A DNA stretch of 64,000 nucleotides from Erysipelotrichaceae bacterium (GTDB lineage Bacteria > Bacillota_I > Bacilli_A > Erysipelotrichales > Coprobacillaceae). Below, in pieces: positions 1-64,000 of this stretch. The stretch covers positions 1 through 64,000 of the forward strand of contig JAJQFG010000005.1 of the NCBI GenBank assembly GCA_021201315.1. Reading direction: 5' to 3'. How positions within the stretch are numbered: position 1 is the first letter of the stretch; each line of letters opens with the position of its first letter. The notes beneath the pieces are model-generated. The model saw only the letters and a program-made list of their open reading frames with translations, was not told the DNA's origin and made no database searches. Both the position numbers and the translations under genes were made by a program.

Positions 1-76
1 TCTTCCTTATCCTTTTGCAAGTACTTTTTTTATTTTTTTCTAAAAAAATTTTGTCCATTTTAAAAAATGCAGATAA

Positions 77-1450
77 TTAGCATTTTTTTGTTTCTATAAT
101 TTTTTTGATTTCCATATTTTGTTCATAAAACGTTTGATTCATACGTCCATCAATATATTCAATTTCACCTGTTTGATGATCATACGGATCTCTTCTTACA
201 TAATTGTTTTTTGGATATAAATCACCTTGTAAAGCTTGAGCACTTGGAATTCTAAAAGGATCTATATGTCCAAAATAAAAATCATGTCTTAACTTTGAAC
301 CTTTTCTATAAGCACTTCCTCCAAAAGAACAATCAGCATACAACCATCCATAAGGTGCTACATAAAATCTTGCCCAATCATGATTGCCTATCGTCAAAGG
401 TGTAGCATATAAACCAGCTTGCCATGTTGCAGGAATTCCTACAATACGGCACATTGTTATAAACAATATCGCTTGTAATCCGCAATCTCCTTTTAATCCT
501 GTTGCTATATAATTGCTTATTGGTGGTAGAGTTAAGTATTGTCTCACATATGAATACATCACATGTGATGTAATATAATCATAAATCTTTCTCGCTTTAA
601 TTAATGGATTGGTTTCTTTTCCAATAATATCATTAACCAATTCTTTTAAATACGATGTAAATACTATATGCGGTTCCATTTCCTCTAAATAACCATCTAA
701 TATATCATTGCTTACAATATCAGGATCTAATTTTTGATATTTAACATGATTTACAAATTGATATTCTACACTAACTTCTTGATTATCATTTACTTCAAAA
801 TAAACACTTCGATGATCTACATCATTATGATTTATTTCTACTAAACCATCAGAAGTATCAATGATTTTAAAATCTTCAACTTGTGCATACTCTATAGGAA
901 TTGGTAACCATACACGTATTTTTTTATTTTGTTGATATTCTTCTTTAACTTTCATGGATAATTTCACATGTATTAAATAGAATAATTCTTTCTTATCCTC
1001 TAATTTACTAATAACTTTATCCAACAACTTAGTATTATCATCATACCAAGGTGAAATATCTTTATTTATTTTTCTTGCTCTAATATTATATTTTTCTCTA
1101 GTATAGATAAGATTATCTAAAATATCTCCTTTAAACATTATCTTCCCATCGACAAATAAAAATTCTAAAGCATTTTCTTTAAACAATTGATTAAACTCTT
1201 CTTCATCAAAACCATCAATATTATTTATTAATAAATCCAATGCTTCTCGCTTAGAATAAATAAACTCTCTTGACAAGTCATCAAGTATTTCTTTTTCAAA
1301 CAACAAACGTTGTTTCAATAAATCAGGGATATCTTTTTCTAGTCTTATATCAATCATTTCTTTGACTAAATCGTAATAACCATTCCATTTTAATTTCATC
1401 AAATCCTCTGGTAAAGGAATTGATAACAGTTCCATATTATTGTAATTCAT
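77..1450 (-). CDS. Transglutaminase-like superfamily protein
   Basis: 457 aa. The C-terminal half has the transglutaminase/papain-like core: Cys in GDCGLQ (about residue 323), His in GNHDW (about 357) and Asp in YADCSFGG (about 373), spaced as a Cys-His-Asp triad. The N-terminal 150 residues are charged and helical with no recognised domain. No signal peptide or membrane segment, so probably cytoplasmic. Family members are peptidases, amidases or cross-linkers; the substrate cannot be told. The start is supported by a weak AGAGAAG ribosome site. It follows two HAD genes on the same strand with a 13-nt gap and may be the last gene of their operon. Confidence 0.8.
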   Translation of the reverse strand: MNYNNMELLSIPLPEDLMKLKWNGYYDLVKEMIDIRLEKDIPDLLKQRLLFEKEILDDLSREFIYSKREALDLLINNIDGFDEEEFNQLFKENALEFLFVDGKIMFKGDILDNLIYTREKYNIRARKINKDISPWYDDNTKLLDKVISKLEDKKELFYLIHVKLSMKVKEEYQQNKKIRVWLPIPIEYAQVEDFKIIDTSDGLVEINHNDVDHRSVYFEVNDNQEVSVEYQFVNHVKYQKLDPDIVSNDILDGYLEEMEPHIVFTSYLKELVNDIIGKETNPLIKARKIYDYITSHVMYSYVRQYLTLPPISNYIATGLKGDCGLQAILFITMCRIVGIPATWQAGLYATPLTIGNHDWARFYVAPYGWLYADCSFGGSAYRKGSKLRHDFYFGHIDPFRIPSAQALQGDLYPKNNYVRRDPYDHQTGEIEYIDGRMNQTFYEQNMEIKKIIETKKC

Positions 1451-1463
1451 ATTATCTTCTCTC

Positions 1464-2270
1464 TCATAAATATTTTTCTAAATAAACAGCTATACCATCA
1501 CTTTCATTATCTAAACACACGTCGTCCGCAATAGCTTTAACACTATCAAAGGAATTAGCCATTGCTATACCTAATCCAGCTGTTTCTATCATTTCTATAT
1601 CATTTTCACCATTACCAAAAGCTATAGTATCTTCTATATCAATTTTCTTGAGTAATGTATATTGTTTTAAAGCACTTCCTTTATGTATATTTAAAGGATT
1701 CACCTCAACCCAGTCATTGTCAACTCGGCAATAATCATAATCTTTTTCGTCTATTTTACTAAGCATATCTTCAATAATTGATGATGATTGCATTAAAGCT
1801 ATCTTTCTTAAATCATTGAATTCATGTAATGGTATATCATTGATAGATTCAACCATATATTTTGGCATACCAACAAAATGTTGTGTCAAAATATTTGTAT
1901 GGGCATTTTCAACAATATATAATACATCTTTAAAAAAGAAGACCATATCTAAATTATATTTTTTAGCAACTTCAAATACTTTTAAAGCTTCTTCCTTATG
2001 AAGTTTATTTTCTTCAAATAATAATTCTCCTTGATAATCATAAATTTCTAATCCATTTAAACATATATAGCCACTCATTGGAAATTGATCGATATTCAAC
2101 AAATTTCCAAATTCTTTTAACGAAATAATATCTCTACCACTAGCTAAAACGACACCAACACCCTTATTTTGCATTTTCATTAATATATCGTATGTGTATG
2201 GTCTAATATTAAGATGATTATCTAATAATGTCCCATCCATATCCAAAGCAACTAATTTAATATTTTCCAT
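1464..2270 (-). CDS. Cof-type HAD-IIB hydrolase
   Basis: 268 aa, normal for Cof-type phosphatases. Motif I is DMDGT at residues 10-14 (nucleophile Asp10, acid/base Asp12) and the C-terminal motif IV is GNGENDIEM. The family dephosphorylates sugar phosphates, FMN or PLP; the substrate is unknown. It overlaps the upstream paralogue by 14 nt, so the pair is translationally coupled and probably a tandem duplication. Confidence 0.9.
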   Translation of the reverse strand: MENIKLVALDMDGTLLDNHLNIRPYTYDILMKMQNKGVGVVLASGRDIISLKEFGNLLNIDQFPMSGYICLNGLEIYDYQGELLFEENKLHKEEALKVFEVAKKYNLDMVFFFKDVLYIVENAHTNILTQHFVGMPKYMVESINDIPLHEFNDLRKIALMQSSSIIEDMLSKIDEKDYDYCRVDNDWVEVNPLNIHKGSALKQYTLLKKIDIEDTIAFGNGENDIEMIETAGLGIAMANSFDSVKAIADDVCLDNESDGIAVYLEKYL

Positions 2271-3057
2271 TATTCTTTAAAACATCCTTTATCTTTTGTA
2301 ATACGCCTTGTTCATCATTTGATTGTATAACTTCATAAGCTATGTTCTTAATTGGTTCCACCGCATTAGCCATTGCACAACCATATTTTACTTGTTGAAG
2401 CATCTCATAATCGTTCATTTGATCCCCAAAAGCCATACATTCATCTTTATTTATATCATAAATCATTTGTAGAAATTGTATACCTATTCCTTTATGAGCA
2501 TCTTTATTTTGAATATCAACCCATTCATTGCCAGAAGTAACTATGCGAAGTTCTGATGGAAATTGATCTTTAATTTCCTCAAATATTTCATAAGCTTTCT
2601 GCTTATAATCATATACTGCTATTTTAATAATATCATCATCCACTTCATCAAAAGAATTTACAAATGAATAATTACAATAATATTTCTTCACTTCATTTCT
2701 TAAACTAAAATGTTCTTTTAAAACATAAGCACCTTTTTTACCACAAACAACCAATACAACACGTTGATTATCCTGTAATACATTTCTAATAAGTTTCACA
2801 TGCTCAGGCTTAATAATATTACTATATAATTCTTTTGCTCCTGCGGCTATATATCCACCATTTTCTGCCACAAAATACATTTGTTCACTTAAAGGTATAA
2901 ATTTTTGATATAAACGATAATATTGATTTCCGCTTGCTATAGCAAACTTAATATTTTGTTTCTTCATTTCATAAAAGATATCAATGAATTCTTTATCAAA
3001 TTGCTTATCGGAATTCAAAAATGTTCCATCCATATCCGTTGCTATTAATTTAATCAT
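2257..3057 (-). CDS. Cof-type HAD-IIB hydrolase (second paralogue)
   Basis: 266 aa. DMDGT lies at residues 8-12 and FGDQMNDYEM is the Mg-binding motif IV. It has the same architecture as the downstream gene it overlaps, but the sequences are clearly diverged. A cytoplasmic phosphatase of unknown substrate. The gene lies 9 nt after the Bcp peroxiredoxin, so the whole minus-strand run from 4555 down to 77 may be one transcript. Confidence 0.9.
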   Translation of the reverse strand: MIKLIATDMDGTFLNSDKQFDKEFIDIFYEMKKQNIKFAIASGNQYYRLYQKFIPLSEQMYFVAENGGYIAAGAKELYSNIIKPEHVKLIRNVLQDNQRVVLVVCGKKGAYVLKEHFSLRNEVKKYYCNYSFVNSFDEVDDDIIKIAVYDYKQKAYEIFEEIKDQFPSELRIVTSGNEWVDIQNKDAHKGIGIQFLQMIYDINKDECMAFGDQMNDYEMLQQVKYGCAMANAVEPIKNIAYEVIQSNDEQGVLQKIKDVLKNNGKY

Positions 3058-3066
3058 GAAATTCTC

Positions 3067-3519
3067 CTATAACTCATTTAACATTTGTGTTGGATTGTCT
3101 GCGGCTTTAACTTTTCCAAACGCTTTTTCAATGACACCTTCTTCATTAATTAGATATGTAGTTCTAACAACGCCCATCGATTTCTTTCCATACATTGTTT
3201 TTTCTTTATACACATCATAAGCCTTAATAGCTATTAAATCAGGATCAGATATGAGCGTAAAAGGTAAATGATATTTTTCTTCAAATCTTTTATGTGATTT
3301 AACAGAATCCTTGCTTACACCAATAACTTCTGCCCCTTTTTCAATAAAATGAGGGTAGTTTTCCGCAAAACCACAAGCTTGTTTTGTACAACCAGCCGTA
3401 TTATCTCTAGGATAAAAATATAAAACAACTTTCTTGCCTAAATATTGACTTAAAGTAACAGTATCACCATTTTGATCTAACAATTCAAAATCTGGTGCTT
3501 TTATTCCAACTTCCAACAT
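3067..3519 (-). CDS. bcp: Bcp/PrxQ-type thioredoxin-dependent peroxiredoxin
   Basis: 150 aa from the ATG at 3519 (MLEVGIKAPDF). Longer in-frame starts lie inside the upstream gene and are rejected because the family begins here and an AAAAGGAG site precedes. Peroxidatic Cys44 in NTAGCTKQAC with resolving Cys49 five residues on is the PrxQ pattern. It reduces H2O2 and organic peroxides using thioredoxin. Adjacent to the UPF0158 gene (1-nt gap), so cotranslated. Confidence 0.93.
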   Translation of the reverse strand: MLEVGIKAPDFELLDQNGDTVTLSQYLGKKVVLYFYPRDNTAGCTKQACGFAENYPHFIEKGAEVIGVSKDSVKSHKRFEEKYHLPFTLISDPDLIAIKAYDVYKEKTMYGKKSMGVVRTTYLINEEGVIEKAFGKVKAADNPTQMLNEL

Positions 3520-3520
3520 T

Positions 3521-3991
3521 TTATAACCACTCAAACTCCTTTTCATATTCTTCACAAAATTTCTTAATATCATCTGTTTTTGTACTATATTCAATATCAC
3601 GATACTTACACCAATCTATGGCTTTTTTGATATATGCCATTTTTTTAAATTGATAATAGTCTTGAGCAATACCATAATAATTAATCGCATCTTTAAAATT
3701 GCGATAAGCTTTACGTCGATTTAATCTTCTTAGCAATTCTTTTGCATATTCTTTATTATCCAATGAATATGCAAAATCTTCCATAACATGCCATTCATCC
3801 AATTCATATTGATCAGGTAATCTTATATAATAATCATTTTCTTCAATTTCTTCAGCCAATTCAGTGTCATCCTCAAATGCTGCATCAGTCATCAAATAAA
3901 CAATTTCCCCAGTTTTCGTATTAAGAAATTGTTCGATAAAATCTGATGCTCCATCTAATGCTTCTGCAATATCCTCAATATAAATCATCAT
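3521..3991 (-). CDS. UPF0158 family protein
   Basis: 156 aa. It matches the UPF0158 pattern: an N-terminal helix, then NTKTGEIVYL, an RLPDQYELDEW segment, a leucine-rich LLRRLNRRKAYRNFKD stretch and a C-terminal WCKYRDIEY. The function of the family is unknown. It is acidic and cytoplasmic. A ribosome site (AGGAGG) precedes the start, and the gene sits between an SRAP protein and a peroxiredoxin in one direction, a stress-flavoured context. Confidence 0.8.
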   Translation of the reverse strand: MMIYIEDIAEALDGASDFIEQFLNTKTGEIVYLMTDAAFEDDTELAEEIEENDYYIRLPDQYELDEWHVMEDFAYSLDNKEYAKELLRRLNRRKAYRNFKDAINYYGIAQDYYQFKKMAYIKKAIDWCKYRDIEYSTKTDDIKKFCEEYEKEFEWL

Positions 3992-3997
3992 ATCCTC

Positions 3998-4555
3998 CTA
4001 AAATAACTTTGGTTGGTAAACTCCCGAAACTATTTCCAAATCATTATTTTCAATTTGTAAAAAATAATCTAATTTTTGATTATTTCTTAACCATTGATTC
4101 ATAGAAGCTTCTTCAATCATCAACGGCATACGATGATGAATAGGCTTCATGACTTCATTAGCCTTCGTTGTGATAATAGAAACTTCATTATTTATATTAT
4201 ATATACCTGCCAAAAGAATGGTTTGATGACTTTTAGATTCAAAAGCAAAGGTATGTTTGTCTTTATCTTTTTCATAAAATCCTTGAGCTGGTATTAAGCA
4301 TCTACGATATATAATATCATTTTGAAATAATTTTCTTTCTCTTATAGTCTCACTTCTTGCATTAATAACTTTCTTATTATAAATAGAATAGCCCCAAGGC
4401 ATCATTTTACAAATACGTTGATTGTTTTGCATAAGAATAATTGGAATTTTTTGTACTGGTTGATAATCACAATTTGTATTCTTACTGAAATTAACATCAA
4501 CATGCGTATCAATAAAATGATAAGTATCCTGACTATAATAATATTTACCACACAT
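3998..4555 (-). CDS. SOS response-associated peptidase family (SRAP/YedK/HMCES)
   Basis: 185 aa from the ATG at 4555, which places the catalytic Cys at position 2 (MCGKYY). SRAP proteins need this Cys exposed after Met removal to form a thiazolidine crosslink with abasic sites in ssDNA. Other family motifs are present: NARSET, CLIPAQGFYE (the Glu) and HHRMPLMI (the His). The upstream in-frame ATG (4585) would bury Cys2 and is rejected. GGAG and AAAGAG precede the chosen start. Confidence 0.9.
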   Translation of the reverse strand: MCGKYYYSQDTYHFIDTHVDVNFSKNTNCDYQPVQKIPIILMQNNQRICKMMPWGYSIYNKKVINARSETIRERKLFQNDIIYRRCLIPAQGFYEKDKDKHTFAFESKSHQTILLAGIYNINNEVSIITTKANEVMKPIHHRMPLMIEEASMNQWLRNNQKLDYFLQIENNDLEIVSGVYQPKLF

Positions 4556-4663
4556 CTCTTTCATCTCCATGCTTATTATACTCAAATTGATGATTATATG
4601 AAAGATATTTTTAGCTTATCATTATGAGTTTATTGTGTTAAGATTATTTTAGGAGGATGAACA

Positions 4664-5056
4664 ATGAATGAAGTTTATGATTATTTAAAAAAATGTGGTA
4701 CTTATTATTTAGCTACTGTTGAAAACGATCAACCTAGAGTAAGACCTTTTGGTACTGTTTGTTTATTCGAAAACAAATTATATATTCAAACAGGTAAATC
4801 AAAAGATGTTGCTAAGCAAATTGCTAATTCACCTAAGGTTGAAATTTGTGCTTGTACCGGTCCTACTTGGATAAGAGTTGCAGGGACTTTAGTGGAAGAT
4901 GAACGAATTGAAGCTCAAGAAGCAATGTTGAATGATTATCCATCACTTAAGAATACATATCAAGCTGGTGATGGTAATACAGTTGTTTATTATTTTAAAG
5001 AAGCTACCGCTACATTATCATCATTCAATGATGAGCCAAAAGTATATCATTTTTAA
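4664..5056 (+). CDS. Pyridoxamine 5'-phosphate oxidase family FMN-binding protein
   Basis: 130 aa single-domain split beta-barrel. Motifs YLATVENDQPRVRPFG, KLYIQTGKSKDVAKQI and PKVEICA are typical of small flavin-binding PPOX-like proteins. Probably binds FMN or F420-like cofactors; substrate unknown. AGGAGG precedes the ATG. It is transcribed divergently from the SRAP gene and ends at a strong bidirectional terminator. Confidence 0.88.
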   Translation: MNEVYDYLKKCGTYYLATVENDQPRVRPFGTVCLFENKLYIQTGKSKDVAKQIANSPKVEICACTGPTWIRVAGTLVEDERIEAQEAMLNDYPSLKNTYQAGDGNTVVYYFKEATATLSSFNDEPKVYHF

Positions 5057-5083
5057 AAAGCCAGAATTTTAATCTGGCTTTTC
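5055..5083. terminator. Bidirectional intrinsic terminator
   Basis: Arms AAAAGCCAGA and TCTGGCTTTT around an AT loop, with A and T tracts on the two sides. It serves the plus-strand PPOX gene and the minus-strand gene ending at 5069. Confidence 0.85.
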
Positions 5084-5551
5084 TAATAAGGAAATAATTT
5101 TAGATAGAGTATATCCTTTTTTAATATAGAAATCGAATCGATAAAGTTGATCATTACTTAATTGATCAATAAACGCTAGATCATCATTTGGATACAATTC
5201 ATGCATATAATTCATAATAGTTACTAAGCATTTACTTTTACTTTTTTCATCTTTTTCTTTTATTTCTAAACGCTTCTCTTCTTTATAAAATGCTTTTTTC
5301 ATTTCATCCTGCATATCACTAAATACATCCTGTAATTCTAATGTCTCAATATAACAGTTCAAATCATGCTCCATAACATAATCCATAACTTCTAACACTC
5401 CCATTTTTACACCTAATATTTTTTCTAAAACAACGATATTAAAACAATAATAATAAACATCATCATTTATTTCTTTATCTAATTCATAAAACAATCTAGT
5501 ATCTTCATAATCTCTTCTAAAATATACTTCACAATTACGTAATGGTTCCAT
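5069..5551 (-). CDS. Hypothetical protein, 160 aa
   Basis: Not recognised. Acidic in the first half, with a Lys/Glu-rich helical stretch (KEEKRLEIKEKDEKSKSK) near residues 90-107 and a C-terminal tail ending in the terminator stem. No signal peptide or membrane helix. A GGAGGTAA ribosome site precedes the ATG, so the gene is real. It stands alone between convergent and divergent neighbours. Confidence 0.6.
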   Translation of the reverse strand: MEPLRNCEVYFRRDYEDTRLFYELDKEINDDVYYYCFNIVVLEKILGVKMGVLEVMDYVMEHDLNCYIETLELQDVFSDMQDEMKKAFYKEEKRLEIKEKDEKSKSKCLVTIMNYMHELYPNDDLAFIDQLSNDQLYRFDFYIKKGYTLSKIISLLEKPD

Positions 5552-5780
5552 TTCTATTACCTCCTAACCCATTAAACAAAGTTTCTTTAATTTCATACAA
5601 AGATTTGTCCTCTGCTCAATTAGCGCATTGCTAAACGCTCATTCTTATTTAAAATACTCACAAAAGCAAAATCAAGCCATAAATAATGAACACTTTTAAA
5701 GAGTCCAATCTCATCATAATACATTACATTAGTTACCTTTCTACATTTCTCCTTTCGTTATTCATAAGAGGGTACAAAAA

Positions 5781-5802
5781 AACGTTGATTTCAATCAACG
5801 TT
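5781..5802 (-). terminator. Intrinsic terminator after the toxin gene
   Basis: Perfect inverted repeat (AACGTTGATT/AATCAACGTT) followed on the minus strand by a T run. A copy of the same hairpin lies at 6455-6475 on the other side of the toxin-antitoxin pair. Confidence 0.8.
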
Positions 5803-5827
5803 AACTTTGTATATGGAAAAACAACTA

Positions 5828-6139
5828 TTAAATACCAACAGTATCTAACTTATTAGGAATTATATAATATATTGTAACAGTACAATCTATCTTATTCACT
5901 AGATAAATAACTTTATACTTATCAACAATCATCACACGCAAACTGATTTCATCATGATAAACTGTATTTAAACACGAACGAAATCGTTCAGGCACAAAGG
6001 ATAAGTCAGCTATATTCTCCAATAATTTCTGATATATACGCGTAGCATATCTAGGATTCTGCAAATCTATAGCATTATAATAAAAAATATTTCTTAAATC
6101 ATTTTCGGCTTTTTCACTTATAATTATCTTGTAATCCAA
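5828..6139 (-). CDS. Type II toxin, RelE/ParE superfamily
   Basis: 103 aa. It has the ParE/RelE fold signature: IIISEKAENDLRNIFYY at the N-terminus, a central FVPERF segment, then the beta-rich end RVMIVDKYKVIYLVN...VTIYYI. RelE members cleave ribosome-bound mRNA and ParE members poison gyrase; sequence alone does not decide. It overlaps the antitoxin gene by 16 nt, the usual antitoxin-first order. Confidence 0.88.
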   Translation of the reverse strand: MDYKIIISEKAENDLRNIFYYNAIDLQNPRYATRIYQKLLENIADLSFVPERFRSCLNTVYHDEISLRVMIVDKYKVIYLVNKIDCTVTIYYIIPNKLDTVGI

Positions 6140-6339
6140 GAATTAAACTCTCTACTTAGTTCAGCAAAAACTTGTTCAGCAGGTTTAACTCTTCCTTCTA
6201 AAATTTGTTTTTCAACCTCAGGAATCAGCACATTAAGCTCATAATCACTTAAAACATATGGATCCTGTTCTATATTATTAGGAACATCTCCAACAATTTC
6301 TGATTCAACATAGGCATCTAAATGAATAGATTCTGACAT
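6124..6339 (-). CDS. Antitoxin partner of the RelE/ParE toxin
   Basis: 71 aa from the ATG at 6339, preceded by AGGAG; the upstream in-frame ATGs lack one. Acidic N-terminal half and a C-terminal segment (GRVKPAEQVFAELSREFNSWI) of the type that wraps the toxin. The N-terminal DNA-binding part is not clearly a known fold. Assigned by position and overlap with the toxin gene. Confidence 0.75.
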   Translation of the reverse strand: MSESIHLDAYVESEIVGDVPNNIEQDPYVLSDYELNVLIPEVEKQILEGRVKPAEQVFAELSREFNSWITR

Positions 6340-6454
6340 GCATATCACTCCTATAAACACATTATACATATTTGCGATAAACAAATCAATACTTTTCTAA
6401 TCTTTCTTAATATTAGTTTTATCATTCGTAGCCAAATTGATTTTGAATACAAAA

Positions 6455-6475
6455 AACGTTGATTTCAATCAACGT
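6455..6475 (-). repeat. Second copy of the terminator hairpin
   Basis: Same AACGTTGATT...AATCAACGT inverted repeat as 5781-5802, again followed on the minus strand by a T run. Together the two copies bracket the toxin-antitoxin pair. Confidence 0.7.
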
Positions 6476-6623
6476 AATGACATAATTTGTTTTATCCATA
6501 ATAAACCCCCTTACTATTATATATACGCTTTTTGTGTCGCATTTTTCTTTTCAAAATTAAAAAAAATTTATTTTTTATCAAAATAGTCTTTAATTATTTA
6601 AATTTTAAAGTCTTATACACAAA

Positions 6624-6647
6624 AAAGTAGAATTCAACTTCTACTTT
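6624..6647 (-). terminator. Intrinsic terminator overlapping the MalY-like stop codon
   Basis: AAAGTAGAA/TTCTACTTT stem with a minus-strand T run. The stop codon at 6634-6636 lies inside the loop region. Confidence 0.75.
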
Positions 6648-7800
6648 CATACATATATAAACCATTTTTTAAACGCTGCATACCATCTTGTAATCTTGAC
6701 ATCGGACAAGCTACGTTAACTCTTACAAAAGTTCTTCCATTTTCCCCGTATTCTTCTCCTGAAGTTATATACAAGCCAGTAGTTTTTCTTATAAATTCAC
6801 ATAACTCATCAGTATTATCCGTGTACTTACTACAATCAATCCACAACAAATAAGTTGCTTCACTAGGTACAACATATAATAAAGGTAATTCCTTTTGAAT
6901 ATATTGACATGCATAGTCTTTATTTTTTTGAATATAGATATTCAATTCTTTTAACCATTGTTTACCTTTGGTAAAAGCTGATATACCTGCCACTTGAGAA
7001 AAAGTATTTCCTTCTGCAACCTCATCTGTATTGATGCCACGATTGACTTTATGTCTTAATGCCTCATTTGCTACAATAATACACGAAGATTGCAATCCTG
7101 CTAAATTAAAACATTTTGTTGGAGCTACACATGTTATACTGATATTAAGATTTATTTCATTAACTGAAGCAAGCGGTATATATTCCTTACCTGGTTTGAC
7201 AATATCACAATGAATTTCATCAGATAAAACAATAACATGGTGCTTTTTACATAACTTTCCAATTTTTTCTAATGTTTCTCTATTCCAAATTTTGCCAATC
7301 GGATTATGGGGATTACAAAAGATTAGAAGTGTTGTTTCAGGATGTGATAGTTTCTTTTCCAAATCTTCATAATCAATATGATATTCTTTACCATCATAAA
7401 TTAGATTACTTGATAATACATGTCTTCCATTATTCAATATAGAATTATAAAATATATTATAAACAGGTGATAATATAACAACATTTTCACCTACTTGAGT
7501 AACTCTTCTAACAATCGATGAAATAGCTGGCACAACACCTATACAAAACATCATCCATTCTCTATCCATATCAAAATGATGTTCATCATACCACCAATCT
7601 CTAATCGCCTTAAAATAAGTTTCATCATCAACATTATAACCAAAAATTCCATGATCAACTCTTGTATGTAAATCCTCTATAATTTCAGGTGCTGTTTCAA
7701 AATCCATATCGGCAACCCACATAGGCAATTCATTTTCTTTCACATCCCATTTTAAAGAATTGGTATGAAAACGATTCGTTAATTTATCAAAATCATACAT
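6634..7800 (-). CDS. MalY/PatB family aminotransferase (cystathionine beta-lyase-like)
   Basis: 388 aa, full-length fold-type I PLP enzyme. The PLP Lys is K229 in APTKCFNLAG, and FCNPHNPIGK and SDEIHCDI are the Asn and Asp contacts typical of the MalY/PatB branch. Expected reaction: C-S beta-elimination of cystathionine or cysteine giving pyruvate, ammonia and a thiol. It overlaps the DUF3737 gene by 8 nt and is the last gene of a four-gene minus-strand operon starting at 9353. Confidence 0.9.
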   Translation of the reverse strand: MYDFDKLTNRFHTNSLKWDVKENELPMWVADMDFETAPEIIEDLHTRVDHGIFGYNVDDETYFKAIRDWWYDEHHFDMDREWMMFCIGVVPAISSIVRRVTQVGENVVILSPVYNIFYNSILNNGRHVLSSNLIYDGKEYHIDYEDLEKKLSHPETTLLIFCNPHNPIGKIWNRETLEKIGKLCKKHHVIVLSDEIHCDIVKPGKEYIPLASVNEINLNISITCVAPTKCFNLAGLQSSCIIVANEALRHKVNRGINTDEVAEGNTFSQVAGISAFTKGKQWLKELNIYIQKNKDYACQYIQKELPLLYVVPSEATYLLWIDCSKYTDNTDELCEFIRKTTGLYITSGEEYGENGRTFVRVNVACPMSRLQDGMQRLKNGLYMYESRS

Positions 7801-8677
7801 AAGCTATTCTCCCACAACATTCATCACATTTATTCTTATTTCTTTCAATCAATGTTGTTTGACTAATATCAACTTTATCAGCTTCATGAATATATTCACC
7901 AACACTATCTACTATAATATTTCCTGAAATAGGATTCATAATACTATCAACATGACTACAAATATCAGCATCTATATCTGTACAGAATTCAAAAGCCAAA
8001 GTCGTATTAATAAGTTTACAATTTTCCATCTTTAATCCTTCAATATAACAAAGTCCTTGTAAACTTTCTATTGTACAATTAACAAATCTTAAATTCTTAG
8101 AATTCCATCCTAAATATTCACCAATAATAACAGAATCATAAACTGTTACATTTTCGCAATTCCAAAAAGCATCCTTAGAATTCAACTGTGAATTTCTAAC
8201 AACAATATTCTTACCACCATCAAAACAATAATTACCACTTAAATATAATCTATCAACTTCTATATCTTCACTATTCATACCATAATAATCCCCTCTAGCA
8301 TGAACATTATTTAAATGAATTTTTTGACAATTCCAAAATGTTTCTTCTGCATTTGGCATATCAACATTTACTAAAGTAATATCTTTTCCTCTTCTAAATG
8401 TTTTAGGTGCTTCAATCATGGAATCAGATATATGAATATGATTGGTATACCATATACCTGATCTAGCAGTTTCTAATAACGTAGTTTGATTCACTTCTAT
8501 ATTTTGACAATACCATAATGGATATTTCCATTTAAAAATACTATTATCAATTTCAATATTCTTGCTTTCTTTTAATGGTGACTCACCATCCGCAAAAATA
8601 CCACTATCTATCTTTAATCCATCACTTTGAAATAAAGCACGTTCCCCCGTATAATAACCTTGTTTTAATGTATTCAT
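7793..8677 (-). CDS. DUF3737 family beta-helix protein
   Basis: 294 aa built of short repeats of the type ..xGxNIxVxNSxL.., each with Trp-Asn-Cys or Phe-Trp-Asn elements (FWNCQKI, FWNCENV, YLGWNSKN), consistent with a right-handed beta-helix. It matches DUF3737, a family often found next to MalY-like enzymes. Function unknown. The C-terminus carries CDECC, a possible metal site. Coupled to MalY by overlap. Confidence 0.85.
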   Translation of the reverse strand: MNTLKQGYYTGERALFQSDGLKIDSGIFADGESPLKESKNIEIDNSIFKWKYPLWYCQNIEVNQTTLLETARSGIWYTNHIHISDSMIEAPKTFRRGKDITLVNVDMPNAEETFWNCQKIHLNNVHARGDYYGMNSEDIEVDRLYLSGNYCFDGGKNIVVRNSQLNSKDAFWNCENVTVYDSVIIGEYLGWNSKNLRFVNCTIESLQGLCYIEGLKMENCKLINTTLAFEFCTDIDADICSHVDSIMNPISGNIIVDSVGEYIHEADKVDISQTTLIERNKNKCDECCGRIAYV

Positions 8678-8679
8678 TC

Positions 8680-9120
8680 TTATTCCTCCAATCTTATATG
8701 AATGGTACTAGATTCCATTAATGAAACATCTAAGTTATCAATATGTCCAATAAGTGTATATTGATAAGATGTATTAAAATCTTTATAAAATATAACTAGA
8801 CAATTATTTCCAAATAACATAACATCACCTACTTGAATATAATTAATTGATGAAGATTGACTAGGTAATGTTTCTTCTAAATATACATATTGTTCGTTAT
8901 TATTTAATTGTTGTAATGTTAAATCTAATGGTAATAATTCAATTAATGCTTCAGCTGTTTCATTATCATATAAATTTAATATAAAACTTTGATTTTCTAT
9001 AATAATATTCATATTTTCATCATCCTGTTCTTCAATATTATTTATTTTTTGATTATCCACTACTTTACTGTGACATCCTACCACAAATATCATGCATAAA
9101 CATAATAAAATCTTTTTCAT
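8680..9120 (-). CDS. Lipoprotein with cyclophilin-like fold
   Basis: 146 aa. Signal peptide MKKILLCLCMIFVVGC with the lipobox VVGC and lipidated Cys16, so anchored on the outer face of the membrane. The rest (MNIIIENQSFILNLYDNETAEAL... VGDVMLFGNNCLVIFY) matches the cyclophilin-like beta-barrel family (PF18050 type). No proline isomerase activity is proven for this family. It overlaps the upstream small gene by the ATGA arrangement. Confidence 0.83.
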   Translation of the reverse strand: MKKILLCLCMIFVVGCHSKVVDNQKINNIEEQDDENMNIIIENQSFILNLYDNETAEALIELLPLDLTLQQLNNNEQYVYLEETLPSQSSSINYIQVGDVMLFGNNCLVIFYKDFNTSYQYTLIGHIDNLDVSLMESSTIHIRLEE

Positions 9121-9353
9121 AATTGTTCTTTCTTTAATTCATATAATAAGTAATCTAGACAATCAATTTGTTTTTGTCTATCGTGTAACTTGTCTAATAA
9201 TTCATATCTTTGTTTTTTTAATAGGAGCGTTTGTCTTTGATAATCATCATTCTTATCACATTCTAATATTTGACATATATATTCTTCATCACATCCAGCA
9301 TCTATTAAATTATCTCTTAATTCATCTTTAGGTATATGACTCATATTCTTCAC
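9117..9353 (-). CDS. Hypothetical 78-aa protein, first gene of the MalY operon
   Basis: Acidic N-terminal part with two Cys (DAGCDEEYICQILEC) then a basic coiled-coil-like helix (QTLLLKKQRYELLDKLHDRQKQ). No known domain recognised. A ribosome site (GAGGTG) precedes the ATG at 9353. It heads the operon with the lipoprotein, DUF3737 and MalY-like genes. Confidence 0.65.
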   Translation of the reverse strand: MKNMSHIPKDELRDNLIDAGCDEEYICQILECDKNDDYQRQTLLLKKQRYELLDKLHDRQKQIDCLDYLLYELKKEQL

Positions 9354-9434
9354 CTCATAAATATTATAAAACCAAAAAATACATTAAACAAATGCTTATA
9401 TTTCATACTTTACTATGCTTTTTAAGTATGAAAA

Positions 9435-9456
9435 AACACCAACAATTGTTGATGTT
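9435..9456 (-). terminator. Intrinsic terminator after the deformylase homologue
   Basis: AACATCAACAATTGTTGGTGTT on the minus strand is written here as its two arms AACATCAAC and GTTGGTGTT, followed by a T run. Confidence 0.75.
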
Positions 9457-9886
9457 AAATCATAATACCATTACAATGATCTATTTCATGTTGAATGATT
9501 TGAGCTGTTAAACCTTCAAAGGTTTTTATTCTTTTATTAAAGAAACGATCATAATATTCTACTTTAATTTTATGATAGCGTTTTGTAGGACGATAAATAT
9601 CTTTTCCTAAACATAAACAAGCTTCTTTTGTTTTATATAGTTCTCCATAAGTTTTCACAATAACAGGATTAACCATTTCATGAACTTTACCTTTTTCATC
9701 TTTATAAATAATTATACGTTTGTTTTCACCAATCATATTAGCTGCCATACCACCACAAATCAAATTATACTGTTTAAGCGTATCTTTAAGATCTGTGACG
9801 ATATACATATCATCTTTTGTTGCTTCTACACCAATTCTTGATAACAAGAAACTATCATTTTCTATTAATTTTCTTTTCATATTCAT
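9455..9886 (-). CDS. Peptide deformylase family protein
   Basis: 143 aa. The three deformylase motifs are present in altered form: GGMAANMIG (canonical GxGxAAxQ; here Asn replaces Gln), ACLCLG (canonical EGCLS; the metal Cys is kept) and QHEIDH with His133, Glu134 and His137. Expected to remove N-formyl groups with Fe or Zn. The missing motif-I Gln and atypical motif II suggest a divergent second deformylase rather than the housekeeping Def. Monocistronic. Confidence 0.83.
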   Translation of the reverse strand: MNMKRKLIENDSFLLSRIGVEATKDDMYIVTDLKDTLKQYNLICGGMAANMIGENKRIIIYKDEKGKVHEMVNPVIVKTYGELYKTKEACLCLGKDIYRPTKRYHKIKVEYYDRFFNKRIKTFEGLTAQIIQHEIDHCNGIMI

Positions 9887-9927
9887 TCCCCTTTTTTAAA
9901 GAATACCATATTTATATTCATTTAAAA

Positions 9928-9947
9928 AGAGATATTCAAATATCTCT
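9928..9947 (-). terminator. Intrinsic terminator after PTS EIIB
   Basis: AGAGATATT/AATATCTCT stem with a two-base apex and a minus-strand T run, 2 nt beyond the EIIB stop. Confidence 0.75.
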
Positions 9948-9948
9948 A

Positions 9949-10266
9949 TTATTTTCCATAAAATTCATTATAAATTTCAAGTGCTTTATCTAAAACCTTT
10001 GCACCATTCATTGTGCCATAATCACGCATATCGATAACTTCTACAGGTACTGTGCCATTAACCACTTTTTGTGCATCTTTTAAAACATATCTAACTTGTG
10101 GACCCAATAATAAAACATCAAATTCACCCAAATGAGCAGCAATAGACTTCTCCCCAATAGCATTCACAGTAACTTCAATGCCTCGTTTATCTGCTTCATC
10201 CTTCATCTTATTCATAAGTAAACTCGTACTCATTCCGCCAGCACACGCTAACATAATTCTAATCAT
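9949..10266 (-). CDS. PTS EIIB, lactose/cellobiose-type
   Basis: 105 aa from the ATG at 10266. Phospho-acceptor Cys8 lies in MLACAGGMSTS, the family signature. An in-frame reading back to 10422 is an artefact of the inserted element: family members start at this Met, and AGGGAGG lies just upstream. EIIB passes phosphate from EIIA to a beta-glucoside entering through EIIC. No EIIA or EIIC is adjacent, but a 6-phospho-beta-glucosidase gene lies at 54102-55571. The first 12 codons are inside the att repeat, so the gene survived insertion with a new ribosome site and lost its own promoter, now at 49262-49290. Confidence 0.9.
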   Translation of the reverse strand: MIRIMLACAGGMSTSLLMNKMKDEADKRGIEVTVNAIGEKSIAAHLGEFDVLLLGPQVRYVLKDAQKVVNGTVPVEVIDMRDYGTMNGAKVLDKALEIYNEFYGK

Positions 10267-10270
10267 CTCT
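10231..10270. repeat. Left attachment site (attL)
   Basis: 40-bp repeat matched at 49194-49233 with 38 identities. It covers the first 12 EIIB codons plus 4 bp of leader. The last 21 bp (10250-10270) are identical to the right copy and probably contain the crossover. Confidence 0.92.
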
Positions 10271-10397
10271 AAAATTCCTCCCTTTAAAACCCTGTTTTTT
10301 AAATTTTTATTGATTTTATCAACGTTTTTTATATACAAAGATATGGTTAATATTTTGCTATATCTTTGTATATCTTTACATAATTTGACTTTTAAAA

Positions 10398-10418
10398 GGT
10401 GTAAATTAGGGTGTAAAT
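10398..10418 (+). promoter_or_regulatory. Integrase arm-type sites, left end
   Basis: Two direct GGTGTAAA repeats (10398-10405 and 10410-10417). The same pair recurs at 49105-49123 near the right end. The N-domain of Tn916 Int binds direct repeats near both ends, so this is the likely role. The repeat abuts the integrase stop codon. Confidence 0.65.
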
Positions 10419-11636
10419 TCAAGATTTTAATGAATTTAATACATCAATTGACGCATTAAAAACGTCTTCATAAGAAGCACTTGTGTATGTGTTCATTGTT
10501 ACACTTATGTCCTCATGACCCATAATATATTGCAATGCCTTCTGATTTATGCCCGCATAAACGCAACGTGTACAAAATGTGTGTCTCAATACATGAGGTG
10601 ATATATTTGGCAATTGTTCACTACAACTATGTGCCTTGTTGTACTTTTTAACAATCCTACTATAATGATTAGAATACATCTTTCTATCCATTGGTTCGCC
10701 ATTATCTTTTAAAAACAAGAAGCCTTTATAGCCATCAACAACCATATGCTTATTTTTAACCTTTCTGCTTCTTGAATTTTTTAAGATCCTTTCAAATGCC
10801 TCACAACATTTAGAAGACATTGGTATCATTCTTCTACCACAAGCAGTCTTAGTCTTTTCAACATAATAACCAGTAGTATCTTTCATTAATTGGTGATCTA
10901 CGTTAATTGTTCTATGTTCTAAATCAATATCGTTTTTTGTTAATCCACATAGTTCAGATATACGTAAACCTGTTTCCAATAAAACAATGGTTGCATCGTA
11001 TAATTTTTTATAAGTTCTATCATTTTGAATGAAATCAACAAACATTCTTGTTTGTTCAATTGTCAGAGCCTCAACCTTCTTAGCATCATTTGGAATTATC
11101 TTGTTCAATTCAAACGTAAAAGGATTTTTTCTAATGTAATCATCATTTATAGCCAAGTCAAAAGTTGCCTTTAAAGCACATTTAAGCTTTGATACAGTAG
11201 AATATGAATACCTTTTTTGCATTCTTACTACAAATGCAATAGCATCACTTTGTTTTACCATTGTTATTTTCATATTAGAAATCATATCTTTTCTAATACT
11301 CTCAATAATAAAGTTATGGGTTGCTATTGTGTTTTTCTTTGACACGACGTTCAATTGATAATGTTTTTCAAGCATTTGCATTACCGTAACATGTTTACCA
11401 TCAGCATCAATAGAATCCTTAATATCAGCTTGTATTCTTTCTTCTTTTTCTCTTAAAGATTCACAATCTCTCTTACCCTTAGGGACAGGATCAGTACGAA
11501 CGAGTTTCCAACTATATACGTATTTTACACGTCCAAACGCATCTATATATTTGTATCGATATTGCCCATGAGGTAATTGCGTTTCACCTTTTAATAGTAC
11601 TCTTCTTTTTTTGTCTCTCCTTTTTTCGTCATTCAT
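10419..11636 (-). CDS. int: Tn916-family tyrosine integrase
   Basis: 405 aa, the same length as Tn916 Int. N-terminal arm-binding domain (GQYRYKYIDAFGRVKYVYSWKL region, about residues 22-45), then a SAM-like core-binding domain, then the catalytic domain with all residues visible: Arg in TGLRISELCG, HVLRHTFCT, MGHEDISVT and the nucleophile Tyr near residue 384. Performs integration and, with Xis, excision of the element. It is transcribed toward the left end and stops 150 bp from attL. Confidence 0.96.
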   Translation of the reverse strand: MNDEKRRDKKRRVLLKGETQLPHGQYRYKYIDAFGRVKYVYSWKLVRTDPVPKGKRDCESLREKEERIQADIKDSIDADGKHVTVMQMLEKHYQLNVVSKKNTIATHNFIIESIRKDMISNMKITMVKQSDAIAFVVRMQKRYSYSTVSKLKCALKATFDLAINDDYIRKNPFTFELNKIIPNDAKKVEALTIEQTRMFVDFIQNDRTYKKLYDATIVLLETGLRISELCGLTKNDIDLEHRTINVDHQLMKDTTGYYVEKTKTACGRRMIPMSSKCCEAFERILKNSRSRKVKNKHMVVDGYKGFLFLKDNGEPMDRKMYSNHYSRIVKKYNKAHSCSEQLPNISPHVLRHTFCTRCVYAGINQKALQYIMGHEDISVTMNTYTSASYEDVFNASIDVLNSLKS

Positions 11637-11654
11637 GTATGTTTATCAGCTCCC

Positions 11655-11710
11655 TTAATGAAGTTAAAGAGCTTTCATCATGACCATGCTAATTTTAGCA
11701 CAAGCAAAGC
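11655..11710. other. Nested inverted repeats between xis and int
   Basis: AGAGCTTT and AAAGCTCT flank an inner GCTAA/TTAGC hairpin. It has no T run on the minus strand, so it is not a clear terminator. It could be a cruciform or a leader structure tuning integrase expression. Confidence 0.45.
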
Positions 11711-11767
11711 TCTGTTTTCAATATATATTTCAACTATCTAACAAAATAATATAATCCATAATTAATG

Positions 11768-12001
11768 TTAAATCTCGTATTGATCATCAAGCCATTCTTC
11801 GAACAATTCTCTTTTAATCATTACACGATTACCATTACGATAATGCCATTTTGCATATGGCTCATTATCAACTAAATATCTAATTTTACTATGACCAATA
11901 TTAAATACTTCGGACGCTTGATTAATAGTTAAACTATATTTTCTTTCTAAAGCAACGTGATTATTATCAACAATATTCTTCTCTGGTTCTTTTTTTGTCA
12001 T
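11768..12001 (-). CDS. xis: Tn916-type excisionase
   Basis: 77 aa from the ATG at 12001, which has a GGAAAGGAG site; a longer in-frame reading to 12085 lacks one. The core (YSLTINQASEVFNIGHSKIRYL ... NGNRVMIKRELFEEWL, written here in parts) has the winged-helix excisionase layout of Tn916 Xis. It bends DNA to direct Int to excision. Its leader encodes an out-of-register copy of the protein's own DNNxALER segment, so the ribosome site arose within a short duplication. Confidence 0.9.
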   Translation of the reverse strand: MTKKEPEKNIVDNNHVALERKYSLTINQASEVFNIGHSKIRYLVDNEPYAKWHYRNGNRVMIKRELFEEWLDDQYEI

Positions 12002-12115
12002 ATAAAATAAACTCCTTTCCAAAGCAATATTATTATCATAAATAGTGTTACAAGTTGCTACCATCAATGATAGCAACTTATACACTCGATAGAACTAACT
12101 GACATTATTAGCAAA

Positions 12116-13447
12116 TCATAAACTTACTTCATCAAAGAATTGTCTAGATTTATCAAAAGTCATGCTTAAATCAAAAGCGTAATAATTTCTATTTTTAACA
12201 ACATCGACTTTTACATTAACAATATCTTTTCCTTTTAGTGGCTCTTCTGTATCTTCATAAAGTAAAATAACATGAGTACTAGAATTTTCAACTTCTCCAC
12301 TACCTTTGAGTGAAAACATATTCAAATCATCTTTTTTAAGTGGATCACGAGCAAATTGACTGCCAATAAAAATAAGAACATTATAACGCAAGCATATACT
12401 ACGTAATTCTCTAATAATATAAGAAATACGATCATATTCAGATTTGTTGTAAGTTGTATCTTTGATTGAAATTAGTCCTAAATAATCAATAATTACAATA
12501 TTTTGTTTATCTCGTTTTATGTGATTTTTAATATCTTTTTTGAGTTGTTCAATATTTTTTGGTTCGACGTCATAATAATAAGCACTAGAACCTAAAAAAT
12601 CTAAACCTTTGTCAATTATTTGACTTTTAGGGTCATTTTTCTTTTTTAGACTTGTATAATTACAAACATCTTCAACTGTTAATTGAGAGGTAATTGCTAC
12701 TAAGTTTCTTTTTGACTGGTATAGATTACCTTCCATACTATAATATTGGCAATAGTTATTTTTGTCTTTAAGACATTCAATGAAAACATTCATAAGAAAC
12801 GGGGTTTTCCCAAAATTAGTTGGTGCAGCTATTGTAACTAAATCATTAGATTGTAATTTCAATAGATTCTGCAAGTCAATAAAACGTCCTAACGGAACAA
12901 TTCTATTATGATTAGTAATAGCGTCCAAAAATTCTTCTTTTGTTGGGTGATCATTTTCAATGATGTCATCATTGATTTGGTTAACTTCGTTGTTTTCGTA
13001 ATTCATTGATAATCTCCTCTCTATATAGATTGTTGTTTTTTTCTTTTTGCTGTTTTTTTGTTGGTTTGACGATTGGCTTACCAAATGGTTTGCTGATAGC
13101 TTGTTGGTGATTTTATCACCATCGTTGTTACATATATTTTCAGGTAAAAACAATGATTTAGTTTTTTCAGTTACATAGAAATAATTTGATGTTTGTGCCT
13201 TTGATTCTTTAAATCGATGTTTCTTGGTAACATAACCAGCAGCTTCTAATTTTTTGACTGCATTCATAACAGATCCTCTACTAATACCAGTACGTTGCGA
13301 CAAATTGTCGTAGCTTGCATAACATGGTTGACTATCATCCTTGTAAGAATAAACAATTTGAGATAAAACAATTCTAGAACTTAAACTAATGTCCTTCAGT
13401 TGTAAAATAACGTTATGAACATATATACCTTCACAATCAAAACGCAT
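12116..13447 (-). CDS. Replication protein: winged-helix domain fused to DnaB-like helicase
   Basis: 443 aa. Residues 1-110 are a winged helix (SYDNLSQRTGISRGSVMNAVKKLEAAGYV core) of the kind seen in plasmid and phage initiators. A Lys-rich linker (residues 130-146) leads to a RecA-like DnaB C-terminal domain with Walker A APTNFGKT (about 210) and Walker B IVIIDYLGLI. Likely initiates replication of the excised circle. An in-frame ATG at 13006 (residue 148) has a strong AGAGGAG site 7 nt before it, so a second protein of 296 aa, helicase only, is probably made. Three tandem box promoters (P1-P3) lie upstream. Confidence 0.82.
   Translation of the reverse strand: MRFDCEGIYVHNVILQLKDISLSSRIVLSQIVYSYKDDSQPCYASYDNLSQRTGISRGSVMNAVKKLEAAGYVTKKHRFKESKAQTSNYFYVTEKTKSLFLPENICNNDGDKITNKLSANHLVSQSSNQQKNSKKKKTTIYIERRLSMNYENNEVNQINDDIIENDHPTKEEFLDAITNHNRIVPLGRFIDLQNLLKLQSNDLVTIAAPTNFGKTPFLMNVFIECLKDKNNYCQYYSMEGNLYQSKRNLVAITSQLTVEDVCNYTSLKKKNDPKSQIIDKGLDFLGSSAYYYDVEPKNIEQLKKDIKNHIKRDKQNIVIIDYLGLISIKDTTYNKSEYDRISYIIRELRSICLRYNVLIFIGSQFARDPLKKDDLNMFSLKGSGEVENSSTHVILLYEDTEEPLKGKDIVNVKVDVVKNRNYYAFDLSMTFDKSRQFFDEVSL
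13007..13020 (-). promoter_or_regulatory. Internal ribosome binding site in the replication gene
   Basis: AGAGGAG followed by ATTATCA and an in-frame ATG at 13004-13006. Spacing is ideal, so the helicase domain can be translated alone. Confidence 0.7.
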
Positions 13448-13531
13448 AATTTTTTCTCCTTTCGTTGATATATATAAACCGAGCGTCCTCGTTATTTGGG
13501 TTTAATGATGTTTATCTAACATCTTGATGAA

Positions 13532-13577
13532 AATATAGCATGTGTCTTTTTAAATTCTTAACGAGCTAGCAGTTTTT
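13532..13577 (-). promoter_or_regulatory. Box promoter P1
   Basis: ACTGCTAGCTCGTT box, then exactly 30 nt from its GCT to the extended -10 TGCTATATT (hexamer 13537-13532). Nearest to the replication gene; part of a family of nine. Confidence 0.8.
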
Positions 13578-13685
13578 TGAAACAGTTAAGCAATTAAGAT
13601 ATAACAATATCAACATCTTGAAACTCTTTTATATGCAAAAGTTGAATATCACATATTTATGCATATAATTACTACTTTCAACGCA

Positions 13686-13731
13686 AGTATAACAAATGTC
13701 TTTTTGATTCCTTAGGAGTTTAGCAGTTTTT
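13686..13731 (-). promoter_or_regulatory. Box promoter P2
   Basis: ACTGCTAAACTCCTAAGG box, 30 nt, then TGTTATACT. Second of three tandem promoters upstream of the replication gene. Confidence 0.75.
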
Positions 13732-13811
13732 TTCATTTTTTCAAAATATGAAAATATTCAATGGCTTTTATGGATAATAATTAACTATTTTCAAATCTTA
13801 CGTAAAAATCA

Positions 13812-13857
13812 AGTATAACATAAAGCTTTTTCAATAATTAATGAGTTAGCAGTTTTT
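13812..13857 (-). promoter_or_regulatory. Box promoter P3
   Basis: ACTGCTAACTCATTAA box, 30 nt, then TGTTATACT. Farthest of the three tandem promoters. The 628-bp gap 13448-14075 otherwise holds only the hsdR terminator. Confidence 0.75.
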
Positions 13858-14024
13858 TTACAGTATGTATTCAAAATAATCGTTAATATTAATTATTATC
13901 TTTACACAACTATTACTTTCATCATACAATATTCTAGCAGGTTGCTATTTTTCTAATGATAGATGAAATTTAAAATTGGATTTCACATAATTTTCACACA
14001 ATTTATACGTTTCAATATAAAAAA

Positions 14025-14047
14025 GAATGCAATATCAAATTGCATTC
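14025..14047 (-). terminator. Intrinsic terminator after hsdR
   Basis: GAATGCAAT/ATTGCATTC stem with a minus-strand T run. Confidence 0.85.
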
Positions 14048-14075
14048 CTCATTAATAAAATGTCTTTATTGGAAT

Positions 14076-17000
14076 TTAATCATTGTTACGTAAGTCCTTA
14101 TATGTGGCAGTAGCTAATTCATGCATTATTAAATCATAAAAATTTTTATCCTCAAATAATTTTGAAAAAGACTCAATTGATTCTACATAGCATTGTTGTG
14201 CTACCTTGCTAAATAAATCAGGGAATATTGATTGAATATATACCTCTTCATCATTGTTTTTAGCAAGAGTTTTAAGCTTGTCATTGTCCTTAACACATCT
14301 ATTATATAAGTCTTCAACTATAACTTTATCAGCTTCTGTAAATTTACCTTGGAACTTATCATTAATCTTTAAAATAATATTTTCCAATAAATCATCTCCC
14401 TCAGGAGTTACCCCATTAGTTTTCAATGCTTTTGGATTGATTAGAGTTTGATCATCAGTTGAGGGATCAATACTTATTTTACCTTCAGAAGTTTTCTTAA
14501 GATTATAAAATTCTAATTGAACCTTATCATCTATAAAAACATCTTTGCCATTACCTGACTTTGGTAACTTAGTTGCCAGTGTTTGACAATAGAAAGCTTC
14601 CTTATGTAAATCAATATCAAACAATCGTGTTATTTGTGTTATATATGAATACCATTTAACAAAGTTATTTATTGTACGTTTATATTCATATTGCTTATCT
14701 TCATCCAAAGTTTCGTATTTCTTTATTGTTTTTTGGAAAATACCTGAAGCTTTACCCATATCAACATGTGATTGATTTTTGGATTCTTTTTGATAAAAGT
14801 CATAGAAATTATTTATGTCATTTATATCATACAAACCATATTCATTAAGCTTGATTCTAGTATCATAGATAAGATTTACATTTATCCCTTCATCAAGTAT
14901 TGTCGCTTCATAATAAGGTTTAAATGCATTCTCAATGTCTTTTGCCGTATTAACAAAGTCTAATACAAATGTATCATATTTGCCTTTACAAGTACGATTT
15001 AAACGAGATAGGGTTTGAACCGCTTTAACATCACGAAGTTTCTTATCAACAAACATTGTATGAAGCAATGGTTCATCAAAACCTGTTTGATATTTCTCAG
15101 CAACAATAAGCATAGAATAATTATCATTACTAAACTCTTCAGGTAATTGACTTTCTTTAATAGTCGTTCCATCCTTACGTTTATTAATACTTTCCTCAGT
15201 ATATGTTATAGTTTCACCTGTTTCATCTATATCAGTTAGTTTACCTGAAAAAGCGATAAGTACATCAAGATCATCATAATGCTTTCTTTCAATATAACGC
15301 TTGAATTCATGATAATATCTTAGAGCATGTAGTCTGCTTGCTGTAACAACCATTGCTTTACCTTTACCATTAATTTTATTTTTTGTAACATCTCGATATG
15401 TTTCGATGATTATAGCAGTCTTTTGTTGAAGATTATGTGGATGTAATGATTCATAACGTAATATTGCTTTAGTTGCCTTAGTCTTTGGTACATTAGGGTT
15501 ATCAGAAGTACTTTTAACTATCTTATAACAATTCTTATATGTTGTATAATTTTGCAACACATCCAATATGAAACCTTCTTCTATTGCTTGTTTCATTGAA
15601 TAAATATGAAATGCTTTGAATGAACCATCGCTTTGCTTTTCGCCAAACATTTCAAGCGTACGCTTCTTAGGAGTAGCTGTAAATGCAAAGAATGAAAGAT
15701 TCTTGTGTCTACCATGTGCCAATATTTCATCAACTAGTATGTCTTCATTATCACGAATCTTTGACTCTTCAATTTCAGCAAATTCGGCATACTCTTTTAG
15801 TGATTCTTCGGTGTCAGCTAATGCAGACTTAAGTTTCATTGCACTCTTGCCAGTTTGACTAGAATGTGCTTCATCAACGATAATCGCAAAATTCTTGTTG
15901 CTTGTATCGTCGATTTCCTTATAAATATATGGAAACTTTTGTAACGTTGTAATAATAATTTTCTTTCCTTCATTGATGGCATCACGAAGATCTTTGGAGT
16001 TTTTCTTTTTATCAATCTTTTCAACTACACCAGCAGTATGATCAAAAGAATAAATAGTCTTTTGCAATTGATCATCAAGCACAGTACGATCAGTTACAAC
16101 GATAATAGATTTGAATATCTTGTTATCATCGTTATCATGCAAGTTAGATAAACCATATGCCAGCCAGGCAATAGAATTGCTTTTGCCGCTACCAGCTGAA
16201 TGCTGGATAAGATAATTCTTTCCACTACCATTTTGTTTAACATCATCCAATAATTTCGTAACCACATCTAATTGATGATAACGAGGGAATATAAGCTTAC
16301 GTGTAGTTATGCTTTTACCTGTTGTTCTATCTTTCTTTGTTTCTTCAGATAAGTGCATATAACGTTGTAATATGTCCATGAGCATATCTTTCTTTAGTAC
16401 ATATTCCCATAGATATGATGTACTATAGCCATCAGCATTAACAGGATTGCCTGCTCCACCAACCTTACCAGCACCATTAGATCCTTGATTAAATGGTAAG
16501 AAATAAGTATCACTGCCTTTTAGTTCAGTAGTCATTTCAATATTGTATAAATCAACAGCAAAGTAAACTAAAAACCTGTGATTAAATTGAAAACATAGTT
16601 CTCTAGGATCACGGTCATTTTTATATTGCTTAATAGCATTATCAACACTTTGGTTAGTAAATTGATTCTTAAGTTCTAAAGCAACAATTGGAAAACCATT
16701 TAACATTAATACGATATCAATAGAATTTTCGTTATTTGGCGAGTATTTAAATTGTCTTATACATTCTAATATATTAGAGTTATAATCATCAATAATCTTT
16801 TGATTTAAGCCTGTTTGTGGCTTGAATGAAGCTAATTTAAGCTTAACACCTCTATCTTCAATTCCGTGTCTTAGCACATAAAGAAAGCCATGCATTTCAA
16901 TTGATTCGTTAATACGTTTATATAGCTTATTTTCAACATTAGCACCATATATCATATTATATCGTTTCCATTGCTGAGGTTGCGTTACTTCGATATATTG

Positions 17001-17126
17001 AATAAGTTTAGACATATCAATAGCCTTTTTACGATCATACGTATTAATGTTTCCTTTAGTAAATCCACCATATTTAAGCATATAGGCTTCTATATCATCT
17101 TCAAATTGCTTTTCTTTAAAATTCAT
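14076..17126 (-). CDS. hsdR: Type I restriction enzyme R subunit
   Basis: 1016 aa, full length. N-terminal nuclease core with the Asp and ExK of the PD-(D/E)xK site (SIDIVLML...ALELKNQ, about residues 130-155). SF2 translocase: Walker A QHSAGSGKS near residue 310, DEAH box VDEAHSSQTGKS, motif III FAFTATPKKR, motif VI QTLSRLNRTCKGK. It translocates DNA with ATP and cleaves away from the recognition site. Downstream of hsdS by 13 nt, same operon. Confidence 0.96.
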   Translation of the reverse strand: MNFKEKQFEDDIEAYMLKYGGFTKGNINTYDRKKAIDMSKLIQYIEVTQPQQWKRYNMIYGANVENKLYKRINESIEMHGFLYVLRHGIEDRGVKLKLASFKPQTGLNQKIIDDYNSNILECIRQFKYSPNNENSIDIVLMLNGFPIVALELKNQFTNQSVDNAIKQYKNDRDPRELCFQFNHRFLVYFAVDLYNIEMTTELKGSDTYFLPFNQGSNGAGKVGGAGNPVNADGYSTSYLWEYVLKKDMLMDILQRYMHLSEETKKDRTTGKSITTRKLIFPRYHQLDVVTKLLDDVKQNGSGKNYLIQHSAGSGKSNSIAWLAYGLSNLHDNDDNKIFKSIIVVTDRTVLDDQLQKTIYSFDHTAGVVEKIDKKKNSKDLRDAINEGKKIIITTLQKFPYIYKEIDDTSNKNFAIIVDEAHSSQTGKSAMKLKSALADTEESLKEYAEFAEIEESKIRDNEDILVDEILAHGRHKNLSFFAFTATPKKRTLEMFGEKQSDGSFKAFHIYSMKQAIEEGFILDVLQNYTTYKNCYKIVKSTSDNPNVPKTKATKAILRYESLHPHNLQQKTAIIIETYRDVTKNKINGKGKAMVVTASRLHALRYYHEFKRYIERKHYDDLDVLIAFSGKLTDIDETGETITYTEESINKRKDGTTIKESQLPEEFSNDNYSMLIVAEKYQTGFDEPLLHTMFVDKKLRDVKAVQTLSRLNRTCKGKYDTFVLDFVNTAKDIENAFKPYYEATILDEGINVNLIYDTRIKLNEYGLYDINDINNFYDFYQKESKNQSHVDMGKASGIFQKTIKKYETLDEDKQYEYKRTINNFVKWYSYITQITRLFDIDLHKEAFYCQTLATKLPKSGNGKDVFIDDKVQLEFYNLKKTSEGKISIDPSTDDQTLINPKALKTNGVTPEGDDLLENIILKINDKFQGKFTEADKVIVEDLYNRCVKDNDKLKTLAKNNDEEVYIQSIFPDLFSKVAQQCYVESIESFSKLFEDKNFYDLIMHELATATYKDLRNND

Positions 17127-17139
17127 TATCTCACATCCT

Positions 17140-18399
17140 TTACTTTACTTCTTTTTTACCAGTAACATATTCATATATTAATGACTTTTTGTAATCTTCT
17201 AAATCTTTGATAAGTGTTTCTTTATCAGCAATCATCTTATCTATTTGTTGACATTGTTGATCTAGGTAATTAACTATTTGTTGTCGTTCAATTTGATTTG
17301 ATGAATATGGTATATATAATTCTTTTACTCTATCTATATTCAAATTCAATTGAGTACTTATAGTTGATGATAAAATAAATATTTTTTTCATAGCTTTAAA
17401 AATATAATATAAATATATATTATCACTCTCGTTATTTGGAACAAATCCAACTATACTATCTGGAAAATATGCATCAAAATCTAATATAGCTACATCTCCA
17501 ACATTTGCAGCAATTGTCATAGTTAAAGTTCCTTTTGGAAACTCTTTGCTTACGCTTTTTCCAAATTCGTTTAAAGTTTGACTATAAGTTGTAATATATT
17601 TATTTGACTTTGCAACATCGCTTGTTTGAATAAAAGGATATATTCCATCATAATATCTTTTATCACTTCTAGGCCTATGATTAAATAATCCTCTAGAAAT
17701 ATGCGAAACATATTTTATTTTTATACTATGCCATTCTTTAGGCATATAACCTATCCATTCAATTCCACTATCCTTCATCTCAACATCAGGATTCAATCCT
17801 TTTGTGACTGCTTCAGTTATGATTGATTGCTTATATTTTTTATAATCTTCAATTGAAGCTTTTGCTAAAGTTATTGCTTTGTCAATTTCTTTTATCTTTG
17901 AATCTAAAAAAAATCCTATTCTTTTTTGTTCTTCAATACTAGGTATAGGTAACATTATCTTACTCATACGTTCCCATTTTGTTGACCAAAGATCTGCAAC
18001 AATTCCTGTTCCCCAACGATAAAACTCTTCAGCAAAACCATAATTTTTTAATAAATATTTAACATAATTGAGTTCAAAAGATCTATTTACTAATACTATA
18101 TTTATCAAAGAAACTGATCCATCATATTGTGAAACACCACATGATTGTTTTCTATCAGAGCGTGAGTTAATAACAAAATCCCCTATACAAACTTTTTTTC
18201 TAGAATCATGAGCATCAGATTTTGCCGCTGTTTCCAATTGCTTCACAATTCCTAATTTAGTAACAGATAAAGGTTCCCATTCACTATCTGACACCTTTTC
18301 ATTTCTTTCATAAAAACAACTTCCCAGTGGCTTCAATCTCCAATCTTTAGGTATTTCACCAATCCATTCAATACCACTATCTTTCATTTCTCTAGTCAT
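17140..18399 (-). CDS. hsdS: Type I RM specificity subunit
   Basis: 419 aa with the two-fold HsdS layout: two target-recognition domains, each starting with MKDSGIEWIG (residues 5 and 206) and each followed by a long helix (QKRIGFFLDSKIKEIDKAI and RQQIVNYLDQQCQQIDKMI). The helices set the spacer length between the two half-sites. The repeated segments are also similar as DNA (17751-17782 and 18361-18392), which would allow recognition-domain exchange. Shares one base with hsdM. Confidence 0.95.
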   Translation of the reverse strand: MTREMKDSGIEWIGEIPKDWRLKPLGSCFYERNEKVSDSEWEPLSVTKLGIVKQLETAAKSDAHDSRKKVCIGDFVINSRSDRKQSCGVSQYDGSVSLINIVLVNRSFELNYVKYLLKNYGFAEEFYRWGTGIVADLWSTKWERMSKIMLPIPSIEEQKRIGFFLDSKIKEIDKAITLAKASIEDYKKYKQSIITEAVTKGLNPDVEMKDSGIEWIGYMPKEWHSIKIKYVSHISRGLFNHRPRSDKRYYDGIYPFIQTSDVAKSNKYITTYSQTLNEFGKSVSKEFPKGTLTMTIAANVGDVAILDFDAYFPDSIVGFVPNNESDNIYLYYIFKAMKKIFILSSTISTQLNLNIDRVKELYIPYSSNQIERQQIVNYLDQQCQQIDKMIADKETLIKDLEDYKKSLIYEYVTGKKEVK

Positions 18400-20168
18400 T
18401 ATGATTCACCATCCATAAATAACTTTAGCATGGCATTCATTATGTCCTGTTCACGACCTTTTAGACGTGCTGCTATTACAGTGGAATCTTCTAGTTCTTC
18501 ATATTTGTAGAAATAACGTGTAAAAGGTATTTCATAACCAACTTTAGTTTTCGATTTATCTATCCAAGCGTCTTTATTATAAGGCTTTATCTCGCATTCA
18601 AAATAATCATCAATGTCCTGCGTTAGAGGCACATTCTCATAATCTCTTTTTGAAGCGTCAGCAATTGGTGACTTCTTCTTACCTTTTGTTATTATGTTAC
18701 CTTCACTATCATATTGTGGTGATTCTATTGTGATTCTATTAAATCCAAGGTCCTCATTATTAAATATCTTTGATTCACATGTTTTTCCATTGTCTTCATA
18801 CACTGCATTATTTTTAAATTCACCATATGCTTTAACAATGATATTCCTACATTCTTCGGTAATATCATAACGTTTATTACCTATATTTTTACGACGGCTT
18901 TCAACCATTTTTGAAGCATCAATCAGTTGTATTTTACCTTGCCTATGTATAGGTTTATCTTTTGAAATAATCCATATGTAGGTTGTTATACCTGTGTTAT
19001 AGAATACATCCGTTGATAATTGTACAATACAATCAAGCCAATCGTTTTCAATCATATAACGTCTAATTTCGGATTCACCAGATCCTGCTGCTCCAGTAAA
19101 CAATGATGATCCATTATGTATGATTGCCATCTTACCTGTATCTTTGAGCTTTGAAATTCCATTAAGATCAAATAACATTTGACCATCAGAGACCTTAGGT
19201 AATCCAACACCAAAACGACCATTATCACCTAAGTTATGTTCATCTTTTACCTTTTTTTGCTCTACTTTCCATGCTCTTCCAAATGGTGGATTAGAAATAA
19301 TATAATCAAATGTAAAACCTTTAAATTGATCATTTGTTAGTGTATTACCTTTTTTCATATTATTGCTATTACCACCACGTATAAGCATATCGGCCTTGGC
19401 GATAGCATATGTTTCAGGATTCAATTCTTGACCAAATAAAAGAACATTTGCTTCTTTATCTAATTGATGAAGCCTTTCGGACATGCATGTAAGCATTTGG
19501 CTTGTGCCCATTGTCATATCATAAACTGTCTTTGCTACGCCCTCGTTAATGAGCATTTCCTTGTCTTCCGCAAGCAACAAGTCCGTCATTAAATATATAA
19601 TATCACGAGATGTAAAGTGTTCTCCAGCATCCTCATCATAAGACTCTGAGAAGCGTCTAACGAGCTCTTCAAAGATATAACCCATATCAACTGTTGATAT
19701 AACATCAGGTCCCATATAAGCTTCTTTTTTATTAAATTCTTCTATAACTAGATAAAGCATACCACCATTAGCTAATTTTGTTATCTCATTACTAAACTCA
19801 AAATTTTTCAATATATCTATAACATTATCAGAGAATCCATTAATAAAAGCGTTAAAATTTTGTTCAATATTATCAGGATCATCTACAAGTTTTTGGAAAT
19901 CATAAGGACTAGTATTGTAAAATTGATAACCAGAAGCTGTGGTCAAAAATCCATCTTTCACTTGTAGGTGTTTAACCTTTTCATATGTATCCCAAACCTT
20001 TTGCCTAGTAGGTGCAAGAGTATCATTGAAACGTTTAATAACAGTCATAGGTAATATAACTTTACCATATTCATGTGGTTTATAATAATCTCTTAGAAGA
20101 TCTGCTATATTCCAAATAAGGTTTGATTTTTCTTGTATGTTGATCGTTGATTGTTGGTTTATATCCAT
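18399..20168 (-). CDS. hsdM: Type I RM DNA methyltransferase subunit
   Basis: 589 aa. N-terminal HsdM domain, then an N6-adenine methyltransferase with the SAM motif (VYDMTMGTSQML; canonical DPxxGSG is altered to DMTMGTS) and the catalytic NPPFG near residue 297. Methylates adenine with HsdS and forms the nuclease with HsdR. First gene of hsdM-hsdS-hsdR; the start overlaps nothing and has a GGAGAG site. Confidence 0.95.
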   Translation of the reverse strand: MDINQQSTINIQEKSNLIWNIADLLRDYYKPHEYGKVILPMTVIKRFNDTLAPTRQKVWDTYEKVKHLQVKDGFLTTASGYQFYNTSPYDFQKLVDDPDNIEQNFNAFINGFSDNVIDILKNFEFSNEITKLANGGMLYLVIEEFNKKEAYMGPDVISTVDMGYIFEELVRRFSESYDEDAGEHFTSRDIIYLMTDLLLAEDKEMLINEGVAKTVYDMTMGTSQMLTCMSERLHQLDKEANVLLFGQELNPETYAIAKADMLIRGGNSNNMKKGNTLTNDQFKGFTFDYIISNPPFGRAWKVEQKKVKDEHNLGDNGRFGVGLPKVSDGQMLFDLNGISKLKDTGKMAIIHNGSSLFTGAAGSGESEIRRYMIENDWLDCIVQLSTDVFYNTGITTYIWIISKDKPIHRQGKIQLIDASKMVESRRKNIGNKRYDITEECRNIIVKAYGEFKNNAVYEDNGKTCESKIFNNEDLGFNRITIESPQYDSEGNIITKGKKKSPIADASKRDYENVPLTQDIDDYFECEIKPYNKDAWIDKSKTKVGYEIPFTRYFYKYEELEDSTVIAARLKGREQDIMNAMLKLFMDGES

Positions 20169-20272
20169 TTTTGTTCTCTCCTTAACAAATCGCTATATTG
20201 ATTATAACACATTGATTAATCAAAATAATAACAATTATATGTTTTTATGCTTAAAATAATCGAATATAAGCA

Positions 20273-20302
20273 AAGAAAGCAAGTTTAAGAACTTGCTTTC
20301 TT
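20273..20302 (-). terminator. Intrinsic terminator after the SUV3-like gene
   Basis: AAGAAAGCAAGTT/AACTTGCTTTCTT stem with a four-base loop; the T tract is interrupted. It separates the helicase gene from hsdM. Confidence 0.7.
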
Positions 20303-20310
20303 ATCGAATT

Positions 20311-22458
20311 TTATGCACATTGTGCCCAAAAATCTTTGCTGTTTAATAAATTATTAATGGATTTAGATATTTCTTTCTTCATGGCAATGACTTCCTGATT
20401 ATCCAAGCCACATTCAAATCTATCTTTATAACAATAGATCAAATCACATACCTGGTAAGCATGTTCTAGACTATTGATATCATCATAGTCAACTTGTGGC
20501 TTAATAGAATCAAAATCAATAAATTCGTTATGAAGATATGATTCAAACATATCCGTCCATAAATTTAACAAATCATCATCGGTTTCATCAAAAGGAATCT
20601 TGATAAAGTTGAAAATTATTTCCTTATCATCAGTCAACGTTTCAGCTTTGTTAACAAGATATATCTCATGTGACATATCAGCCTTCGCAAAACCTTGTTG
20701 CAAGTCAACATTATTCCATGCATTGAGTATGTCTGATAAAGGTGCATCTAGTCCTAGAAGTGATTCAGGGAAAGAAATATAAGCTTCTTTATTAGATTCT
20801 CCAAGCATTTCTTCTTTAAGAAAATCAACATTGTAATATCCATCGAATAAATAGAATTTTCCAGTACGTTGACTCTTTTTATAGATTTTATAAGTGGCGC
20901 CAAGAATACATCCGTCTTCATTATTGTATTGTTCACAATCTAAAAATACAACTTTTTTAACAGATAAAGGTATTCCTTCTCTAATAACTTTAGTTGATAC
21001 AATAACATCCGTTTCTCCATTTTCGTAACGTTTAATTTCGCTTAAACGAACATCATATGGCATAGACTCATACACAATGCTGGTCTTAATTTCTTTCTTA
21101 TTAAGTTCTCCTGCAATTGCATAGACATTCTCTTTAGAAGGGACAATTAACACATTACCTGGTTCAACAGAATTAGGGAAATCAAAAATTATTCCTTTTT
21201 GATCAAATCTATCTTTCTCGTCGTGATAAATTATCTCGTAAGTATCATTGCACGCCTCAATGATTCCTACTATTTTTTCTTCAACATCAGGTGTAGCACA
21301 AACATGAATTTCTTCAGCAAGAACTCCCATCATTGCATTAGTCCATGCAGCTCCTCGATATTTATCGCGAAGCATTTGTGCCTCATCTATGATTGCCAAT
21401 TCATAGTGTTCGTTAAAATCAAGCATATCAATAGTAGAAGAGCATACCCATTCTCCAAAAACAGCAATGTGTTCCTCTTTTGTTTTTAGACTACATAGAC
21501 AACAATTATCGTTAAGAGCTTTGTATTGTTCTTGTGCTAATAATGTTGATGGTGCAAGATAAATTCCCTTTATACAATGCTTTAAAGCATCAATAGCTTC
21601 TGTTTTGCCTTCATTAGTTTTACCAAAATGCAAAACAAAATGTCTTTGCTGTTTTCTAGCGATTGGAAATAAATCTTGATAATTTTGTGAAATGTTTTTA
21701 ATAAAAACATCATAAGATTCGTTTTCTAGTTGTGTGCAATAATTATGTTTACGTTTACAATCATTCAACATAATGGTTTCATCATGAAGCTTTTTGTTTG
21801 ATTTTAAATACATCAAAAACTTATCAAATGTAAAGTATGAAATTAAATGTTCATAAACATAATTAATATAAATGTTGTCAATTATTTTATGCAAAACTTC
21901 ATTAAATTCGTTTTCATTAATCTTTTCATAAAAATCTTTGATGGTTTTATCATGCAAAAGTTGTTCTTTTAAATGGTTAATGAATTTGTTTTCCAATGAA
22001 AAAATAGAACCATAGATAATAAAAGGAAGATCTGAAGTTCGAAATCCACCGCTATATGTATTATAAATAATTTGGTAATAATCAAAAGGTAACATATCCT
22101 TTTCCACGTTAGCAAATGAGCCGTTATAGATTTCGTAATAATCAACACAATCATTAACGGAAGGCTTTGTTTTTTGATAATAGCTAATTAACCAATCGGG
22201 CAAATTAGTATGAAAATCAGTGCTTTTAATAAAATCGATAGTAGCTTTCGTACATTCATTTTGCATAAAAATACGTGTTTTTTCTTTACAATCATCAATA
22301 AAATTGTTAGAAGTATTTAAAAAACTTTCGAAATCTTCCTTAGCATTTTCATTATGATTAGCTAGACTAACGTTATTAAATTGTTTCTCAACGTTACCAA
22401 TAGTTTCTTGGTGAATATTAGTATCAAGTGATTTTGTTTTTGTAATATTTTCTTTCAT
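20311..22458 (-). CDS. SUV3-like DExQ helicase
   Basis: 715 aa. The helicase core begins near residue 275 with FGKTNEGKT (Walker A), IYLAPSTLLAQEQ (Ia), IIDEAQMLRDKYRGAAWT (II, DEAQ), then AEEIHVCATPD (III), and a second domain with SIVYESMPYDVRLSEI and VIVSTKVIREGIPLSVKKV. These match the order and wording of SUV3/SUPV3L1 helicases, not Cas3 or RecQ. The first 270 residues are unique and helical. SUV3 proteins unwind RNA or DNA; a role in element replication, RNA turnover or defence next to the RM operon cannot be told from sequence. Ribosome site AAGGAG precedes the ATG. Confidence 0.75.
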   Translation of the reverse strand: MKENITKTKSLDTNIHQETIGNVEKQFNNVSLANHNENAKEDFESFLNTSNNFIDDCKEKTRIFMQNECTKATIDFIKSTDFHTNLPDWLISYYQKTKPSVNDCVDYYEIYNGSFANVEKDMLPFDYYQIIYNTYSGGFRTSDLPFIIYGSIFSLENKFINHLKEQLLHDKTIKDFYEKINENEFNEVLHKIIDNIYINYVYEHLISYFTFDKFLMYLKSNKKLHDETIMLNDCKRKHNYCTQLENESYDVFIKNISQNYQDLFPIARKQQRHFVLHFGKTNEGKTEAIDALKHCIKGIYLAPSTLLAQEQYKALNDNCCLCSLKTKEEHIAVFGEWVCSSTIDMLDFNEHYELAIIDEAQMLRDKYRGAAWTNAMMGVLAEEIHVCATPDVEEKIVGIIEACNDTYEIIYHDEKDRFDQKGIIFDFPNSVEPGNVLIVPSKENVYAIAGELNKKEIKTSIVYESMPYDVRLSEIKRYENGETDVIVSTKVIREGIPLSVKKVVFLDCEQYNNEDGCILGATYKIYKKSQRTGKFYLFDGYYNVDFLKEEMLGESNKEAYISFPESLLGLDAPLSDILNAWNNVDLQQGFAKADMSHEIYLVNKAETLTDDKEIIFNFIKIPFDETDDDLLNLWTDMFESYLHNEFIDFDSIKPQVDYDDINSLEHAYQVCDLIYCYKDRFECGLDNQEVIAMKKEISKSINNLLNSKDFWAQCA

Positions 22459-22507
22459 AAATCTTATCTCCTTAAAGTAATTAAATAATCATTACGACTT
22501 CAATATT

Positions 22508-22640
22508 TATTTTTCCCGTCTTGGCAATGCTGAGGGATTATCATTACCAAGATTTATCATACAGCCTAGTTTTTAGCCACATTGATTTTGATGTTATTTC
22601 TTTGATGAAATCCTGAACTCTCATCAATTTACATTGCCGT
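22508..22640. repeat. Structured direct repeat, copy A
   Basis: Contains a stem TCTTGGCAATG (22519-22529) with CATTACCAAGA (22542-22552) around a 12-nt loop, then a spacer, then CAATTTACATTG. Copy B follows 229 bp on. The 517-bp gap 22459-22975 holds no gene, only these two copies. Strand of action is unknown; it lies in the leader of the SUV3-like gene. Confidence 0.65.
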
Positions 22641-22741
22641 AATTTCAAACGCATGATATTAACCTATTAATAATTGTTAAAATGATAACTATATCACTTA
22701 AGTCAATACACAAATAAATTAAATGACTTTTCCATATCTTT

Positions 22742-22872
22742 TCCCTGTCTTGTTAATGCTTAGGAAGCAGCAATAACAAGAGTTTTCATATCATTTAGAT
22801 TTTAAAATGCAATGATTATGTTGCATTGGATCTTTGTTGCTATTAATCAGGATAGAAACAATTTACATTGTC
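22742..22872. repeat. Structured direct repeat, copy B
   Basis: Stem TCTTGTTAATG (22748-22758) with CAATAACAAGA (22771-22781), again a 12-nt loop, and the same CAATTTACATTG end. Arm bases that differ from copy A mostly change in both arms so pairing is kept. Confidence 0.65.
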
Positions 22873-22975
22873 ATATACAAATAATCCTAAGAATCAAAAA
22901 CTAAATAATTTAATTTCATAATTATCTTTTGAGATGTTTGCAAGCGTTTTGATTTCAAATTTTCTTCTTTTTTGG

Positions 22976-23233
22976 CTATTCAACATCACTACAATATAAA
23001 CTTGCAATTTCAAAAACATTCATAAGAAATGGGGATAAATAATTAGGATGAAAACCATAGAATTCATAGAAAAATATTGCTTCTAATAACATTAGTTCTT
23101 CCTCTCCATCTATCATGTTATTCGTTACCAATGGGGCAATTATATCCAGTATACCTCTGTCTATAATAAATTCGTCTCTTATTGGCTTAATTTGATTTAC
23201 TTGATTAATAACATCATTTGCTTCATTGCTCAT
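22976..23233 (-). CDS. Hypothetical 85-aa acidic protein
   Basis: Not recognised. Acidic and largely helical, with hydrophobic clusters (LLEAIFFYEFYGFHPNYL) but no clear membrane segment. Transcribed from one or two of the shared box promoters (P4, P5), so it belongs to the same regulatory set as the replication gene. An AAAGGAG site lies 27 nt before the ATG, farther than usual, so the start is less certain. Confidence 0.6.
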   Translation of the reverse strand: MSNEANDVINQVNQIKPIRDEFIIDRGILDIIAPLVTNNMIDGEEELMLLEAIFFYEFYGFHPNYLSPFLMNVFEIASLYCSDVE

Positions 23234-23294
23234 AATTTTATTTCTGCACTACTCAAGTGCAAACTCCTTTCTTTTTTTAGTGATTTATAAAATT

Positions 23295-23340
23295 AGCGTA
23301 ACATAATGTTTTTTGTTCAACGAATGAGCTAGCAGTTTTT
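23295..23340 (-). promoter_or_regulatory. Box promoter P4
   Basis: ACTGCTAGCTCATTCG box, 30 nt, then TGTTACGCT (weak -10). Drives the 85-aa gene. Confidence 0.7.
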
Positions 23341-23474
23341 TTCACAACTCATCCAATTATGATAGGTTTATCTATTATTAATCATTTATTGTTTTCCTCC
23401 TTTCGACTTATTTAGATAACAGTTGTTACAAATACTTGTAGTTGATTCCATAGTTTGTCTCCAACTACACATAC

Positions 23475-23520
23475 AGCATAGCATAAAGCTTATTGATTAA
23501 CGAACGAGCTAGCAATTTTC
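23475..23520 (-). promoter_or_regulatory. Box promoter P5
   Basis: TTGCTAGCTCGTTCG box, 30 nt, then TGCTATGCT. Divergent from P7. Its transcript meets an AAAGGAGG site and a five-codon reading frame (23384 region) before reaching P4, perhaps the remnant of a lost gene. Confidence 0.7.
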
Positions 23521-23666
23521 TAAATGCTTCCTTTTATTTGGAATATTTATTATAAAATTCGTTTGCTTTTATTTCAAATCAATGAAAATAAATAGAAAAC
23601 ACAAAATAAGAGTTATTATTCATGCACAATCATAGATTTACTATTTTTAACTATAGTAAAATCGAA

Positions 23667-23712
23667 AATTTTTGCTAGCTCGCTAAGGATTATTAAACCA
23701 ATATGCTATAAT
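23667..23712 (+). promoter_or_regulatory. Box promoter P7
   Basis: TTGCTAGCTCGCTAAGG box, 30 nt, then a consensus extended -10 TGCTATAAT (23707-23712). It points into the 3' end of the 180-aa gene on the other strand, so it has no own gene and would make an antisense or short RNA. Confidence 0.78.
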
Positions 23713-23763
23713 GGTTAAATTTTTTTGATATTTATAACTTTTAAATGTTATAAAGAATTAATA

Positions 23764-24306
23764 TTAAAGTTTAGTGTTCTTAGTTAGCATTTCTTTAACA
23801 TTCTCATCAGGAATAATGCTTATCTTTCCTTTTTCTACAAGGTATACAACTTTTTTAGCAAATTGATTACTTACTAAACTTGTAATATCATGTTCTCCAT
23901 CAACATAAAGATTATCAATAGTTGTTATCTCGTATTTACCAGACAACTTTTCAAATTTTTCTTTATCAATTGGTTTATGATAGCCATAGCCTCTTAATTC
24001 GTAATATTTGAAATACTTTATTTCCTTTCCATATTTGTTTTTGTATATACTTTTGTGCAATCCAACAGGACTCAAACAAGTTAATAGAATCTCTTTCATC
24101 TCATAATATTCATTCATTTTATTACGATAATTTCCAATTGTTTTGTACTTATATCGGCTCCAATTGGGATACATAATCTCATATTCAGAAATTTTATCTC
24201 TACAATTTTTTGCACGTTTATTTATGCTATTCAATGTTCTAGCATATTGTGATTCTGTAATAAGTCCTTTTTCCAATAGTTTCTTTTCTTCGTTTTTTGT
24301 CTTCAT
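23764..24306 (-). CDS. Hypothetical 180-aa basic protein
   Basis: Not recognised. Lys/Arg/Tyr-rich, with an N-terminal helical region (ESQYARTLNSINKRAKNCRDK) and a YWSRYKYKTIGNYRNKMNEYYEM-like central part (seen as YPNWSRYKYK then NEYYEM). The basic character fits a nucleic-acid binding protein, perhaps replication or transfer related. AAAGGAG precedes the ATG. Driven by box promoter P6. Confidence 0.6.
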   Translation of the reverse strand: MKTKNEEKKLLEKGLITESQYARTLNSINKRAKNCRDKISEYEIMYPNWSRYKYKTIGNYRNKMNEYYEMKEILLTCLSPVGLHKSIYKNKYGKEIKYFKYYELRGYGYHKPIDKEKFEKLSGKYEITTIDNLYVDGEHDITSLVSNQFAKKVVYLVEKGKISIIPDENVKEMLTKNTKL

Positions 24307-24372
24307 GATGATTCTCCTTTTCGATTTTAATAGTTTGGAAGAAGTTTAGACTATGCCTCTTCACGCAATATC

Positions 24373-24419
24373 AGCATAGCATAAAGTGTTTTTTATTCTT
24401 TAGCTCTCTGGCAGTTTTC
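24373..24419 (-). promoter_or_regulatory. Box promoter P6
   Basis: ACTGCCAGAGAGCTAAAG box, 31 nt (one more than the others), then TGCTATGCT. Drives the 180-aa gene and is divergent from P8. Confidence 0.68.
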
Positions 24420-24576
24420 TAAATGCTTTCATGCTTTTGGGATGTTTTTGTTTTAGTTTATTAATTTTTATTTCAAATAAATTTGGATTAATAGAATTTT
24501 GATAAACTAGTGGTTATTTTTTCTTATTATGGAGAATCGTACTAGCTACTTTTTTTGGTGATAGAAAAAAATAAAA

Positions 24577-24622
24577 AATTTTTGCTAAGTCGTTCGGGAT
24601 TTTAAAACCAAAATGTTATAAT
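24577..24622 (+). promoter_or_regulatory. Box promoter P8
   Basis: TTGCTAAGTCGTTCGGG box, 30 nt, then TGTTATAAT (24617-24622). First promoter of the plus-strand mobilization region; a leader of about 190 nt with a terminator precedes the first gene. Confidence 0.8.
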
Positions 24623-24754
24623 TAAAATTTTATTTCTAATACATTACAAAGCAGCTAAGTTGATTATCTGCATGAAGCAAAAAAAATTTGATCTTTTACT
24701 TGATGTCGGACTTTTGACGGTGTAAAATAGTATCATAGGAATAGAAGAAATAAG

Positions 24755-24780
24755 GGAAGCAAATTGTTGCTTCCTTTTTT
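24755..24780 (+). terminator. Leader terminator (possible attenuator) before the mobilization genes
   Basis: GGAAGCAA/TTGCTTCC with a TTTTTT tail between P8 and the first start codon at 24812. Transcription from P8 must read through it. Confidence 0.75.
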
Positions 24781-24811
24781 CGTATTTCCAAAAAAAGAGG
24801 TGGATAGTTGC

Positions 24812-25183
24812 ATGAATGAAATTAAGATAACTGATAGAGATATTCACGTTCTCCGAAGTTTTGGATTAACAAAAAAAGATATTTCATTTCTTACTAGATA
24901 TATGGATAACAAAGATTTTCTAAATTTTTTAAACAAACTAAAGCGAGCTAATGCTCTTGAATATCGTTACGAGACCAAGCAAAAAACTGCTGAACAAATT
25001 CTGAAACAAAAAGAACGTAACTATCAAAAAGAATGCAAGTGTGCAGTTGGTGCAATAATAATTGATGAAATGTTTAGACTTGGAATTATTGAAAGCTATG
25101 ATGACATATTAGTAGACAATACCAATACACTCGAAGATAACGTACGTATTTATGTTGATGGTATATTAAACAAGGAGGACTAA
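24812..25183 (+). CDS. Hypothetical protein, 123 aa, start of the mobilization operon
   Basis: Start chosen at the ATG at 24812 (MNEIKITDRD), preceded by GAGGTGG; the earlier in-frame ATG lies in the terminator. Helical and charged, with a central Lys-rich stretch (KLKRANALEYRYETKQK). It sits where relaxosome accessory (MobC-like) genes usually are, but no ribbon-helix-helix or MobC motif is clear. Followed 3 nt later by the next gene. Confidence 0.65.
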   Translation: MNEIKITDRDIHVLRSFGLTKKDISFLTRYMDNKDFLNFLNKLKRANALEYRYETKQKTAEQILKQKERNYQKECKCAVGAIIIDEMFRLGIIESYDDILVDNTNTLEDNVRIYVDGILNKED

Positions 25184-25186
25184 GAA

Positions 25187-25426
25187 ATGTACAAGGTATA
25201 CGAAAGAAAAGAACGAATGGTAACAGCAATGATGATGAATCATAATGAGTATGGTGATTATTCAATTGCAGCACAGGTATTAAAGTCGATTAAACCCGAC
25301 AAGCTTGTTGCACAATTCAAGGACATTGATGAAGCCAAATTATACATTAAAGAAAAGCAAAATAAAGAATATCGCCGTAAACACAATATCAGCGATATTT
25401 TTTTGTCTTGGTATATTGTTTATTAA
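25187..25426 (+). CDS. Hypothetical protein, 79 aa
   Basis: Not recognised. Begins MYKVYERKERMVTAMMM and ends hydrophobic (DIFLSWYIVY). An AAGGAGG site lies within the end of the preceding gene, so the two are coupled. Followed by the oriT-like region. Confidence 0.6.
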   Translation: MYKVYERKERMVTAMMMNHNEYGDYSIAAQVLKSIKPDKLVAQFKDIDEAKLYIKEKQNKEYRRKHNISDIFLSWYIVY

Positions 25427-25427
25427 G

Positions 25428-25527
25428 AATCATATATAAGGAATTATATATGATTTGTTAGGCTCAATATAGCCATGTTTTACAACTTGTCTTTTTACCA
25501 GCTAAATCTTTGATTTAGCTTTTACCA
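25428..25527. other. Candidate oriT region
   Basis: Directly before the relaxase: a perfect 12-bp inverted repeat (AATCATATATAA/TTATATATGATT, 25428-25455), a GGC...GCC repeat, and a 9-bp perfect hairpin AGCTAAATC/GATTTAGCT (25500-25520) flanked by direct TTTTACCA copies (25493-25500, 25520-25527). Hairpins beside the relaxase gene are typical of oriT. The nick site cannot be told. Confidence 0.5.
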
Positions 25528-25562
25528 ACTCCCAACCTCTATATAGAAAGGAATGATTAAAT

Positions 25563-26207
25563 ATGGAACAAATGTTAACAGTTAAGACTCTAGGCCATGC
25601 TGGTTCAGTAAACGGCAGTGCTATTAGTAAATTAGCGTATATTGATAGAGAAAAATATGATAGTACTTACGATTGTCATACTTATAATTTTAGTCGCATG
25701 AACAAAGACGATTTAGTTTACACGTCATCATTATTTGTTGATGGTATGGAATATAAAGACTTTGGCGAAATGTTAAATGATATTGAAAACAGTAAAATTA
25801 CTATACGTAAAGATGCGACGATCGTACGTGACTGGATGTTTTCGTTAGACAATAGACTTATCGTTAGAGACGATAATAACAAAGTTGATATCACAGCAAC
25901 AACGCTAATGCTAAAAAAAGATTTAGACGATTTTTTTAAAGAGCATTTTGTAGACAATGGATATGCAGTGCACTACGCAGTGCATTTTCCTGATAAAAAT
26001 AAAAATGGTAATGAAAATTTTCATATACATGTTCTGACTACCTGTAATCAATTCGATAGCAATAAACATTGTTGGCTTAATAAATCTTATCGTGATGAGG
26101 AAGGTAAGAAAGTAAACATTAATGACCTTGACGATAAGGCTCGAAGCAAGGACATGCTAAAAAATTCGAAAAGATTTCGCAATGCTCCAAAACAAGAAAT
26201 TGTATGA
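25563..26207 (+). CDS. MobA/MobL-type (MobQ) relaxase, N-terminal part
   Basis: 214 aa. Pattern of the MobA/MobL family: an N-terminal Tyr-containing region (ISKLAYIDREKYDS), RDWMFSLDNRL, and the metal-binding HIHVLTT near residue 152. It nicks oriT and stays bound to the 5' end. The family is usually longer; here the frame ends and an overlapping frame continues (next entry). GAAAGGA precedes the start. Confidence 0.82.
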   Translation: MEQMLTVKTLGHAGSVNGSAISKLAYIDREKYDSTYDCHTYNFSRMNKDDLVYTSSLFVDGMEYKDFGEMLNDIENSKITIRKDATIVRDWMFSLDNRLIVRDDNNKVDITATTLMLKKDLDDFFKEHFVDNGYAVHYAVHFPDKNKNGNENFHIHVLTTCNQFDSNKHCWLNKSYRDEEGKKVNINDLDDKARSKDMLKNSKRFRNAPKQEIV

Positions 26208-26646
26208 ACTTGGTTATTGCAGCAAAGAAGATAAAGTCGAATACGAATCATATATCGAGCGTGGCATTGATAAGCTATCTTATTACCATCTAAGTCGATA
26301 TCACTACGAGGAACTGGAGCAGCTAAAAAAGCAGTATAGTTATATCAAGGACATCGAAAAACGCAATGAAAAGATTATTGAAGATCGTGAAGGTAAATTA
26401 ACAAAACGTCAAATTCATAATCTAAGAGCAGAAATATACAATCTCGAAACTAATCAATCAATTGACAAAAACAAGATAATCAATGAAGCAATCTCTAAAG
26501 CTTTTTCTAACAAGGCACAAGGATATGTCAATCATGAGCTTTCGTATGTCGGCAAAAGAGCTTTAACAAATGCTATTGGTGTAGCTAAGAATTCAATTCA
26601 AGATATAGCGAATGCAGCAAATCAACAAAACAAACGTGGAAGATAA
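26182..26646 (+). CDS. Overlapping continuation of the relaxase (C-terminal domain)
   Basis: 154 aa in the +1 frame, overlapping the relaxase gene by 26 nt. It begins MLQNKKLYELGYCSKEDK and is a helical, charged protein with a coiled-coil-like stretch (KRNEKIIEDREGKLTKRQ). No ribosome site fits its ATG. Either it is a separate coupled gene or relaxase and C-terminal domain were one protein split by a frameshift: reading +1 after PKQE gives PKQE-LYELGYCSKED without a break. Confidence 0.6.
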   Translation: MLQNKKLYELGYCSKEDKVEYESYIERGIDKLSYYHLSRYHYEELEQLKKQYSYIKDIEKRNEKIIEDREGKLTKRQIHNLRAEIYNLETNQSIDKNKIINEAISKAFSNKAQGYVNHELSYVGKRALTNAIGVAKNSIQDIANAANQQNKRGR

Positions 26647-26658
26647 GGAGGTGATAAA

Positions 26659-28278
26659 ATGAGCAACAAGATTATGATGTATATATGTATAGCAATATTA
26701 GTTGTTGGTGTCTTATATAGCGAGTTATTTTTAAAAAGCAAAAAGAAGACTAACAATTTGCAGGCTAAGATACACAAGCCAAAAGAGTTAAAAAAATTTA
26801 AACCATTAAAGGGTGATGATAGATATATACATATCAGTCAAAACATCCAGCTTGCAATCGACAAGAAAGTAACCAAGAATAATTTATGCTTATGCCTGGC
26901 TTCATCAGGTAGTGGTAAAACATATTCTTTCATCAACAACAATTTACTTATAAACATGGATTGCTGCAAGGTTGTCACTGATGTTGGGCGAACAATGATA
27001 GATAGTGATTATGATGGCTTTACATTCAAACAATACTATGAAGACAATGGCTATGAAGTTAAGGAATTAGATCTTTATAATTTCAAAGCCAATGATTGCT
27101 TCAATCCGTTGGCCTATGCTACCCGCAGTGATGGAAGATTGATAGCCAATGAAATACTAAACTATGACGAAGAAATTGACGAAGACTTTCTTATATCAAT
27201 TGTTAGAACCATTGCACAAGCAAGCAAGGATAATGAAAACGAATTTTGGATCAACACTGTAAGAGACAATGCATTAACCATTATATTATATATGTTCTAT
27301 CAAAAAGATTACCGCAATGAAAGAAACCTTGTTACTGTATGCAAGCTATTCAATAAGCTGCTTGAGTATGACGATACTACTGAGGCCTATGGAATCGATG
27401 ATGTCATTGAAGATTTCGAATTAGATTTATCGTACAAAATTAAAGATGACAATGGCATGGACCATGTGATTGTAAACGAAACACTTGCGGCATATACAGT
27501 GCTGGAAAGACTTCGTGGTATGAAAAACGATTTAACATCCGGTGGTGATTATGCAGCAAGCCTTAAAGGATCATTCAAGAATTCTTTTTCTGATAAGATT
27601 CTTAAATCCAACGTTATAAGAACTATATCAAGTGATACTATGCATATTAATGATATTAAAGACAACGCCAAGAAAACTATCTGGTTTGTCACCATAAGCG
27701 ACATCAACCAGAACTACAACTTCATTGCTAGCATGTTTTATGTAACAGTGTTCAACATGATTAACATGGCCGCAAAAAGAAGCAATAAAGGCAAGCTTGA
27801 ACGCAGCGTAATTTTTTACCTGGATGAATTTGGAAGTTCAATTTTTATTGACAATTTTAGTACAATATCAGCAACGATACGTAAAAAGACTGGTTCAGGT
27901 GGAGGTACAATTATGTTTTTGGTAGTGCAGGATCTAAAGCAACTAAAACAAAAATATGGCGATGAGGGCATGGAAATCATTGTATCAAACTGTGCTATTA
28001 AGCTGTATATGGGTGTCGATGGCAATGATACGAAAGAGCAAGTTAGTAAATGGGGTGGAGAAGTAGTAACCGATCTTGCTGGTGAAAGCCGCTCGGCTAA
28101 AAATGTATCTCATTCCACTAGTGAACAGTTTCATCAACTTCTTACGACGAATTACCTAAACAATCTTGAAAGCCAAGGACACGTGGGATTATTGTTTATG
28201 AATGGCAAAGTGTATCAAGATCGTATGATTCCTTTCAACAGGATGAAGGAATACAAGCATTATATGAAGAATGATTAA
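26659..28278 (+). CDS. Type IV coupling protein (VirD4/TraG family)
   Basis: 539 aa. One N-terminal membrane helix (residues 5-25), then an ATPase with Walker A ASSGSGKT (81-88), Walker B VIFYLDEFGS, and the TraG-like tail with VVQDLKQLKQKYG and NCAIKLYMG. It delivers the relaxase-DNA complex to a mating channel. AAGGAGG precedes the start. No VirB4 gene accompanies it, so the channel must come from another element. Confidence 0.9.
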   Translation: MSNKIMMYICIAILVVGVLYSELFLKSKKKTNNLQAKIHKPKELKKFKPLKGDDRYIHISQNIQLAIDKKVTKNNLCLCLASSGSGKTYSFINNNLLINMDCCKVVTDVGRTMIDSDYDGFTFKQYYEDNGYEVKELDLYNFKANDCFNPLAYATRSDGRLIANEILNYDEEIDEDFLISIVRTIAQASKDNENEFWINTVRDNALTIILYMFYQKDYRNERNLVTVCKLFNKLLEYDDTTEAYGIDDVIEDFELDLSYKIKDDNGMDHVIVNETLAAYTVLERLRGMKNDLTSGGDYAASLKGSFKNSFSDKILKSNVIRTISSDTMHINDIKDNAKKTIWFVTISDINQNYNFIASMFYVTVFNMINMAAKRSNKGKLERSVIFYLDEFGSSIFIDNFSTISATIRKKTGSGGGTIMFLVVQDLKQLKQKYGDEGMEIIVSNCAIKLYMGVDGNDTKEQVSKWGGEVVTDLAGESRSAKNVSHSTSEQFHQLLTTNYLNNLESQGHVGLLFMNGKVYQDRMIPFNRMKEYKHYMKND

Positions 28279-28300
28279 CTAGTTTAGTCATTCTTTTTTT
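28268..28300 (+). terminator. Weak terminator between coupling protein and ArdC
   Basis: AGAATGA/TCATTCT stem overlapping the coupling-protein stop, followed by a T run. Confidence 0.5.
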
Positions 28301-28323
28301 ATTCAAGGAAGGAGATTTATATT

Positions 28324-30156
28324 ATGTATAAAAATACCAACAAAACACGAGAGTCAATCAAAGATGAATTCATCGATGCGCTCTCGCAACCTCAGGGATT
28401 ATGGGAAAGAGGATGGCGAATTATGCCACAGGAAAGAGCTGCGTCAGGCGTCGAATATAAAGGATTGAATGCTTTATATTTGACAATGGTTGCTGACAAG
28501 AAAAAGTATGAAGATTATCGCTGGTATACATATCAGCAGGTCAAGACTCTGGATTCTAAAAATCCTAATACAAGTATCTATGTAAGAAAAGGTGAAAAAG
28601 GAAGCTACGTTGAGTGGTGGTACAATTATCTTAAACAGGGACTAATGAGTGATGATGAATATCACAAATTATTGGACGAAGCCTATAAAACATTGGGTAA
28701 AGGCAAAAATTATCGCCATCAAAATATCTTTAATTCAGTAGAAAAAGAAAAACTAAAAATGGCCTTGAATCTAAAAAACGATGACTTTGGTATGAATTCA
28801 AAAAACTATACTGTATTTAATGGCTCGCAAATCGAAGGCTTGGAATTACCTTATCAAACAAACATTAAAATCGGCAAGGTAGAATTAGCAATGAATGTCA
28901 TTGAAAATTATTGCATGACAGAAAACATGACTATCAGCTATAGTTCAGCTGGTCGAGCTTATTATTCCTTTAGCAACGATACTATCACCATGCCTCCACG
29001 TGACACATTTGTTGACGAAGAACATTATGTGTCAACTCTTATTCATGAAATGTGTCATTCTACAGGTGCAGCTACAAGACTTAATAGGGATTTTGAAACA
29101 TTGAATGACAATGATGCTGCTCGCGCTATTGAGGAAATGCGTGCCGAGCTTGCATGCGTATTCCTATGCAACGAACTAAACGTTCCATTGGATCAGCAAC
29201 ACATTGACAACCATAAATCGTATGTGCAGTCATGGTATAATGCAATTAACGATGAAAAATATGGAGATAAACAATTGTTTGATACTATTAAAGAAGCTGA
29301 AACCATTGTTGACTATATCAAGGATAAAGGTCTATATAATCAATGCGTTCGTGAAATGCAAAACAACAAAGAAATTGAATTGCTAGGTAATATAGATTTA
29401 ACGAATGTTGAAAAAAATGTTAGCTTATTGCTTCATTGCTATAGCAATAAAAACGATATTGAATATCTGGAAGTCAATATCAACAGCGATGATAAATGGG
29501 ATTATTCGCTATATGATAGCAATGGTATCCTAATTGATGGCGGTATAGATGATTGTGATAATCTTATTGAGATGATTGGTGCTATTGCTGACGAAAACGA
29601 ATTAGTGCATCTATCAATATGTCATAGTGATTTAGAGTTAGGTGAAATATATTATGAAGCTGATAAAGAACTGCTATCAATGATTATGGATAAAACATAC
29701 AGTCATGAATTTAAGGAACAAGAAGAAACACTTCTAAACACTAAAAGTGCATTAAATTGTGATTATAAGGATGATTTAAAGCACTGCAAGGAAAATGAAG
29801 AAATGCTTACCAAGCTATCTAAATATGAAGATTGCATAGTTGACGTAACATATACCATAGATAATTCAAATGGTATTGATACCAAAAAAATTGATTCGAT
29901 GTCTTTAGGTGATGCTTTGCGTTTAAGAATTGCATCAGATACGGATATTGGTATAGATTTCATCATAAATCAAAACAAGGATTTAGTACTTAGATGCCAT
30001 GGTCAATATTTTAACGAAGATAAAAGTCAAAAACATGCTGTCACTGATATTCTAATCAAGTCGAGCAGCAAAGATGACAATGGCATTGACTTTGAAGAAG
30101 TCTTAACCAAGGTCAAGGAACAGGTCAACAATGTAACAAGAACTTTAAAAATCTAA
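28324..30156 (+). CDS. ardC: ArdC-family antirestriction protein with zincin domain
   Basis: 610 aa. N-terminal ssDNA-binding ArdC domain (residues 5-100: ALSQPQGLWERGW ... GVEYKGLNALYL), then a zincin metallopeptidase with HEMCH (His241, Glu242, His245) and the downstream EEMRAELA Glu. The C-terminal 250 residues form a polyvalent-protein-associated domain. ArdC protects incoming ssDNA against restriction. It fits the transfer context and the type I RM system carried by the element. GGAAGGAG precedes the ATG. Confidence 0.88.
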   Translation: MYKNTNKTRESIKDEFIDALSQPQGLWERGWRIMPQERAASGVEYKGLNALYLTMVADKKKYEDYRWYTYQQVKTLDSKNPNTSIYVRKGEKGSYVEWWYNYLKQGLMSDDEYHKLLDEAYKTLGKGKNYRHQNIFNSVEKEKLKMALNLKNDDFGMNSKNYTVFNGSQIEGLELPYQTNIKIGKVELAMNVIENYCMTENMTISYSSAGRAYYSFSNDTITMPPRDTFVDEEHYVSTLIHEMCHSTGAATRLNRDFETLNDNDAARAIEEMRAELACVFLCNELNVPLDQQHIDNHKSYVQSWYNAINDEKYGDKQLFDTIKEAETIVDYIKDKGLYNQCVREMQNNKEIELLGNIDLTNVEKNVSLLLHCYSNKNDIEYLEVNINSDDKWDYSLYDSNGILIDGGIDDCDNLIEMIGAIADENELVHLSICHSDLELGEIYYEADKELLSMIMDKTYSHEFKEQEETLLNTKSALNCDYKDDLKHCKENEEMLTKLSKYEDCIVDVTYTIDNSNGIDTKKIDSMSLGDALRLRIASDTDIGIDFIINQNKDLVLRCHGQYFNEDKSQKHAVTDILIKSSSKDDNGIDFEEVLTKVKEQVNNVTRTLKI

Positions 30157-30199
30157 GCATAGCTAACTTAATTCATGTAGTTATGTTAATTTTCAACGC

Positions 30200-30228
30200 A
30201 AGGATGGTCCATTAAGATCATCCTTTTT
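30200..30228 (+). terminator. Intrinsic terminator after ardC
   Basis: AAGGATGGTC/GATCATCCTT (one wobble) with a T run. Confidence 0.75.
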
Positions 30229-30254
30229 TATTATTAAAACAAGGAGAATTTTTT

Positions 30255-31589
30255 ATGAATAACAATAAAACTAAAACAAACGAATATATTAACGATGAAC
30301 GTAACGAACTAATCCCACCACAAGACGAGTGGTCGAATTTAGAACAGGTATCTGGTACAAACGTAATAGAATACAAAGGTATAGATGGCTTTCATCTAAA
30401 CTTAATCGCCATGGAACATGGATATAATGACAATCACTGGTTCACAACGAATCAAATCAACGCCATGTCGCAAAGCAACAATCATATCCATATAAAAGAT
30501 AGTGAAGCAGGACATAGCATTGAAATGAGATACTATTCAATTATCAAAAACAATAGAAGCGATGATGAATATTATCAATTATTAGCTGCTGCAAACAAAG
30601 CAATTAACAAAAGTTCTATTGTATCATCACAAAATCTTTTTACTAATCAACAAAAGAATAATGTTATCGATACATTAAACTTAAGCAATCAGGATTTTGA
30701 AGTAAACCTTATTAATAATGTTATTTATAATGGTAATCAAATCGAAGGTCTTGAATCATTATTATCCTACGATAACAATAGTGATAAAATTGAATTTTCA
30801 ACGATCGAGAATATCAATCTGGATAACACCGTTTATGCCAATCTGCTATTTACCTGCAACTATGATAATATCGAAGTCTATCTGGGTATCGAAATCAATG
30901 ATAATCTAGATTGGCATTATACATTATATAATCATGATGGTAATATTATCGTTGATGGTATAAACGATGATAATGCATTATCTGATGTCGTTGATAATGT
31001 AAGTGATAAGTACAATTTAAGCAATTCTGATTTATGTAGAGAGGATATTAGCAAAGGCTTGATAAACTATAGCAAGAACAATTTAAAAGTACTAGAGAAA
31101 CACCCCAAGGATAATATTCTATATATAAACAATAATGACTTAGCATCATACAGATTATTAAATTCTAAAAGTGTTTATGATTGTGATGATAAAGAGGAAT
31201 TAAGACACATTAAGGAAAATGACAACATTATTAATCAGCTTTATAAAAAGTGTGGCAATTGTGAGTATGAAGTTAAAGCTATCGGAAGGGATATTGACAA
31301 TGATGGATATGAAAAGGATTTTGGAGCTAACCTGTGTTATGACGATGTATTTGATATTGTGGAATGCTATGATTTTAAAAATGGCGTTGATTTTCTAATC
31401 GATCAAAATAAGAATCTTGTTATACGCTGCCATGGACAAGGCTATATTAAAAATGGTAAAGAATCACATAAAGTTATTGATATAGTAATATCAGCAAGAG
31501 ATGAGGATAAGCTTAAGGTTGACTTTAACAAGGTGTTTGATAAAGCAAAGAAGCAAATTCAAAGCATTTCTAAATCCATGAAATTATAA
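30255..31589 (+). CDS. ArdC paralogue lacking the metallopeptidase domain
   Basis: 444 aa. The N-terminal 150 residues align with the upstream ArdC (NVIEYKGIDGFHLNLI, NQLFTNQQKNNVIDTL-like segment, VIYNGNQIEGLES) and the C-terminal 220 align too (IDQNKNLVIRCHGQ against INQNKDLVLRCHGQ). The middle zincin domain with HExxH is absent; this is a clean domain deletion, not random decay. It may bind ssDNA or interact as a non-catalytic partner. Independent ribosome site (AAGGAG). Confidence 0.75.
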   Translation: MNNNKTKTNEYINDERNELIPPQDEWSNLEQVSGTNVIEYKGIDGFHLNLIAMEHGYNDNHWFTTNQINAMSQSNNHIHIKDSEAGHSIEMRYYSIIKNNRSDDEYYQLLAAANKAINKSSIVSSQNLFTNQQKNNVIDTLNLSNQDFEVNLINNVIYNGNQIEGLESLLSYDNNSDKIEFSTIENINLDNTVYANLLFTCNYDNIEVYLGIEINDNLDWHYTLYNHDGNIIVDGINDDNALSDVVDNVSDKYNLSNSDLCREDISKGLINYSKNNLKVLEKHPKDNILYINNNDLASYRLLNSKSVYDCDDKEELRHIKENDNIINQLYKKCGNCEYEVKAIGRDIDNDGYEKDFGANLCYDDVFDIVECYDFKNGVDFLIDQNKNLVIRCHGQGYIKNGKESHKVIDIVISARDEDKLKVDFNKVFDKAKKQIQSISKSMKL

Positions 31590-31779
31590 TCTATTTATTG
31601 CAATAATTAAATTTAAAACATTATTCGATTATTAAAGCAAGGCTAAAAATGCGTTTTAAGCTCATTTGTTAAAAAGACAAGTATTTCTTCAAATATATAT
31701 TAAAATGCGTTTAAGAGCTGATAATGGCGTAAACAAAGCATTTGTCGAGCTTTCATATATAAAATATTGAACAAAAAAA

Positions 31780-31798
31780 GAAGAAGCTTACGCTTCTT
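31780..31798 (-). terminator. Terminator overlapping the surface-protein stop
   Basis: AAGAAGC/GCTTCTT around the last codons, followed on the minus strand by T-rich sequence. Confidence 0.7.
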
Positions 31799-34700
31799 CA
31801 TGTTTTTTCTTTGCAAGCAATACTGCTCCTGCTCCACCAATCATCATTGCTAATGCGTATGGTGCAATAGAGATATCACCAGTCTGTACATCATCGCTAT
31901 CATCATCGTTGCTGCTAACTGTAACTGTATTGTTCTTTGTATCTATAATAGCACTAACGTTGATTTCTTCATCATCGTTATTATCACTATCGTTGCTATC
32001 TTCTTCATCAGCTTTTGCTGCTGCAACCATTGCGTCATAGATCAATTGTGCATCTACTACATCTTCCAATGCCTTTAAATAAATATCTTTTGCTTCTGAC
32101 AATGCTGTTGCGTCAACTTCGTAAGCTGCTAATGCTTCATCGTAAGCTTCCTGTGCTTCAACCAATGCTGCTTTAGCACTATTGATTGCTTCAACGTATG
32201 CATTCAAGTATGCATAGTCCTCATCTTCGATTGCTGTAGTCATTGCATCTTCCAATGTAATTGTCTTAGCTTTCTCGTATTGTGCTATTGCTTCATCATA
32301 AGCCACTTGTGCACTTGCCAATGATGTTGTTGCTGTTTCGATATTTGCCTTTGATTCCTCAATAGCTTTAACTAGAGCGTCATATCTTGCTAATGCATTG
32401 TCATAGTTTTCTTCAGCCTGCTCCTTGGCAGTTCTTAAGCTCATCAATGCGTTGTATGAACTTGTTGCTTCGTCAAGCTCGCTTGTTGCTGATGCTAAAG
32501 CTGTGCCAGTCTTAGATTGTGCTTCCTTGGCTTCGTCCAATACTTCCTGTGCTTCTTCAAGAGCATAAGCTGTTTCTTCAACGTTCCATTTTGCTTCATA
32601 TAAAGCATCATCCTTTTCAATTGCTAGATCAATAGCGTCTTCCAAATCGCTATATGCTGCATTAACTTTTGATAAGGCTGCTTCATAGTCTGGATACAAT
32701 TCAGCAAGTTCTGCATATAATTGATCTAACGTTGCCTGTTTATCTGCTACGTCTTCGTCAATGTCTTCAATCTCACTCTTGATTGTTTCCAAATATTCTT
32801 CACAGTAATCAACGTAATCCTTAGCTTCTTCGTAATAGTATTGATCATCTTCCAAGAGACTCTTGTTTTCTTCAAGCTCTTCCATTGCTAAATCAAGCTT
32901 GTCGTTGGCACAATCCAAATTATATTCCTGAGTTTCTACTTCAGCTTCAGCTGCGTATACAGCAAGTTCAGCTTCATTATAAGCTTCTTGTGCTTCGCTT
33001 AACGCACTTTCCTTTTCGCTTACTGTTGTTTTTGCTTCTTCTAAAGCAGTGGCTGCAGCACTTGCATTTGCAACTGCTTCGTCATAGGCAGCCTGTGCTT
33101 CTTCTACGGCTTTTGTTAAAGCATCGGTATCAAGCGTTGATAAATAGTCATTCAATAATTGTTCGTATTCATCAACTGTCATTGTAGTTCCAAATTGTCC
33201 ATTATCATCCCAAAAAACTTGTCCATAATAATATACGTAATAAGTTGAGCCATCGTAAGGACTTGTACATTCTTCAACTGCAATAGCTGCTCCAGTAGCT
33301 GTAAATTCAGCTTCTGCGATAGTTTCATAATGACCAGTTGTACGTGTAGTCGATCCAGCTTCATAAAGTGCTTTTTCAGTATAATACCATCCATCATAAG
33401 GATCCAAGTTTTCACTACCATAATTAATAATTTCTGCTGCACCAAATTGATTTGAATGTTCAAAGATGTTAGAAGAATAATTGATATTGCTCATCTCAAT
33501 AGCAGTTAACTGCAATGTTACACCACATTCATCAATGCCTTCTTCAGTAACACGAATCTCATTGCATTCCTTGATCATCTCGATAGCCTTTAGCATATTT
33601 TCAATGCTTGTAGCATCTAATTCGCTTCCTTCATGAGTGTAGCTCGCATACGTTGCATTATTCAAGATATCAAGTGCTGCCTTTGCATCGCTAGCAATAG
33701 TTTCATCTTCACTTTCGCTTAAATACTCAAAGAATGCGAATGCTCCCTGTGCATATTTATCTTCGGCTTCGTCCAAAGCGATTTGAGCTGCTTCCAATGC
33801 TTCTTGTGCATCGCTTACTGCTTCGTTAGCTTCTTCAAGTGCTGCTTCCTTAGCATCAACGTTATCGTTTGCTTCATCCAATGCGTCCTGTGCATCATCA
33901 ATGGCTTGCTGTGCTGTTTCTTGAGCTTCTTGTGCGTCTTTTAAATCACTTTGTGCATTTGCTAATGATGTAGTAGCACTGTCTACTTCGACTTGTGCAC
34001 TATCAACGCTTGCCTGTGCTTCTTCTACTGATTGAGTCAATTCTTCAATCATTGCTGCCCAGTATTCCATTTCACTTGTTGCATCTTCAAGGTTTTCTTC
34101 AGCAAATTCCAATGACATTTGAGCGACTTCCTGATCATCTTTTGCCTCGTCAAGTGCATCTTGAGCGTCGTTGATTGCTTCCATGATTGCTTCATATTCT
34201 TCGCTTTCTTCTGGATCTTCCAATGCATTGTAGGCTGATTGTGCTTCATTGTATGCATTTAACGCTGCTGTCAATGCTGTATCAGCTGCTTCCTTTTCGC
34301 TAAGTGCTGTATCGTATGCACTTTGAGCTTCGCTTACTGCTGTAGTAGCTGCATCATAGCTTGCCTGTGCGTTGTCCAAATTACTTTGTGCTTCATCGTC
34401 AGCTGCTTGGGCTTCGTTGTATGCTGCTGTCTTGTCATCCATTGTGCTTTGTGCACTTGACAATGCTTCATCAGATACAACAGATGCATTTGCAGTTGCT
34501 TCTTCAAGATTGCTTTCGGCTGTTGCTACATTTTCCTTTGCGCTTTCAAGTTCACTTTCTAATGTTTCTTTCGTTGATTGTGCATTGGCTAATGTTGTCT
34601 CAGCATTTGTAACATTCGTTGCGGCTGCATCTACATCGTTTTTTGCATCTTCGAGCATATCTTCAAACGCTTGTGCTGCTTCATCTTCAGCAGTTGTTAC

Positions 34701-35012
34701 ATTTGTAGAAGCTTCGTTAAGTGCTGCTGTGGCACTATCCAATGTGCTTTGAGAAGCATTCGCTGTGGTTTGAGCTGCTTCGTAAGTGCTTTGAGCTTCA
34801 CTTGCGATTTCCTTTTCACTTTCAAGATTGTCTTCAGCTTCTTCAATCGTTGATGGCGTTGATGAAGTAGTAGTTGTAGTTGTTTCTTCATTAGCTGCAA
34901 TATCGTCTGTAGAAGTTGTCTCTTCTGCGTTAACAGTTACTGTGCCAGCTGATAGCATTAACCCTGTTGCAAGTGCTACTTTGCCAGCGTTGGATAATAA
35001 ATTCTTTTCCAT
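31788..35012 (-). CDS. Large coiled-coil surface protein with CAP domain (surface-exclusion-like)
   Basis: 1074 aa. Signal peptide (residues 1-31, ending NAEE), then Ala/Glu/Asp-rich coiled coil to about 420 with heptads such as EAQEALDEA. Residues 420-630 form a CAP/SCP-like domain (HSNQFGAAEIINYGSENL, DGWYYTEK, TTGHYETI). A second coiled coil follows, then DDVQTGD, a hydrophobic segment and a KKKHEEA tail: a sortase-type anchor with VQTG in place of LPXTG. Coiled coil plus CAP is the layout of Sec10/PgrA surface-exclusion proteins of conjugative plasmids. It may block redundant transfer or act as an adhesin. No sortase gene lies in the window. Confidence 0.8.
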   Translation of the reverse strand: MEKNLLSNAGKVALATGLMLSAGTVTVNAEETTSTDDIAANEETTTTTTSSTPSTIEEAEDNLESEKEIASEAQSTYEAAQTTANASQSTLDSATAALNEASTNVTTAEDEAAQAFEDMLEDAKNDVDAAATNVTNAETTLANAQSTKETLESELESAKENVATAESNLEEATANASVVSDEALSSAQSTMDDKTAAYNEAQAADDEAQSNLDNAQASYDAATTAVSEAQSAYDTALSEKEAADTALTAALNAYNEAQSAYNALEDPEESEEYEAIMEAINDAQDALDEAKDDQEVAQMSLEFAEENLEDATSEMEYWAAMIEELTQSVEEAQASVDSAQVEVDSATTSLANAQSDLKDAQEAQETAQQAIDDAQDALDEANDNVDAKEAALEEANEAVSDAQEALEAAQIALDEAEDKYAQGAFAFFEYLSESEDETIASDAKAALDILNNATYASYTHEGSELDATSIENMLKAIEMIKECNEIRVTEEGIDECGVTLQLTAIEMSNINYSSNIFEHSNQFGAAEIINYGSENLDPYDGWYYTEKALYEAGSTTRTTGHYETIAEAEFTATGAAIAVEECTSPYDGSTYYVYYYGQVFWDDNGQFGTTMTVDEYEQLLNDYLSTLDTDALTKAVEEAQAAYDEAVANASAAATALEEAKTTVSEKESALSEAQEAYNEAELAVYAAEAEVETQEYNLDCANDKLDLAMEELEENKSLLEDDQYYYEEAKDYVDYCEEYLETIKSEIEDIDEDVADKQATLDQLYAELAELYPDYEAALSKVNAAYSDLEDAIDLAIEKDDALYEAKWNVEETAYALEEAQEVLDEAKEAQSKTGTALASATSELDEATSSYNALMSLRTAKEQAEENYDNALARYDALVKAIEESKANIETATTSLASAQVAYDEAIAQYEKAKTITLEDAMTTAIEDEDYAYLNAYVEAINSAKAALVEAQEAYDEALAAYEVDATALSEAKDIYLKALEDVVDAQLIYDAMVAAAKADEEDSNDSDNNDDEEINVSAIIDTKNNTVTVSSNDDDSDDVQTGDISIAPYALAMMIGGAGAVLLAKKKHEEA

Positions 35013-35147
35013 AATAAATTCCTTTCCTTTATCTATTGAATACTTTTAAAGTATATGGGTATCATTATTTTAAATAACATCAATATTCATTGTTAGATAT
35101 CAACACATAAATAACAGATAGATTCCCACAGTTTCTAGAACAACCAC

Positions 35148-35195
35148 ATTATATACTGTATAGTTTTTTAAATCAATGCGAAAGTTTCTTTCGCA
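35148..35195 (-). promoter_or_regulatory. Promoter and operator of the surface protein
   Basis: -35 TTGATT (35176-35171), 17-bp spacer, -10 TATAAT (35153-35148) on the minus strand. A palindrome TGCGAAA/TTTCGCA (35177-35195) touches the -35 and lies between this gene and the divergent XRE gene, a likely XRE operator. Confidence 0.75.
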
Positions 35196-35249
35196 AATGA
35201 AAAAATGAATTAATCAATATTTATAATGGTATTTAAAGGGGATGATACC

Positions 35250-35465
35250 ATGCTTTTGAAAAGAATTAATGATATTCGCATTGATAACGATTTAAGCATT
35301 GCCCAATTGGCAAGAGAATTAAATGTATCTCCTAGAAGCCTGCAGTATTATCTCAAAGGGCAATATGAGTTGCCTGTATCATTATTATTATCTATTGCTG
35401 ATTACTTTGATGTATCGGTTGATTATTTATTAGGAAGAACCGATAACAAGTCAATCAACAAGTAA
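35250..35465 (+). CDS. XRE-family transcriptional regulator
   Basis: 71 aa from the ATG at 35250 (MLLKRIND), preceded by AAAGGGG; an earlier ATG (35226) overlaps a -10-like TATAAT. A single HTH domain: SIAQLARELNVSPRSLQYYLKG, then FDVSVDYLLG, typical of phage and element repressors. Divergent from the surface-protein gene with a shared palindrome, so it probably regulates that gene and itself. Confidence 0.88.
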   Translation: MLLKRINDIRIDNDLSIAQLARELNVSPRSLQYYLKGQYELPVSLLLSIADYFDVSVDYLLGRTDNKSINK

Positions 35466-35886
35466 AGTTGCCTTCAACTTGAAGAATTTGATTATAGAGA
35501 AAAGTGATTATAACATAATATTAAACATATAAAAGTCTTATTTAATTATTTTTAAATAGGATTTTTATTTGCTTAATCATTTCATAATAATTATTGCATT
35601 GTTTAATTAGCTCACAAATGCCTTGTATTGCGTTTTATATCAATTGCAATATTAACTCTATAATATTATAAAATCGTTGATACGAAGCCATTTAAAGACT
35701 TATATCATCACTTTATGCAAGTAAATGCTTATCGTTGATTTATTTCAATAAATTGATATAAATAAGATAATAAAAATATATTACAAAATTAAATTCCCAA
35801 AACCTATTGAAGTTAAAAATCTAATATACATATAATAGTAGCACATGCGTTTGTATATTATAAAATAATGGAAAGGATGATAAACA
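35466..35886. other. Intergenic region without a visible gene
   Basis: 420 bp of AT-rich DNA. Nothing codes in any frame beyond a few dozen codons and no strong hairpin is seen. Confidence 0.5.
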
Positions 35887-36207
35887 ATGGCAACAACACG
35901 TGCAAGAGCATCAAGAGCTCAAATATTCCAACCTTTTGATGCTTTACCAGGATATAGGGAAATATTAAAAAAGCAGGAAAGAAAAGTTGTCCCTAGAAAG
36001 GAATTATCCGAAGATGATTACGAGACGCTTAATCGCAATGTATATCAAATACAAAAAGGATCAATGGTAAGACTTGTTTACTATGATAATGGGCAATATG
36101 TTGAAAAGACAGGAGTAGTAGCAAAGATCAATCTTGATACAAAGATGGTGCAGGTTGTAACAACGAGAATAAATTTAATGGATGTTGTTGAGATTGAGAT
36201 ATTGTAG
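35887..36207 (+). CDS. YolD-like family protein
   Basis: 106 aa. Fits YolD: FQPFDALPGYREILKKQE near the start and the C-terminal beta region (GSMVRLVYYDNGQYVEKTG, KINLDTKMVQVVTTRINLMDVVEI). YolD proteins usually pair with a Y-family polymerase; none is next to this copy. A GGAAAGGATG site precedes the ATG. Confidence 0.8.
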   Translation: MATTRARASRAQIFQPFDALPGYREILKKQERKVVPRKELSEDDYETLNRNVYQIQKGSMVRLVYYDNGQYVEKTGVVAKINLDTKMVQVVTTRINLMDVVEIEIL

Positions 36208-36240
36208 AATGCAATGAATAAGAAATATAATAACCAATTA

Positions 36241-36400
36241 TTAAAAAAGGAAATTAATCATTTTTAAGATTATTTTGTATTTTTATGATTTGTTGTCTAT
36301 TATAATTGAAAACGTGCTATTATAAAGATTCACGCATGGTTTCAAAACATAAAACAAATATAAGTATCTATTGTGGATTTATATCATACTTTTTGTGATT
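36241..36400. repeat. Leader repeat, copy 1
   Basis: About 150 bp repeated at 37334-37480: a shared A-rich start, TTTTTAAGA, TTTGTATTTTT, TTGTCTA, AATTGAAAA, GCTATTATAAA and GATTTATATCATA in the same order. It contains TTGTCT and TGCTATTAT, a likely promoter. Copy 1 leads to the gene at 36461. Confidence 0.65.
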
Positions 36401-36460
36401 TATGATTGCATTAATCGTCTTTGCAATCTAAAATATAAGCAACGTGAGAGGAGTTAATAT

Positions 36461-36763
36461 ATGTACACAAACACTATCAATCCAACATTAATGGAATTCG
36501 TCGAATTTCATCGGGATAAATAGGATCCAACACATAGAGTAAAACTTATAAAGTTATATTTCGAACCCCATCAGGATAGCTTAACCAATGATAAGGAATA
36601 TCTTTTAGATATATCCATCGAACCAAGTTCATTCAATATTTATTATTTATCAGCAGAACTACTTAATATGGTTGTTCTTAATTATCAAGTAAGAAGTCGA
36701 TATGATATTGTTAGTATTACACTTGAAAGAGATAGTTTTGATAACGATGACACATTTTTATAA
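36461..36763 (+). pseudogene. 100-codon gene interrupted by an in-frame TAG
   Basis: ATG at 36461 follows a strong GAGAGGAG site. Codon 21 is TAG (36521-36523); the same frame then runs on uninterrupted for 79 codons to TAA at 36761-36763 (DPTHRVKLIKLYFEPHQD...ERDSFDNDDTFL, abbreviated). No known domain. Both parts look coding, so this is a single-base nonsense mutation or a readthrough gene. The repeated EFHRDK / EPHQDS wording on the two sides of the stop is notable. Confidence 0.65.
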
Positions 36764-36804
36764 ACAAAGGGAAAAAATTATTATATCAAAGGAGAATGAC
36801 TATT

Positions 36805-37164
36805 ATGGCAATCAAAGAAGCATACAAATATATTAACTTTTGCATTGACAATGGCAACGCTAAATTCGATAATTTAGATTATCTAAAGAAATTTGTTAAA
36901 TGTGATGAGCTAATTCAAACACAAACAATCAATGTTAGTTATAATGTAGAATGGCTATTCCCTACATTAAGATTAGATTTAATCGAATATGACGAAAATG
37001 AGCCAACGTGGATATGCATGAAATATTATGATGATTTATTAGTACCTTATGATTACTTGCTCATCGATTACGACTTATATATTGACGATGATAATGTTGA
37101 TATCTATTTTGAAACAACACTAAAAATCGCTAAAACAATATTTGAGATTGTTAACGAAATCTAA
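36805..37164 (+). CDS. Hypothetical acidic protein, 119 aa
   Basis: Start placed at the ATG at 36805 (MAIKEAYK): the earlier ATG at 36796 is only one base from the AAGGAG site. Asp/Tyr-rich in the second half (KYYDDLLVPYDYLLIDYDLYIDDD, in parts). No domain recognised. The composition recalls the preceding broken gene, and both may be small element-specific regulators or DNA mimics. Confidence 0.6.
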   Translation: MAIKEAYKYINFCIDNGNAKFDNLDYLKKFVKCDELIQTQTINVSYNVEWLFPTLRLDLIEYDENEPTWICMKYYDDLLVPYDYLLIDYDLYIDDDNVDIYFETTLKIAKTIFEIVNEI

Positions 37165-37175
37165 ATATATTATGC

Positions 37176-37208
37176 AAAAAGCAATGCATGATAAATGTAT
37201 TGCTTTTT
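37176..37208 (+). terminator. Intrinsic terminator
   Basis: AAAAAGCAATGCAT/ATGTATTGCTTTTT with one wobble pair and a T run. Confidence 0.8.
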
Positions 37209-37333
37209 ATCTTGTTAAACAACAAATAAGAGACCAATTAATGGTCTCATTGATATATACAAGTTATTTATAATTTGTTGATTTGTTCTTGTTTAAAGTC
37301 ACCAACAAATCGAGAAGTTCAATAACTAAATAC

Positions 37334-37480
37334 AAAAAAAGGAATTTGACTATTTTTAAGAATTTTTTGTATTTTTTGTTGATTTTTTGTCTAATGCAAT
37401 TGAAAATGAGCTATTATAAAAGTTTACGAATTAACTATAAACATACCTCGTAGATTTATATCATATCGATTGTTTTAACA
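37334..37480. repeat. Leader repeat, copy 2
   Basis: Diverged copy of 36241-36400 ahead of the gene at 37658. The 493-bp gap 37165-37657 holds this repeat and the terminator above. Confidence 0.65.
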
Positions 37481-37657
37481 TTTTAGAAAGCTGTATCAAT
37501 TAACAATTACATCGAAATATGGTTATTATAAATAGTAGTCAGCGAACTAATTATTGTACGAATACTCTTTTGAATTCTTTTTCTTTCCTATATAATTATT
37601 TAAAGAGATCAAGAAAGGATAAGTGTTGCAATATATAAAGCATCAACAATACGACAA

Positions 37658-38257
37658 ATGTATCAAAATTTTTATCTGCCTGTTAACGAAATGATAAATA
37701 TTCATATAATAAATCTAAGGCAACCACTCACTATCAATCAATATCACAATATCCAGCACTATATCATATGCAATAAAGACATAGCATTGAACAAGCACTC
37801 ATTGCATCATCTATTGCCGTTTGAAGCCAATCATATCTATTCATCAACGTATAAAAGGCTTTGCGTTGGCTATTATAAAGGTCATATTACAATAGATACA
37901 GCAACCATAAAAGTATTAAGAAAAAGAAGCGATAACAAATATCATGCAATACTCCCATCATCATATATCTATCCGCATAGCCAGTATTTGATGTCTTTTA
38001 TTATGTCCGTTCTTTATGACAAGAATTACAAAAAACTAAAGGTTAATGAAATCATAGAAAAATATCAAATATCCATATCAACGCTTTACAGGTGGATGCA
38101 TAAGTTCTCTTCATATTTATGCAGGCTTTTGTATAAGAGGAATATCAACAATTCCATGCAGTATTTAATGCTATCAAATATAAATAATCAAACCATTAAT
38201 ATGAATTATGATATTACAACGCATCAGCTAAACGTTCATGCTTTTAAAGTTACCTAA
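37658..38257 (+). CDS. HTH protein, DUF6431-like
   Basis: 199 aa. The second half has a helix-turn-helix reading VNEIIEKYQISISTLYRWM. The middle KYHAILPSSYIYPHSQYLM recalls the TH-LLPxxIxPYSQ segment of DUF6431 proteins, which are often encoded beside recombinases; the usual N-terminal zinc Cys pairs are absent. Possibly a DNA-binding partner of the recombinase 65 bp downstream. No good ribosome site precedes the ATG, so the start is uncertain. Confidence 0.55.
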   Translation: MYQNFYLPVNEMINIHIINLRQPLTINQYHNIQHYIICNKDIALNKHSLHHLLPFEANHIYSSTYKRLCVGYYKGHITIDTATIKVLRKRSDNKYHAILPSSYIYPHSQYLMSFIMSVLYDKNYKKLKVNEIIEKYQISISTLYRWMHKFSSYLCRLLYKRNINNSMQYLMLSNINNQTINMNYDITTHQLNVHAFKVT

Positions 38258-38322
38258 AATAATCTGGAAATATCTTTCATACATCTTTTGAGTTATAGTA
38301 TAACCAAGGAGGATATTATTAT

Positions 38323-39258
38323 ATGGAAGAAACTAAATTTAGTAAAATAGCACAAGAATGGCTAAAAATTAAAAAGCTTTCAATAAAGGCTTCCACTTAC
38401 GTAAAATATAGAATTAACATAGAAAATCATCTTAATGATTTGTTTGTTGATAAGGATATCGATGAGTGGAATGATATTGATTATTATGATTTGTTTGAAA
38501 AGCTGCTCGACGAAGGAGAATTTTCACGCAGCACCATCAAGACTTTTAGGACAATATTAAAAAGCATTCTCCAATATGGTGAAGAGGAATATGGATTAAA
38601 ACACATAAATCTATCAAGGATAAAGCTTCATAGAGATCAGCAGCATGTCAAAGTACTAACAAACGAAGAAGCTATTAGGTTATCGAATTACTGTGAAAAA
38701 AACATCAACTACAAAACAGTGCCTGCCTATATTGCATTATATACAGGACTAAGAATAGGAGAAGTATGTGGCCTTAAATGGGAAGATATAGATCTTAAAA
38801 ATAATGAAATAAATGTTAATAGAGCTGCCCATCGTATTACTAATTATAATGATGTGAACAAAAGCAGTTCAACTATTTTAACTTTAGACTTACCTAAGAC
38901 AAAAACTTCAGCAAGGAAGGTAATTATGCCTGATTATCTATCAAAGTACCTTGCGACATATAAAAAGATGAATCAAGGCAAAGAGTCATCTTTTGTAATC
39001 ACCAACTCTGATACAATACCAGAGCCTCGTACCGTTGAAAGACGATTTGAAAGAATATGTCATCTTCTTGATATCGATTTAAAATTCCATGAATTAAGAC
39101 ATACATATGCTACAAACTGCCTAAAATATGATATGGACACAAAGACTGTAAGCCAGCAGCTTGGGCATAGTGATATATCTACCACATTAGATCTCTATGT
39201 TCACCCTGATTATAGCCATATCAAAAAGCAGGTAAAGAAATTCAAGAAATTTGAATAA
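38323..39258 (+). CDS. Tyrosine recombinase, intact active site
   Basis: 311 aa. N-terminal SAM-like core-binding domain (residues 1-95) and a catalytic domain with Arg in TGLRIGEVCGL, the beta-hairpin Lys in TKTSARK, HELRHTYAT, LGHSDIST and the nucleophile Tyr in LDLYVHP. Length and lack of an arm-binding domain are like Xer or inversion-type recombinases rather than the element's Int. It lies about 630 bp from two palindromic core-type sites and is their best candidate enzyme. AAGGAGG precedes the ATG. Confidence 0.93.
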   Translation: MEETKFSKIAQEWLKIKKLSIKASTYVKYRINIENHLNDLFVDKDIDEWNDIDYYDLFEKLLDEGEFSRSTIKTFRTILKSILQYGEEEYGLKHINLSRIKLHRDQQHVKVLTNEEAIRLSNYCEKNINYKTVPAYIALYTGLRIGEVCGLKWEDIDLKNNEINVNRAAHRITNYNDVNKSSSTILTLDLPKTKTSARKVIMPDYLSKYLATYKKMNQGKESSFVITNSDTIPEPRTVERRFERICHLLDIDLKFHELRHTYATNCLKYDMDTKTVSQQLGHSDISTTLDLYVHPDYSHIKKQVKKFKKFE

Positions 39259-39283
39259 CAAAGAAAGGATAAATTATTACAAT

Positions 39284-39655
39284 ATGAATCTTGGTATAAG
39301 AATAAAAGCATTAAGAAAACGACGTAATCTTACACGCAATGAGCTAGGAGAACTTTTAGGTGTTCATTTCCCTTCATCAACCATATCAAGATATGAAATG
39401 AATAAAACCAAACCACAAGACAAATATATGAACAGATTGATAAAAATATTAAACGTCGATGAAGCATTCCTTTTAAGCGATACGGACGATGCTACAATCA
39501 ATTTATTTATTGATCTATTTTGGCAAATGAAAGATGGAGAGGATATTATTCTACTTGATAGAATGTTTGAATGTTTCAAGGAGTATGATGAAGAACGATA
39601 TCGTAAGTTTGTTAAAATAATAAAACTACTTTATTTAGATAGATTTGATGAATGA
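39284..39655 (+). CDS. XRE-family regulator
   Basis: 123 aa from the ATG at 39284 (MNLGIRIKALRKRRN); a TTG at 39251 overlapping the recombinase is less likely. HTH: LTRNELGELLGVHFPSSTISRYEMNK in parts, then a helical C-terminal domain for dimerisation (LIDLFWQMKDGEDIILL in parts). Probably cotranscribed with the recombinase and a regulator of it or of the operon after the palindromes. Confidence 0.85.
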   Translation: MNLGIRIKALRKRRNLTRNELGELLGVHFPSSTISRYEMNKTKPQDKYMNRLIKILNVDEAFLLSDTDDATINLFIDLFWQMKDGEDIILLDRMFECFKEYDEERYRKFVKIIKLLYLDRFDE

Positions 39656-39698
39656 GAAAGGTTGACATTCTATTTCTATACTAAACACGGATAGGACT

Positions 39699-39726
39699 AA
39701 AGCAACATTTGATGTGTTGCTTTTTT
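39699..39726 (+). terminator. Terminator after the recombinase/XRE pair
   Basis: AAAGCAACA/TGTTGCTTT stem with a T run. Confidence 0.8.
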
Positions 39727-39885
39727 GATTATTTATAAACAATTGATGATTTTGTTGCTATATATTACCAGTAACTATCAAATCTATATAATCACATGAT
39801 ATAAGACTATAAAGCAAAAAACGTTGATATATCAAACATAATTTCACTAAAGAATATAATAAATTTTTTAGATAAAAAACAAAAT

Positions 39886-39915
39886 AACTGTCAAAAAGTA
39901 TACTTTTTGACAGTT
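39886..39915. repeat. Palindromic site 1 (candidate recombinase core site)
   Basis: Perfect 30-bp palindrome: 12-bp arms AACTGTCAAAAA and TTTTTGACAGTT around GTATAC. Two inverted arms with a 6-bp centre is the architecture of tyrosine recombinase core sites. Each arm also contains TTGACA pointing outward. It has no T tail, so it is not a terminator. Confidence 0.8.
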
Positions 39916-39935
39916 AAATTTCTATATTCATTATA
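39907..39935 (+). promoter_or_regulatory. Possible promoter inside the palindrome-flanked segment
   Basis: TTGACA (39907-39912) in the right arm of site 1, with CATTAT 16 nt or ATTATA 17 nt downstream. It points to the TasA-like operon. On the minus strand next to site 2 there is a TATAAT that would point the other way. Confidence 0.45.
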
Positions 39936-40032
39936 GGGCATATTTTCTTCAAAATCAATACTTCAAGCAATTAAAAATGAATAAAATTACTGGTTCTGCG
40001 AAAATTTCCAACAAATTATATTCACATCTAGC

Positions 40033-40062
40033 AACTGTCATTAAGTATACTTTTTGACAGTT
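40033..40062. repeat. Palindromic site 2 (candidate recombinase core site)
   Basis: Arms AACTGTCATTAA and TTTTTGACAGTT around GTATAC: 28 of 30 bases as in site 1. The 117 bp between the sites holds the candidate promoter(s). Together with site 1 it fills the 440-bp gap between 39655 and 40097. Confidence 0.8.
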
Positions 40063-40096
40063 GCATAAAACAAATGAAAGGAGGAAAGGCAATTTA

Positions 40097-41020
40097 ATGA
40101 TTGATGAAACTCAAATTTGTCAGGAATGGCTTGATCTAAAAAAAGGAAATATAAAGCCTACAACCTATGATAAATATGAAAAAATCATAACCAAGTACCT
40201 TATACCGCTTTTTGATGAATGTCCAATTGATCAATTAAACGTTAGCAAAGTATCAGATTATTTGAATCAGTTATTGGAGAAAGGATTGTCTCGATATACG
40301 GTTAATCTTATCAAGCTTATACTCATTTCTATATATGATTACGCTCATGATCAATATGGTTATAAAAAGATTGATTTTGATGGGAATTTACCTAATACAC
40401 ATTTAAAAACAAAGCCAAAAGCATCAGATGTCCTTAATGATGAACAGGAAGATATATTATATCAGTATTGTATGTTCCATGTTGATTCGTTAAGTGTTTC
40501 GATATTATTAACATTATATGCTGGATTAAGGTGCATGGAAACATGTGCTTTAAAGATAAAAGATGTCAACTTAGAAGAGGGCTTTATAGATATCAACAAG
40601 CAAGTAGAAAGAATAGTTAACCGTGAAAATAATTATTCAAAAACCTTATCACAGCTAACTTATCTCTCATGGCCGGAGAAAAGGCAGGTTGTATTGCAGC
40701 CTTTCATGATAAATTATCTTAACGCATATATCGATTGCAATAATCCAGAAGTGTATCTGCTAAACAAGTTAAACAGTTTGCCAGCCAAAAGAACATATCA
40801 AAACAAACTAACTATGCTTTCAAAGACATTGGGGTTCGATATAAGTTATTCAATATTAAGGAATACTTGTAAAAGCAAATGCATTGAAAACGATGTCAAC
40901 ATTAAAGTGATTATGAATATGCTTGGCCTGTCCAAACTGGAAATCAATATTGATGATACCTATCATGAAGGAATGGATTATACGAGAGAAGAGATGTGCA
41001 AGATTGATCCAGGTATATAG
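40097..41020 (+). CDS. Tyrosine recombinase paralogue with degenerate active site
   Basis: 307 aa from the ATG at 40097 (MIDETQIC), preceded by AAAGGAGG; the earlier in-frame ATG lies in palindrome 2. It is a paralogue of the 311-aa recombinase (CQEWLDLKKGNIKPTTYDKY against AQEWLKIKKLSIKASTYVKY). Arg of AGLRCMET and Tyr of DDTYHEG remain, but HxLRHT is SILRNT and LGHS is LGLS, so both conserved His are lost. Probably inactive or weak, and may bind the palindromes as a regulator. First gene of the SipW/TasA-like operon. Confidence 0.82.
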   Translation: MIDETQICQEWLDLKKGNIKPTTYDKYEKIITKYLIPLFDECPIDQLNVSKVSDYLNQLLEKGLSRYTVNLIKLILISIYDYAHDQYGYKKIDFDGNLPNTHLKTKPKASDVLNDEQEDILYQYCMFHVDSLSVSILLTLYAGLRCMETCALKIKDVNLEEGFIDINKQVERIVNRENNYSKTLSQLTYLSWPEKRQVVLQPFMINYLNAYIDCNNPEVYLLNKLNSLPAKRTYQNKLTMLSKTLGFDISYSILRNTCKSKCIENDVNIKVIMNMLGLSKLEINIDDTYHEGMDYTREEMCKIDPGI

Positions 41021-41056
41021 TTATAGCATGGTCTGATTGTTTCGGAGGTGAAGTGT

Positions 41057-41596
41057 ATGTCTAGGAAATCAAACGTAAAGGATATTCTTATGACGATAGG
41101 AGATTTTGTCACAACGTTTATAACTGCATTCATCGCTATCATTGCTGTAGCAATGGTTGCTATCAATTTAATGGGATGGCATCTGTTTTCCATAGACAGT
41201 TCGAGTATGAGCCCTGCTTATCCAGTTAATTCGCTGGTTGTTGTACAAAGCATTGATGCTGACGATATCGAGGTTGGTGAAGTTATTACTTATGTTCTTA
41301 ATGATGATGGAGTCCTTATTACACACAGGGTTGTAAGCAAGGATACTGCAAATCAGACTTTCACTACGAAAGGTGATGCCAATAACGTTGAAGATGCTTC
41401 ACCTGTAAGCTTTGACAATGTCGTTGGCAAGGTAGTATTAGGGTTTCCGCTTGCTGGAGGAATCTTAAGAATTCTAACGGCAAGTGAAAATAGAGTTATT
41501 GTTATAGCATGTATTGTTATTTTATTCATGTTCTCATTTGTATGGGACATGATTGCAAGGAAGAGAAAGAACAAGGGAAAGGAGGGAGAGAAGTGA
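41057..41596 (+). CDS. SipW-type signal peptidase I
   Basis: 179 aa from the ATG at 41057 after GGAGG. Membrane helix near residues 15-40, Ser nucleophile in SSSMSPAYP, His in THRVV (His instead of the bacterial Lys, as in archaeal and SipW enzymes), KGDANNVED, and a C-terminal membrane helix (VIVIACIVILFMF) with a basic tail. SipW peptidases cleave TasA/camelysin precursors, and two such precursors follow in the operon. Its stop overlaps the next start. Confidence 0.92.
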   Translation: MSRKSNVKDILMTIGDFVTTFITAFIAIIAVAMVAINLMGWHLFSIDSSSMSPAYPVNSLVVVQSIDADDIEVGEVITYVLNDDGVLITHRVVSKDTANQTFTTKGDANNVEDASPVSFDNVVGKVVLGFPLAGGILRILTASENRVIVIACIVILFMFSFVWDMIARKRKNKGKEGEK

Positions 41597-42216
41597 GAGC
41601 AAGCCAGAAATTTATGATAGCGTGTCTTTTAATGGCGGTCATAACATTTACTACGGTATCGTCTTCTATATCGCTTTTATCGGGAGGTTCAGGTTTGGTT
41701 ATTAATACATTTACCTTTGAAACTGAAGAAGGCTCAATTGCCATAGAACTTGATGAAACGGATATTAATGATACCAGCAAACGTACTGATGGTAATAATT
41801 ATACAATCACTAAAGGAGAAACTGTTTCTAAAGATCCAACTGCAACTATTAAAGCTGGTAGTGTGGATTCATATGTGTTTATCTATATGGATAATCCGTT
41901 ATCAGCTGATTTTACAATCAATTATAGTGATTCATGGACTTTAATAGCAAGCAACGAAAACAAATCGCTCTATATGTATAACGATATTGTTGAATCATCA
42001 GAAGACGATCAGAAATTAACGCCATTGTTTACAGAGGTAACTGTACCTAGTGATATTAGTGATGAAGATATTGCATCGTTTGGCACTAAGACAATGACTC
42101 TTCAAGCTTATGCGATTGAAGCGGATACAGCAAATATAACTGAAGAAGGAGCTATCAATGAAGCAACAGCTAAATTTGGATTAAGCTCTTCAAATACTAA
42201 TGTAAGCGAAGACTAA
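41593..42216 (+). CDS. TasA/camelysin-like secreted fibre protein
   Basis: 207 aa with a GTG start at 41593, overlapping the SipW stop (GTGA) and preceded by AAAGGAGGGAG. SipW-type signal segment (residues 8-27), then INTFTFETEEGSIAIELDETD, KGETVSKDPTATI and DSYVFIYMDNP: the SipW-dependent TasA/CalY pattern. Such proteins form surface or biofilm fibres in Bacillus. Likely the major substrate of the adjacent peptidase. Confidence 0.82.
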   Translation: MRASQKFMIACLLMAVITFTTVSSSISLLSGGSGLVINTFTFETEEGSIAIELDETDINDTSKRTDGNNYTITKGETVSKDPTATIKAGSVDSYVFIYMDNPLSADFTINYSDSWTLIASNENKSLYMYNDIVESSEDDQKLTPLFTEVTVPSDISDEDIASFGTKTMTLQAYAIEADTANITEEGAINEATAKFGLSSSNTNVSED

Positions 42217-42249
42217 GATAGTAAAAAACAAGAAAGGAATTAGGGGAAG

Positions 42250-42582
42250 ATGTTAAAAAGCAAGAAATATACATTAAAATGCATGCTACTAACTTTAACG
42301 CTTATGTTAGTTTGTTGCACTTCCATTAAAGGAACGCTTTCCCTCGATACGTCATTGTCCAATGCATGCGTCAATACCTTTGCGTTTTCTTTAACCAATG
42401 AGCCTGCTGATGCGAGCACAGGCATCAATGAAAGCAACGATAAGGATGTAACAAAAGATACAAACGTCAATACCAATGCTAAAACAGGTGACGATACTAT
42501 GCTTAATATTGTATTGATTGGTATGCTTGTAAGTATTGTAGGTCTTGCAATATGCTGGACAAGAGAGAACAAAGAAAATTGA
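42250..42582 (+). CDS. Small sortase-anchored surface protein
   Basis: 110 aa. Signal segment LTLMLVCCTSIKGTLSL, a Thr/Asn/Asp-rich middle, then NAKTGDD, a hydrophobic helix (MLNIVLIGMLVSIVGLAI) and a charged tail (RENKEN): a sortase-type anchor with AKTGD. It may be the wall anchor of the fibre made by its neighbours. No sortase in the operon. Short spacing to the next gene. Confidence 0.75.
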   Translation: MLKSKKYTLKCMLLTLTLMLVCCTSIKGTLSLDTSLSNACVNTFAFSLTNEPADASTGINESNDKDVTKDTNVNTNAKTGDDTMLNIVLIGMLVSIVGLAICWTRENKEN

Positions 42583-42620
42583 GAGTAACAAAAATTAATA
42601 TTAGGAAAGGAAAAATTATT

Positions 42621-44393
42621 ATGGCAACAAGTAAGAAAAGCATTGCGACTAAAGCTTCAGCAGTGGCTTTAGCTGCTGCATTATTAATTGGTTTGGGTTC
42701 GTATTCATATTTAACAGGGAAAACACAAAACATAGAAAACGAATTTAATACAAACAACAATAGCGTTGAATTAGAAGAAACTACTGGCAACAAATATGAT
42801 ATCGTGCCAGGTACTAGTCAAGACAAGGATCCTACTGTTACAGCAACCTATACATTGGATTCTTATGTATTTTTGGAAGTGAACGATGCAACTGGTGGAT
42901 TGGTAGATTATGATATTGTAGATGGATGGAAATTATTAGATACAATATCAAACAGTGACGGTTCTACGACATATGTTTATTATCAATTATTAGAGAATAG
43001 TGGTATAAAAGAAATCAATTGGTATAATTCAAGTGATTCTACAATTAAGTTGTATGATGAAGGAAGCTATACATATATTTGGGATACTAATAGTAATACA
43101 ATAACACAATTAGATACTACAAATAATGATCAGATAGATGTTACTTCTTCTTTTGATTTATCAACAGGTAATATGTATAACCATAATGAAACAACTACAA
43201 TACTACAGGTACTTCAAGGAGATAAGGTGTCTTATTCATCTTCAATTACAAATGAACAAATGGAAGCTGCTGGAGATGATATTTCTTTAACATTCCAGGC
43301 TTATATCATTCAAGCACAGCTTAGCGGAACAACAGGAGATAGTCTTGATGATCCATTAACAGCATATAAGGTTGTAACAACAGGTGCTTCAGTATATGTA
43401 GATAATGCAACGTATGTATCTTTAGATGCTAGTAGCAGTACTAATTTAGGAACTCAATTGAAAAATGCTATAAACAATGCAAGTTCAAGCGAAACAACTG
43501 TTGTAGTTTTACCAGAAAATAGCAATATATCAATGAGTGGTTATTCATTTAGTAGTGCAATTAATAGTACTATTGTAATAGATTTGAATGAAAATGAATT
43601 GAGCTTAACAGGAAGTATTGCTGTTAATTTAACTAATGGTGATGATTTAACGATAGCTAATGGTACACTTGAAAGAAGTGAAATGAGTGGTGCAGCATAT
43701 TCAGCGTTTTCTATTGCATCAAATAGTTCGTTCACTTTAGACAATGTTACAGCGACTACAAATGGATGCTTATGCTATCCTCAAGGTGATGCTGCTGAGG
43801 TAAATATTGTTAATTCTAATGTTAGTGGAAATGGTTATGTAGTGGCTACTAACGCTGCAACTGTGGATAATTATAATGTCGAAATTAATATTGAAAATAG
43901 TATTTTAAATGCTTCATATTGCCCTGTGTTGATTAATGTTCCTGGAACGTTAAATATTTCAAATTCAACAATCACTGGTGGATCTCAAGCACTGGTGGTT
44001 CGTGCTGGTACCGCAAGTGTTAATGATACTACTCTTGCTACTACACTAGGTGAAGATGATTTTTGGACAAGTTATGATAGTTCAAATTGGGGAAATGGTA
44101 ACGCTGTAGCAATGGCTGTTATAACAATTGGAAATCGCAATGGTACTTACGCAGGAGATGCACAGGTAACACTTGATAATGTTAAATTACAATACGATAC
44201 AACGATTAGCGGTTCTAAAGGTATTTATATGACAGGCGGTGTAACTTATCCAGCAACAAATTCAACACCTAATAAAGCTATATTATATTATGATTCAGAT
44301 AGCTCTATTGGAAAGTTAGTACGTGCAAATGGTACGGACGGTAGTGACTACACTGTTGTTTATAAAGATGGAACATTAATACCTAACGAATAA
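42621..44393 (+). CDS. TasA-like N-domain fused to a beta-helix (adhesin-like)
   Basis: 590 aa from the ATG at 42621 (MATSKKS) after AAAGGAAA; the earlier in-frame ATG lies in the previous gene. SipW-type signal (residues 6-30), then the TasA-like pattern GNKYDIVPGTSQDKDPTVTA and LDSYVFLEV. From about 260 the protein is Ser/Thr/Asn-rich with repeats such as VNIVNSNVSGNGYV and LNISNSTITGG: a parallel beta-helix. Likely a fibre tip or adhesin. Last gene of the operon, followed by a terminator. Confidence 0.8.
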   Translation: MATSKKSIATKASAVALAAALLIGLGSYSYLTGKTQNIENEFNTNNNSVELEETTGNKYDIVPGTSQDKDPTVTATYTLDSYVFLEVNDATGGLVDYDIVDGWKLLDTISNSDGSTTYVYYQLLENSGIKEINWYNSSDSTIKLYDEGSYTYIWDTNSNTITQLDTTNNDQIDVTSSFDLSTGNMYNHNETTTILQVLQGDKVSYSSSITNEQMEAAGDDISLTFQAYIIQAQLSGTTGDSLDDPLTAYKVVTTGASVYVDNATYVSLDASSSTNLGTQLKNAINNASSSETTVVVLPENSNISMSGYSFSSAINSTIVIDLNENELSLTGSIAVNLTNGDDLTIANGTLERSEMSGAAYSAFSIASNSSFTLDNVTATTNGCLCYPQGDAAEVNIVNSNVSGNGYVVATNAATVDNYNVEINIENSILNASYCPVLINVPGTLNISNSTITGGSQALVVRAGTASVNDTTLATTLGEDDFWTSYDSSNWGNGNAVAMAVITIGNRNGTYAGDAQVTLDNVKLQYDTTISGSKGIYMTGGVTYPATNSTPNKAILYYDSDSSIGKLVRANGTDGSDYTVVYKDGTLIPNE

Positions 44394-44419
44394 AATTGGT
44401 GATATTAATACAATATATT

Positions 44420-44450
44420 AAGGAAATTCTTTAAGGATTTCCTTTTTTAA
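44420..44450 (+). terminator. Terminator of the SipW/TasA-like operon
   Basis: AAGGAAAT/ATTTCCTT stem then a T run. The rest of the 466-bp gap 44394-44860 holds promoter P9. Confidence 0.8.
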
Positions 44451-44732
44451 TTGCTTTAGATCATATTGATTATATGAAATAGAAATAAATATTGCGATAT
44501 ATCAAAGCAATGATCCCCACATTCTTTTGTATTTACTTTTTGGATAAGTACCTCTTTACCCATCATATTAATAATATTTATCAAAAAACTTTTTAAAAAT
44601 ATTTTCATCTGTAATACAACTAGGATATATCCTCTAAAATATAGCTATATAATCTAAAACAAGTATAATAACAACTTAAAAGGATGTATGTATCTTTTTA
44701 AATGGATAAACAATATTAACGTGTTTATCTAA

Positions 44733-44778
44733 AATAATTGCTAGACTATTCGTTTATTGGAAAGGGCTAGTATACAAT
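44733..44778 (+). promoter_or_regulatory. Box promoter P9
   Basis: TTGCTAGACTATTCG box and, at the same 33-nt offset as in the other copies, the -10 TACAAT (44773-44778). The TG of the extended -10 is missing. It drives the ERF gene 20 kb from the other boxes. Confidence 0.65.
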
Positions 44779-44860
44779 ATACTTGTTAATTTAAGGTGAG
44801 GATGAAATATAGTTTCACATTCTAGATTATTAGTTATACAAAAAACATGGAGGTAAACAA

Positions 44861-45795
44861 ATGGATAAGACACAAATCAATGAAACATTAGAAGAACAAG
44901 AGGTTAAGTCAGAAGAAAAAGAAATTAATCAGCAAGAAGTCAATAGTATCAAAGATTATCTTGCAAGCGATAGCAAGTACTCTAACTATTCTTTGGCAAG
45001 AAAAATGATCGTTGCTAAATGTATCGTTAATGATCAACTTGTTAACAAGAAAAAAAGTGGATACAATGACACTATAGGGTTCTCATTTTCACAATTAGCT
45101 GATTTTATGACTGAGATTAACAAGACATGTAATGAGTTAGGATTGATTGGAAACTTTAAAAGCGATAGAGAAGAAGCAACATTAACAATAATTAACATTG
45201 ACAATGAAGAAGAAAAGGAAGTATTCTACATGCCAATGTGTCAGGTATCAATCCCAAATGCTAATGAGTTGCAATGTATCGGTGCTGCCAAGACTTATGC
45301 AAAACGTTATTTATACATCGATGCATTCGACATTTGTTTGAATGATCAAATCGATAAAGTACAAGGAACATATAATCCAAAAACAGGCGAAGCTTATGAA
45401 AATAGTAAACAACAATATATGAACAATAATAGTAATAATACGAATTTGGCTACTGAAAAGCAAGTTAAATACTTAAAAGATCTTTTTAAAGAAATCAAAG
45501 AATCAAAAATTGAAGAGAATATAAAACAAGCTACAGCAGCTTGTAAAGTATTAAATCTTAACAATCTAAAAGAATTTGAATCTCTTACTAAAGATCAAGC
45601 TAAAAATCTTATTAGTGAATTGAAAAAATCAATGAGCTTTCAAAATTACGTATTAATCATAATGATAACAATACTTTTGAAAGCACAAAAGCCAGCGATA
45701 GTAGCAACGATGCCACACTAACTGATACTTATGATGATGACTTCAATCCAGCTGACGTTGTGTGGATGACTGAGGGTACTTATTATAATAATTAG
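44861..45795 (+). CDS. ERF-family ssDNA annealing protein, C-terminus frameshifted
   Basis: The first frame gives 286 aa ending at 45721. ERF core: GFSFSQLADFMTEINK near residue 70 and GAAKTYAKRYLYIDAFDI near 145-165, then an Asn-rich linker and a helical domain. After ELKK at A6 (45625 region) the frame becomes implausible, while the -1 frame continues as INELSKLRINHNDN and ends in an acidic tail (DDDFNPADVVWMTEG) with a stop at 45793-45795. So the original product is about 310 aa; one A was lost or slippage restores it. Role: homologous annealing in the element's replication or repair. GGAGG precedes the start. Confidence 0.78.
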
Positions 45796-45833
45796 TGAAG
45801 CTAACAACCAAAATTTTAGTGTAGACATTAATC

Positions 45834-45860
45834 GAAGATAGCGATAGTTATCTTCTTTTA
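45834..45860 (+). terminator. Terminator after the ERF gene
   Basis: GAAGATA/TATCTTC stem then TTTTAT, 39 nt past the restored stop codon, which supports the longer reading. Confidence 0.7.
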
Positions 45861-48212
45861 TTATACTTTAATACTAACATTTACATTATATACGATGTAT
45901 CTAGCGTGTACACCATTGTCGTAATTGTTACCTAACGCCATGAAATACTATCTATCTATGTATGTTGTTTACATGTTTTATTTTTATTAGTACACATTAA
46001 AGTATGTATCATAGTATAACGAGCACAAAACACTTCTTTAGATGCATTATATAAAGCATTTTTGTGATTATTATTAGATATCTAATCTACTATGATCTTG
46101 TAATGGTTTAATTACGATTATGGAATATAATATACGCCATTGGATTAATGCTTTGTCATAAATATATTTATAGTGTATGATTTATGAATAGCTATGCATA
46201 TTAATATTATTGATAAAATGCTAATCATACTAATCGTTGGCAATTACTTAAACTATAGTATACTCAATTGATTACATTGTTATATATGTATATAGCATCG
46301 TGAGAGTTAATACTATTGATGCAAGTAAATAACATTACTAGTACACATTAGCTTATATTGCATACAATGACTCCATTGCTTTTATCACATTTAATGCATT
46401 TAACAACGCTAATGTAGAAAGCACGCTTTATATGGATTTATCCCAATTAATAAGCACTTACAATTGTTGCTAATAATAAAGACTTACTACTTAACATAAT
46501 ACTAATTAAAGTAATCGAACGTATTAGTCATTGTATATCTGGTTAAAATATTGCAAATGGATTTGTTGAATATATTAACAAGTAGCTTCAACGTTATAGA
46601 AAAATAACATTAATAAACTATTTAATACTGGACTACGAAGCTTTGGATGATGTATTTTTAAATGACCTAAACTCGCAAGATTAACATTGCATTGCAATCT
46701 AGATATTTTTAATTAATATAGCTATTTGTTTAAATCATACATATCCTATTAAATAGCAATTAACATCTATACTATCGTTAATATGATTATTGTCCCATTG
46801 ATAACAAATATAACATAATTATCAATGATAGAATTACAACTATGGATATTAACAAAGCAATGGATTTCTTGCTAACATTGTAAGATGTTTAATGGATTAA
46901 TCACGAGTCTCATATAGTATATAAAATGTCATAAGACGTAGTAGTTTTTATCAATGTAAAATATTCATTAATATAAATATTCAATCTATTACATTAAATG
47001 TAATAAATGCTTTAGTTGTTACAATCAAAGATACGTAATTATTGCATTTTTACTATTGTCATATACATCAGCAAAGACCTATGGATACTATAAAATCAAT
47101 TATTGCAACGCTTGATAGAATTTATGTGAGTGTACATTGTATAAAGGCACTATGAACATAAAGCACTTCTCTGAATTATATATGCTATTCATCGATAATT
47201 ATATAAACCATAGTATATACGATTGATTATATTGTATATGTTATATATATTTATCATCGTTAGAGCTGATAATTAATAGTGCACAAATTAATGCAACATC
47301 AAAAATCATCATTTTACATTGCTGTTTACAAGTTATGAAGCATTACAACTTGATAATGCAATATCATTATTGCTTATAAGCATCGATGCAATAGGTTAAT
47401 CTATTAATATAATGTTTATAACCATCGTGATGAAGTACAATTTATGTAAAGAATTTCATAATATAATGAATATTATATCTAATATGCCCATTACGCAAGC
47501 TTGCTCGCTATTCGCTTTGCTAGCTCATCGCTTAATAAAATGTCTTTAGATACCACAATGAGCTACTCACCTTGCTGGTCTCATAGCTCATAGTTAAAGA
47601 GAGTTGATTATGCATTACTCAACAATGAAACCAATAGTTAAATAAAGGACTTATAGGTAGTACAGGTAGTGCAATTAATAAACATTTGGCGAAGCCATTT
47701 TATCAACTAAATCTAAAGGATACCAAGAGTCTTATGTTTTTAGAAAAATCTATAGATAAAGCATACATTTGTAAACATGAAATATATAAACTTACATTAA
47801 AAAATTTATTCACTTGTAATGTATGCTTTAGTGAAACTCATATAATCCCTACATTAGTCAAACAACTCTCAACGATAGCAAGACATCCAATGTTACAAGA
47901 TATATTATTTTATATATATATTTATATATATTTTATTTTGGGTACAAAACTTTCACCCTCGTTGGAGTAATAAATATTTACTAGGGGAGTATAAGTATGA
48001 TATCACCATTATTTGCATAATGCACATTTTAAATTTATCATTTAAGTTGAAACTCCTATTTATTACTATTGCAATATAAGAGATTATCGTGTTTTTAATT
48101 AAAACTATTTTTATAATAGCAATCCATTTATCTAATTTATATTATTACACAATTATACTTTACACTTATTTATACAATTTACTTGCAATTTTAGCAAATA
48201 GTAGAAAATAAA
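45861..48212. other. Gene-poor AT-rich tract with diverged repeats
   Basis: About 2.35 kb with no convincing gene. A 90-bp segment at 46232-46322 recurs diverged at 47189-47283 (shared ATAGTATA, ATTGATTA, TTATATAT, CATCGT, AGAG in order), and AGTACACATTA recurs near 45990 and 46338. A degenerate GCTAGCTCAT box lies near 47508. It looks like decayed duplicated DNA or a large regulatory or origin region. Confidence 0.5.
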
Positions 48213-48217
48213 AAAGA

Positions 48218-48252
48218 CTCTATTGGGAAGCTTTAAAAGCTTCCCAATAGAG
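48218..48252 (-). terminator. Strong terminator after the 136-aa gene
   Basis: 17-bp perfect arms (CTCTATTGGGAAGCTTT and its complement) then a T run on the minus strand. Confidence 0.9.
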
Positions 48253-48265
48253 ACATTTCTTTACA

Positions 48266-48676
48266 TTAGATGCTTTTTCTAAGATAGCAAACTAAAACAT
48301 CTAGAATTCTAGATACATCATCAATAGCGATCGATTCAGAGAAAGCTAAATAAATAACAACACGACGTAAGTATTCAACGCTCATATCATCATCCACATC
48401 ATCAATTAAACATTTAATTCTGTAAGCAATAAAATCTAAAATTGAATCATAGTTAGGATCCGGATTGTTTTCACAGTCACTAAATTGATTAGCTATATAA
48501 CACCAGTCATCATAGCAAACTTTTGATTCATCCATCGCATAGAGCATTTGTACAATTGCGTTACACATACTCATCTTTACATCATTCTTATCATACATAC
48601 TTAATTGTTTGACATCAATTTTTTCGATTGCTTCATTAACTTTTTCAATATTTTGGTTTACTTTATTATTCTTCAT
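48266..48676 (-). CDS. Hypothetical protein, 136 aa, near the right end of the element
   Basis: Not recognised. Acidic, helical, Cys-containing (CYDDWCYIANQFSDCEN) with an Asp-rich DDVDDDMS stretch. AAAAGGAGG precedes the ATG and a strong terminator follows, so it is a real gene. It could also receive transcription entering from the chromosomal EIIB promoter at 49262-49290. Confidence 0.65.
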   Translation of the reverse strand: MKNNKVNQNIEKVNEAIEKIDVKQLSMYDKNDVKMSMCNAIVQMLYAMDESKVCYDDWCYIANQFSDCENNPDPNYDSILDFIAYRIKCLIDDVDDDMSVEYLRRVVIYLAFSESIAIDDVSRILDVLVCYLRKSI

Positions 48677-48796
48677 TTCTTGTTCCTCCTTTTCGAATAA
48701 AAAATAATTTTCAACTATAGTAACATTACAAGAATTATTTTTAATGATTACATTTTTGACTAACTAACAATATATTCACTATACATAATCTTTGCA

Positions 48797-48890
48797 CAAA
48801 AAAAGCAATATTTTAAAAGATATATTTACCTCTTAAAAATATTGCTTCTTTTTTACCTGGAAATAAAAAAAGCAATTATAAATTGCCTCG
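48797..48890. other. Two hairpins in the 48677-49193 gap
   Basis: An AGCAATATTTT stem near 48804-48845 with T runs, and GCAATTTATAAATTGC-like arms (GCAATT/AATTGC) near 48872. They could stop transcription crossing the right end. The rest of the gap holds the Int arm sites and attR. Confidence 0.5.
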
Positions 48891-49104
48891 TAAATGCATA
48901 TTTCTAAGTATAGATATATTTTACCGCAGAAGTTTAACACCTTCAAGAACTAAATAAAAAAATTTAACAAAATTTAACAATTTAACAATAATATTAATTT
49001 ATCAGTAAATTTAATTACATAACATAAATATATTAGTAAATATTTCTTTTATGATTAACAAACACATATGGTCATGATGAAAGTGATTAATGTATTTTTA
49101 GAAA

Positions 49105-49123
49105 GGTGTAAAAAGGGTGTAAA
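49105..49123 (+). promoter_or_regulatory. Integrase arm-type sites, right end
   Basis: Two direct GGTGTAAA repeats (49105-49112, 49116-49123), the same octamer in the same orientation as at the left end. Confidence 0.65.
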
Positions 49124-49193
49124 ATCAATAATTACAATGTTAAAAAATATATATTGCCTTGATTTTATCTAATAATTTTAGAATTTAGAATCC

Positions 49194-49233
49194 ATTCCGC
49201 CAGCGCACGCCAACATAATTCTAATCATCTCTC
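49194..49233. repeat. Right attachment site (attR)
   Basis: 38/40 match to 10231-10270. It holds the original start codon of EIIB (49229-49227) with its native GGAGG leader. The reading frame stops after 16 codons, just inside the element. Confidence 0.92.
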
Positions 49234-49261
49234 AATTTCCTCCTTCATTAACCCAAAGAGT

Positions 49262-49290
49262 ATTGTAACACATTCATATAGATTTGTTAA
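49262..49290 (-). promoter_or_regulatory. Original promoter of the EIIB gene, now displaced
   Basis: -35 TTAACA (49290-49285), 17-bp spacer, -10 TACAAT (49267-49262) preceded by TGT. It lies upstream of the native GGAGG and start codon left at attR and now fires into the element. Confidence 0.7.
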
Positions 49291-49476
49291 TAAAAAATTC
49301 ACAAATTAAAAAGTGTTGATTATTACAATGTATTTTAATAATATACAAATATTACAAGAACTGTTTATTATAATGATTTTCACAAATAATATTTCTAAAT
49401 AAATTAATTGATAACAAAATAAAAAACGAGATAAACGCAACCAAATTATGTAAAATCTATGTAAAAAGAACTTTTT

Positions 49477-49941
49477 TCAAAGTTCCTTCTTCATATATAC
49501 AACATCAATCATAGGATTGTGATAATAAGCTTCACATTCCTTAAATCCTAAATGATAATAGAGATGAATAGCTGACGACAAAGGTGTAATAGTATCCAAT
49601 ACTATTTCCTTATAGCCATCCTGTTTTGCGAATATAAGTAATTCATTTACTAACGATTGTCCAATGTCCAAATGTCTGTATTCTTTTAATACATATAATC
49701 TTTTCATTTCACATTGATATTCACTAAAACGATAATAAGCAACACAACCAACAATTTGATTATCAACTTTAGCTGCTAATATACGACCATGAGGATAAAC
49801 ATATTTTTCTTTTAAATCATTCAATTCTTTATCTAAATTTTGAAATGATAAATCTCTATTGAGTTCTTTTGTATAAATAATGATTAATTCCTTAATATCT
49901 TCTAAATAATCACTACCATCAATAATTTCAAATGCTTTCAT
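49477..49941 (-). CDS. GNAT family N-acetyltransferase
   Basis: 154 aa. Acetyl-CoA binding fold: VGCVAYYRFSEYQCEMKRLYVLKEYRHLDIGQSL in parts (the RxxGxG/A loop appears as RHLDIGQ), then EIVLDTITPLSSAIHLYYHLGF. Substrate unknown. It overlaps the DUF4186 gene by 14 nt. Confidence 0.88.
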   Translation of the reverse strand: MKAFEIIDGSDYLEDIKELIIIYTKELNRDLSFQNLDKELNDLKEKYVYPHGRILAAKVDNQIVGCVAYYRFSEYQCEMKRLYVLKEYRHLDIGQSLVNELLIFAKQDGYKEIVLDTITPLSSAIHLYYHLGFKECEAYYHNPMIDVVYMKKEL

Positions 49942-50320
49942 GTTGTTGTAATTCCTTCTTTATCCATTCCATAATAATTCTAACCACAAAATCCTGTTGT
50001 TTTTGATTAAGTTCAACACCTTTTTCAATCTTATGCCACTTATATAAACATCCTCTACAGCAAGTTGCTGTAGCATGTTGAGCAATAAAGACAGGATGAG
50101 ACTTCATTGGTGTTTGTTTACCATCATTGGGTATATAAGCAGGTGCTAATCTTTGGGCAATAAAGTCTCTCGCATGACTTTCTATTGTATCTAATCCTTT
50201 ATCATAACAATACTGTATATCTTTTTCTTTTAAATGAAAGCTACTTCTAAATTTAGATTTAGATAAAGCATTTAATTTATAATCTATTAACTTCTTTCCC
50301 TTTTCATTCATATGCATCAC
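49928..50320 (-). CDS. DUF4186 family protein
   Basis: 130 aa. Strong family pattern: FRSSFHLKEKD, ESHARDFIAQRLAPA, NDGKQTPMKSHPVFIAQHATATCCRGCLYKWH. His and Cys residues (HATATCCRGC) suggest a metal site. Function unknown. Overlaps RsmH by 17 nt; a later start at 50311 is possible. Confidence 0.85.
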   Translation of the reverse strand: MMHMNEKGKKLIDYKLNALSKSKFRSSFHLKEKDIQYCYDKGLDTIESHARDFIAQRLAPAYIPNDGKQTPMKSHPVFIAQHATATCCRGCLYKWHKIEKGVELNQKQQDFVVRIIMEWIKKELQQHESI

Positions 50321-51335
50321 TACTTATAGCCCAACGCATTTTAGTCGATTTTGCGCGAGGATTTGTGTAACATTCCTCTTGAGAAGCACGTATCACTTTA
50401 CGTGATACATCGCTATAAATACCTAAATTTTTCATTTCTTTAAAAGCTTTTTTAACAATTCGATCTTCACCAGAATGAAATGTTAATACAACAACCTTAC
50501 CATGAGGTTTTAATACCAATGGTAATTTATCCATGAGTTGTTCTAAAGCATCAAATTCTTTATTCACCTCAATACGTAACGCCTGAAATACTCTAGCACA
50601 TGATTTTTTGATTTCATCTTTTGGTTGTTTTGATAGGGTTTTTTCAATGATTTTTGTTAGTTGGATCGTGGTTGTTATAGTTGATGATTTATTGTAGGAA
50701 TAGATGTTTCTAGCTATTTCTTTAGCATAGGGTTCATCAGCATTTTCTATAAGTATGGTTTCAATATCATCTACAGATAGTTGTTGTAATAGTTGTGAGG
50801 CTGAGATCCCAGTATTAGGATTTAATCTTAGATCTAATGGTCCTTCTTTTTTATAAGAGAAACCACGTTGTGGGTTATCAATTTGCATCGATGAAACGCC
50901 TAAATCTGCTAAAACAAAATCAAATAATCCAACTTCATTTGATACTTTATCAATATCTTTAAAATTACAATGTATGATACTTAAATAATCTTCATTATAA
51001 CCTTTATCATATAATCTTTGTTTTGTCTTTTCACTTTCAATAGGATCAATATCCAATGCATACAAATGTCCAGTATGATTGAGCTTTTCCAACATCTTTA
51101 ATGTATGACCACCATAACCTAATGTACAATCCAATCCTATTTGTCCTTCTTGTATATCAAAGAACTCTAATATCTCATTCACCATTATAGGAATATGCAT
51201 ACCAACAGGTGTACTACCTTTACTAATAACCTTGTTGATTGTTTCAGGATATTTATCAGGATTTAATTCTTTATATTTTTCATCATATTTCTTAGGATAT
51301 TTTCCTTTGTAACGTTTTCTTCTTTTATGTTCCAT
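50304..51335 (-). CDS. 16S rRNA (cytosine(1402)-N4)-methyltransferase RsmH family
   Basis: 343 aa from the ATG at 51335; an upstream in-frame ATG at 51380 is disfavoured because a TATAAT lies between. Motifs: HIPIMVNEILEFF, DCTLGYGGHTLKML (SAM loop), FDFVLADLGVSSMQID, FSYKKEGPLDLRLN and LTFHSGEDRIVKKAF, all RsmH. A basic N-terminal extension (KRRKRYKGKYPKKYDEKY) marks the second RsmH type seen outside the dcw cluster in some Firmicutes. Methylates C1402 of 16S rRNA or a related target. Confidence 0.9.
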   Translation of the reverse strand: MEHKRRKRYKGKYPKKYDEKYKELNPDKYPETINKVISKGSTPVGMHIPIMVNEILEFFDIQEGQIGLDCTLGYGGHTLKMLEKLNHTGHLYALDIDPIESEKTKQRLYDKGYNEDYLSIIHCNFKDIDKVSNEVGLFDFVLADLGVSSMQIDNPQRGFSYKKEGPLDLRLNPNTGISASQLLQQLSVDDIETILIENADEPYAKEIARNIYSYNKSSTITTTIQLTKIIEKTLSKQPKDEIKKSCARVFQALRIEVNKEFDALEQLMDKLPLVLKPHGKVVVLTFHSGEDRIVKKAFKEMKNLGIYSDVSRKVIRASQEECYTNPRAKSTKMRWAISSDAYE

Positions 51336-51484
51336 TGTCTTCACCGTCATCATTATATCAAAAATATCATACGTAATCACTAAAATTTCACAAGTAATAA
51401 TAGAATACGTAAAAATACGTATAATTATATATCGACATACATGTTAATACGTGTTATAGTTTGATTGTGATAAGGACCTATTAT

Positions 51485-51676
51485 ATGCCAATGAGTTCTA
51501 GAGAAATGTTAAAATTTCTCATCAAAAACGGATTTGTCAAAGTCAGTCAACGTGGTTCACATTTAAAGATGTATAATTCCACAACCAATAGGACAACATT
51601 TATCCCTATGCATAACGGAGATTTGCCTAAAGGTACTGAGAATGCAATCCTAAAGGAAGCTGAGCTTAAAAAATAA
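51485..51676 (+). CDS. hicA: HicA toxin
   Basis: 63 aa from the ATG at 51485; the TTG at 51461 would add an untypical extension. Small dsRBD-like fold: REMLKFLIKNGFVKVSQRGSHLKM with the catalytic His, then TFIPMHNGDLPKGTENAILKEA. HicA cleaves mRNA. Followed by hicB after 39 nt. Confidence 0.9.
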   Translation: MPMSSREMLKFLIKNGFVKVSQRGSHLKMYNSTTNRTTFIPMHNGDLPKGTENAILKEAELKK

Positions 51677-51715
51677 GTCTCTTCCTTTCACAACATTATT
51701 AAGGAGGTTTATAAA

Positions 51716-52110
51716 ATGTTTAAAAAATTAATTTATCCTGCTGTTTTTTTGCAAGAAGATGATGGTATTACAATTACTTTTCCAGATTTAAAAGGATGTA
51801 TTAGCTGTGCTAATACATTTGAAGAAGCTTTTGATATGGGCAAGGAAGCAATGGAACTTTATTTAGAAGATTATGTTAATGATATGTTTAAATCTGCTCC
51901 TACACCTTCTAAACTCAAAGATATTCATTTAGAAAATAATGAATGTATTGCGTTAATCGAATTAAATGTTGATGATTATTTAAAAACACTAGATAATACG
52001 GCTGTAAAAAAACTCTTACTATTCCTGCCTGGCTTAACAAAGCAGCATTAGAGAAGCAATTGAATTTTTCACAAGTTTTAAAAGAAGCTTTAATTGAAAG
52101 GCTAAGCTAG
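51716..52110 (+). pseudogene. hicB: HicB antitoxin, frameshifted at a poly-A run
   Basis: The first frame gives 111 aa to 52051, with a normal HicB N-domain (YPAVFLQEDDGITITFPDLKGC). After VKK, at a run of seven A near 52006-52012, the frame turns into nonsense; the -1 frame restores TLTIPAWLNKAALEKQLNFS and EALIERLS, the expected ribbon-helix-helix tail, ending at 52110. So one A is missing or slippage is used. If real, the antitoxin has lost its DNA-binding domain while HicA is intact. Confidence 0.8.
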
Positions 52111-52138
52111 GATGTTCAGAACAAACATCCTAGTTTTT
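52109..52138. terminator. Terminator between hicB and the TetR gene
   Basis: AGGATGTT/AACATCCT stem with a T run on the plus strand; it lies at the end of the convergent TetR gene. Confidence 0.75.
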
Positions 52139-52738
52139 GTTAACAAAATTATAATAAACTTCTACATAATCATCTGATATATATGGATAAATCAAGTTAT
52201 TTAATACTTGTGATAATCTTATTGATGGAATTTCTTCGTTTGAATAAGGAATATTATCTTGTAACCACGCTGCACATATCGTTATAATAATATATACAAT
52301 TGATTGAATGGATTGATCATTTAAATTATGAAGTACTTCTTCATCTCTTAATGTGCTAAAAATTTTCACATAATAATCAAATAGATCCTTTTGAAATAGC
52401 ATATTTTTATTTGCCAAATTTTTAGAATCCAATGATATTAAATGAATATTCTTATAATAGAACGAATTTTCTACTTCGTTTTTTTCAGCTGTTACAAAAG
52501 TATTTAATAAATGCACTAGTAATTCTTCTTTATGCAAGCCATCTTTATATTCTATGAAATTATTATGTAATTCATCAACTATATGAATGAGTAAGTCTTC
52601 TTTTTGTGGAAAATGATATGTAAGATTTCCTATTGTTGTATTTGCTTCTTTAGCTATTTCTCTTAATGAGACGTTATTATAACCTTTTTCATTAAATAAT
52701 TTTAATGCTGTTTCTTGAATTAATTCCTTTTTACTCAT
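52130..52738 (-). CDS. TetR family regulator
   Basis: 202 aa from the ATG at 52738 after GGAGG. N-terminal HTH: ETALKLFNEKGYNNVSLREIAKEANTTIGNLTYHF in parts. C-terminal ligand-binding domain unassigned. Downstream of the alpha/beta hydrolase in the same direction; the hydrolase promoter has two palindromes this protein may bind. Confidence 0.9.
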   Translation of the reverse strand: MSKKELIQETALKLFNEKGYNNVSLREIAKEANTTIGNLTYHFPQKEDLLIHIVDELHNNFIEYKDGLHKEELLVHLLNTFVTAEKNEVENSFYYKNIHLISLDSKNLANKNMLFQKDLFDYYVKIFSTLRDEEVLHNLNDQSIQSIVYIIITICAAWLQDNIPYSNEEIPSIRLSQVLNNLIYPYISDDYVEVYYNFVNKN

Positions 52739-52813
52739 TATGAATACCTCCAATTTCAACAAAGTAATCATAATAAAAGATTGAAGATATGTCAAATATC
52801 TTCAATCCATTTT

Positions 52814-53950
52814 TTATTTATTAAGCATTCTCTTAACCATCCAATCAGCACCAAAGCAGTTAGCAGAATTCATTTGATCATTAACACAATGTGCATTTCC
52901 TGGATATTCCGCATAATATTTGTCTTCAGAAGAAATCATATTATAAATACGCTTTGCACCTTCAACTCCAATAATTGGATCTTCTTTAGTATGAATAATT
53001 AATGTAGGTACTGTTATATTATGTAATTTATCAGTTACGCACATTTCTGTTGACATTTTTGAACATACTTCTAAATCATCCTGATTGAATTTTAACTTAA
53101 ATCCACCTAAATAGAAATTAGGAATACCCATCCATGGATGCTTTGTTAAATCATCTGTACGATCCGTACCACCTCGTACAACCAAGCCACAAATGTCATC
53201 ATTAAATTCACATGCTGCTTGTGTTGCGAGGAATCCTCCATAGGAAATACCATACAGTGTTATCTTATTACCAATTCTATCGTCTGATTTTACATAATCA
53301 ATAACCGCTTTAACAGCACCAATATAATTTGTTGTATTCAGCCACATTTCTCTAAAATATAAACTCACTCCTTGCCCAGGACCATCAAAAATAATAAAAG
53401 GAACACCTCTTTCATAAAAAGAATAAGCTACTGAAAAGTTTTCTTCTTTAAAGCCAGTTGCACCAGGGATAAAAACAAGAACTGGCGTATCTTTTGGACA
53501 ATTATCAGGAATGCATAAATAGCCTTGCATCGTTTTGCCTTCATAAGGTATTTCTAATACTTCAAAATTTGTTTTTGAATATTGCCATTGTTTCTGGAAA
53601 GTTTCAGGTATTTTTCCATAAATACGAAGTTTTTCTTCAGTAATAGCATCATGAATACCATAATCAGCTACTCTATACATAGCATTAGCACGACCAAAAT
53701 AGATTCCAGCCGTTAACAAGTTTCCTTCCTCTTCCATTTGTTTTGCATATGCAAAACGTCTATCACCAATTTCTTCAGCAACATCTACAAAATCTTCTCT
53801 AAATTCTTCAGGTACAGGTTCAAAGCTTTTACCAACACAAGTACAATCACATTCGGTTCTTTTTGTTAATTCAATAAAATCTTCAACATCCATACCACCA
53901 GAAATCATTCTGCCTGGATTTTGAGCACCAGGTCTACCACGTTTTGTCAT
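52814..53950 (-). CDS. Alpha/beta hydrolase, FrsA/DUF1100-like
   Basis: 378 aa. N-terminal helical region (residues 1-125), then an alpha/beta hydrolase with the nucleophile Ser in GISYGG, an acid in THTKEDPIIG-like LIIHTKEDPI, and His in YPGNAHCVND. Similar to C-C hydrolases such as 2,6-dihydropseudooxynicotine hydrolase and to FrsA esterases. Cys-rich CDCTCVG near residue 35 is unusual. Possible xenobiotic or plant-compound degradation; substrate unknown. Confidence 0.82.
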   Translation of the reverse strand: MTKRGRPGAQNPGRMISGGMDVEDFIELTKRTECDCTCVGKSFEPVPEEFREDFVDVAEEIGDRRFAYAKQMEEEGNLLTAGIYFGRANAMYRVADYGIHDAITEEKLRIYGKIPETFQKQWQYSKTNFEVLEIPYEGKTMQGYLCIPDNCPKDTPVLVFIPGATGFKEENFSVAYSFYERGVPFIIFDGPGQGVSLYFREMWLNTTNYIGAVKAVIDYVKSDDRIGNKITLYGISYGGFLATQAACEFNDDICGLVVRGGTDRTDDLTKHPWMGIPNFYLGGFKLKFNQDDLEVCSKMSTEMCVTDKLHNITVPTLIIHTKEDPIIGVEGAKRIYNMISSEDKYYAEYPGNAHCVNDQMNSANCFGADWMVKRMLNK

Positions 53951-53967
53951 TAAATTTCCTCCTTTTT

Positions 53968-54024
53968 AGTACGTTGTACTGTTTTTTGTATTTATATAGT
54001 ACACCGTACTGTGGATATTGTCAA
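53968..54024 (-). promoter_or_regulatory. Hydrolase promoter with two TetR-type operators
   Basis: -35 TTGACA (54024-54019), 17-bp spacer, -10 TACTAT (54001-53996). Two 13-bp near-palindromes AGTACGTTGTACT (53968-53980) and AGTACGGTGTACT on the minus strand (54010-53998); one overlaps the -10. Repressor binding there would block transcription. Confidence 0.78.
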
Positions 54025-54046
54025 TAATATTTTATATTTTTAAAGC

Positions 54047-54080
54047 AAAAAATGATCAGAATTTAATTCTGATCATTTTT
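54047..54080 (-). terminator. Terminator after the GH1 gene
   Basis: AAATGATCAGAAT/ATTCTGATCATTT stem, then a T run on the minus strand (and A/T tracts on both sides). Confidence 0.8.
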
Positions 54081-54101
54081 ATTCATATTTTTTTATATTT
54101 A

Positions 54102-55577
<1,476 letters not shown>

Positions 55578-55684
55578 TTACCTCCTCTTGAAAGTGTTTT
55601 CATTCACACTTATTATACATCTTTTATGATAAATTGAGTATGAATTTACAATATTTGAAAGTAAAAATTTATGGTTAAAAAATA

Positions 55685-56104
55685 CTAAAGATTATGTATC
55701 TCTAGTATTTCATATATATCATCAATATTAATTCTTTGATTATCATTAGTAATAATCACTTTTTCATATTCATCAATCTTCTTAACAGAAATAACATCTG
55801 TTATATAAGTTCCACCTGATTTTTTGTTATCAGAAACAAAGTATGTAAGTTCTACTGAATTCATGTTTTCTTTTATTGATTGAAGTTGCTGATTAATGAT
55901 TTGTTTTTGATCATCATCCAACACTTTTTTTGAAGAGACATATCGTGCTGTTTCTAACACTGCTTCTTTGTGTCCTGTTAGCGCTGCAAAAGGAGCAAAT
56001 TGTGCAGCTCTATCCAAAGTAGACATAGGAGGATGTCTTGTGGATTTTTGATAAGGTAAATTGATAATATCTGAGTAATCATGAATATTTCTGAATGTTG
56101 CCAT
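55685..56104 (-). CDS. YolD-like protein
   Basis: 139 aa. Typical YolD: STRHPPMSTLDRAAQFAPFAALTGHKEAV at the start (in parts) and a C-terminal beta region. Usual partner of a UmuC/UvrX-like polymerase, with which it shares one base (TAATG), so the two are translated together. Confidence 0.88.
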   Translation of the reverse strand: MATFRNIHDYSDIINLPYQKSTRHPPMSTLDRAAQFAPFAALTGHKEAVLETARYVSSKKVLDDDQKQIINQQLQSIKENMNSVELTYFVSDNKKSGGTYITDVISVKKIDEYEKVIITNDNQRINIDDIYEILEIHNL

Positions 56105-57606
56105 TATGCTTTATGACCTCCAATTGTTTCATTTCTTTCTTTCGCTTTAGCCCCTTCTTCATAGTCTCTACCTTTTAACAAGGCATTTTTACCAAATTTC
56201 TTTTTTATTTCTAATGTAGCTTCTTGGACACGTTTTTCTTTTTCTAAATCAAGTTGTAATTGTTTCTCATGGTCATCTTCAAAGTTAGAGAAGATATCCA
56301 ATTGTTTGACTTGTGGTTTTAAATCAGCTATATCCTCATTTATCACGTTGGTTAATGATATATTGATTTTTCTTATAGTTAGACCTTTATCGACTATGCG
56401 ATCATAGAGTTTTAATATATATTCTGTTAATAGTTTGGAAGAAGATGTATATCTGTCTAAGTTAGTTGTTCCATGTGCATGTTTAGGTATTTTTCTGCCA
56501 TAATAATCCGTTGTAATTTCACCCTTATAATTAACTATATTTTCTTTATCATAGTTGATAGTTAGTACAATTTGTTTAGTCACCAAACGTTTTTCAACAA
56601 GATCCAACGCTAAGGAATCTATCGTTTCTTTTACTACTATTTTGGCTTTATCATAACTATAAGGACTACTTAATACTTGTCCATTACCTATACTATTATG
56701 TTCGGGTTTATAAGATTTAATATCCGCAATTGTACAAGGTTCATATCCCCATGCATGATCTATCAATAATTCAGCATTAACACCAAACAACTTATACAAT
56801 AAATCCTCATTATAATATTCCTTTTCACTTCCTAATGAACATTTCGCAACATCACCCATCGTATATAAACCTACTTTTTCAAGTTTACTAGCATAACCCT
56901 TACCAACACGCCAAAAATCAGTAATAGGCTTATGATTCCAAAGATATTTTCGATATCTTTTTTCATCTAGTTGAGCAATCCTAACACCATTTTCATCAGC
57001 TTTTAAATGTTTAGCGACTATATCCATAGCTACTTTACATAAATAAAGATTGGTTCCTATACCAGCAGTTGCAGTAATATTGGTTTGTTGATAGATATCT
57101 TGAATAACCATTTGAACTATTTCTTTTGGTGTTTTGTGATATAACTGTAAATAACCAGTTAAATCAACAAATATTTCATCGATGGAATATACATGAATAT
57201 CATCAGCTGAAAAATATTTTAAATATATTTCATAGATACGATTACTATAATCAATATAATAAGCCATTCTTGGTGTAGCTACAATATAAGTTAATTTAAG
57301 ATTCTTATTTTTCATTAATTCATCATCATTATATGATTCATCAACAAATTGGTGATACCTAGCATGTTTTCTACGTTCGTTATTAATTTCTTCAACCTTT
57401 TGTTCTACTTCATACAAACGCGCACGACCACCAATGCCATATTTCTTTAATGATGGTGATACAGCTAAACATATGGTTTTAGACGTACGACTTTTATCAG
57501 CAACAACCAAATTTGTATTTAAAGCATCTAAATTTCTTTCATGACATTCTACAGAGGCATAAAATGATTTTAAATCTATAGCTGCATATATTCTTCTCTT
57601 ACTCAT
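56104..57606 (-). CDS. Y-family DNA polymerase (UmuC/UvrX-like)
   Basis: 500 aa. AAIDLKSFYASVECHER with the metal Asp, then VYSIDEIFVDLTGY with the catalytic Asp-Glu, and the little-finger region after 330. This Gram-positive UvrX/UmuC-type lesion-bypass polymerase is paired with YolD. Translesion synthesis, usually under SOS control; no LexA box was identified with confidence. Confidence 0.92.
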   Translation of the reverse strand: MSKRRIYAAIDLKSFYASVECHERNLDALNTNLVVADKSRTSKTICLAVSPSLKKYGIGGRARLYEVEQKVEEINNERRKHARYHQFVDESYNDDELMKNKNLKLTYIVATPRMAYYIDYSNRIYEIYLKYFSADDIHVYSIDEIFVDLTGYLQLYHKTPKEIVQMVIQDIYQQTNITATAGIGTNLYLCKVAMDIVAKHLKADENGVRIAQLDEKRYRKYLWNHKPITDFWRVGKGYASKLEKVGLYTMGDVAKCSLGSEKEYYNEDLLYKLFGVNAELLIDHAWGYEPCTIADIKSYKPEHNSIGNGQVLSSPYSYDKAKIVVKETIDSLALDLVEKRLVTKQIVLTINYDKENIVNYKGEITTDYYGRKIPKHAHGTTNLDRYTSSSKLLTEYILKLYDRIVDKGLTIRKINISLTNVINEDIADLKPQVKQLDIFSNFEDDHEKQLQLDLEKEKRVQEATLEIKKKFGKNALLKGRDYEEGAKAKERNETIGGHKA

Positions 57607-57663
57607 TTTATTACCTCCTCTCGTTTCTATTTTAACATATTAAAAAAAGATAATGAACTCACA

Positions 57664-58317
57664 TTATCTTTGATTTTCTAAATAATCAATCACATTTAAT
57701 AGTGATGGTAAAACAGCTACTGTCATATCTTTAAAACGCTGTGATGGTTCTTTCATATCAGGTATACATATAACTGGAATATTACCACTATAAGCTGCCT
57801 GTATGCCTGATTCACTATCTTCTAATACCAAACCTTCATTAACTTCAACACTTGCTTTTTCAATAGCTTTTAAGAATATATCAGGATGAGGTTTCGCATT
57901 TTTGACTTCAGGGCCAAAGACCATATCATCAAAGTATTTATCTATATCATGTTGTTTTAAAGCGTTTAGTGCTCTTTCTTTCATACTCGATGTTGCAAGT
58001 ATAATTTTAAAGTTATTGTCTTTTAAATATTCTAATAATTCTTTAACACCTTCTTTTAAATCAACACCATGAGCAATTGCATTATTTTCGTGTATTATCA
58101 AATAGTTCATCACTTCATCATTAGTTGTTGGTAGATCAAATTCTTTAATAATCCTAGTAACATTCGCCACTGCTGTTCTACCACTATAATTTTGAATATA
58201 GTTATCTAATGTAAATTCGTGTCCGTATTGTTCTGCAAAATTTTTAAACAATTGGTATGAAATCACTTCTGTATCAATAATAATTCCATCTAAATCAAAT
58301 ATCACTGCTTTAATCAT
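57664..58317 (-). CDS. HAD hydrolase, beta-phosphoglucomutase-like
   Basis: 217 aa from the ATG at 58317 (MIKAVIFDLDG) after GGAGG. Motif I DLDGIIIDTE, motif II ATSSMKERA, motif III/IV VLEDSESGIQAA. Cap domain present. Phosphatase or beta-phosphoglucomutase of unassigned substrate. Confidence 0.9.
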   Translation of the reverse strand: MIKAVIFDLDGIIIDTEVISYQLFKNFAEQYGHEFTLDNYIQNYSGRTAVANVTRIIKEFDLPTTNDEVMNYLIIHENNAIAHGVDLKEGVKELLEYLKDNNFKIILATSSMKERALNALKQHDIDKYFDDMVFGPEVKNAKPHPDIFLKAIEKASVEVNEGLVLEDSESGIQAAYSGNIPVICIPDMKEPSQRFKDMTVAVLPSLLNVIDYLENQR

Positions 58318-58422
58318 AATAACCTCCATTTATACGTTTATCTTATCAAATTAACATTAAAAAGAAAAGATATCCATAGGATTTTCACATCTTTATGATA
58401 CAATTAAAAAAGAGAGGAATTT

Positions 58423-58563
58423 ATGGTTTATTTGGTTATTGTTATTATATTTTGGATATTAATACTTTATGGTATTTATGAGCTTTATGGTCAGTTGAAT
58501 TCTATTAATGATAAGTTATCAAAATTATTGGAAAAAGAAGGAAGAAAAGATGAAGAAATATAA
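58423..58563 (+). CDS. Tiny membrane protein, 46 aa
   Basis: MVYLVIVIIFWILILYGIYE then LYGQLNSINDKLSKLLEKEGRK: one membrane helix followed by an amphipathic coiled coil. GAGAGGAA precedes the ATG. Its end overlaps the next small gene by 14 nt. Function unknown. Confidence 0.7.
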   Translation: MVYLVIVIIFWILILYGIYELYGQLNSINDKLSKLLEKEGRKDEEI

Positions 58564-58642
58564 GCTATTACTTATTGGTTTCATTATCATCATAATTATC
58601 ATATTTATATTAAGTCAATCTGGTATTGGTGTATTCTTTTAA
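58550..58642 (+). CDS. Tiny membrane protein, 30 aa
   Basis: MKKYKLLLIGFIIIIIIIFI then LSQSGIGVFF: a basic start and a single hydrophobic helix. An AAGAAGGAAG site lies inside the previous gene. Followed directly by a terminator, so the pair forms a complete mini-operon. Confidence 0.6.
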   Translation: MKKYKLLLIGFIIIIIIIFILSQSGIGVFF

Positions 58643-58645
58643 AGT

Positions 58646-58672
58646 AAAGCCCACAATTTAATTGTGGGCTTT
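58646..58672. terminator. Bidirectional intrinsic terminator
   Basis: AAAGCCCACAATT/AATTGTGGGCTTT with a one-base apex; serves the small membrane genes and the convergent TetR gene. Confidence 0.88.
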
Positions 58673-59282
58673 ATTTATATTGTCGATTTATTGTAAAACC
58701 ATTAATTGCAATTAATATATCATGTTTAGACTTTTCTCTAATATCGTAAGGTCCATCACGCAATGACCAATCAAACAATGTTCCTCGACATATACGTAGT
58801 AATGTTTCGGATATTTCTTCAGCTGTATATGAAGAGTGAAATATACCTTTTTCTATCCCCCTCTGAGCTAAATCATAAAGATATTTATTAAACTTTCTAT
58901 CAGAAGAAACATATTTACCATTCGTACTTAAGTGTGTTTCCATCACTTTCATAAATACTTTACTACCAATTTCTACAGCTCCAGAAGTCTGTAAATCAAT
59001 AATAGCTAAAATACTTTCTATAACGCCTTTTGATAAATCAAGATCATCTAACCATTCATCAAATTCTAAATATTTTTCCATTAACACTTCTTCTTTAGAT
59101 GAATAATAATGATAGAAATTTCCTACGGAAACGCCTGCTTCTTTACAAATACGACTAATCGTTACTTTATCATAACCATCTTGTTTAAATAATTTTAAGG
59201 CTACTTCATATATGTGATTTTTTGTAATAATAGCCTGTTGTGCTCTCGTTATCTTTTCCATGTCAAAATTATACATAATCAA
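58671..59282 (-). CDS. TetR family regulator
   Basis: 203 aa. HTH KVTISRICKEAGVSVGNFYHYYSSK at residues 40-64 (in parts). Divergent from the flavoenzyme gene, with a 17-bp palindrome between them, so it very likely represses that gene. The first Met at 59282 is used; a later Met (MEKITRA) is possible. Confidence 0.9.
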   Translation of the reverse strand: MIMYNFDMEKITRAQQAIITKNHIYEVALKLFKQDGYDKVTISRICKEAGVSVGNFYHYYSSKEEVLMEKYLEFDEWLDDLDLSKGVIESILAIIDLQTSGAVEIGSKVFMKVMETHLSTNGKYVSSDRKFNKYLYDLAQRGIEKGIFHSSYTAEEISETLLRICRGTLFDWSLRDGPYDIREKSKHDILIAINGFTINRQYK

Positions 59283-59327
59283 AATATCATAATCAAGAAA
59301 TTATTTTAAACTATTTTTGTGAATTTG

Positions 59328-59396
59328 TTGACAAATGGTGAATACAGTGATATATTTATCGCAGTTACCGAATATTATTCGGTGAATATCATTCGA
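59328..59396 (+). promoter_or_regulatory. Promoter and TetR operator of the flavoenzyme gene
   Basis: -35 TTGACA (59328-59333), 17-bp spacer, -10 TATATT (59351-59356). Just after the -10 lies a perfect palindrome ACCGAATATTATTCGGT (59367-59383) and a second partial GAAT/ATTC pair (59385-59395). Confidence 0.83.
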
Positions 59397-59416
59397 CGAC
59401 GAAAGGAGGATTTCGA

Positions 59417-61420
59417 ATGAGTAAGTATGATGCTCTTTTTCAGCCAATGAAAGTTGGCTCTGTTACCATTAAGAATCGTATCGTTATGTGTCCAATGGGT
59501 GGAACTGCACTCATTGAAAATAATGAATTTGATCAAGCTTCTGCAGATATGTACATTGAACGTGCTAAAGGCGGCGTTGGTTTAATTGTTCCTGGTATTA
59601 TTCATATTACTGATATGTGGGGTCGAGGTTTTTGGGCTTCTGAAGTTAGTGATGAATGTATGGATAATATTAGTAAAACATTAAAAGAATTGCATAAATA
59701 TGATTGCAAGATGTTCGCGCAAATTGGTGCTGGTATGGGTCGTGTATTATCTATTAATTCTGGTATGTTTCCTGAAGGTTTTAATCCTGTTAAGGCTATG
59801 AGAGGACCTAGTGAAGATCTTCCTAATGTTTGGGTTCCTGAAAAGAAACATCGTGAAATGACAAAAGATGAAATTCAGGAAATTATTGATGCTTATGCTA
59901 AATTATCTAAGAGATTAAAAGATGCTGGTATGGATGGTGTAGAAATACATGCAATTCATGAAGGTTATTTATTAGATCAATTCTCTATTTCAGCAACTAA
60001 CTGGAGAAAAGATGAATATGGTGGATCATTAGATAATAGAATGAGATTTGTTTGTGAAATTATTCATGCCATTAAAGATGCTTGTGGTGAAGATTTCCCT
60101 GTATCTGTACGTTTTAGTGTTACAAGTAAAATGAAAGGTTTCAACGATGGTGCATTACCTGCTGAAAACTATAAAGAATTTGGCCGTTCTTTAGAAGAAG
60201 CACCTGCTGTAGCTAAGATTCTTGAAGAAGCTGGCGCTGATTTGTTGAATGCTGATAATGGATCTTATGATTCATGGTGGTGGGCTCATCCACCAATGTA
60301 TATGCCAAAGGCATGTAATCTTCCTGAAGTATCTTATATCAAGAACTTTGTAAACATTCCTGTGGTTTGTGCTGGTCGTATGGAAGATCCTGATGTGGCT
60401 TTAGATGCTATCGAAAGTGGAAAAGTTGATTTTGTAGGTATTGCTAGACAAATGTTAACAGATCCAGAATGGTCTAATAAAGTCGCTAAAGGGGATGTAG
60501 AAGATATTAAACCTTGTATTGCATGTCATAATGGATGTTTTGGTCGTTTGTTTGCAGGTGATGGCACATCATGTGCATTAAATCCAGCTGCTATGCAAGA
60601 AAAGAAATATGAAATTAAACCTGCTACAACAAAGAAGAAAGTTCTTGTTGTAGGTGGTGGTATTGGTGGTATGGAAGCTGCCAGATTAGCTTCTATTAGA
60701 GGTCATGATGTTACTTTAGTAGAAAAGACTAATGAATTAGGTGGTATCTTTATTGCGGCTGCTGCCTTTGATTTTAAGGAAGCAGATAGACAACTTATTC
60801 AATGGTATATTAGACAAATGGATAAGGAAAATGTCAATGTTATTTTAAATACTACAGTTGATAAAGCCTATATTGAAGAAATGAATCCTGATGAAGTTAT
60901 TGTTGCAACTGGTGCAATTCCTAGAGTTGTACCTATTAAGGGTATTGATGGTGATAATGTTATGGAAGCATGTCAATATCTTTTGAAAGAAAAAGAAGCT
61001 GGTGAAAACAATGTCATTATTGGCGGTGGTCTTACTGGTATTGAGATTGCCTATGATTTGGTTAAACATGGTAAAAAGGTTTCTGTTGTTGAAGCAAAAG
61101 ATGAAATTCTTGAAGGAAAATACCTTTCAGCAGCCAACTCTAATATGTTAAGACAAATTATTAAAGATTATCAAATTCCTGTATATACAAGTGCTACAAT
61201 TACTGAAATCAATAAAGATGGATTAGAATTCACACAAGGTAATGAAACACACGTGATTACAGCTGACAGCGTTATTACAGCAACAGGATATATTCCAAAA
61301 CAAACAATTCCTGAAGGCGTTGAAGAAATGGATAATGTTCATATTATTGGTGATGCCAATAAAGTTGGTAACTTAATGGATGCTGTATGGGCAGCATATG
61401 ATATTGCGCTTGCAATATAA
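59417..61420 (+). CDS. NADH:flavin oxidoreductase, 2,4-dienoyl-CoA reductase/BaiCD-BaiH family
   Basis: 667 aa, the full three-domain form. N-terminal FMN TIM barrel (MKVGSVTIKNRIVMCPMGG; HEGYLLDQF; YGGSLDNRMRF), then a [4Fe-4S] cluster (CIACHNGCF near 367 plus CALNP near 386), then FAD and NAD(P) domains (VVGGGIGGMEAARLA, IIGGGLTGIEIA). Reduces a C=C bond of an enoate: bile-acid, steroid, phenolic or cinnamate substrates are all possible. Monocistronic under TetR control. GGAGG precedes the start. Confidence 0.93.
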   Translation: MSKYDALFQPMKVGSVTIKNRIVMCPMGGTALIENNEFDQASADMYIERAKGGVGLIVPGIIHITDMWGRGFWASEVSDECMDNISKTLKELHKYDCKMFAQIGAGMGRVLSINSGMFPEGFNPVKAMRGPSEDLPNVWVPEKKHREMTKDEIQEIIDAYAKLSKRLKDAGMDGVEIHAIHEGYLLDQFSISATNWRKDEYGGSLDNRMRFVCEIIHAIKDACGEDFPVSVRFSVTSKMKGFNDGALPAENYKEFGRSLEEAPAVAKILEEAGADLLNADNGSYDSWWWAHPPMYMPKACNLPEVSYIKNFVNIPVVCAGRMEDPDVALDAIESGKVDFVGIARQMLTDPEWSNKVAKGDVEDIKPCIACHNGCFGRLFAGDGTSCALNPAAMQEKKYEIKPATTKKKVLVVGGGIGGMEAARLASIRGHDVTLVEKTNELGGIFIAAAAFDFKEADRQLIQWYIRQMDKENVNVILNTTVDKAYIEEMNPDEVIVATGAIPRVVPIKGIDGDNVMEACQYLLKEKEAGENNVIIGGGLTGIEIAYDLVKHGKKVSVVEAKDEILEGKYLSAANSNMLRQIIKDYQIPVYTSATITEINKDGLEFTQGNETHVITADSVITATGYIPKQTIPEGVEEMDNVHIIGDANKVGNLMDAVWAAYDIALAI

Positions 61421-61427
61421 TGATAAA

Positions 61428-61452
61428 AATGAGTCACAAATTGTGACTCATT
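61428..61452. terminator. Bidirectional intrinsic terminator
   Basis: AATGAGTCACAA/TTGTGACTCATT arms with T and A tracts. Confidence 0.88.
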
Positions 61453-61864
61453 ATTTTTTATACAATTTATCAGTAAATATTAGTTTTGTTCTGTCATCAT
61501 ACTTACCTATGACAACATGTTTTCCCTTATAATAATCATCACTAAATACAAAGCTTTGATTCAAATCATTATCATAACCAATAAGTTTAGCTTTTAATGT
61601 AATAGCCCCGTTTGCCATCTTTGGATCAGTTATTCTCTTCAATGCTTCTAACACTATATCGAAATCTAATTCATTATCTATGTCATACCATTTTGATATA
61701 TCAATTGGTAGACATAACTTGTTACCAATGATTTTTAGTTCATTAATATCTAAATGATATAATGATTTACAACGATAATTAAACACTTCTACAACTTTAT
61801 CTTTATTTAATGTATCAAATTCAATTCTTGTATGACTGATATCCCTAATAACATATTTTTCCAT
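61451..61864 (-). CDS. Hypothetical protein, 137 aa
   Basis: Start at the ATG at 61864 (MEKYVIRDI) after AAAGGAG. No domain recognised; mixed beta/alpha, ends in the terminator. Faces the convergent flavoenzyme gene and is divergent from perR. Confidence 0.6.
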   Translation of the reverse strand: MEKYVIRDISHTRIEFDTLNKDKVVEVFNYRCKSLYHLDINELKIIGNKLCLPIDISKWYDIDNELDFDIVLEALKRITDPKMANGAITLKAKLIGYDNDLNQSFVFSDDYYKGKHVVIGKYDDRTKLIFTDKLYKK

Positions 61865-61933
61865 AATAATCTCCTTTCCACATAATAATTTTAACATAAA
61901 AGTAGTAGTAGTAATTTTTCACATAAACCTATT

Positions 61934-61985
61934 GACTTTATGGTATAATATTATATAATAATAGTAACCATTACTAATAAGGAGT
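61934..61985 (+). promoter_or_regulatory. perR promoter with PerR-like box
   Basis: TTGACT followed by several overlapping TATAAT/ATAATA -10 candidates, and an inverted repeat TAGTAACCATTACTA at about 61968-61982 just before the ribosome site, resembling Fur/PerR-type palindromes. Suggests autoregulation. Confidence 0.6.
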
Positions 61986-61992
61986 GAATCGT

Positions 61993-62391
61993 ATGTCTAC
62001 TACTCGTTATTCCAAACAAAGAGAGACCATTTATCAAGTTTTAAAAAATGATATTACACATCCTAATGTTGATACAATCTATATGAACGTCAAAAAAGAA
62101 ATACCTGACATTAGTTTAGGAACTGTCTATCGTAATTTGAGCTTCCTGGCAAAGCAAAAACGCATATTAAAACTTGATGTTGGTGATGGTGTTGTGCACT
62201 ACGACGCTAGAATGGAACCACATCTTCATTTTGTATGTGATGAATGTGGAGCTATTGAGGATTTGTTTGTTGATGAAAGTATCATGAGGGACCTTATTAG
62301 TGATGTTCAACAAGGTAGTGATAAGAAAATCACTTCTGTTGATATTCTATTTCACGGGAAATGTGAAGAATGTTGTTATAAAGATGAATAG
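61993..62391 (+). CDS. perR: Fur family regulator, PerR-type
   Basis: 132 aa from the ATG at 61993 after AAGGAG. Winged helix (TIYMNVKKEIPDISLGTVYRNL in parts), regulatory His/Asp residues (HYDARMEPHLHF) and two zinc Cys pairs (CDECG, CEECC). The rubrerythrin gene 11 nt downstream makes PerR more likely than Fur or Zur. Confidence 0.9.
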   Translation: MSTTRYSKQRETIYQVLKNDITHPNVDTIYMNVKKEIPDISLGTVYRNLSFLAKQKRILKLDVGDGVVHYDARMEPHLHFVCDECGAIEDLFVDESIMRDLISDVQQGSDKKITSVDILFHGKCEECCYKDE

Positions 62392-62402
62392 GAGGAAATA
62401 TT

Positions 62403-62999
62403 ATGCCAACATTAAAAGGAACTAAAACTGCGAACAATTTAATGCATGCTTTTGCAGGTGAATCTCAAGCAAGAAATCGTTACACTTATTATGCTTCAAT
62501 CGCTAAAAAAGAAGGCTATGTACAAATCGCTAATATTTTTGAAGAAACAGCTAATCAAGAAAAAGAACATGCTAAACGTTTAATGAAATTAATGAATCCT
62601 GATTTACAAGGCGAAACAGTTTATACTGAAGGTAATTTCCTAGTTATGTTAGGAAATACTGTTGATTGTTTAAAACAAGCTATTGCAGGCGAAAACGAAG
62701 AACGGACTGATATGTATCCTACATTTGCTAAAGTTGCAAAAGAAGAAGGTTTTAATGAAATTGCTAAAATTCTTGAATCTATTGCTGTAGCTGAAAAGAT
62801 GCATGAAGACAGATATACAAAATTATTAGAAAACATTGAAAATGGTACAGTATTCAAGAAAGATGAACCTGTTCTTTGGAAATGTAATAACTGTGGTTAC
62901 GTTGTTGAAAGTACAACTGCTCCTACAAGATGTCCAGCTTGTGATCATCCTCAAGCTCATTTTGAAGCATATACTTTCTTTGAAGGATGGAAAGACTAA
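62403..62999 (+). CDS. rbr: Rubrerythrin
   Basis: 198 aa. N-terminal ferritin-like diiron domain (FAGESQARNRYTYYA; EETANQEKEHAKR; AGENEERTDMYPTFA; AVAEKMHEDRY) and a C-terminal rubredoxin domain (CNNCGYV, CPACDHPQAHF). Reduces H2O2 in anaerobes. Same operon as perR. Confidence 0.96.
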   Translation: MPTLKGTKTANNLMHAFAGESQARNRYTYYASIAKKEGYVQIANIFEETANQEKEHAKRLMKLMNPDLQGETVYTEGNFLVMLGNTVDCLKQAIAGENEERTDMYPTFAKVAKEEGFNEIAKILESIAVAEKMHEDRYTKLLENIENGTVFKKDEPVLWKCNNCGYVVESTTAPTRCPACDHPQAHFEAYTFFEGWKD

Positions 63000-63022
63000 G
63001 GCAATGAAAATTGCCTTTTTAT
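62999..63022 (+). terminator. Terminator after rubrerythrin
   Basis: AGGCAA/TTGCCT stem with a T run, overlapping the stop codon. Confidence 0.75.
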
Positions 63023-63088
63023 TTACTTCATAAAAATTTTTTAAGAAATTTATCTAAAAAAAAGAAATTTTGAAATTTTTAGCGTATA

Positions 63089-63181
63089 TATAATAGTAGA
63101 GGGTATTTTATACTCTTAATATACAAGTGAATAATCTCATTATTGTAATGATAACACAGGCAACTTAGGTTGCCTTTTTTG
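63089..63181 (+). ncRNA. Candidate small RNA
   Basis: A TATAAT (63089-63094) with a poor -35, then about 80 nt without a reading frame that include a small GAGGGTA/TACTCTT hairpin and end in a clean terminator (AGGCAAC/GTTGCCT, 63158-63181, T run). A promoter-to-terminator unit with no coding sequence. Confidence 0.4.
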
Positions 63182-63222
63182 TTGTTTAAATAATGATTGA
63201 TTTGCTTAGAAAGAAGGTTATT

Positions 63223-63390
63223 ATGAAAGAAAAAATTGTAACTATTGTTTTATTATTCAAGGATATTAAATACATAATTAAATCTAATGATGGTAAACTG
63301 TATTTAGATGTTTTTATCCTTGAATCTGATTTAAGAAGATGTTGGATAATCAAAATGAAAATATTGATAAAGAATATCGAAAAATATTAG
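63223..63390 (+). CDS. Hypothetical protein, 55 aa
   Basis: Start at MKEKIVTIVLL (63223) after AGAAGG. It ends 52 nt inside the next gene in another frame. It may be the N-terminal part of one longer protein cut by a frameshift, since the next gene lacks a good ribosome site. Confidence 0.4.
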   Translation: MKEKIVTIVLLFKDIKYIIKSNDGKLYLDVFILESDLRRCWIIKMKILIKNIEKY

Positions 63391-63980
63391 TAGAACGTTT
63401 TTCTCATGGCTCTAAAAATGCAAAAGCATTATATATTAAATACGTTCAATATGATTCAATTGGTTCGCTTGATTATCCAGATGTTCCTTGCTATAATACT
63501 TATGACAACAAGATTTATCTTAATGCATCAATGGATTTAGTTAATCCTCGAGGCGCAGGGGTTACCTGGTTTCATGAACATGGTCATTATATTGATGCTG
63601 CTTTAGGTTATATATCAGATGATGATGTTTTTAGAAAACTATTAGACCAAGATGTTTTAAAACTTAGAGATAAATTTAGTAGAAAATTTCATTTATTGAC
63701 ATTAGATAAAGTGGATGTCACTATCAGTAATGAAATGTTTGATATGCGTCTACATTCAGCAGTTTCTGATTTAATGGATGGAATTACCCAGGGTCAAATT
63801 ACTAGTATAGCAGGTCATAGTAACAATTATTGGAAACAAGATAAATATACGATTAATAGAGAAGCTTTTGCGCACATGTTTGAATGTCAGTTTGACAAAG
63901 AAAGATATAATGAAATGAAAAAGTATTTTCCTAAATCATTAATTTATTTTGAAAAAATACTAAAAAAGGAGAAGAATTAA
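63339..63980 (+). CDS. HEHGH zinc metallopeptidase-like protein
   Basis: 213 aa. TWFHEHGHYIDAALG contains HExxH (His-Glu-His-Gly-His), and NREAFAHMFE farther on may give the third ligand. Similar to metallopeptidase-like domains of phage minor capsid or polymorphic-toxin proteins. The N-terminus is uncertain (see previous entry). AAAAAGGAG near its end serves the next gene. Confidence 0.65.
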   Translation: MLDNQNENIDKEYRKILVERFSHGSKNAKALYIKYVQYDSIGSLDYPDVPCYNTYDNKIYLNASMDLVNPRGAGVTWFHEHGHYIDAALGYISDDDVFRKLLDQDVLKLRDKFSRKFHLLTLDKVDVTISNEMFDMRLHSAVSDLMDGITQGQITSIAGHSNNYWKQDKYTINREAFAHMFECQFDKERYNEMKKYFPKSLIYFEKILKKEKN

Positions 63981-63981
63981 A

Positions 63982-64000
63982 ATGAACAAAAATTTATCAA
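63982..64000 (+). CDS. Start of a gene cut by the window edge
   Basis: ATGAACAAAAATTTATC begins after a good AAGGAG site. Only six codons are visible. Confidence 0.5.

Follow-up and report, generated by a model that had tools for sequence, protein, structure and literature searches.

Capsule phase variation in Bacteroides by the Mpi/Upx system (PMC12118408) places many surface operons per genome behind promoter segments that lie between common inverted repeats and are switched by tyrosine recombinases, with each operon headed by the gene for a dedicated regulator. In Clostridioides difficile, a Gram-positive gut bacterium, site-specific recombinases govern surface traits by way of promoter or leader segments that are flanked by inverted repeats (PMC6837544, PMC5386303). 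A dedicated SipW peptidase gene followed by genes for exported proteins, in one operon, is found in the sipW-tasA fibre locus of Bacillus and the sipW-tasA-calY locus of B. cereus (PMC4292775), while integrative mobilizable or conjugative elements with a Tn916-type integrase carry that gene near one end, together with end repeats, relaxase and coupling-protein genes, and leave an empty site recognizable in a relative. Invertible promoters are reported to be rare in Bacillus-like Firmicutes; the median for a defined gut community was 0 per genome (PMC11892184).

The locus described here, contained in a 64,000-nucleotide stretch of DNA (the window), shares, or would share, the features listed for each of these systems and departs from all of them. 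Relative to Bacteroides, it occurs in a Firmicute of the gut, it has sites that are full palindromes instead of simple inverted repeats, its putative first-gene regulator is a catalytically degenerate ("dead") recombinase rather than UpxY or UpxZ, and the cargo extends to SipW-exported proteins and a sortase pilus, some of it carried by mobile DNA. No dead recombinase heading the target operons is described in the available parts of the C. difficile reports, and the sites and targets differ. ORF calling places five genes on the + strand at 40097-44393 (Table 1), which form a single transcription unit, as the preliminary description had proposed: the successive spacings are 36 bp, a 4-bp overlap, 33 bp and 38 bp, and predicted intrinsic terminators bound the unit and its switch on both sides. 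An alternative GTG start for gene 2 is possible at 41048.

Table 1. Features of the switch, the operon and the mobile element, in window coordinates
Feature	Position	Strand	Basis
Left end repeat of element, CATTCCGCCAGCACACGCTAACATAATTCTAATCATCTCT	10231..10270	.	38/40 identical to right repeat
Tn916-type integrase of element	10419..11636	-	Pfam PF00589 1e-33, PF02920 8e-29
Intact tyrosine recombinase (R, K, HxxR, H, Y all present), candidate invertase	38323..39258	+	PF00589 6e-29; aligned catalytic residues
HTH_3 regulator gene adjoining intact recombinase	39251..39655	+	PF01381 2e-10
Intrinsic terminator between upstream genes and switch	39699..39723	+	Scan: 10-pair stem plus T run
Distal palindromic site, AACTGTCAAAAAGTATACTTTTTGACAGTT	39886..39915	.	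30 bp
Predicted inverting segment, palindrome centre to centre, 147 bp	39901..40047	.	Architecture repeated at 6 genome loci
Promoter TTGATT-N17-TATAAT, pointing away from operon (OFF orientation)	39930..39958	-	
Palindromic site proximal to operon, AACTGTCATTAAGTATACTTTTTGACAGTT	40033..40062	.	30 bp
Gene 1, catalytically degenerate tyrosine recombinase; first gene of operon, part of switch module	40097..41020	+	Profiles, residue alignment, model, tree, dN/dS
Gene 2, SipW-type signal peptidase (S26B; Ser in IDSSSM, His in THRV)	41057..41596	+	TIGR02228, NF046067
Gene 3, exported SipW-dependent-type protein; TasA/camelysin-like by distant homology only	41593..42216	+	
Gene 4, small exported protein; C-terminal AKTGD, hydrophobic segment and charged tail (sortase-signal-like)	42250..42582	+	
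Gene 5, large exported protein	42621..44393	+	Gene 3-related N-terminal domain; repetitive Ser/Thr/Asn-rich C-terminal region
Intrinsic terminator of operon	44420..44444	+	Scan: 11-pair stem plus T run
Right end repeat of element	49193..49232	.	38/40 identical to left repeat

The palindromes noted earlier upstream of the operon are confirmed (none being expected by chance); the two are 93% alike and enclose a promoter. Across the 3.0-Mb genome exactly 12 such sites occur; together they make up 6 pairs, with 146-178 bp between the members of each, and a control gave 0. Five of the pairs precede surface operons, comprising two SipW fibre cassettes, a sortase pilus, a giant surface protein and a polysaccharide locus, and the remaining one precedes mobility genes. 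Eight intact switch segments each contain a single TTGAnn-N17-TAnnnT promoter, placed 17-20 bp away from one of the palindromes; in a position-specific test no segment had more than 13 matches in 2000 shuffles, and free shuffling at single loci was unconvincing (p 0.07-0.56). The inverting promoter between the palindromes, which the preliminary description had missed, is the best-evidenced part of the system.

Segment orientation was compared between species and between paralogues. At orthologous polysaccharide loci of two sister species (G002_C298 and G001_C116) the segments are identical at 129 of 151 positions (85%) when one is read as the reverse complement, forward alignment remains at noise level, and the flanks are collinear; orientation varies among paralogous loci as well. 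Contigs of the relatives break at palindromes, one (G002 C251) starting at a palindrome centre, and at G002_C230, where only a single, damaged palindrome remains, the promoter still faces the operon. The palindromes could instead serve a regulator, for example the dead recombinase as a repressor, as its operators or terminators, in DNA that does not invert; perfect palindromes would suit dimeric binding, and the distal one with its outward T tract is terminator-like on the - strand as well, but the segment lies in opposite orientations at orthologues whose flanks are collinear, and orientation differs among paralogues, which makes this very improbable. The locus has the layout of an inverton, in which a promoter ahead of an operon is enclosed by short inverted repeats, and both orientations are represented at the polysaccharide orthologues and among paralogous loci. 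The palindrome pairs, the recurrent promoter and the opposite orientations together argue that the palindrome-flanked segment is a phase-variation switch, which would be OFF in the present assembly. A second promoter-like match, TTGACA-N16-CATTAT, points at the operon when the segment lies in its supposed OFF orientation, its TTGACA lying inside a palindrome arm and its -10 part being the reverse of the -10 box; the assignment of ON and OFF may thus be leaky or even reversed.

The product of gene 1 is a relative of tyrosine recombinases (Pfam PF14659 3e-11, PF00589 2e-8), with the N-terminal SAM-like and catalytic-domain folds. Its structural model matches the Tn1549 integrase best in Foldseek (E 7e-10, TM 0.66-0.70) and retains the recombinase fold, with low confidence in the His/Tyr segment (pLDDT <50 at the Tyr segment). 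Of the catalytic set Arg, Lys, His, Arg, His/Trp and Tyr, only the two Arg residues align. The preliminary description, in which Arg and Tyr were kept and both His lacking, is thus correct as to Arg and His, but the active-site Lys is also lost and the Tyr is displaced by one residue relative to intact relatives. Gene 1 and 11 other dead paralogues form one clade (100/100), within which the palindrome-linked copies form one subclade (99/100).

Genes of the gene 1 type stand directly behind palindromes at all 7 loci where they occur, with unrelated cargo, and outside the window head pilus, polysaccharide and giant-protein operons. That position, the retention of both Arg and a nearby Tyr in the palindrome-linked subclade, and the common adjacency of invertase genes to their own invertible elements (PMC11892184) would suit a self-contained switch, in which the gene 1 product is still active through an unusual catalytic site and inverts the promoter of its own gene. 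We regard this as decidedly improbable, given that Lys and both His are missing from every member and the Tyr is displaced by one, that the Tyr segment of the gene 1 model is of low confidence, that three switch loci (C39, C13 and G002 C251) have no such gene, and that intact relatives are present in the same genome. A fixed leading position for gene 1 is seen in the palindrome module but in only one of the four SipW cassettes of the genus, that of the window; by its distribution, gene 1 belongs to the switch module and not to the fibre cassette.

The dead family is under purifying selection: two dead orthologue pairs give dN/dS of 0.14 and 0.12, and the family's 0.144 compares with 0.137 for an intact recombinase. 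Loss of Lys and both His in the face of such selection makes a non-catalytic regulator, evolved from a recombinase as earlier suggested, the likely reading of gene 1, and the dead recombinase is probably kept by selection to control such switches. It is improbable that these genes are functionless, decaying relics of former self-switching cassettes: copies with a frameshift or stop do occur (C97, which is frameshifted, C83, C95 and C73; several of the copies away from palindromes are broken), indicating that the gene is not indispensable, but the orthologue pairs resemble intact recombinases in dN/dS, and full-length ORFs have persisted since the one ancient event in which the catalytic residues were lost. 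A dead recombinase might, alternatively, target its operon's transcription or elongation instead of inversion, in the manner of the UpxY antiterminators and UpxZ of Bacteroides capsule operons. Its place at the head of otherwise unrelated long surface operons, the same position held by UpxY/UpxZ in Bacteroidales (PMC12118408), and a related subgroup at polysaccharide loci without palindromes are consistent with this; we nevertheless consider it somewhat unlikely, as the fold is that of a recombinase and nothing in the sequence linked it to NusG-like proteins. Our search of the literature found no dead recombinase described as a regulator of phase variation.

The best candidate for the invertase of the switch, judged from its intact catalytic residues, is the tyrosine recombinase encoded upstream, which has no flanking inverted repeats of its own; against it stands the lack of a close relative in G001. 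The adjoining HTH_3 gene starts at 39251 (TTG) or 39284 (ATG). Another recombinase, at the head of a DpnII-type restriction operon (C31), was considered as a master invertase because it is present in G000, G001 and G002, and was rejected: repeats of its own flank it, and it is also present in genera that lack the palindromes.

We have considerable confidence in the overall explanation that a recombinase-flipped promoter segment phase-varies the surface-protein operon, with the dead recombinase putatively biasing the switch. Comparison of sequences supplies its basis, namely the palindrome pairs, the promoter, opposite orientations in orthologues, lost catalytic residues, purifying selection and the mobile element. 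The candidate recombinase would recombine the palindromes and flip the 147-bp segment. In one orientation the promoter would fire into the operon (ON); in that of the assembly it would fire outward, the transcript probably ending at the distal palindrome and its T tract. In the ON state the dead recombinase would be the first product, and we infer that it occupies these palindromic half-sites, or similar ones, but does not cut them, stabilizing or biasing the switch at its home locus and probably at others. The SipW-type peptidase would process the exported proteins, which may then be assembled on the surface, possibly into a fibre, and perhaps held there by the small sortase-signal protein. 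More tentatively, it is conceivable that the genus-specific dead recombinases, made from ON loci only, constitute a memory or cross-talk layer of a genome-wide inversion network carried partly on mobile elements, binding sites without cutting and so setting which surface structure is shown (exported fibre-like protein, pilus, capsule or giant surface protein).

The preliminary description had asked whether the five genes are conserved together. The order of genes 2-5 (SipW, exported protein, small xTG/ND-anchored protein, larger exported protein) recurs at 4 loci in 3 genomes, but gene 1 is absent from three of these four cassettes; recurrence of the SipW order, and of the dead recombinase behind palindromes at 7 loci, leads us to reject a chance assembly. 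Searching genome contigs with a single window protein as query found nothing, and relatives were found with an alignment as query. Gene 2 encodes, as proposed, a SipW-type S26B peptidase with the Ser and His residues and membrane segments (TIGR02228 8e-27, above cut-off; NF046067, SipW, 4e-19, its 69 bits lying below the 190-bit cut-off). The proposed TasA/camelysin (M73) identity is not supported: the window proteins have no Pfam match and no PDB sequence match, and a low-confidence model of the exported protein (pLDDT 63) has no Foldseek fold match. We therefore no longer assign the protein to TasA and call it a "SipW-dependent-type exported protein". Its similarity to TasA/camelysin is indirect: the gene 3 family reaches TIGR04088-bearing proteins in other genera, TIGR04088 itself occurring in distant homologues only. 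Such proteins adjoin SipW at the 4 loci, and a paralogue at C39 matches TIGR04089 (E 7e-4). Gene 4 carries AKTGD, a hydrophobic segment and RENKEN, with weak matches to TIGR01167 (E 0.03, below cut-off) and NF053819 (0.002), and the motif region is kept as KTGD/KTND in relatives. Gene 5 matches the gene 3-family profile at 42735-43001 (E 2.5e-7) and is 43% identical to a paralogue at C39; a tip or adhesin role within the cassette is weakly supported. The Bacillus sipW-tasA locus is controlled by SinR, whereas control here would be by DNA inversion; the relation to TasA is distant at best, and the small sortase-signal protein and large repetitive protein are additions.

Carriage on a mobile element, also part of the preliminary description, is borne out by a 39-kb integrative element with 40-bp end repeats, an integrase and an empty site in the relative G002 (C246), where the end repeats are joined as one copy. 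The element also encodes a coupling protein, MobA/L and ArdC. It differs from other elements with Tn916-type integrases in that its cargo is a phase-variable surface operon, and its conjugation gene set appears incomplete in the window.

Six switches with one common site sequence in the present genome contrast with the reported rarity of invertible promoters in Bacillus-like Firmicutes. If dead recombinases control these switches, they would represent a class of switch regulator for which we found no description, and would offer a testable model for the passage of a recombinase fold into a regulator. A surface operon and the switch that turns it on and off can, moreover, be carried by one and the same mobile element.

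The palindrome sites of this genome number 12, forming exactly six pairs, against none for a reversed-pattern control, and in a search of 60 relatives they were confined to the same genus. One pair, with the core TGTCAAAAAGTATACTTTTTGACA, precedes the window operon. The remaining five precede a pilus operon of the SpaA type that includes two sortase genes (C103), the gene of a giant surface protein (C97), another SipW cassette (C39), a polysaccharide locus (C13) and, at C107, mobility genes. Every intact segment carries one promoter, TTGAnn-N17-TAnnnT, whose -10 element ends 17-20 bp from one palindrome, a position occupied in at most 13 of 2000 shuffled segments. This promoter faces away from the gene in the window, at C103, C97, C39 and C13, and on contig C298 of the sister species G002, and toward it at C107 and on contig C116 of a second sister species, G001. 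G002_C298 and G001_C116 represent the same polysaccharide locus, and their segments match at 129 of 151 bases as reverse complements, with no match in direct orientation, which from sequence comparison argues directly for inversion. On G002_C230, where one palindrome is gone, the other damaged and the promoter directed toward the gene, the arrangement is that expected of a switch locked ON. Contigs of relatives often break off at palindromes, in agreement with mixed orientations among the assembled cells, yet repeats could also cause such ends. The exact 24-bp palindrome also has one occurrence on a viral contig (L136).

TTGACA lies within the palindrome arm and provides a second promoter-like match, TTGACA-N16-CATTAT, toward the operon in the orientation called OFF. 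Because the spacing of this match differs among loci (16-18), unlike the constant N17, the N17 promoter is taken as the functional one, and the predicted ON/OFF assignments are based on it. A T tract lies beyond the distal palindrome (mean 8.1 T in 12, compared with 2.9 toward the operon, C39 being an exception), and in the window and most of the seven other switch loci the two together may end the outward OFF-state transcript. A motif repeated near surface-operon promoters, TTCTGCGAA/TTCGCAGAA, occurs in the window switch segment and before sugar-transferase genes in L018, L020 and L021; it is a possible operator of some regulator.

Features of the window and of further stretches (L)
Sequence	Position	Feature
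Window	10231-10270; 49193-49232	element end repeats
Window	10419-11636	Tn916-type integrase
Window	14076-20168	R, S and M genes of type I restriction-modification
Window	28324-31589	two ArdC antirestriction proteins
Window	31788-35012	1074-aa coiled-coil-rich surface protein on the same element, C-terminal anchor-like VQTGD signal
Window	38323-39258	intact recombinase
Window	39699-39723; 44420-44444	terminators upstream and downstream of operon
Window	39886-39915; 40033-40062	palindromes upstream of gene 1
Window	39907-39934	second promoter-like match
Window	39916-40032	switch segment
Window	40097-41020 (+)	gene 1, tyrosine-recombinase relative
Window	41057-41596 (+)	gene 2, SipW-type signal peptidase
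Window	41593-42216 (+)	gene 3
Window	42250-42582 (+)	gene 4
Window	42621-44393 (+)	gene 5; match to gene 3 at 42735-43001
L018; L020; L021	1272-2216; 5279-6220; 9429-10364	intact tyrosine recombinases upstream of capsule sugar-transferase loci (L021 in opposite direction)
L022	8884-9810	intact tyrosine recombinase, first gene of DpnII-type restriction-modification operon
L136	8844-8867	palindrome between resolvase and Tn3-type transposase genes

The intact recombinase just upstream is the nearest candidate for flipping the segment. Three others in the genome are each enclosed by inverted repeats of their own, GAAGATT-N5-AATCTTC, in which N5 is the same within a locus and different between loci, and so probably serve other switches. 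G001, where a switch in the ON state has one of its two sites damaged, contains no close relative of the nearest candidate, whose invertase role thus stays at candidate level. The recombinase genes of L018, L020 and L021 are flanked by repeats of this GAAGATT type, and such loci look like another kind of switch, with the recombinase gene located on the inverting segment. That of L022, flanked here by copies of TTTAGTTAAAAACTAAA, keeps a Dam-type methylase gene as its neighbour in two other genera (G009 and G019).

The five ORFs of the preliminary description are real; the spaces between them are short, two of them overlap by 4 bp, and the upstream terminator sets them apart from preceding genes. 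Their carriage on a mobile element was likewise borne out: end repeats of 40 bp (38/40 identical) place the operon inside an element of about 39.0 kb, and contig C246 of G002, joining window flanks 49193 and 10281, is the empty site. A DnaB-like helicase, a type I restriction system, MobA/MobL, a coupling protein and two ArdC proteins accompany the integrase.

Gene 2 belongs to the SipW-type peptidases, and the C-terminal end of gene 4 consists of AKTGD followed by a hydrophobic segment and charged residues. The TasA/camelysin assignment was not confirmed, the best camelysin match reaching only E 0.08, in a distant homologue. Gene 3 is related to the N-terminal part of gene 5 (E 2.5e-7), and its family extends to proteins of other genera that bear the SipW-type signal TIGR04088; its predicted product is most safely called a "SipW-dependent-type exported protein". 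Fibre, anchor and tip roles for the cargo are hypotheses modelled on Bacillus (PMC4292775). Between SipW cassettes the last gene is the most divergent (dN/dS ~0.54, a rough value at 41% identity, vs 0.10 for SipW).

Gene 1 had been considered the fixed head of this cassette. At seven loci, irrespective of cargo, the start of a relative lies no more than about 50 bp from a palindrome, and three palindrome loci (C39, C13 and G002 C251) lack one. SipW cassettes are four in number (window, C39, G002 C251, G001 C77), and only that of the window is headed by such a gene. Gene 1 is therefore part of the switch, and the distribution marks the SipW cassette as an independent module joined to it at the window locus. 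Both Arg are kept and both His replaced; Lys is replaced too, and Tyr lies one residue out of register in palindrome-linked dead copies and is missing in a second subgroup. The latter (L012, L013, L014, L015, L017) lacks palindromes, and some of its members occur at polysaccharide loci, that of L015 immediately upstream of genes for polysaccharide chain length and a kinase; frameshifts or stops interrupt several of them. The dead copies all fall into one fully supported clade, restricted to the genus among the genomes searched, with the palindrome-linked copies as a subclade. Dead orthologue pairs gave dN/dS of 0.144 and 0.121 (intact recombinase, 0.137), and in the AlphaFold model of gene 1 the fold is still that of a recombinase (TM 0.66-0.70 with Tn1549 integrase), with pLDDT below 50 at residues 279-291, where the His/Tyr segment lies. 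The simplest reading is a putative DNA-binding protein of conserved function that lacks catalysis; it may act on inversion, on transcription or at other loci.

Bacteroidales (PMC12118408) and C. difficile (PMC6837544) are well-known cases of promoter inversion ahead of surface operons, which is reported to be rare in Bacillus-like Firmicutes (PMC11892184). No description of a catalytically dead recombinase heading such operons turned up in a literature search, which was incomplete and does not prove novelty. The switches described here resemble those systems in placing a probably invertible promoter before surface operons and, as far as the available portions of those accounts extend, differ in having a dead recombinase as first gene.
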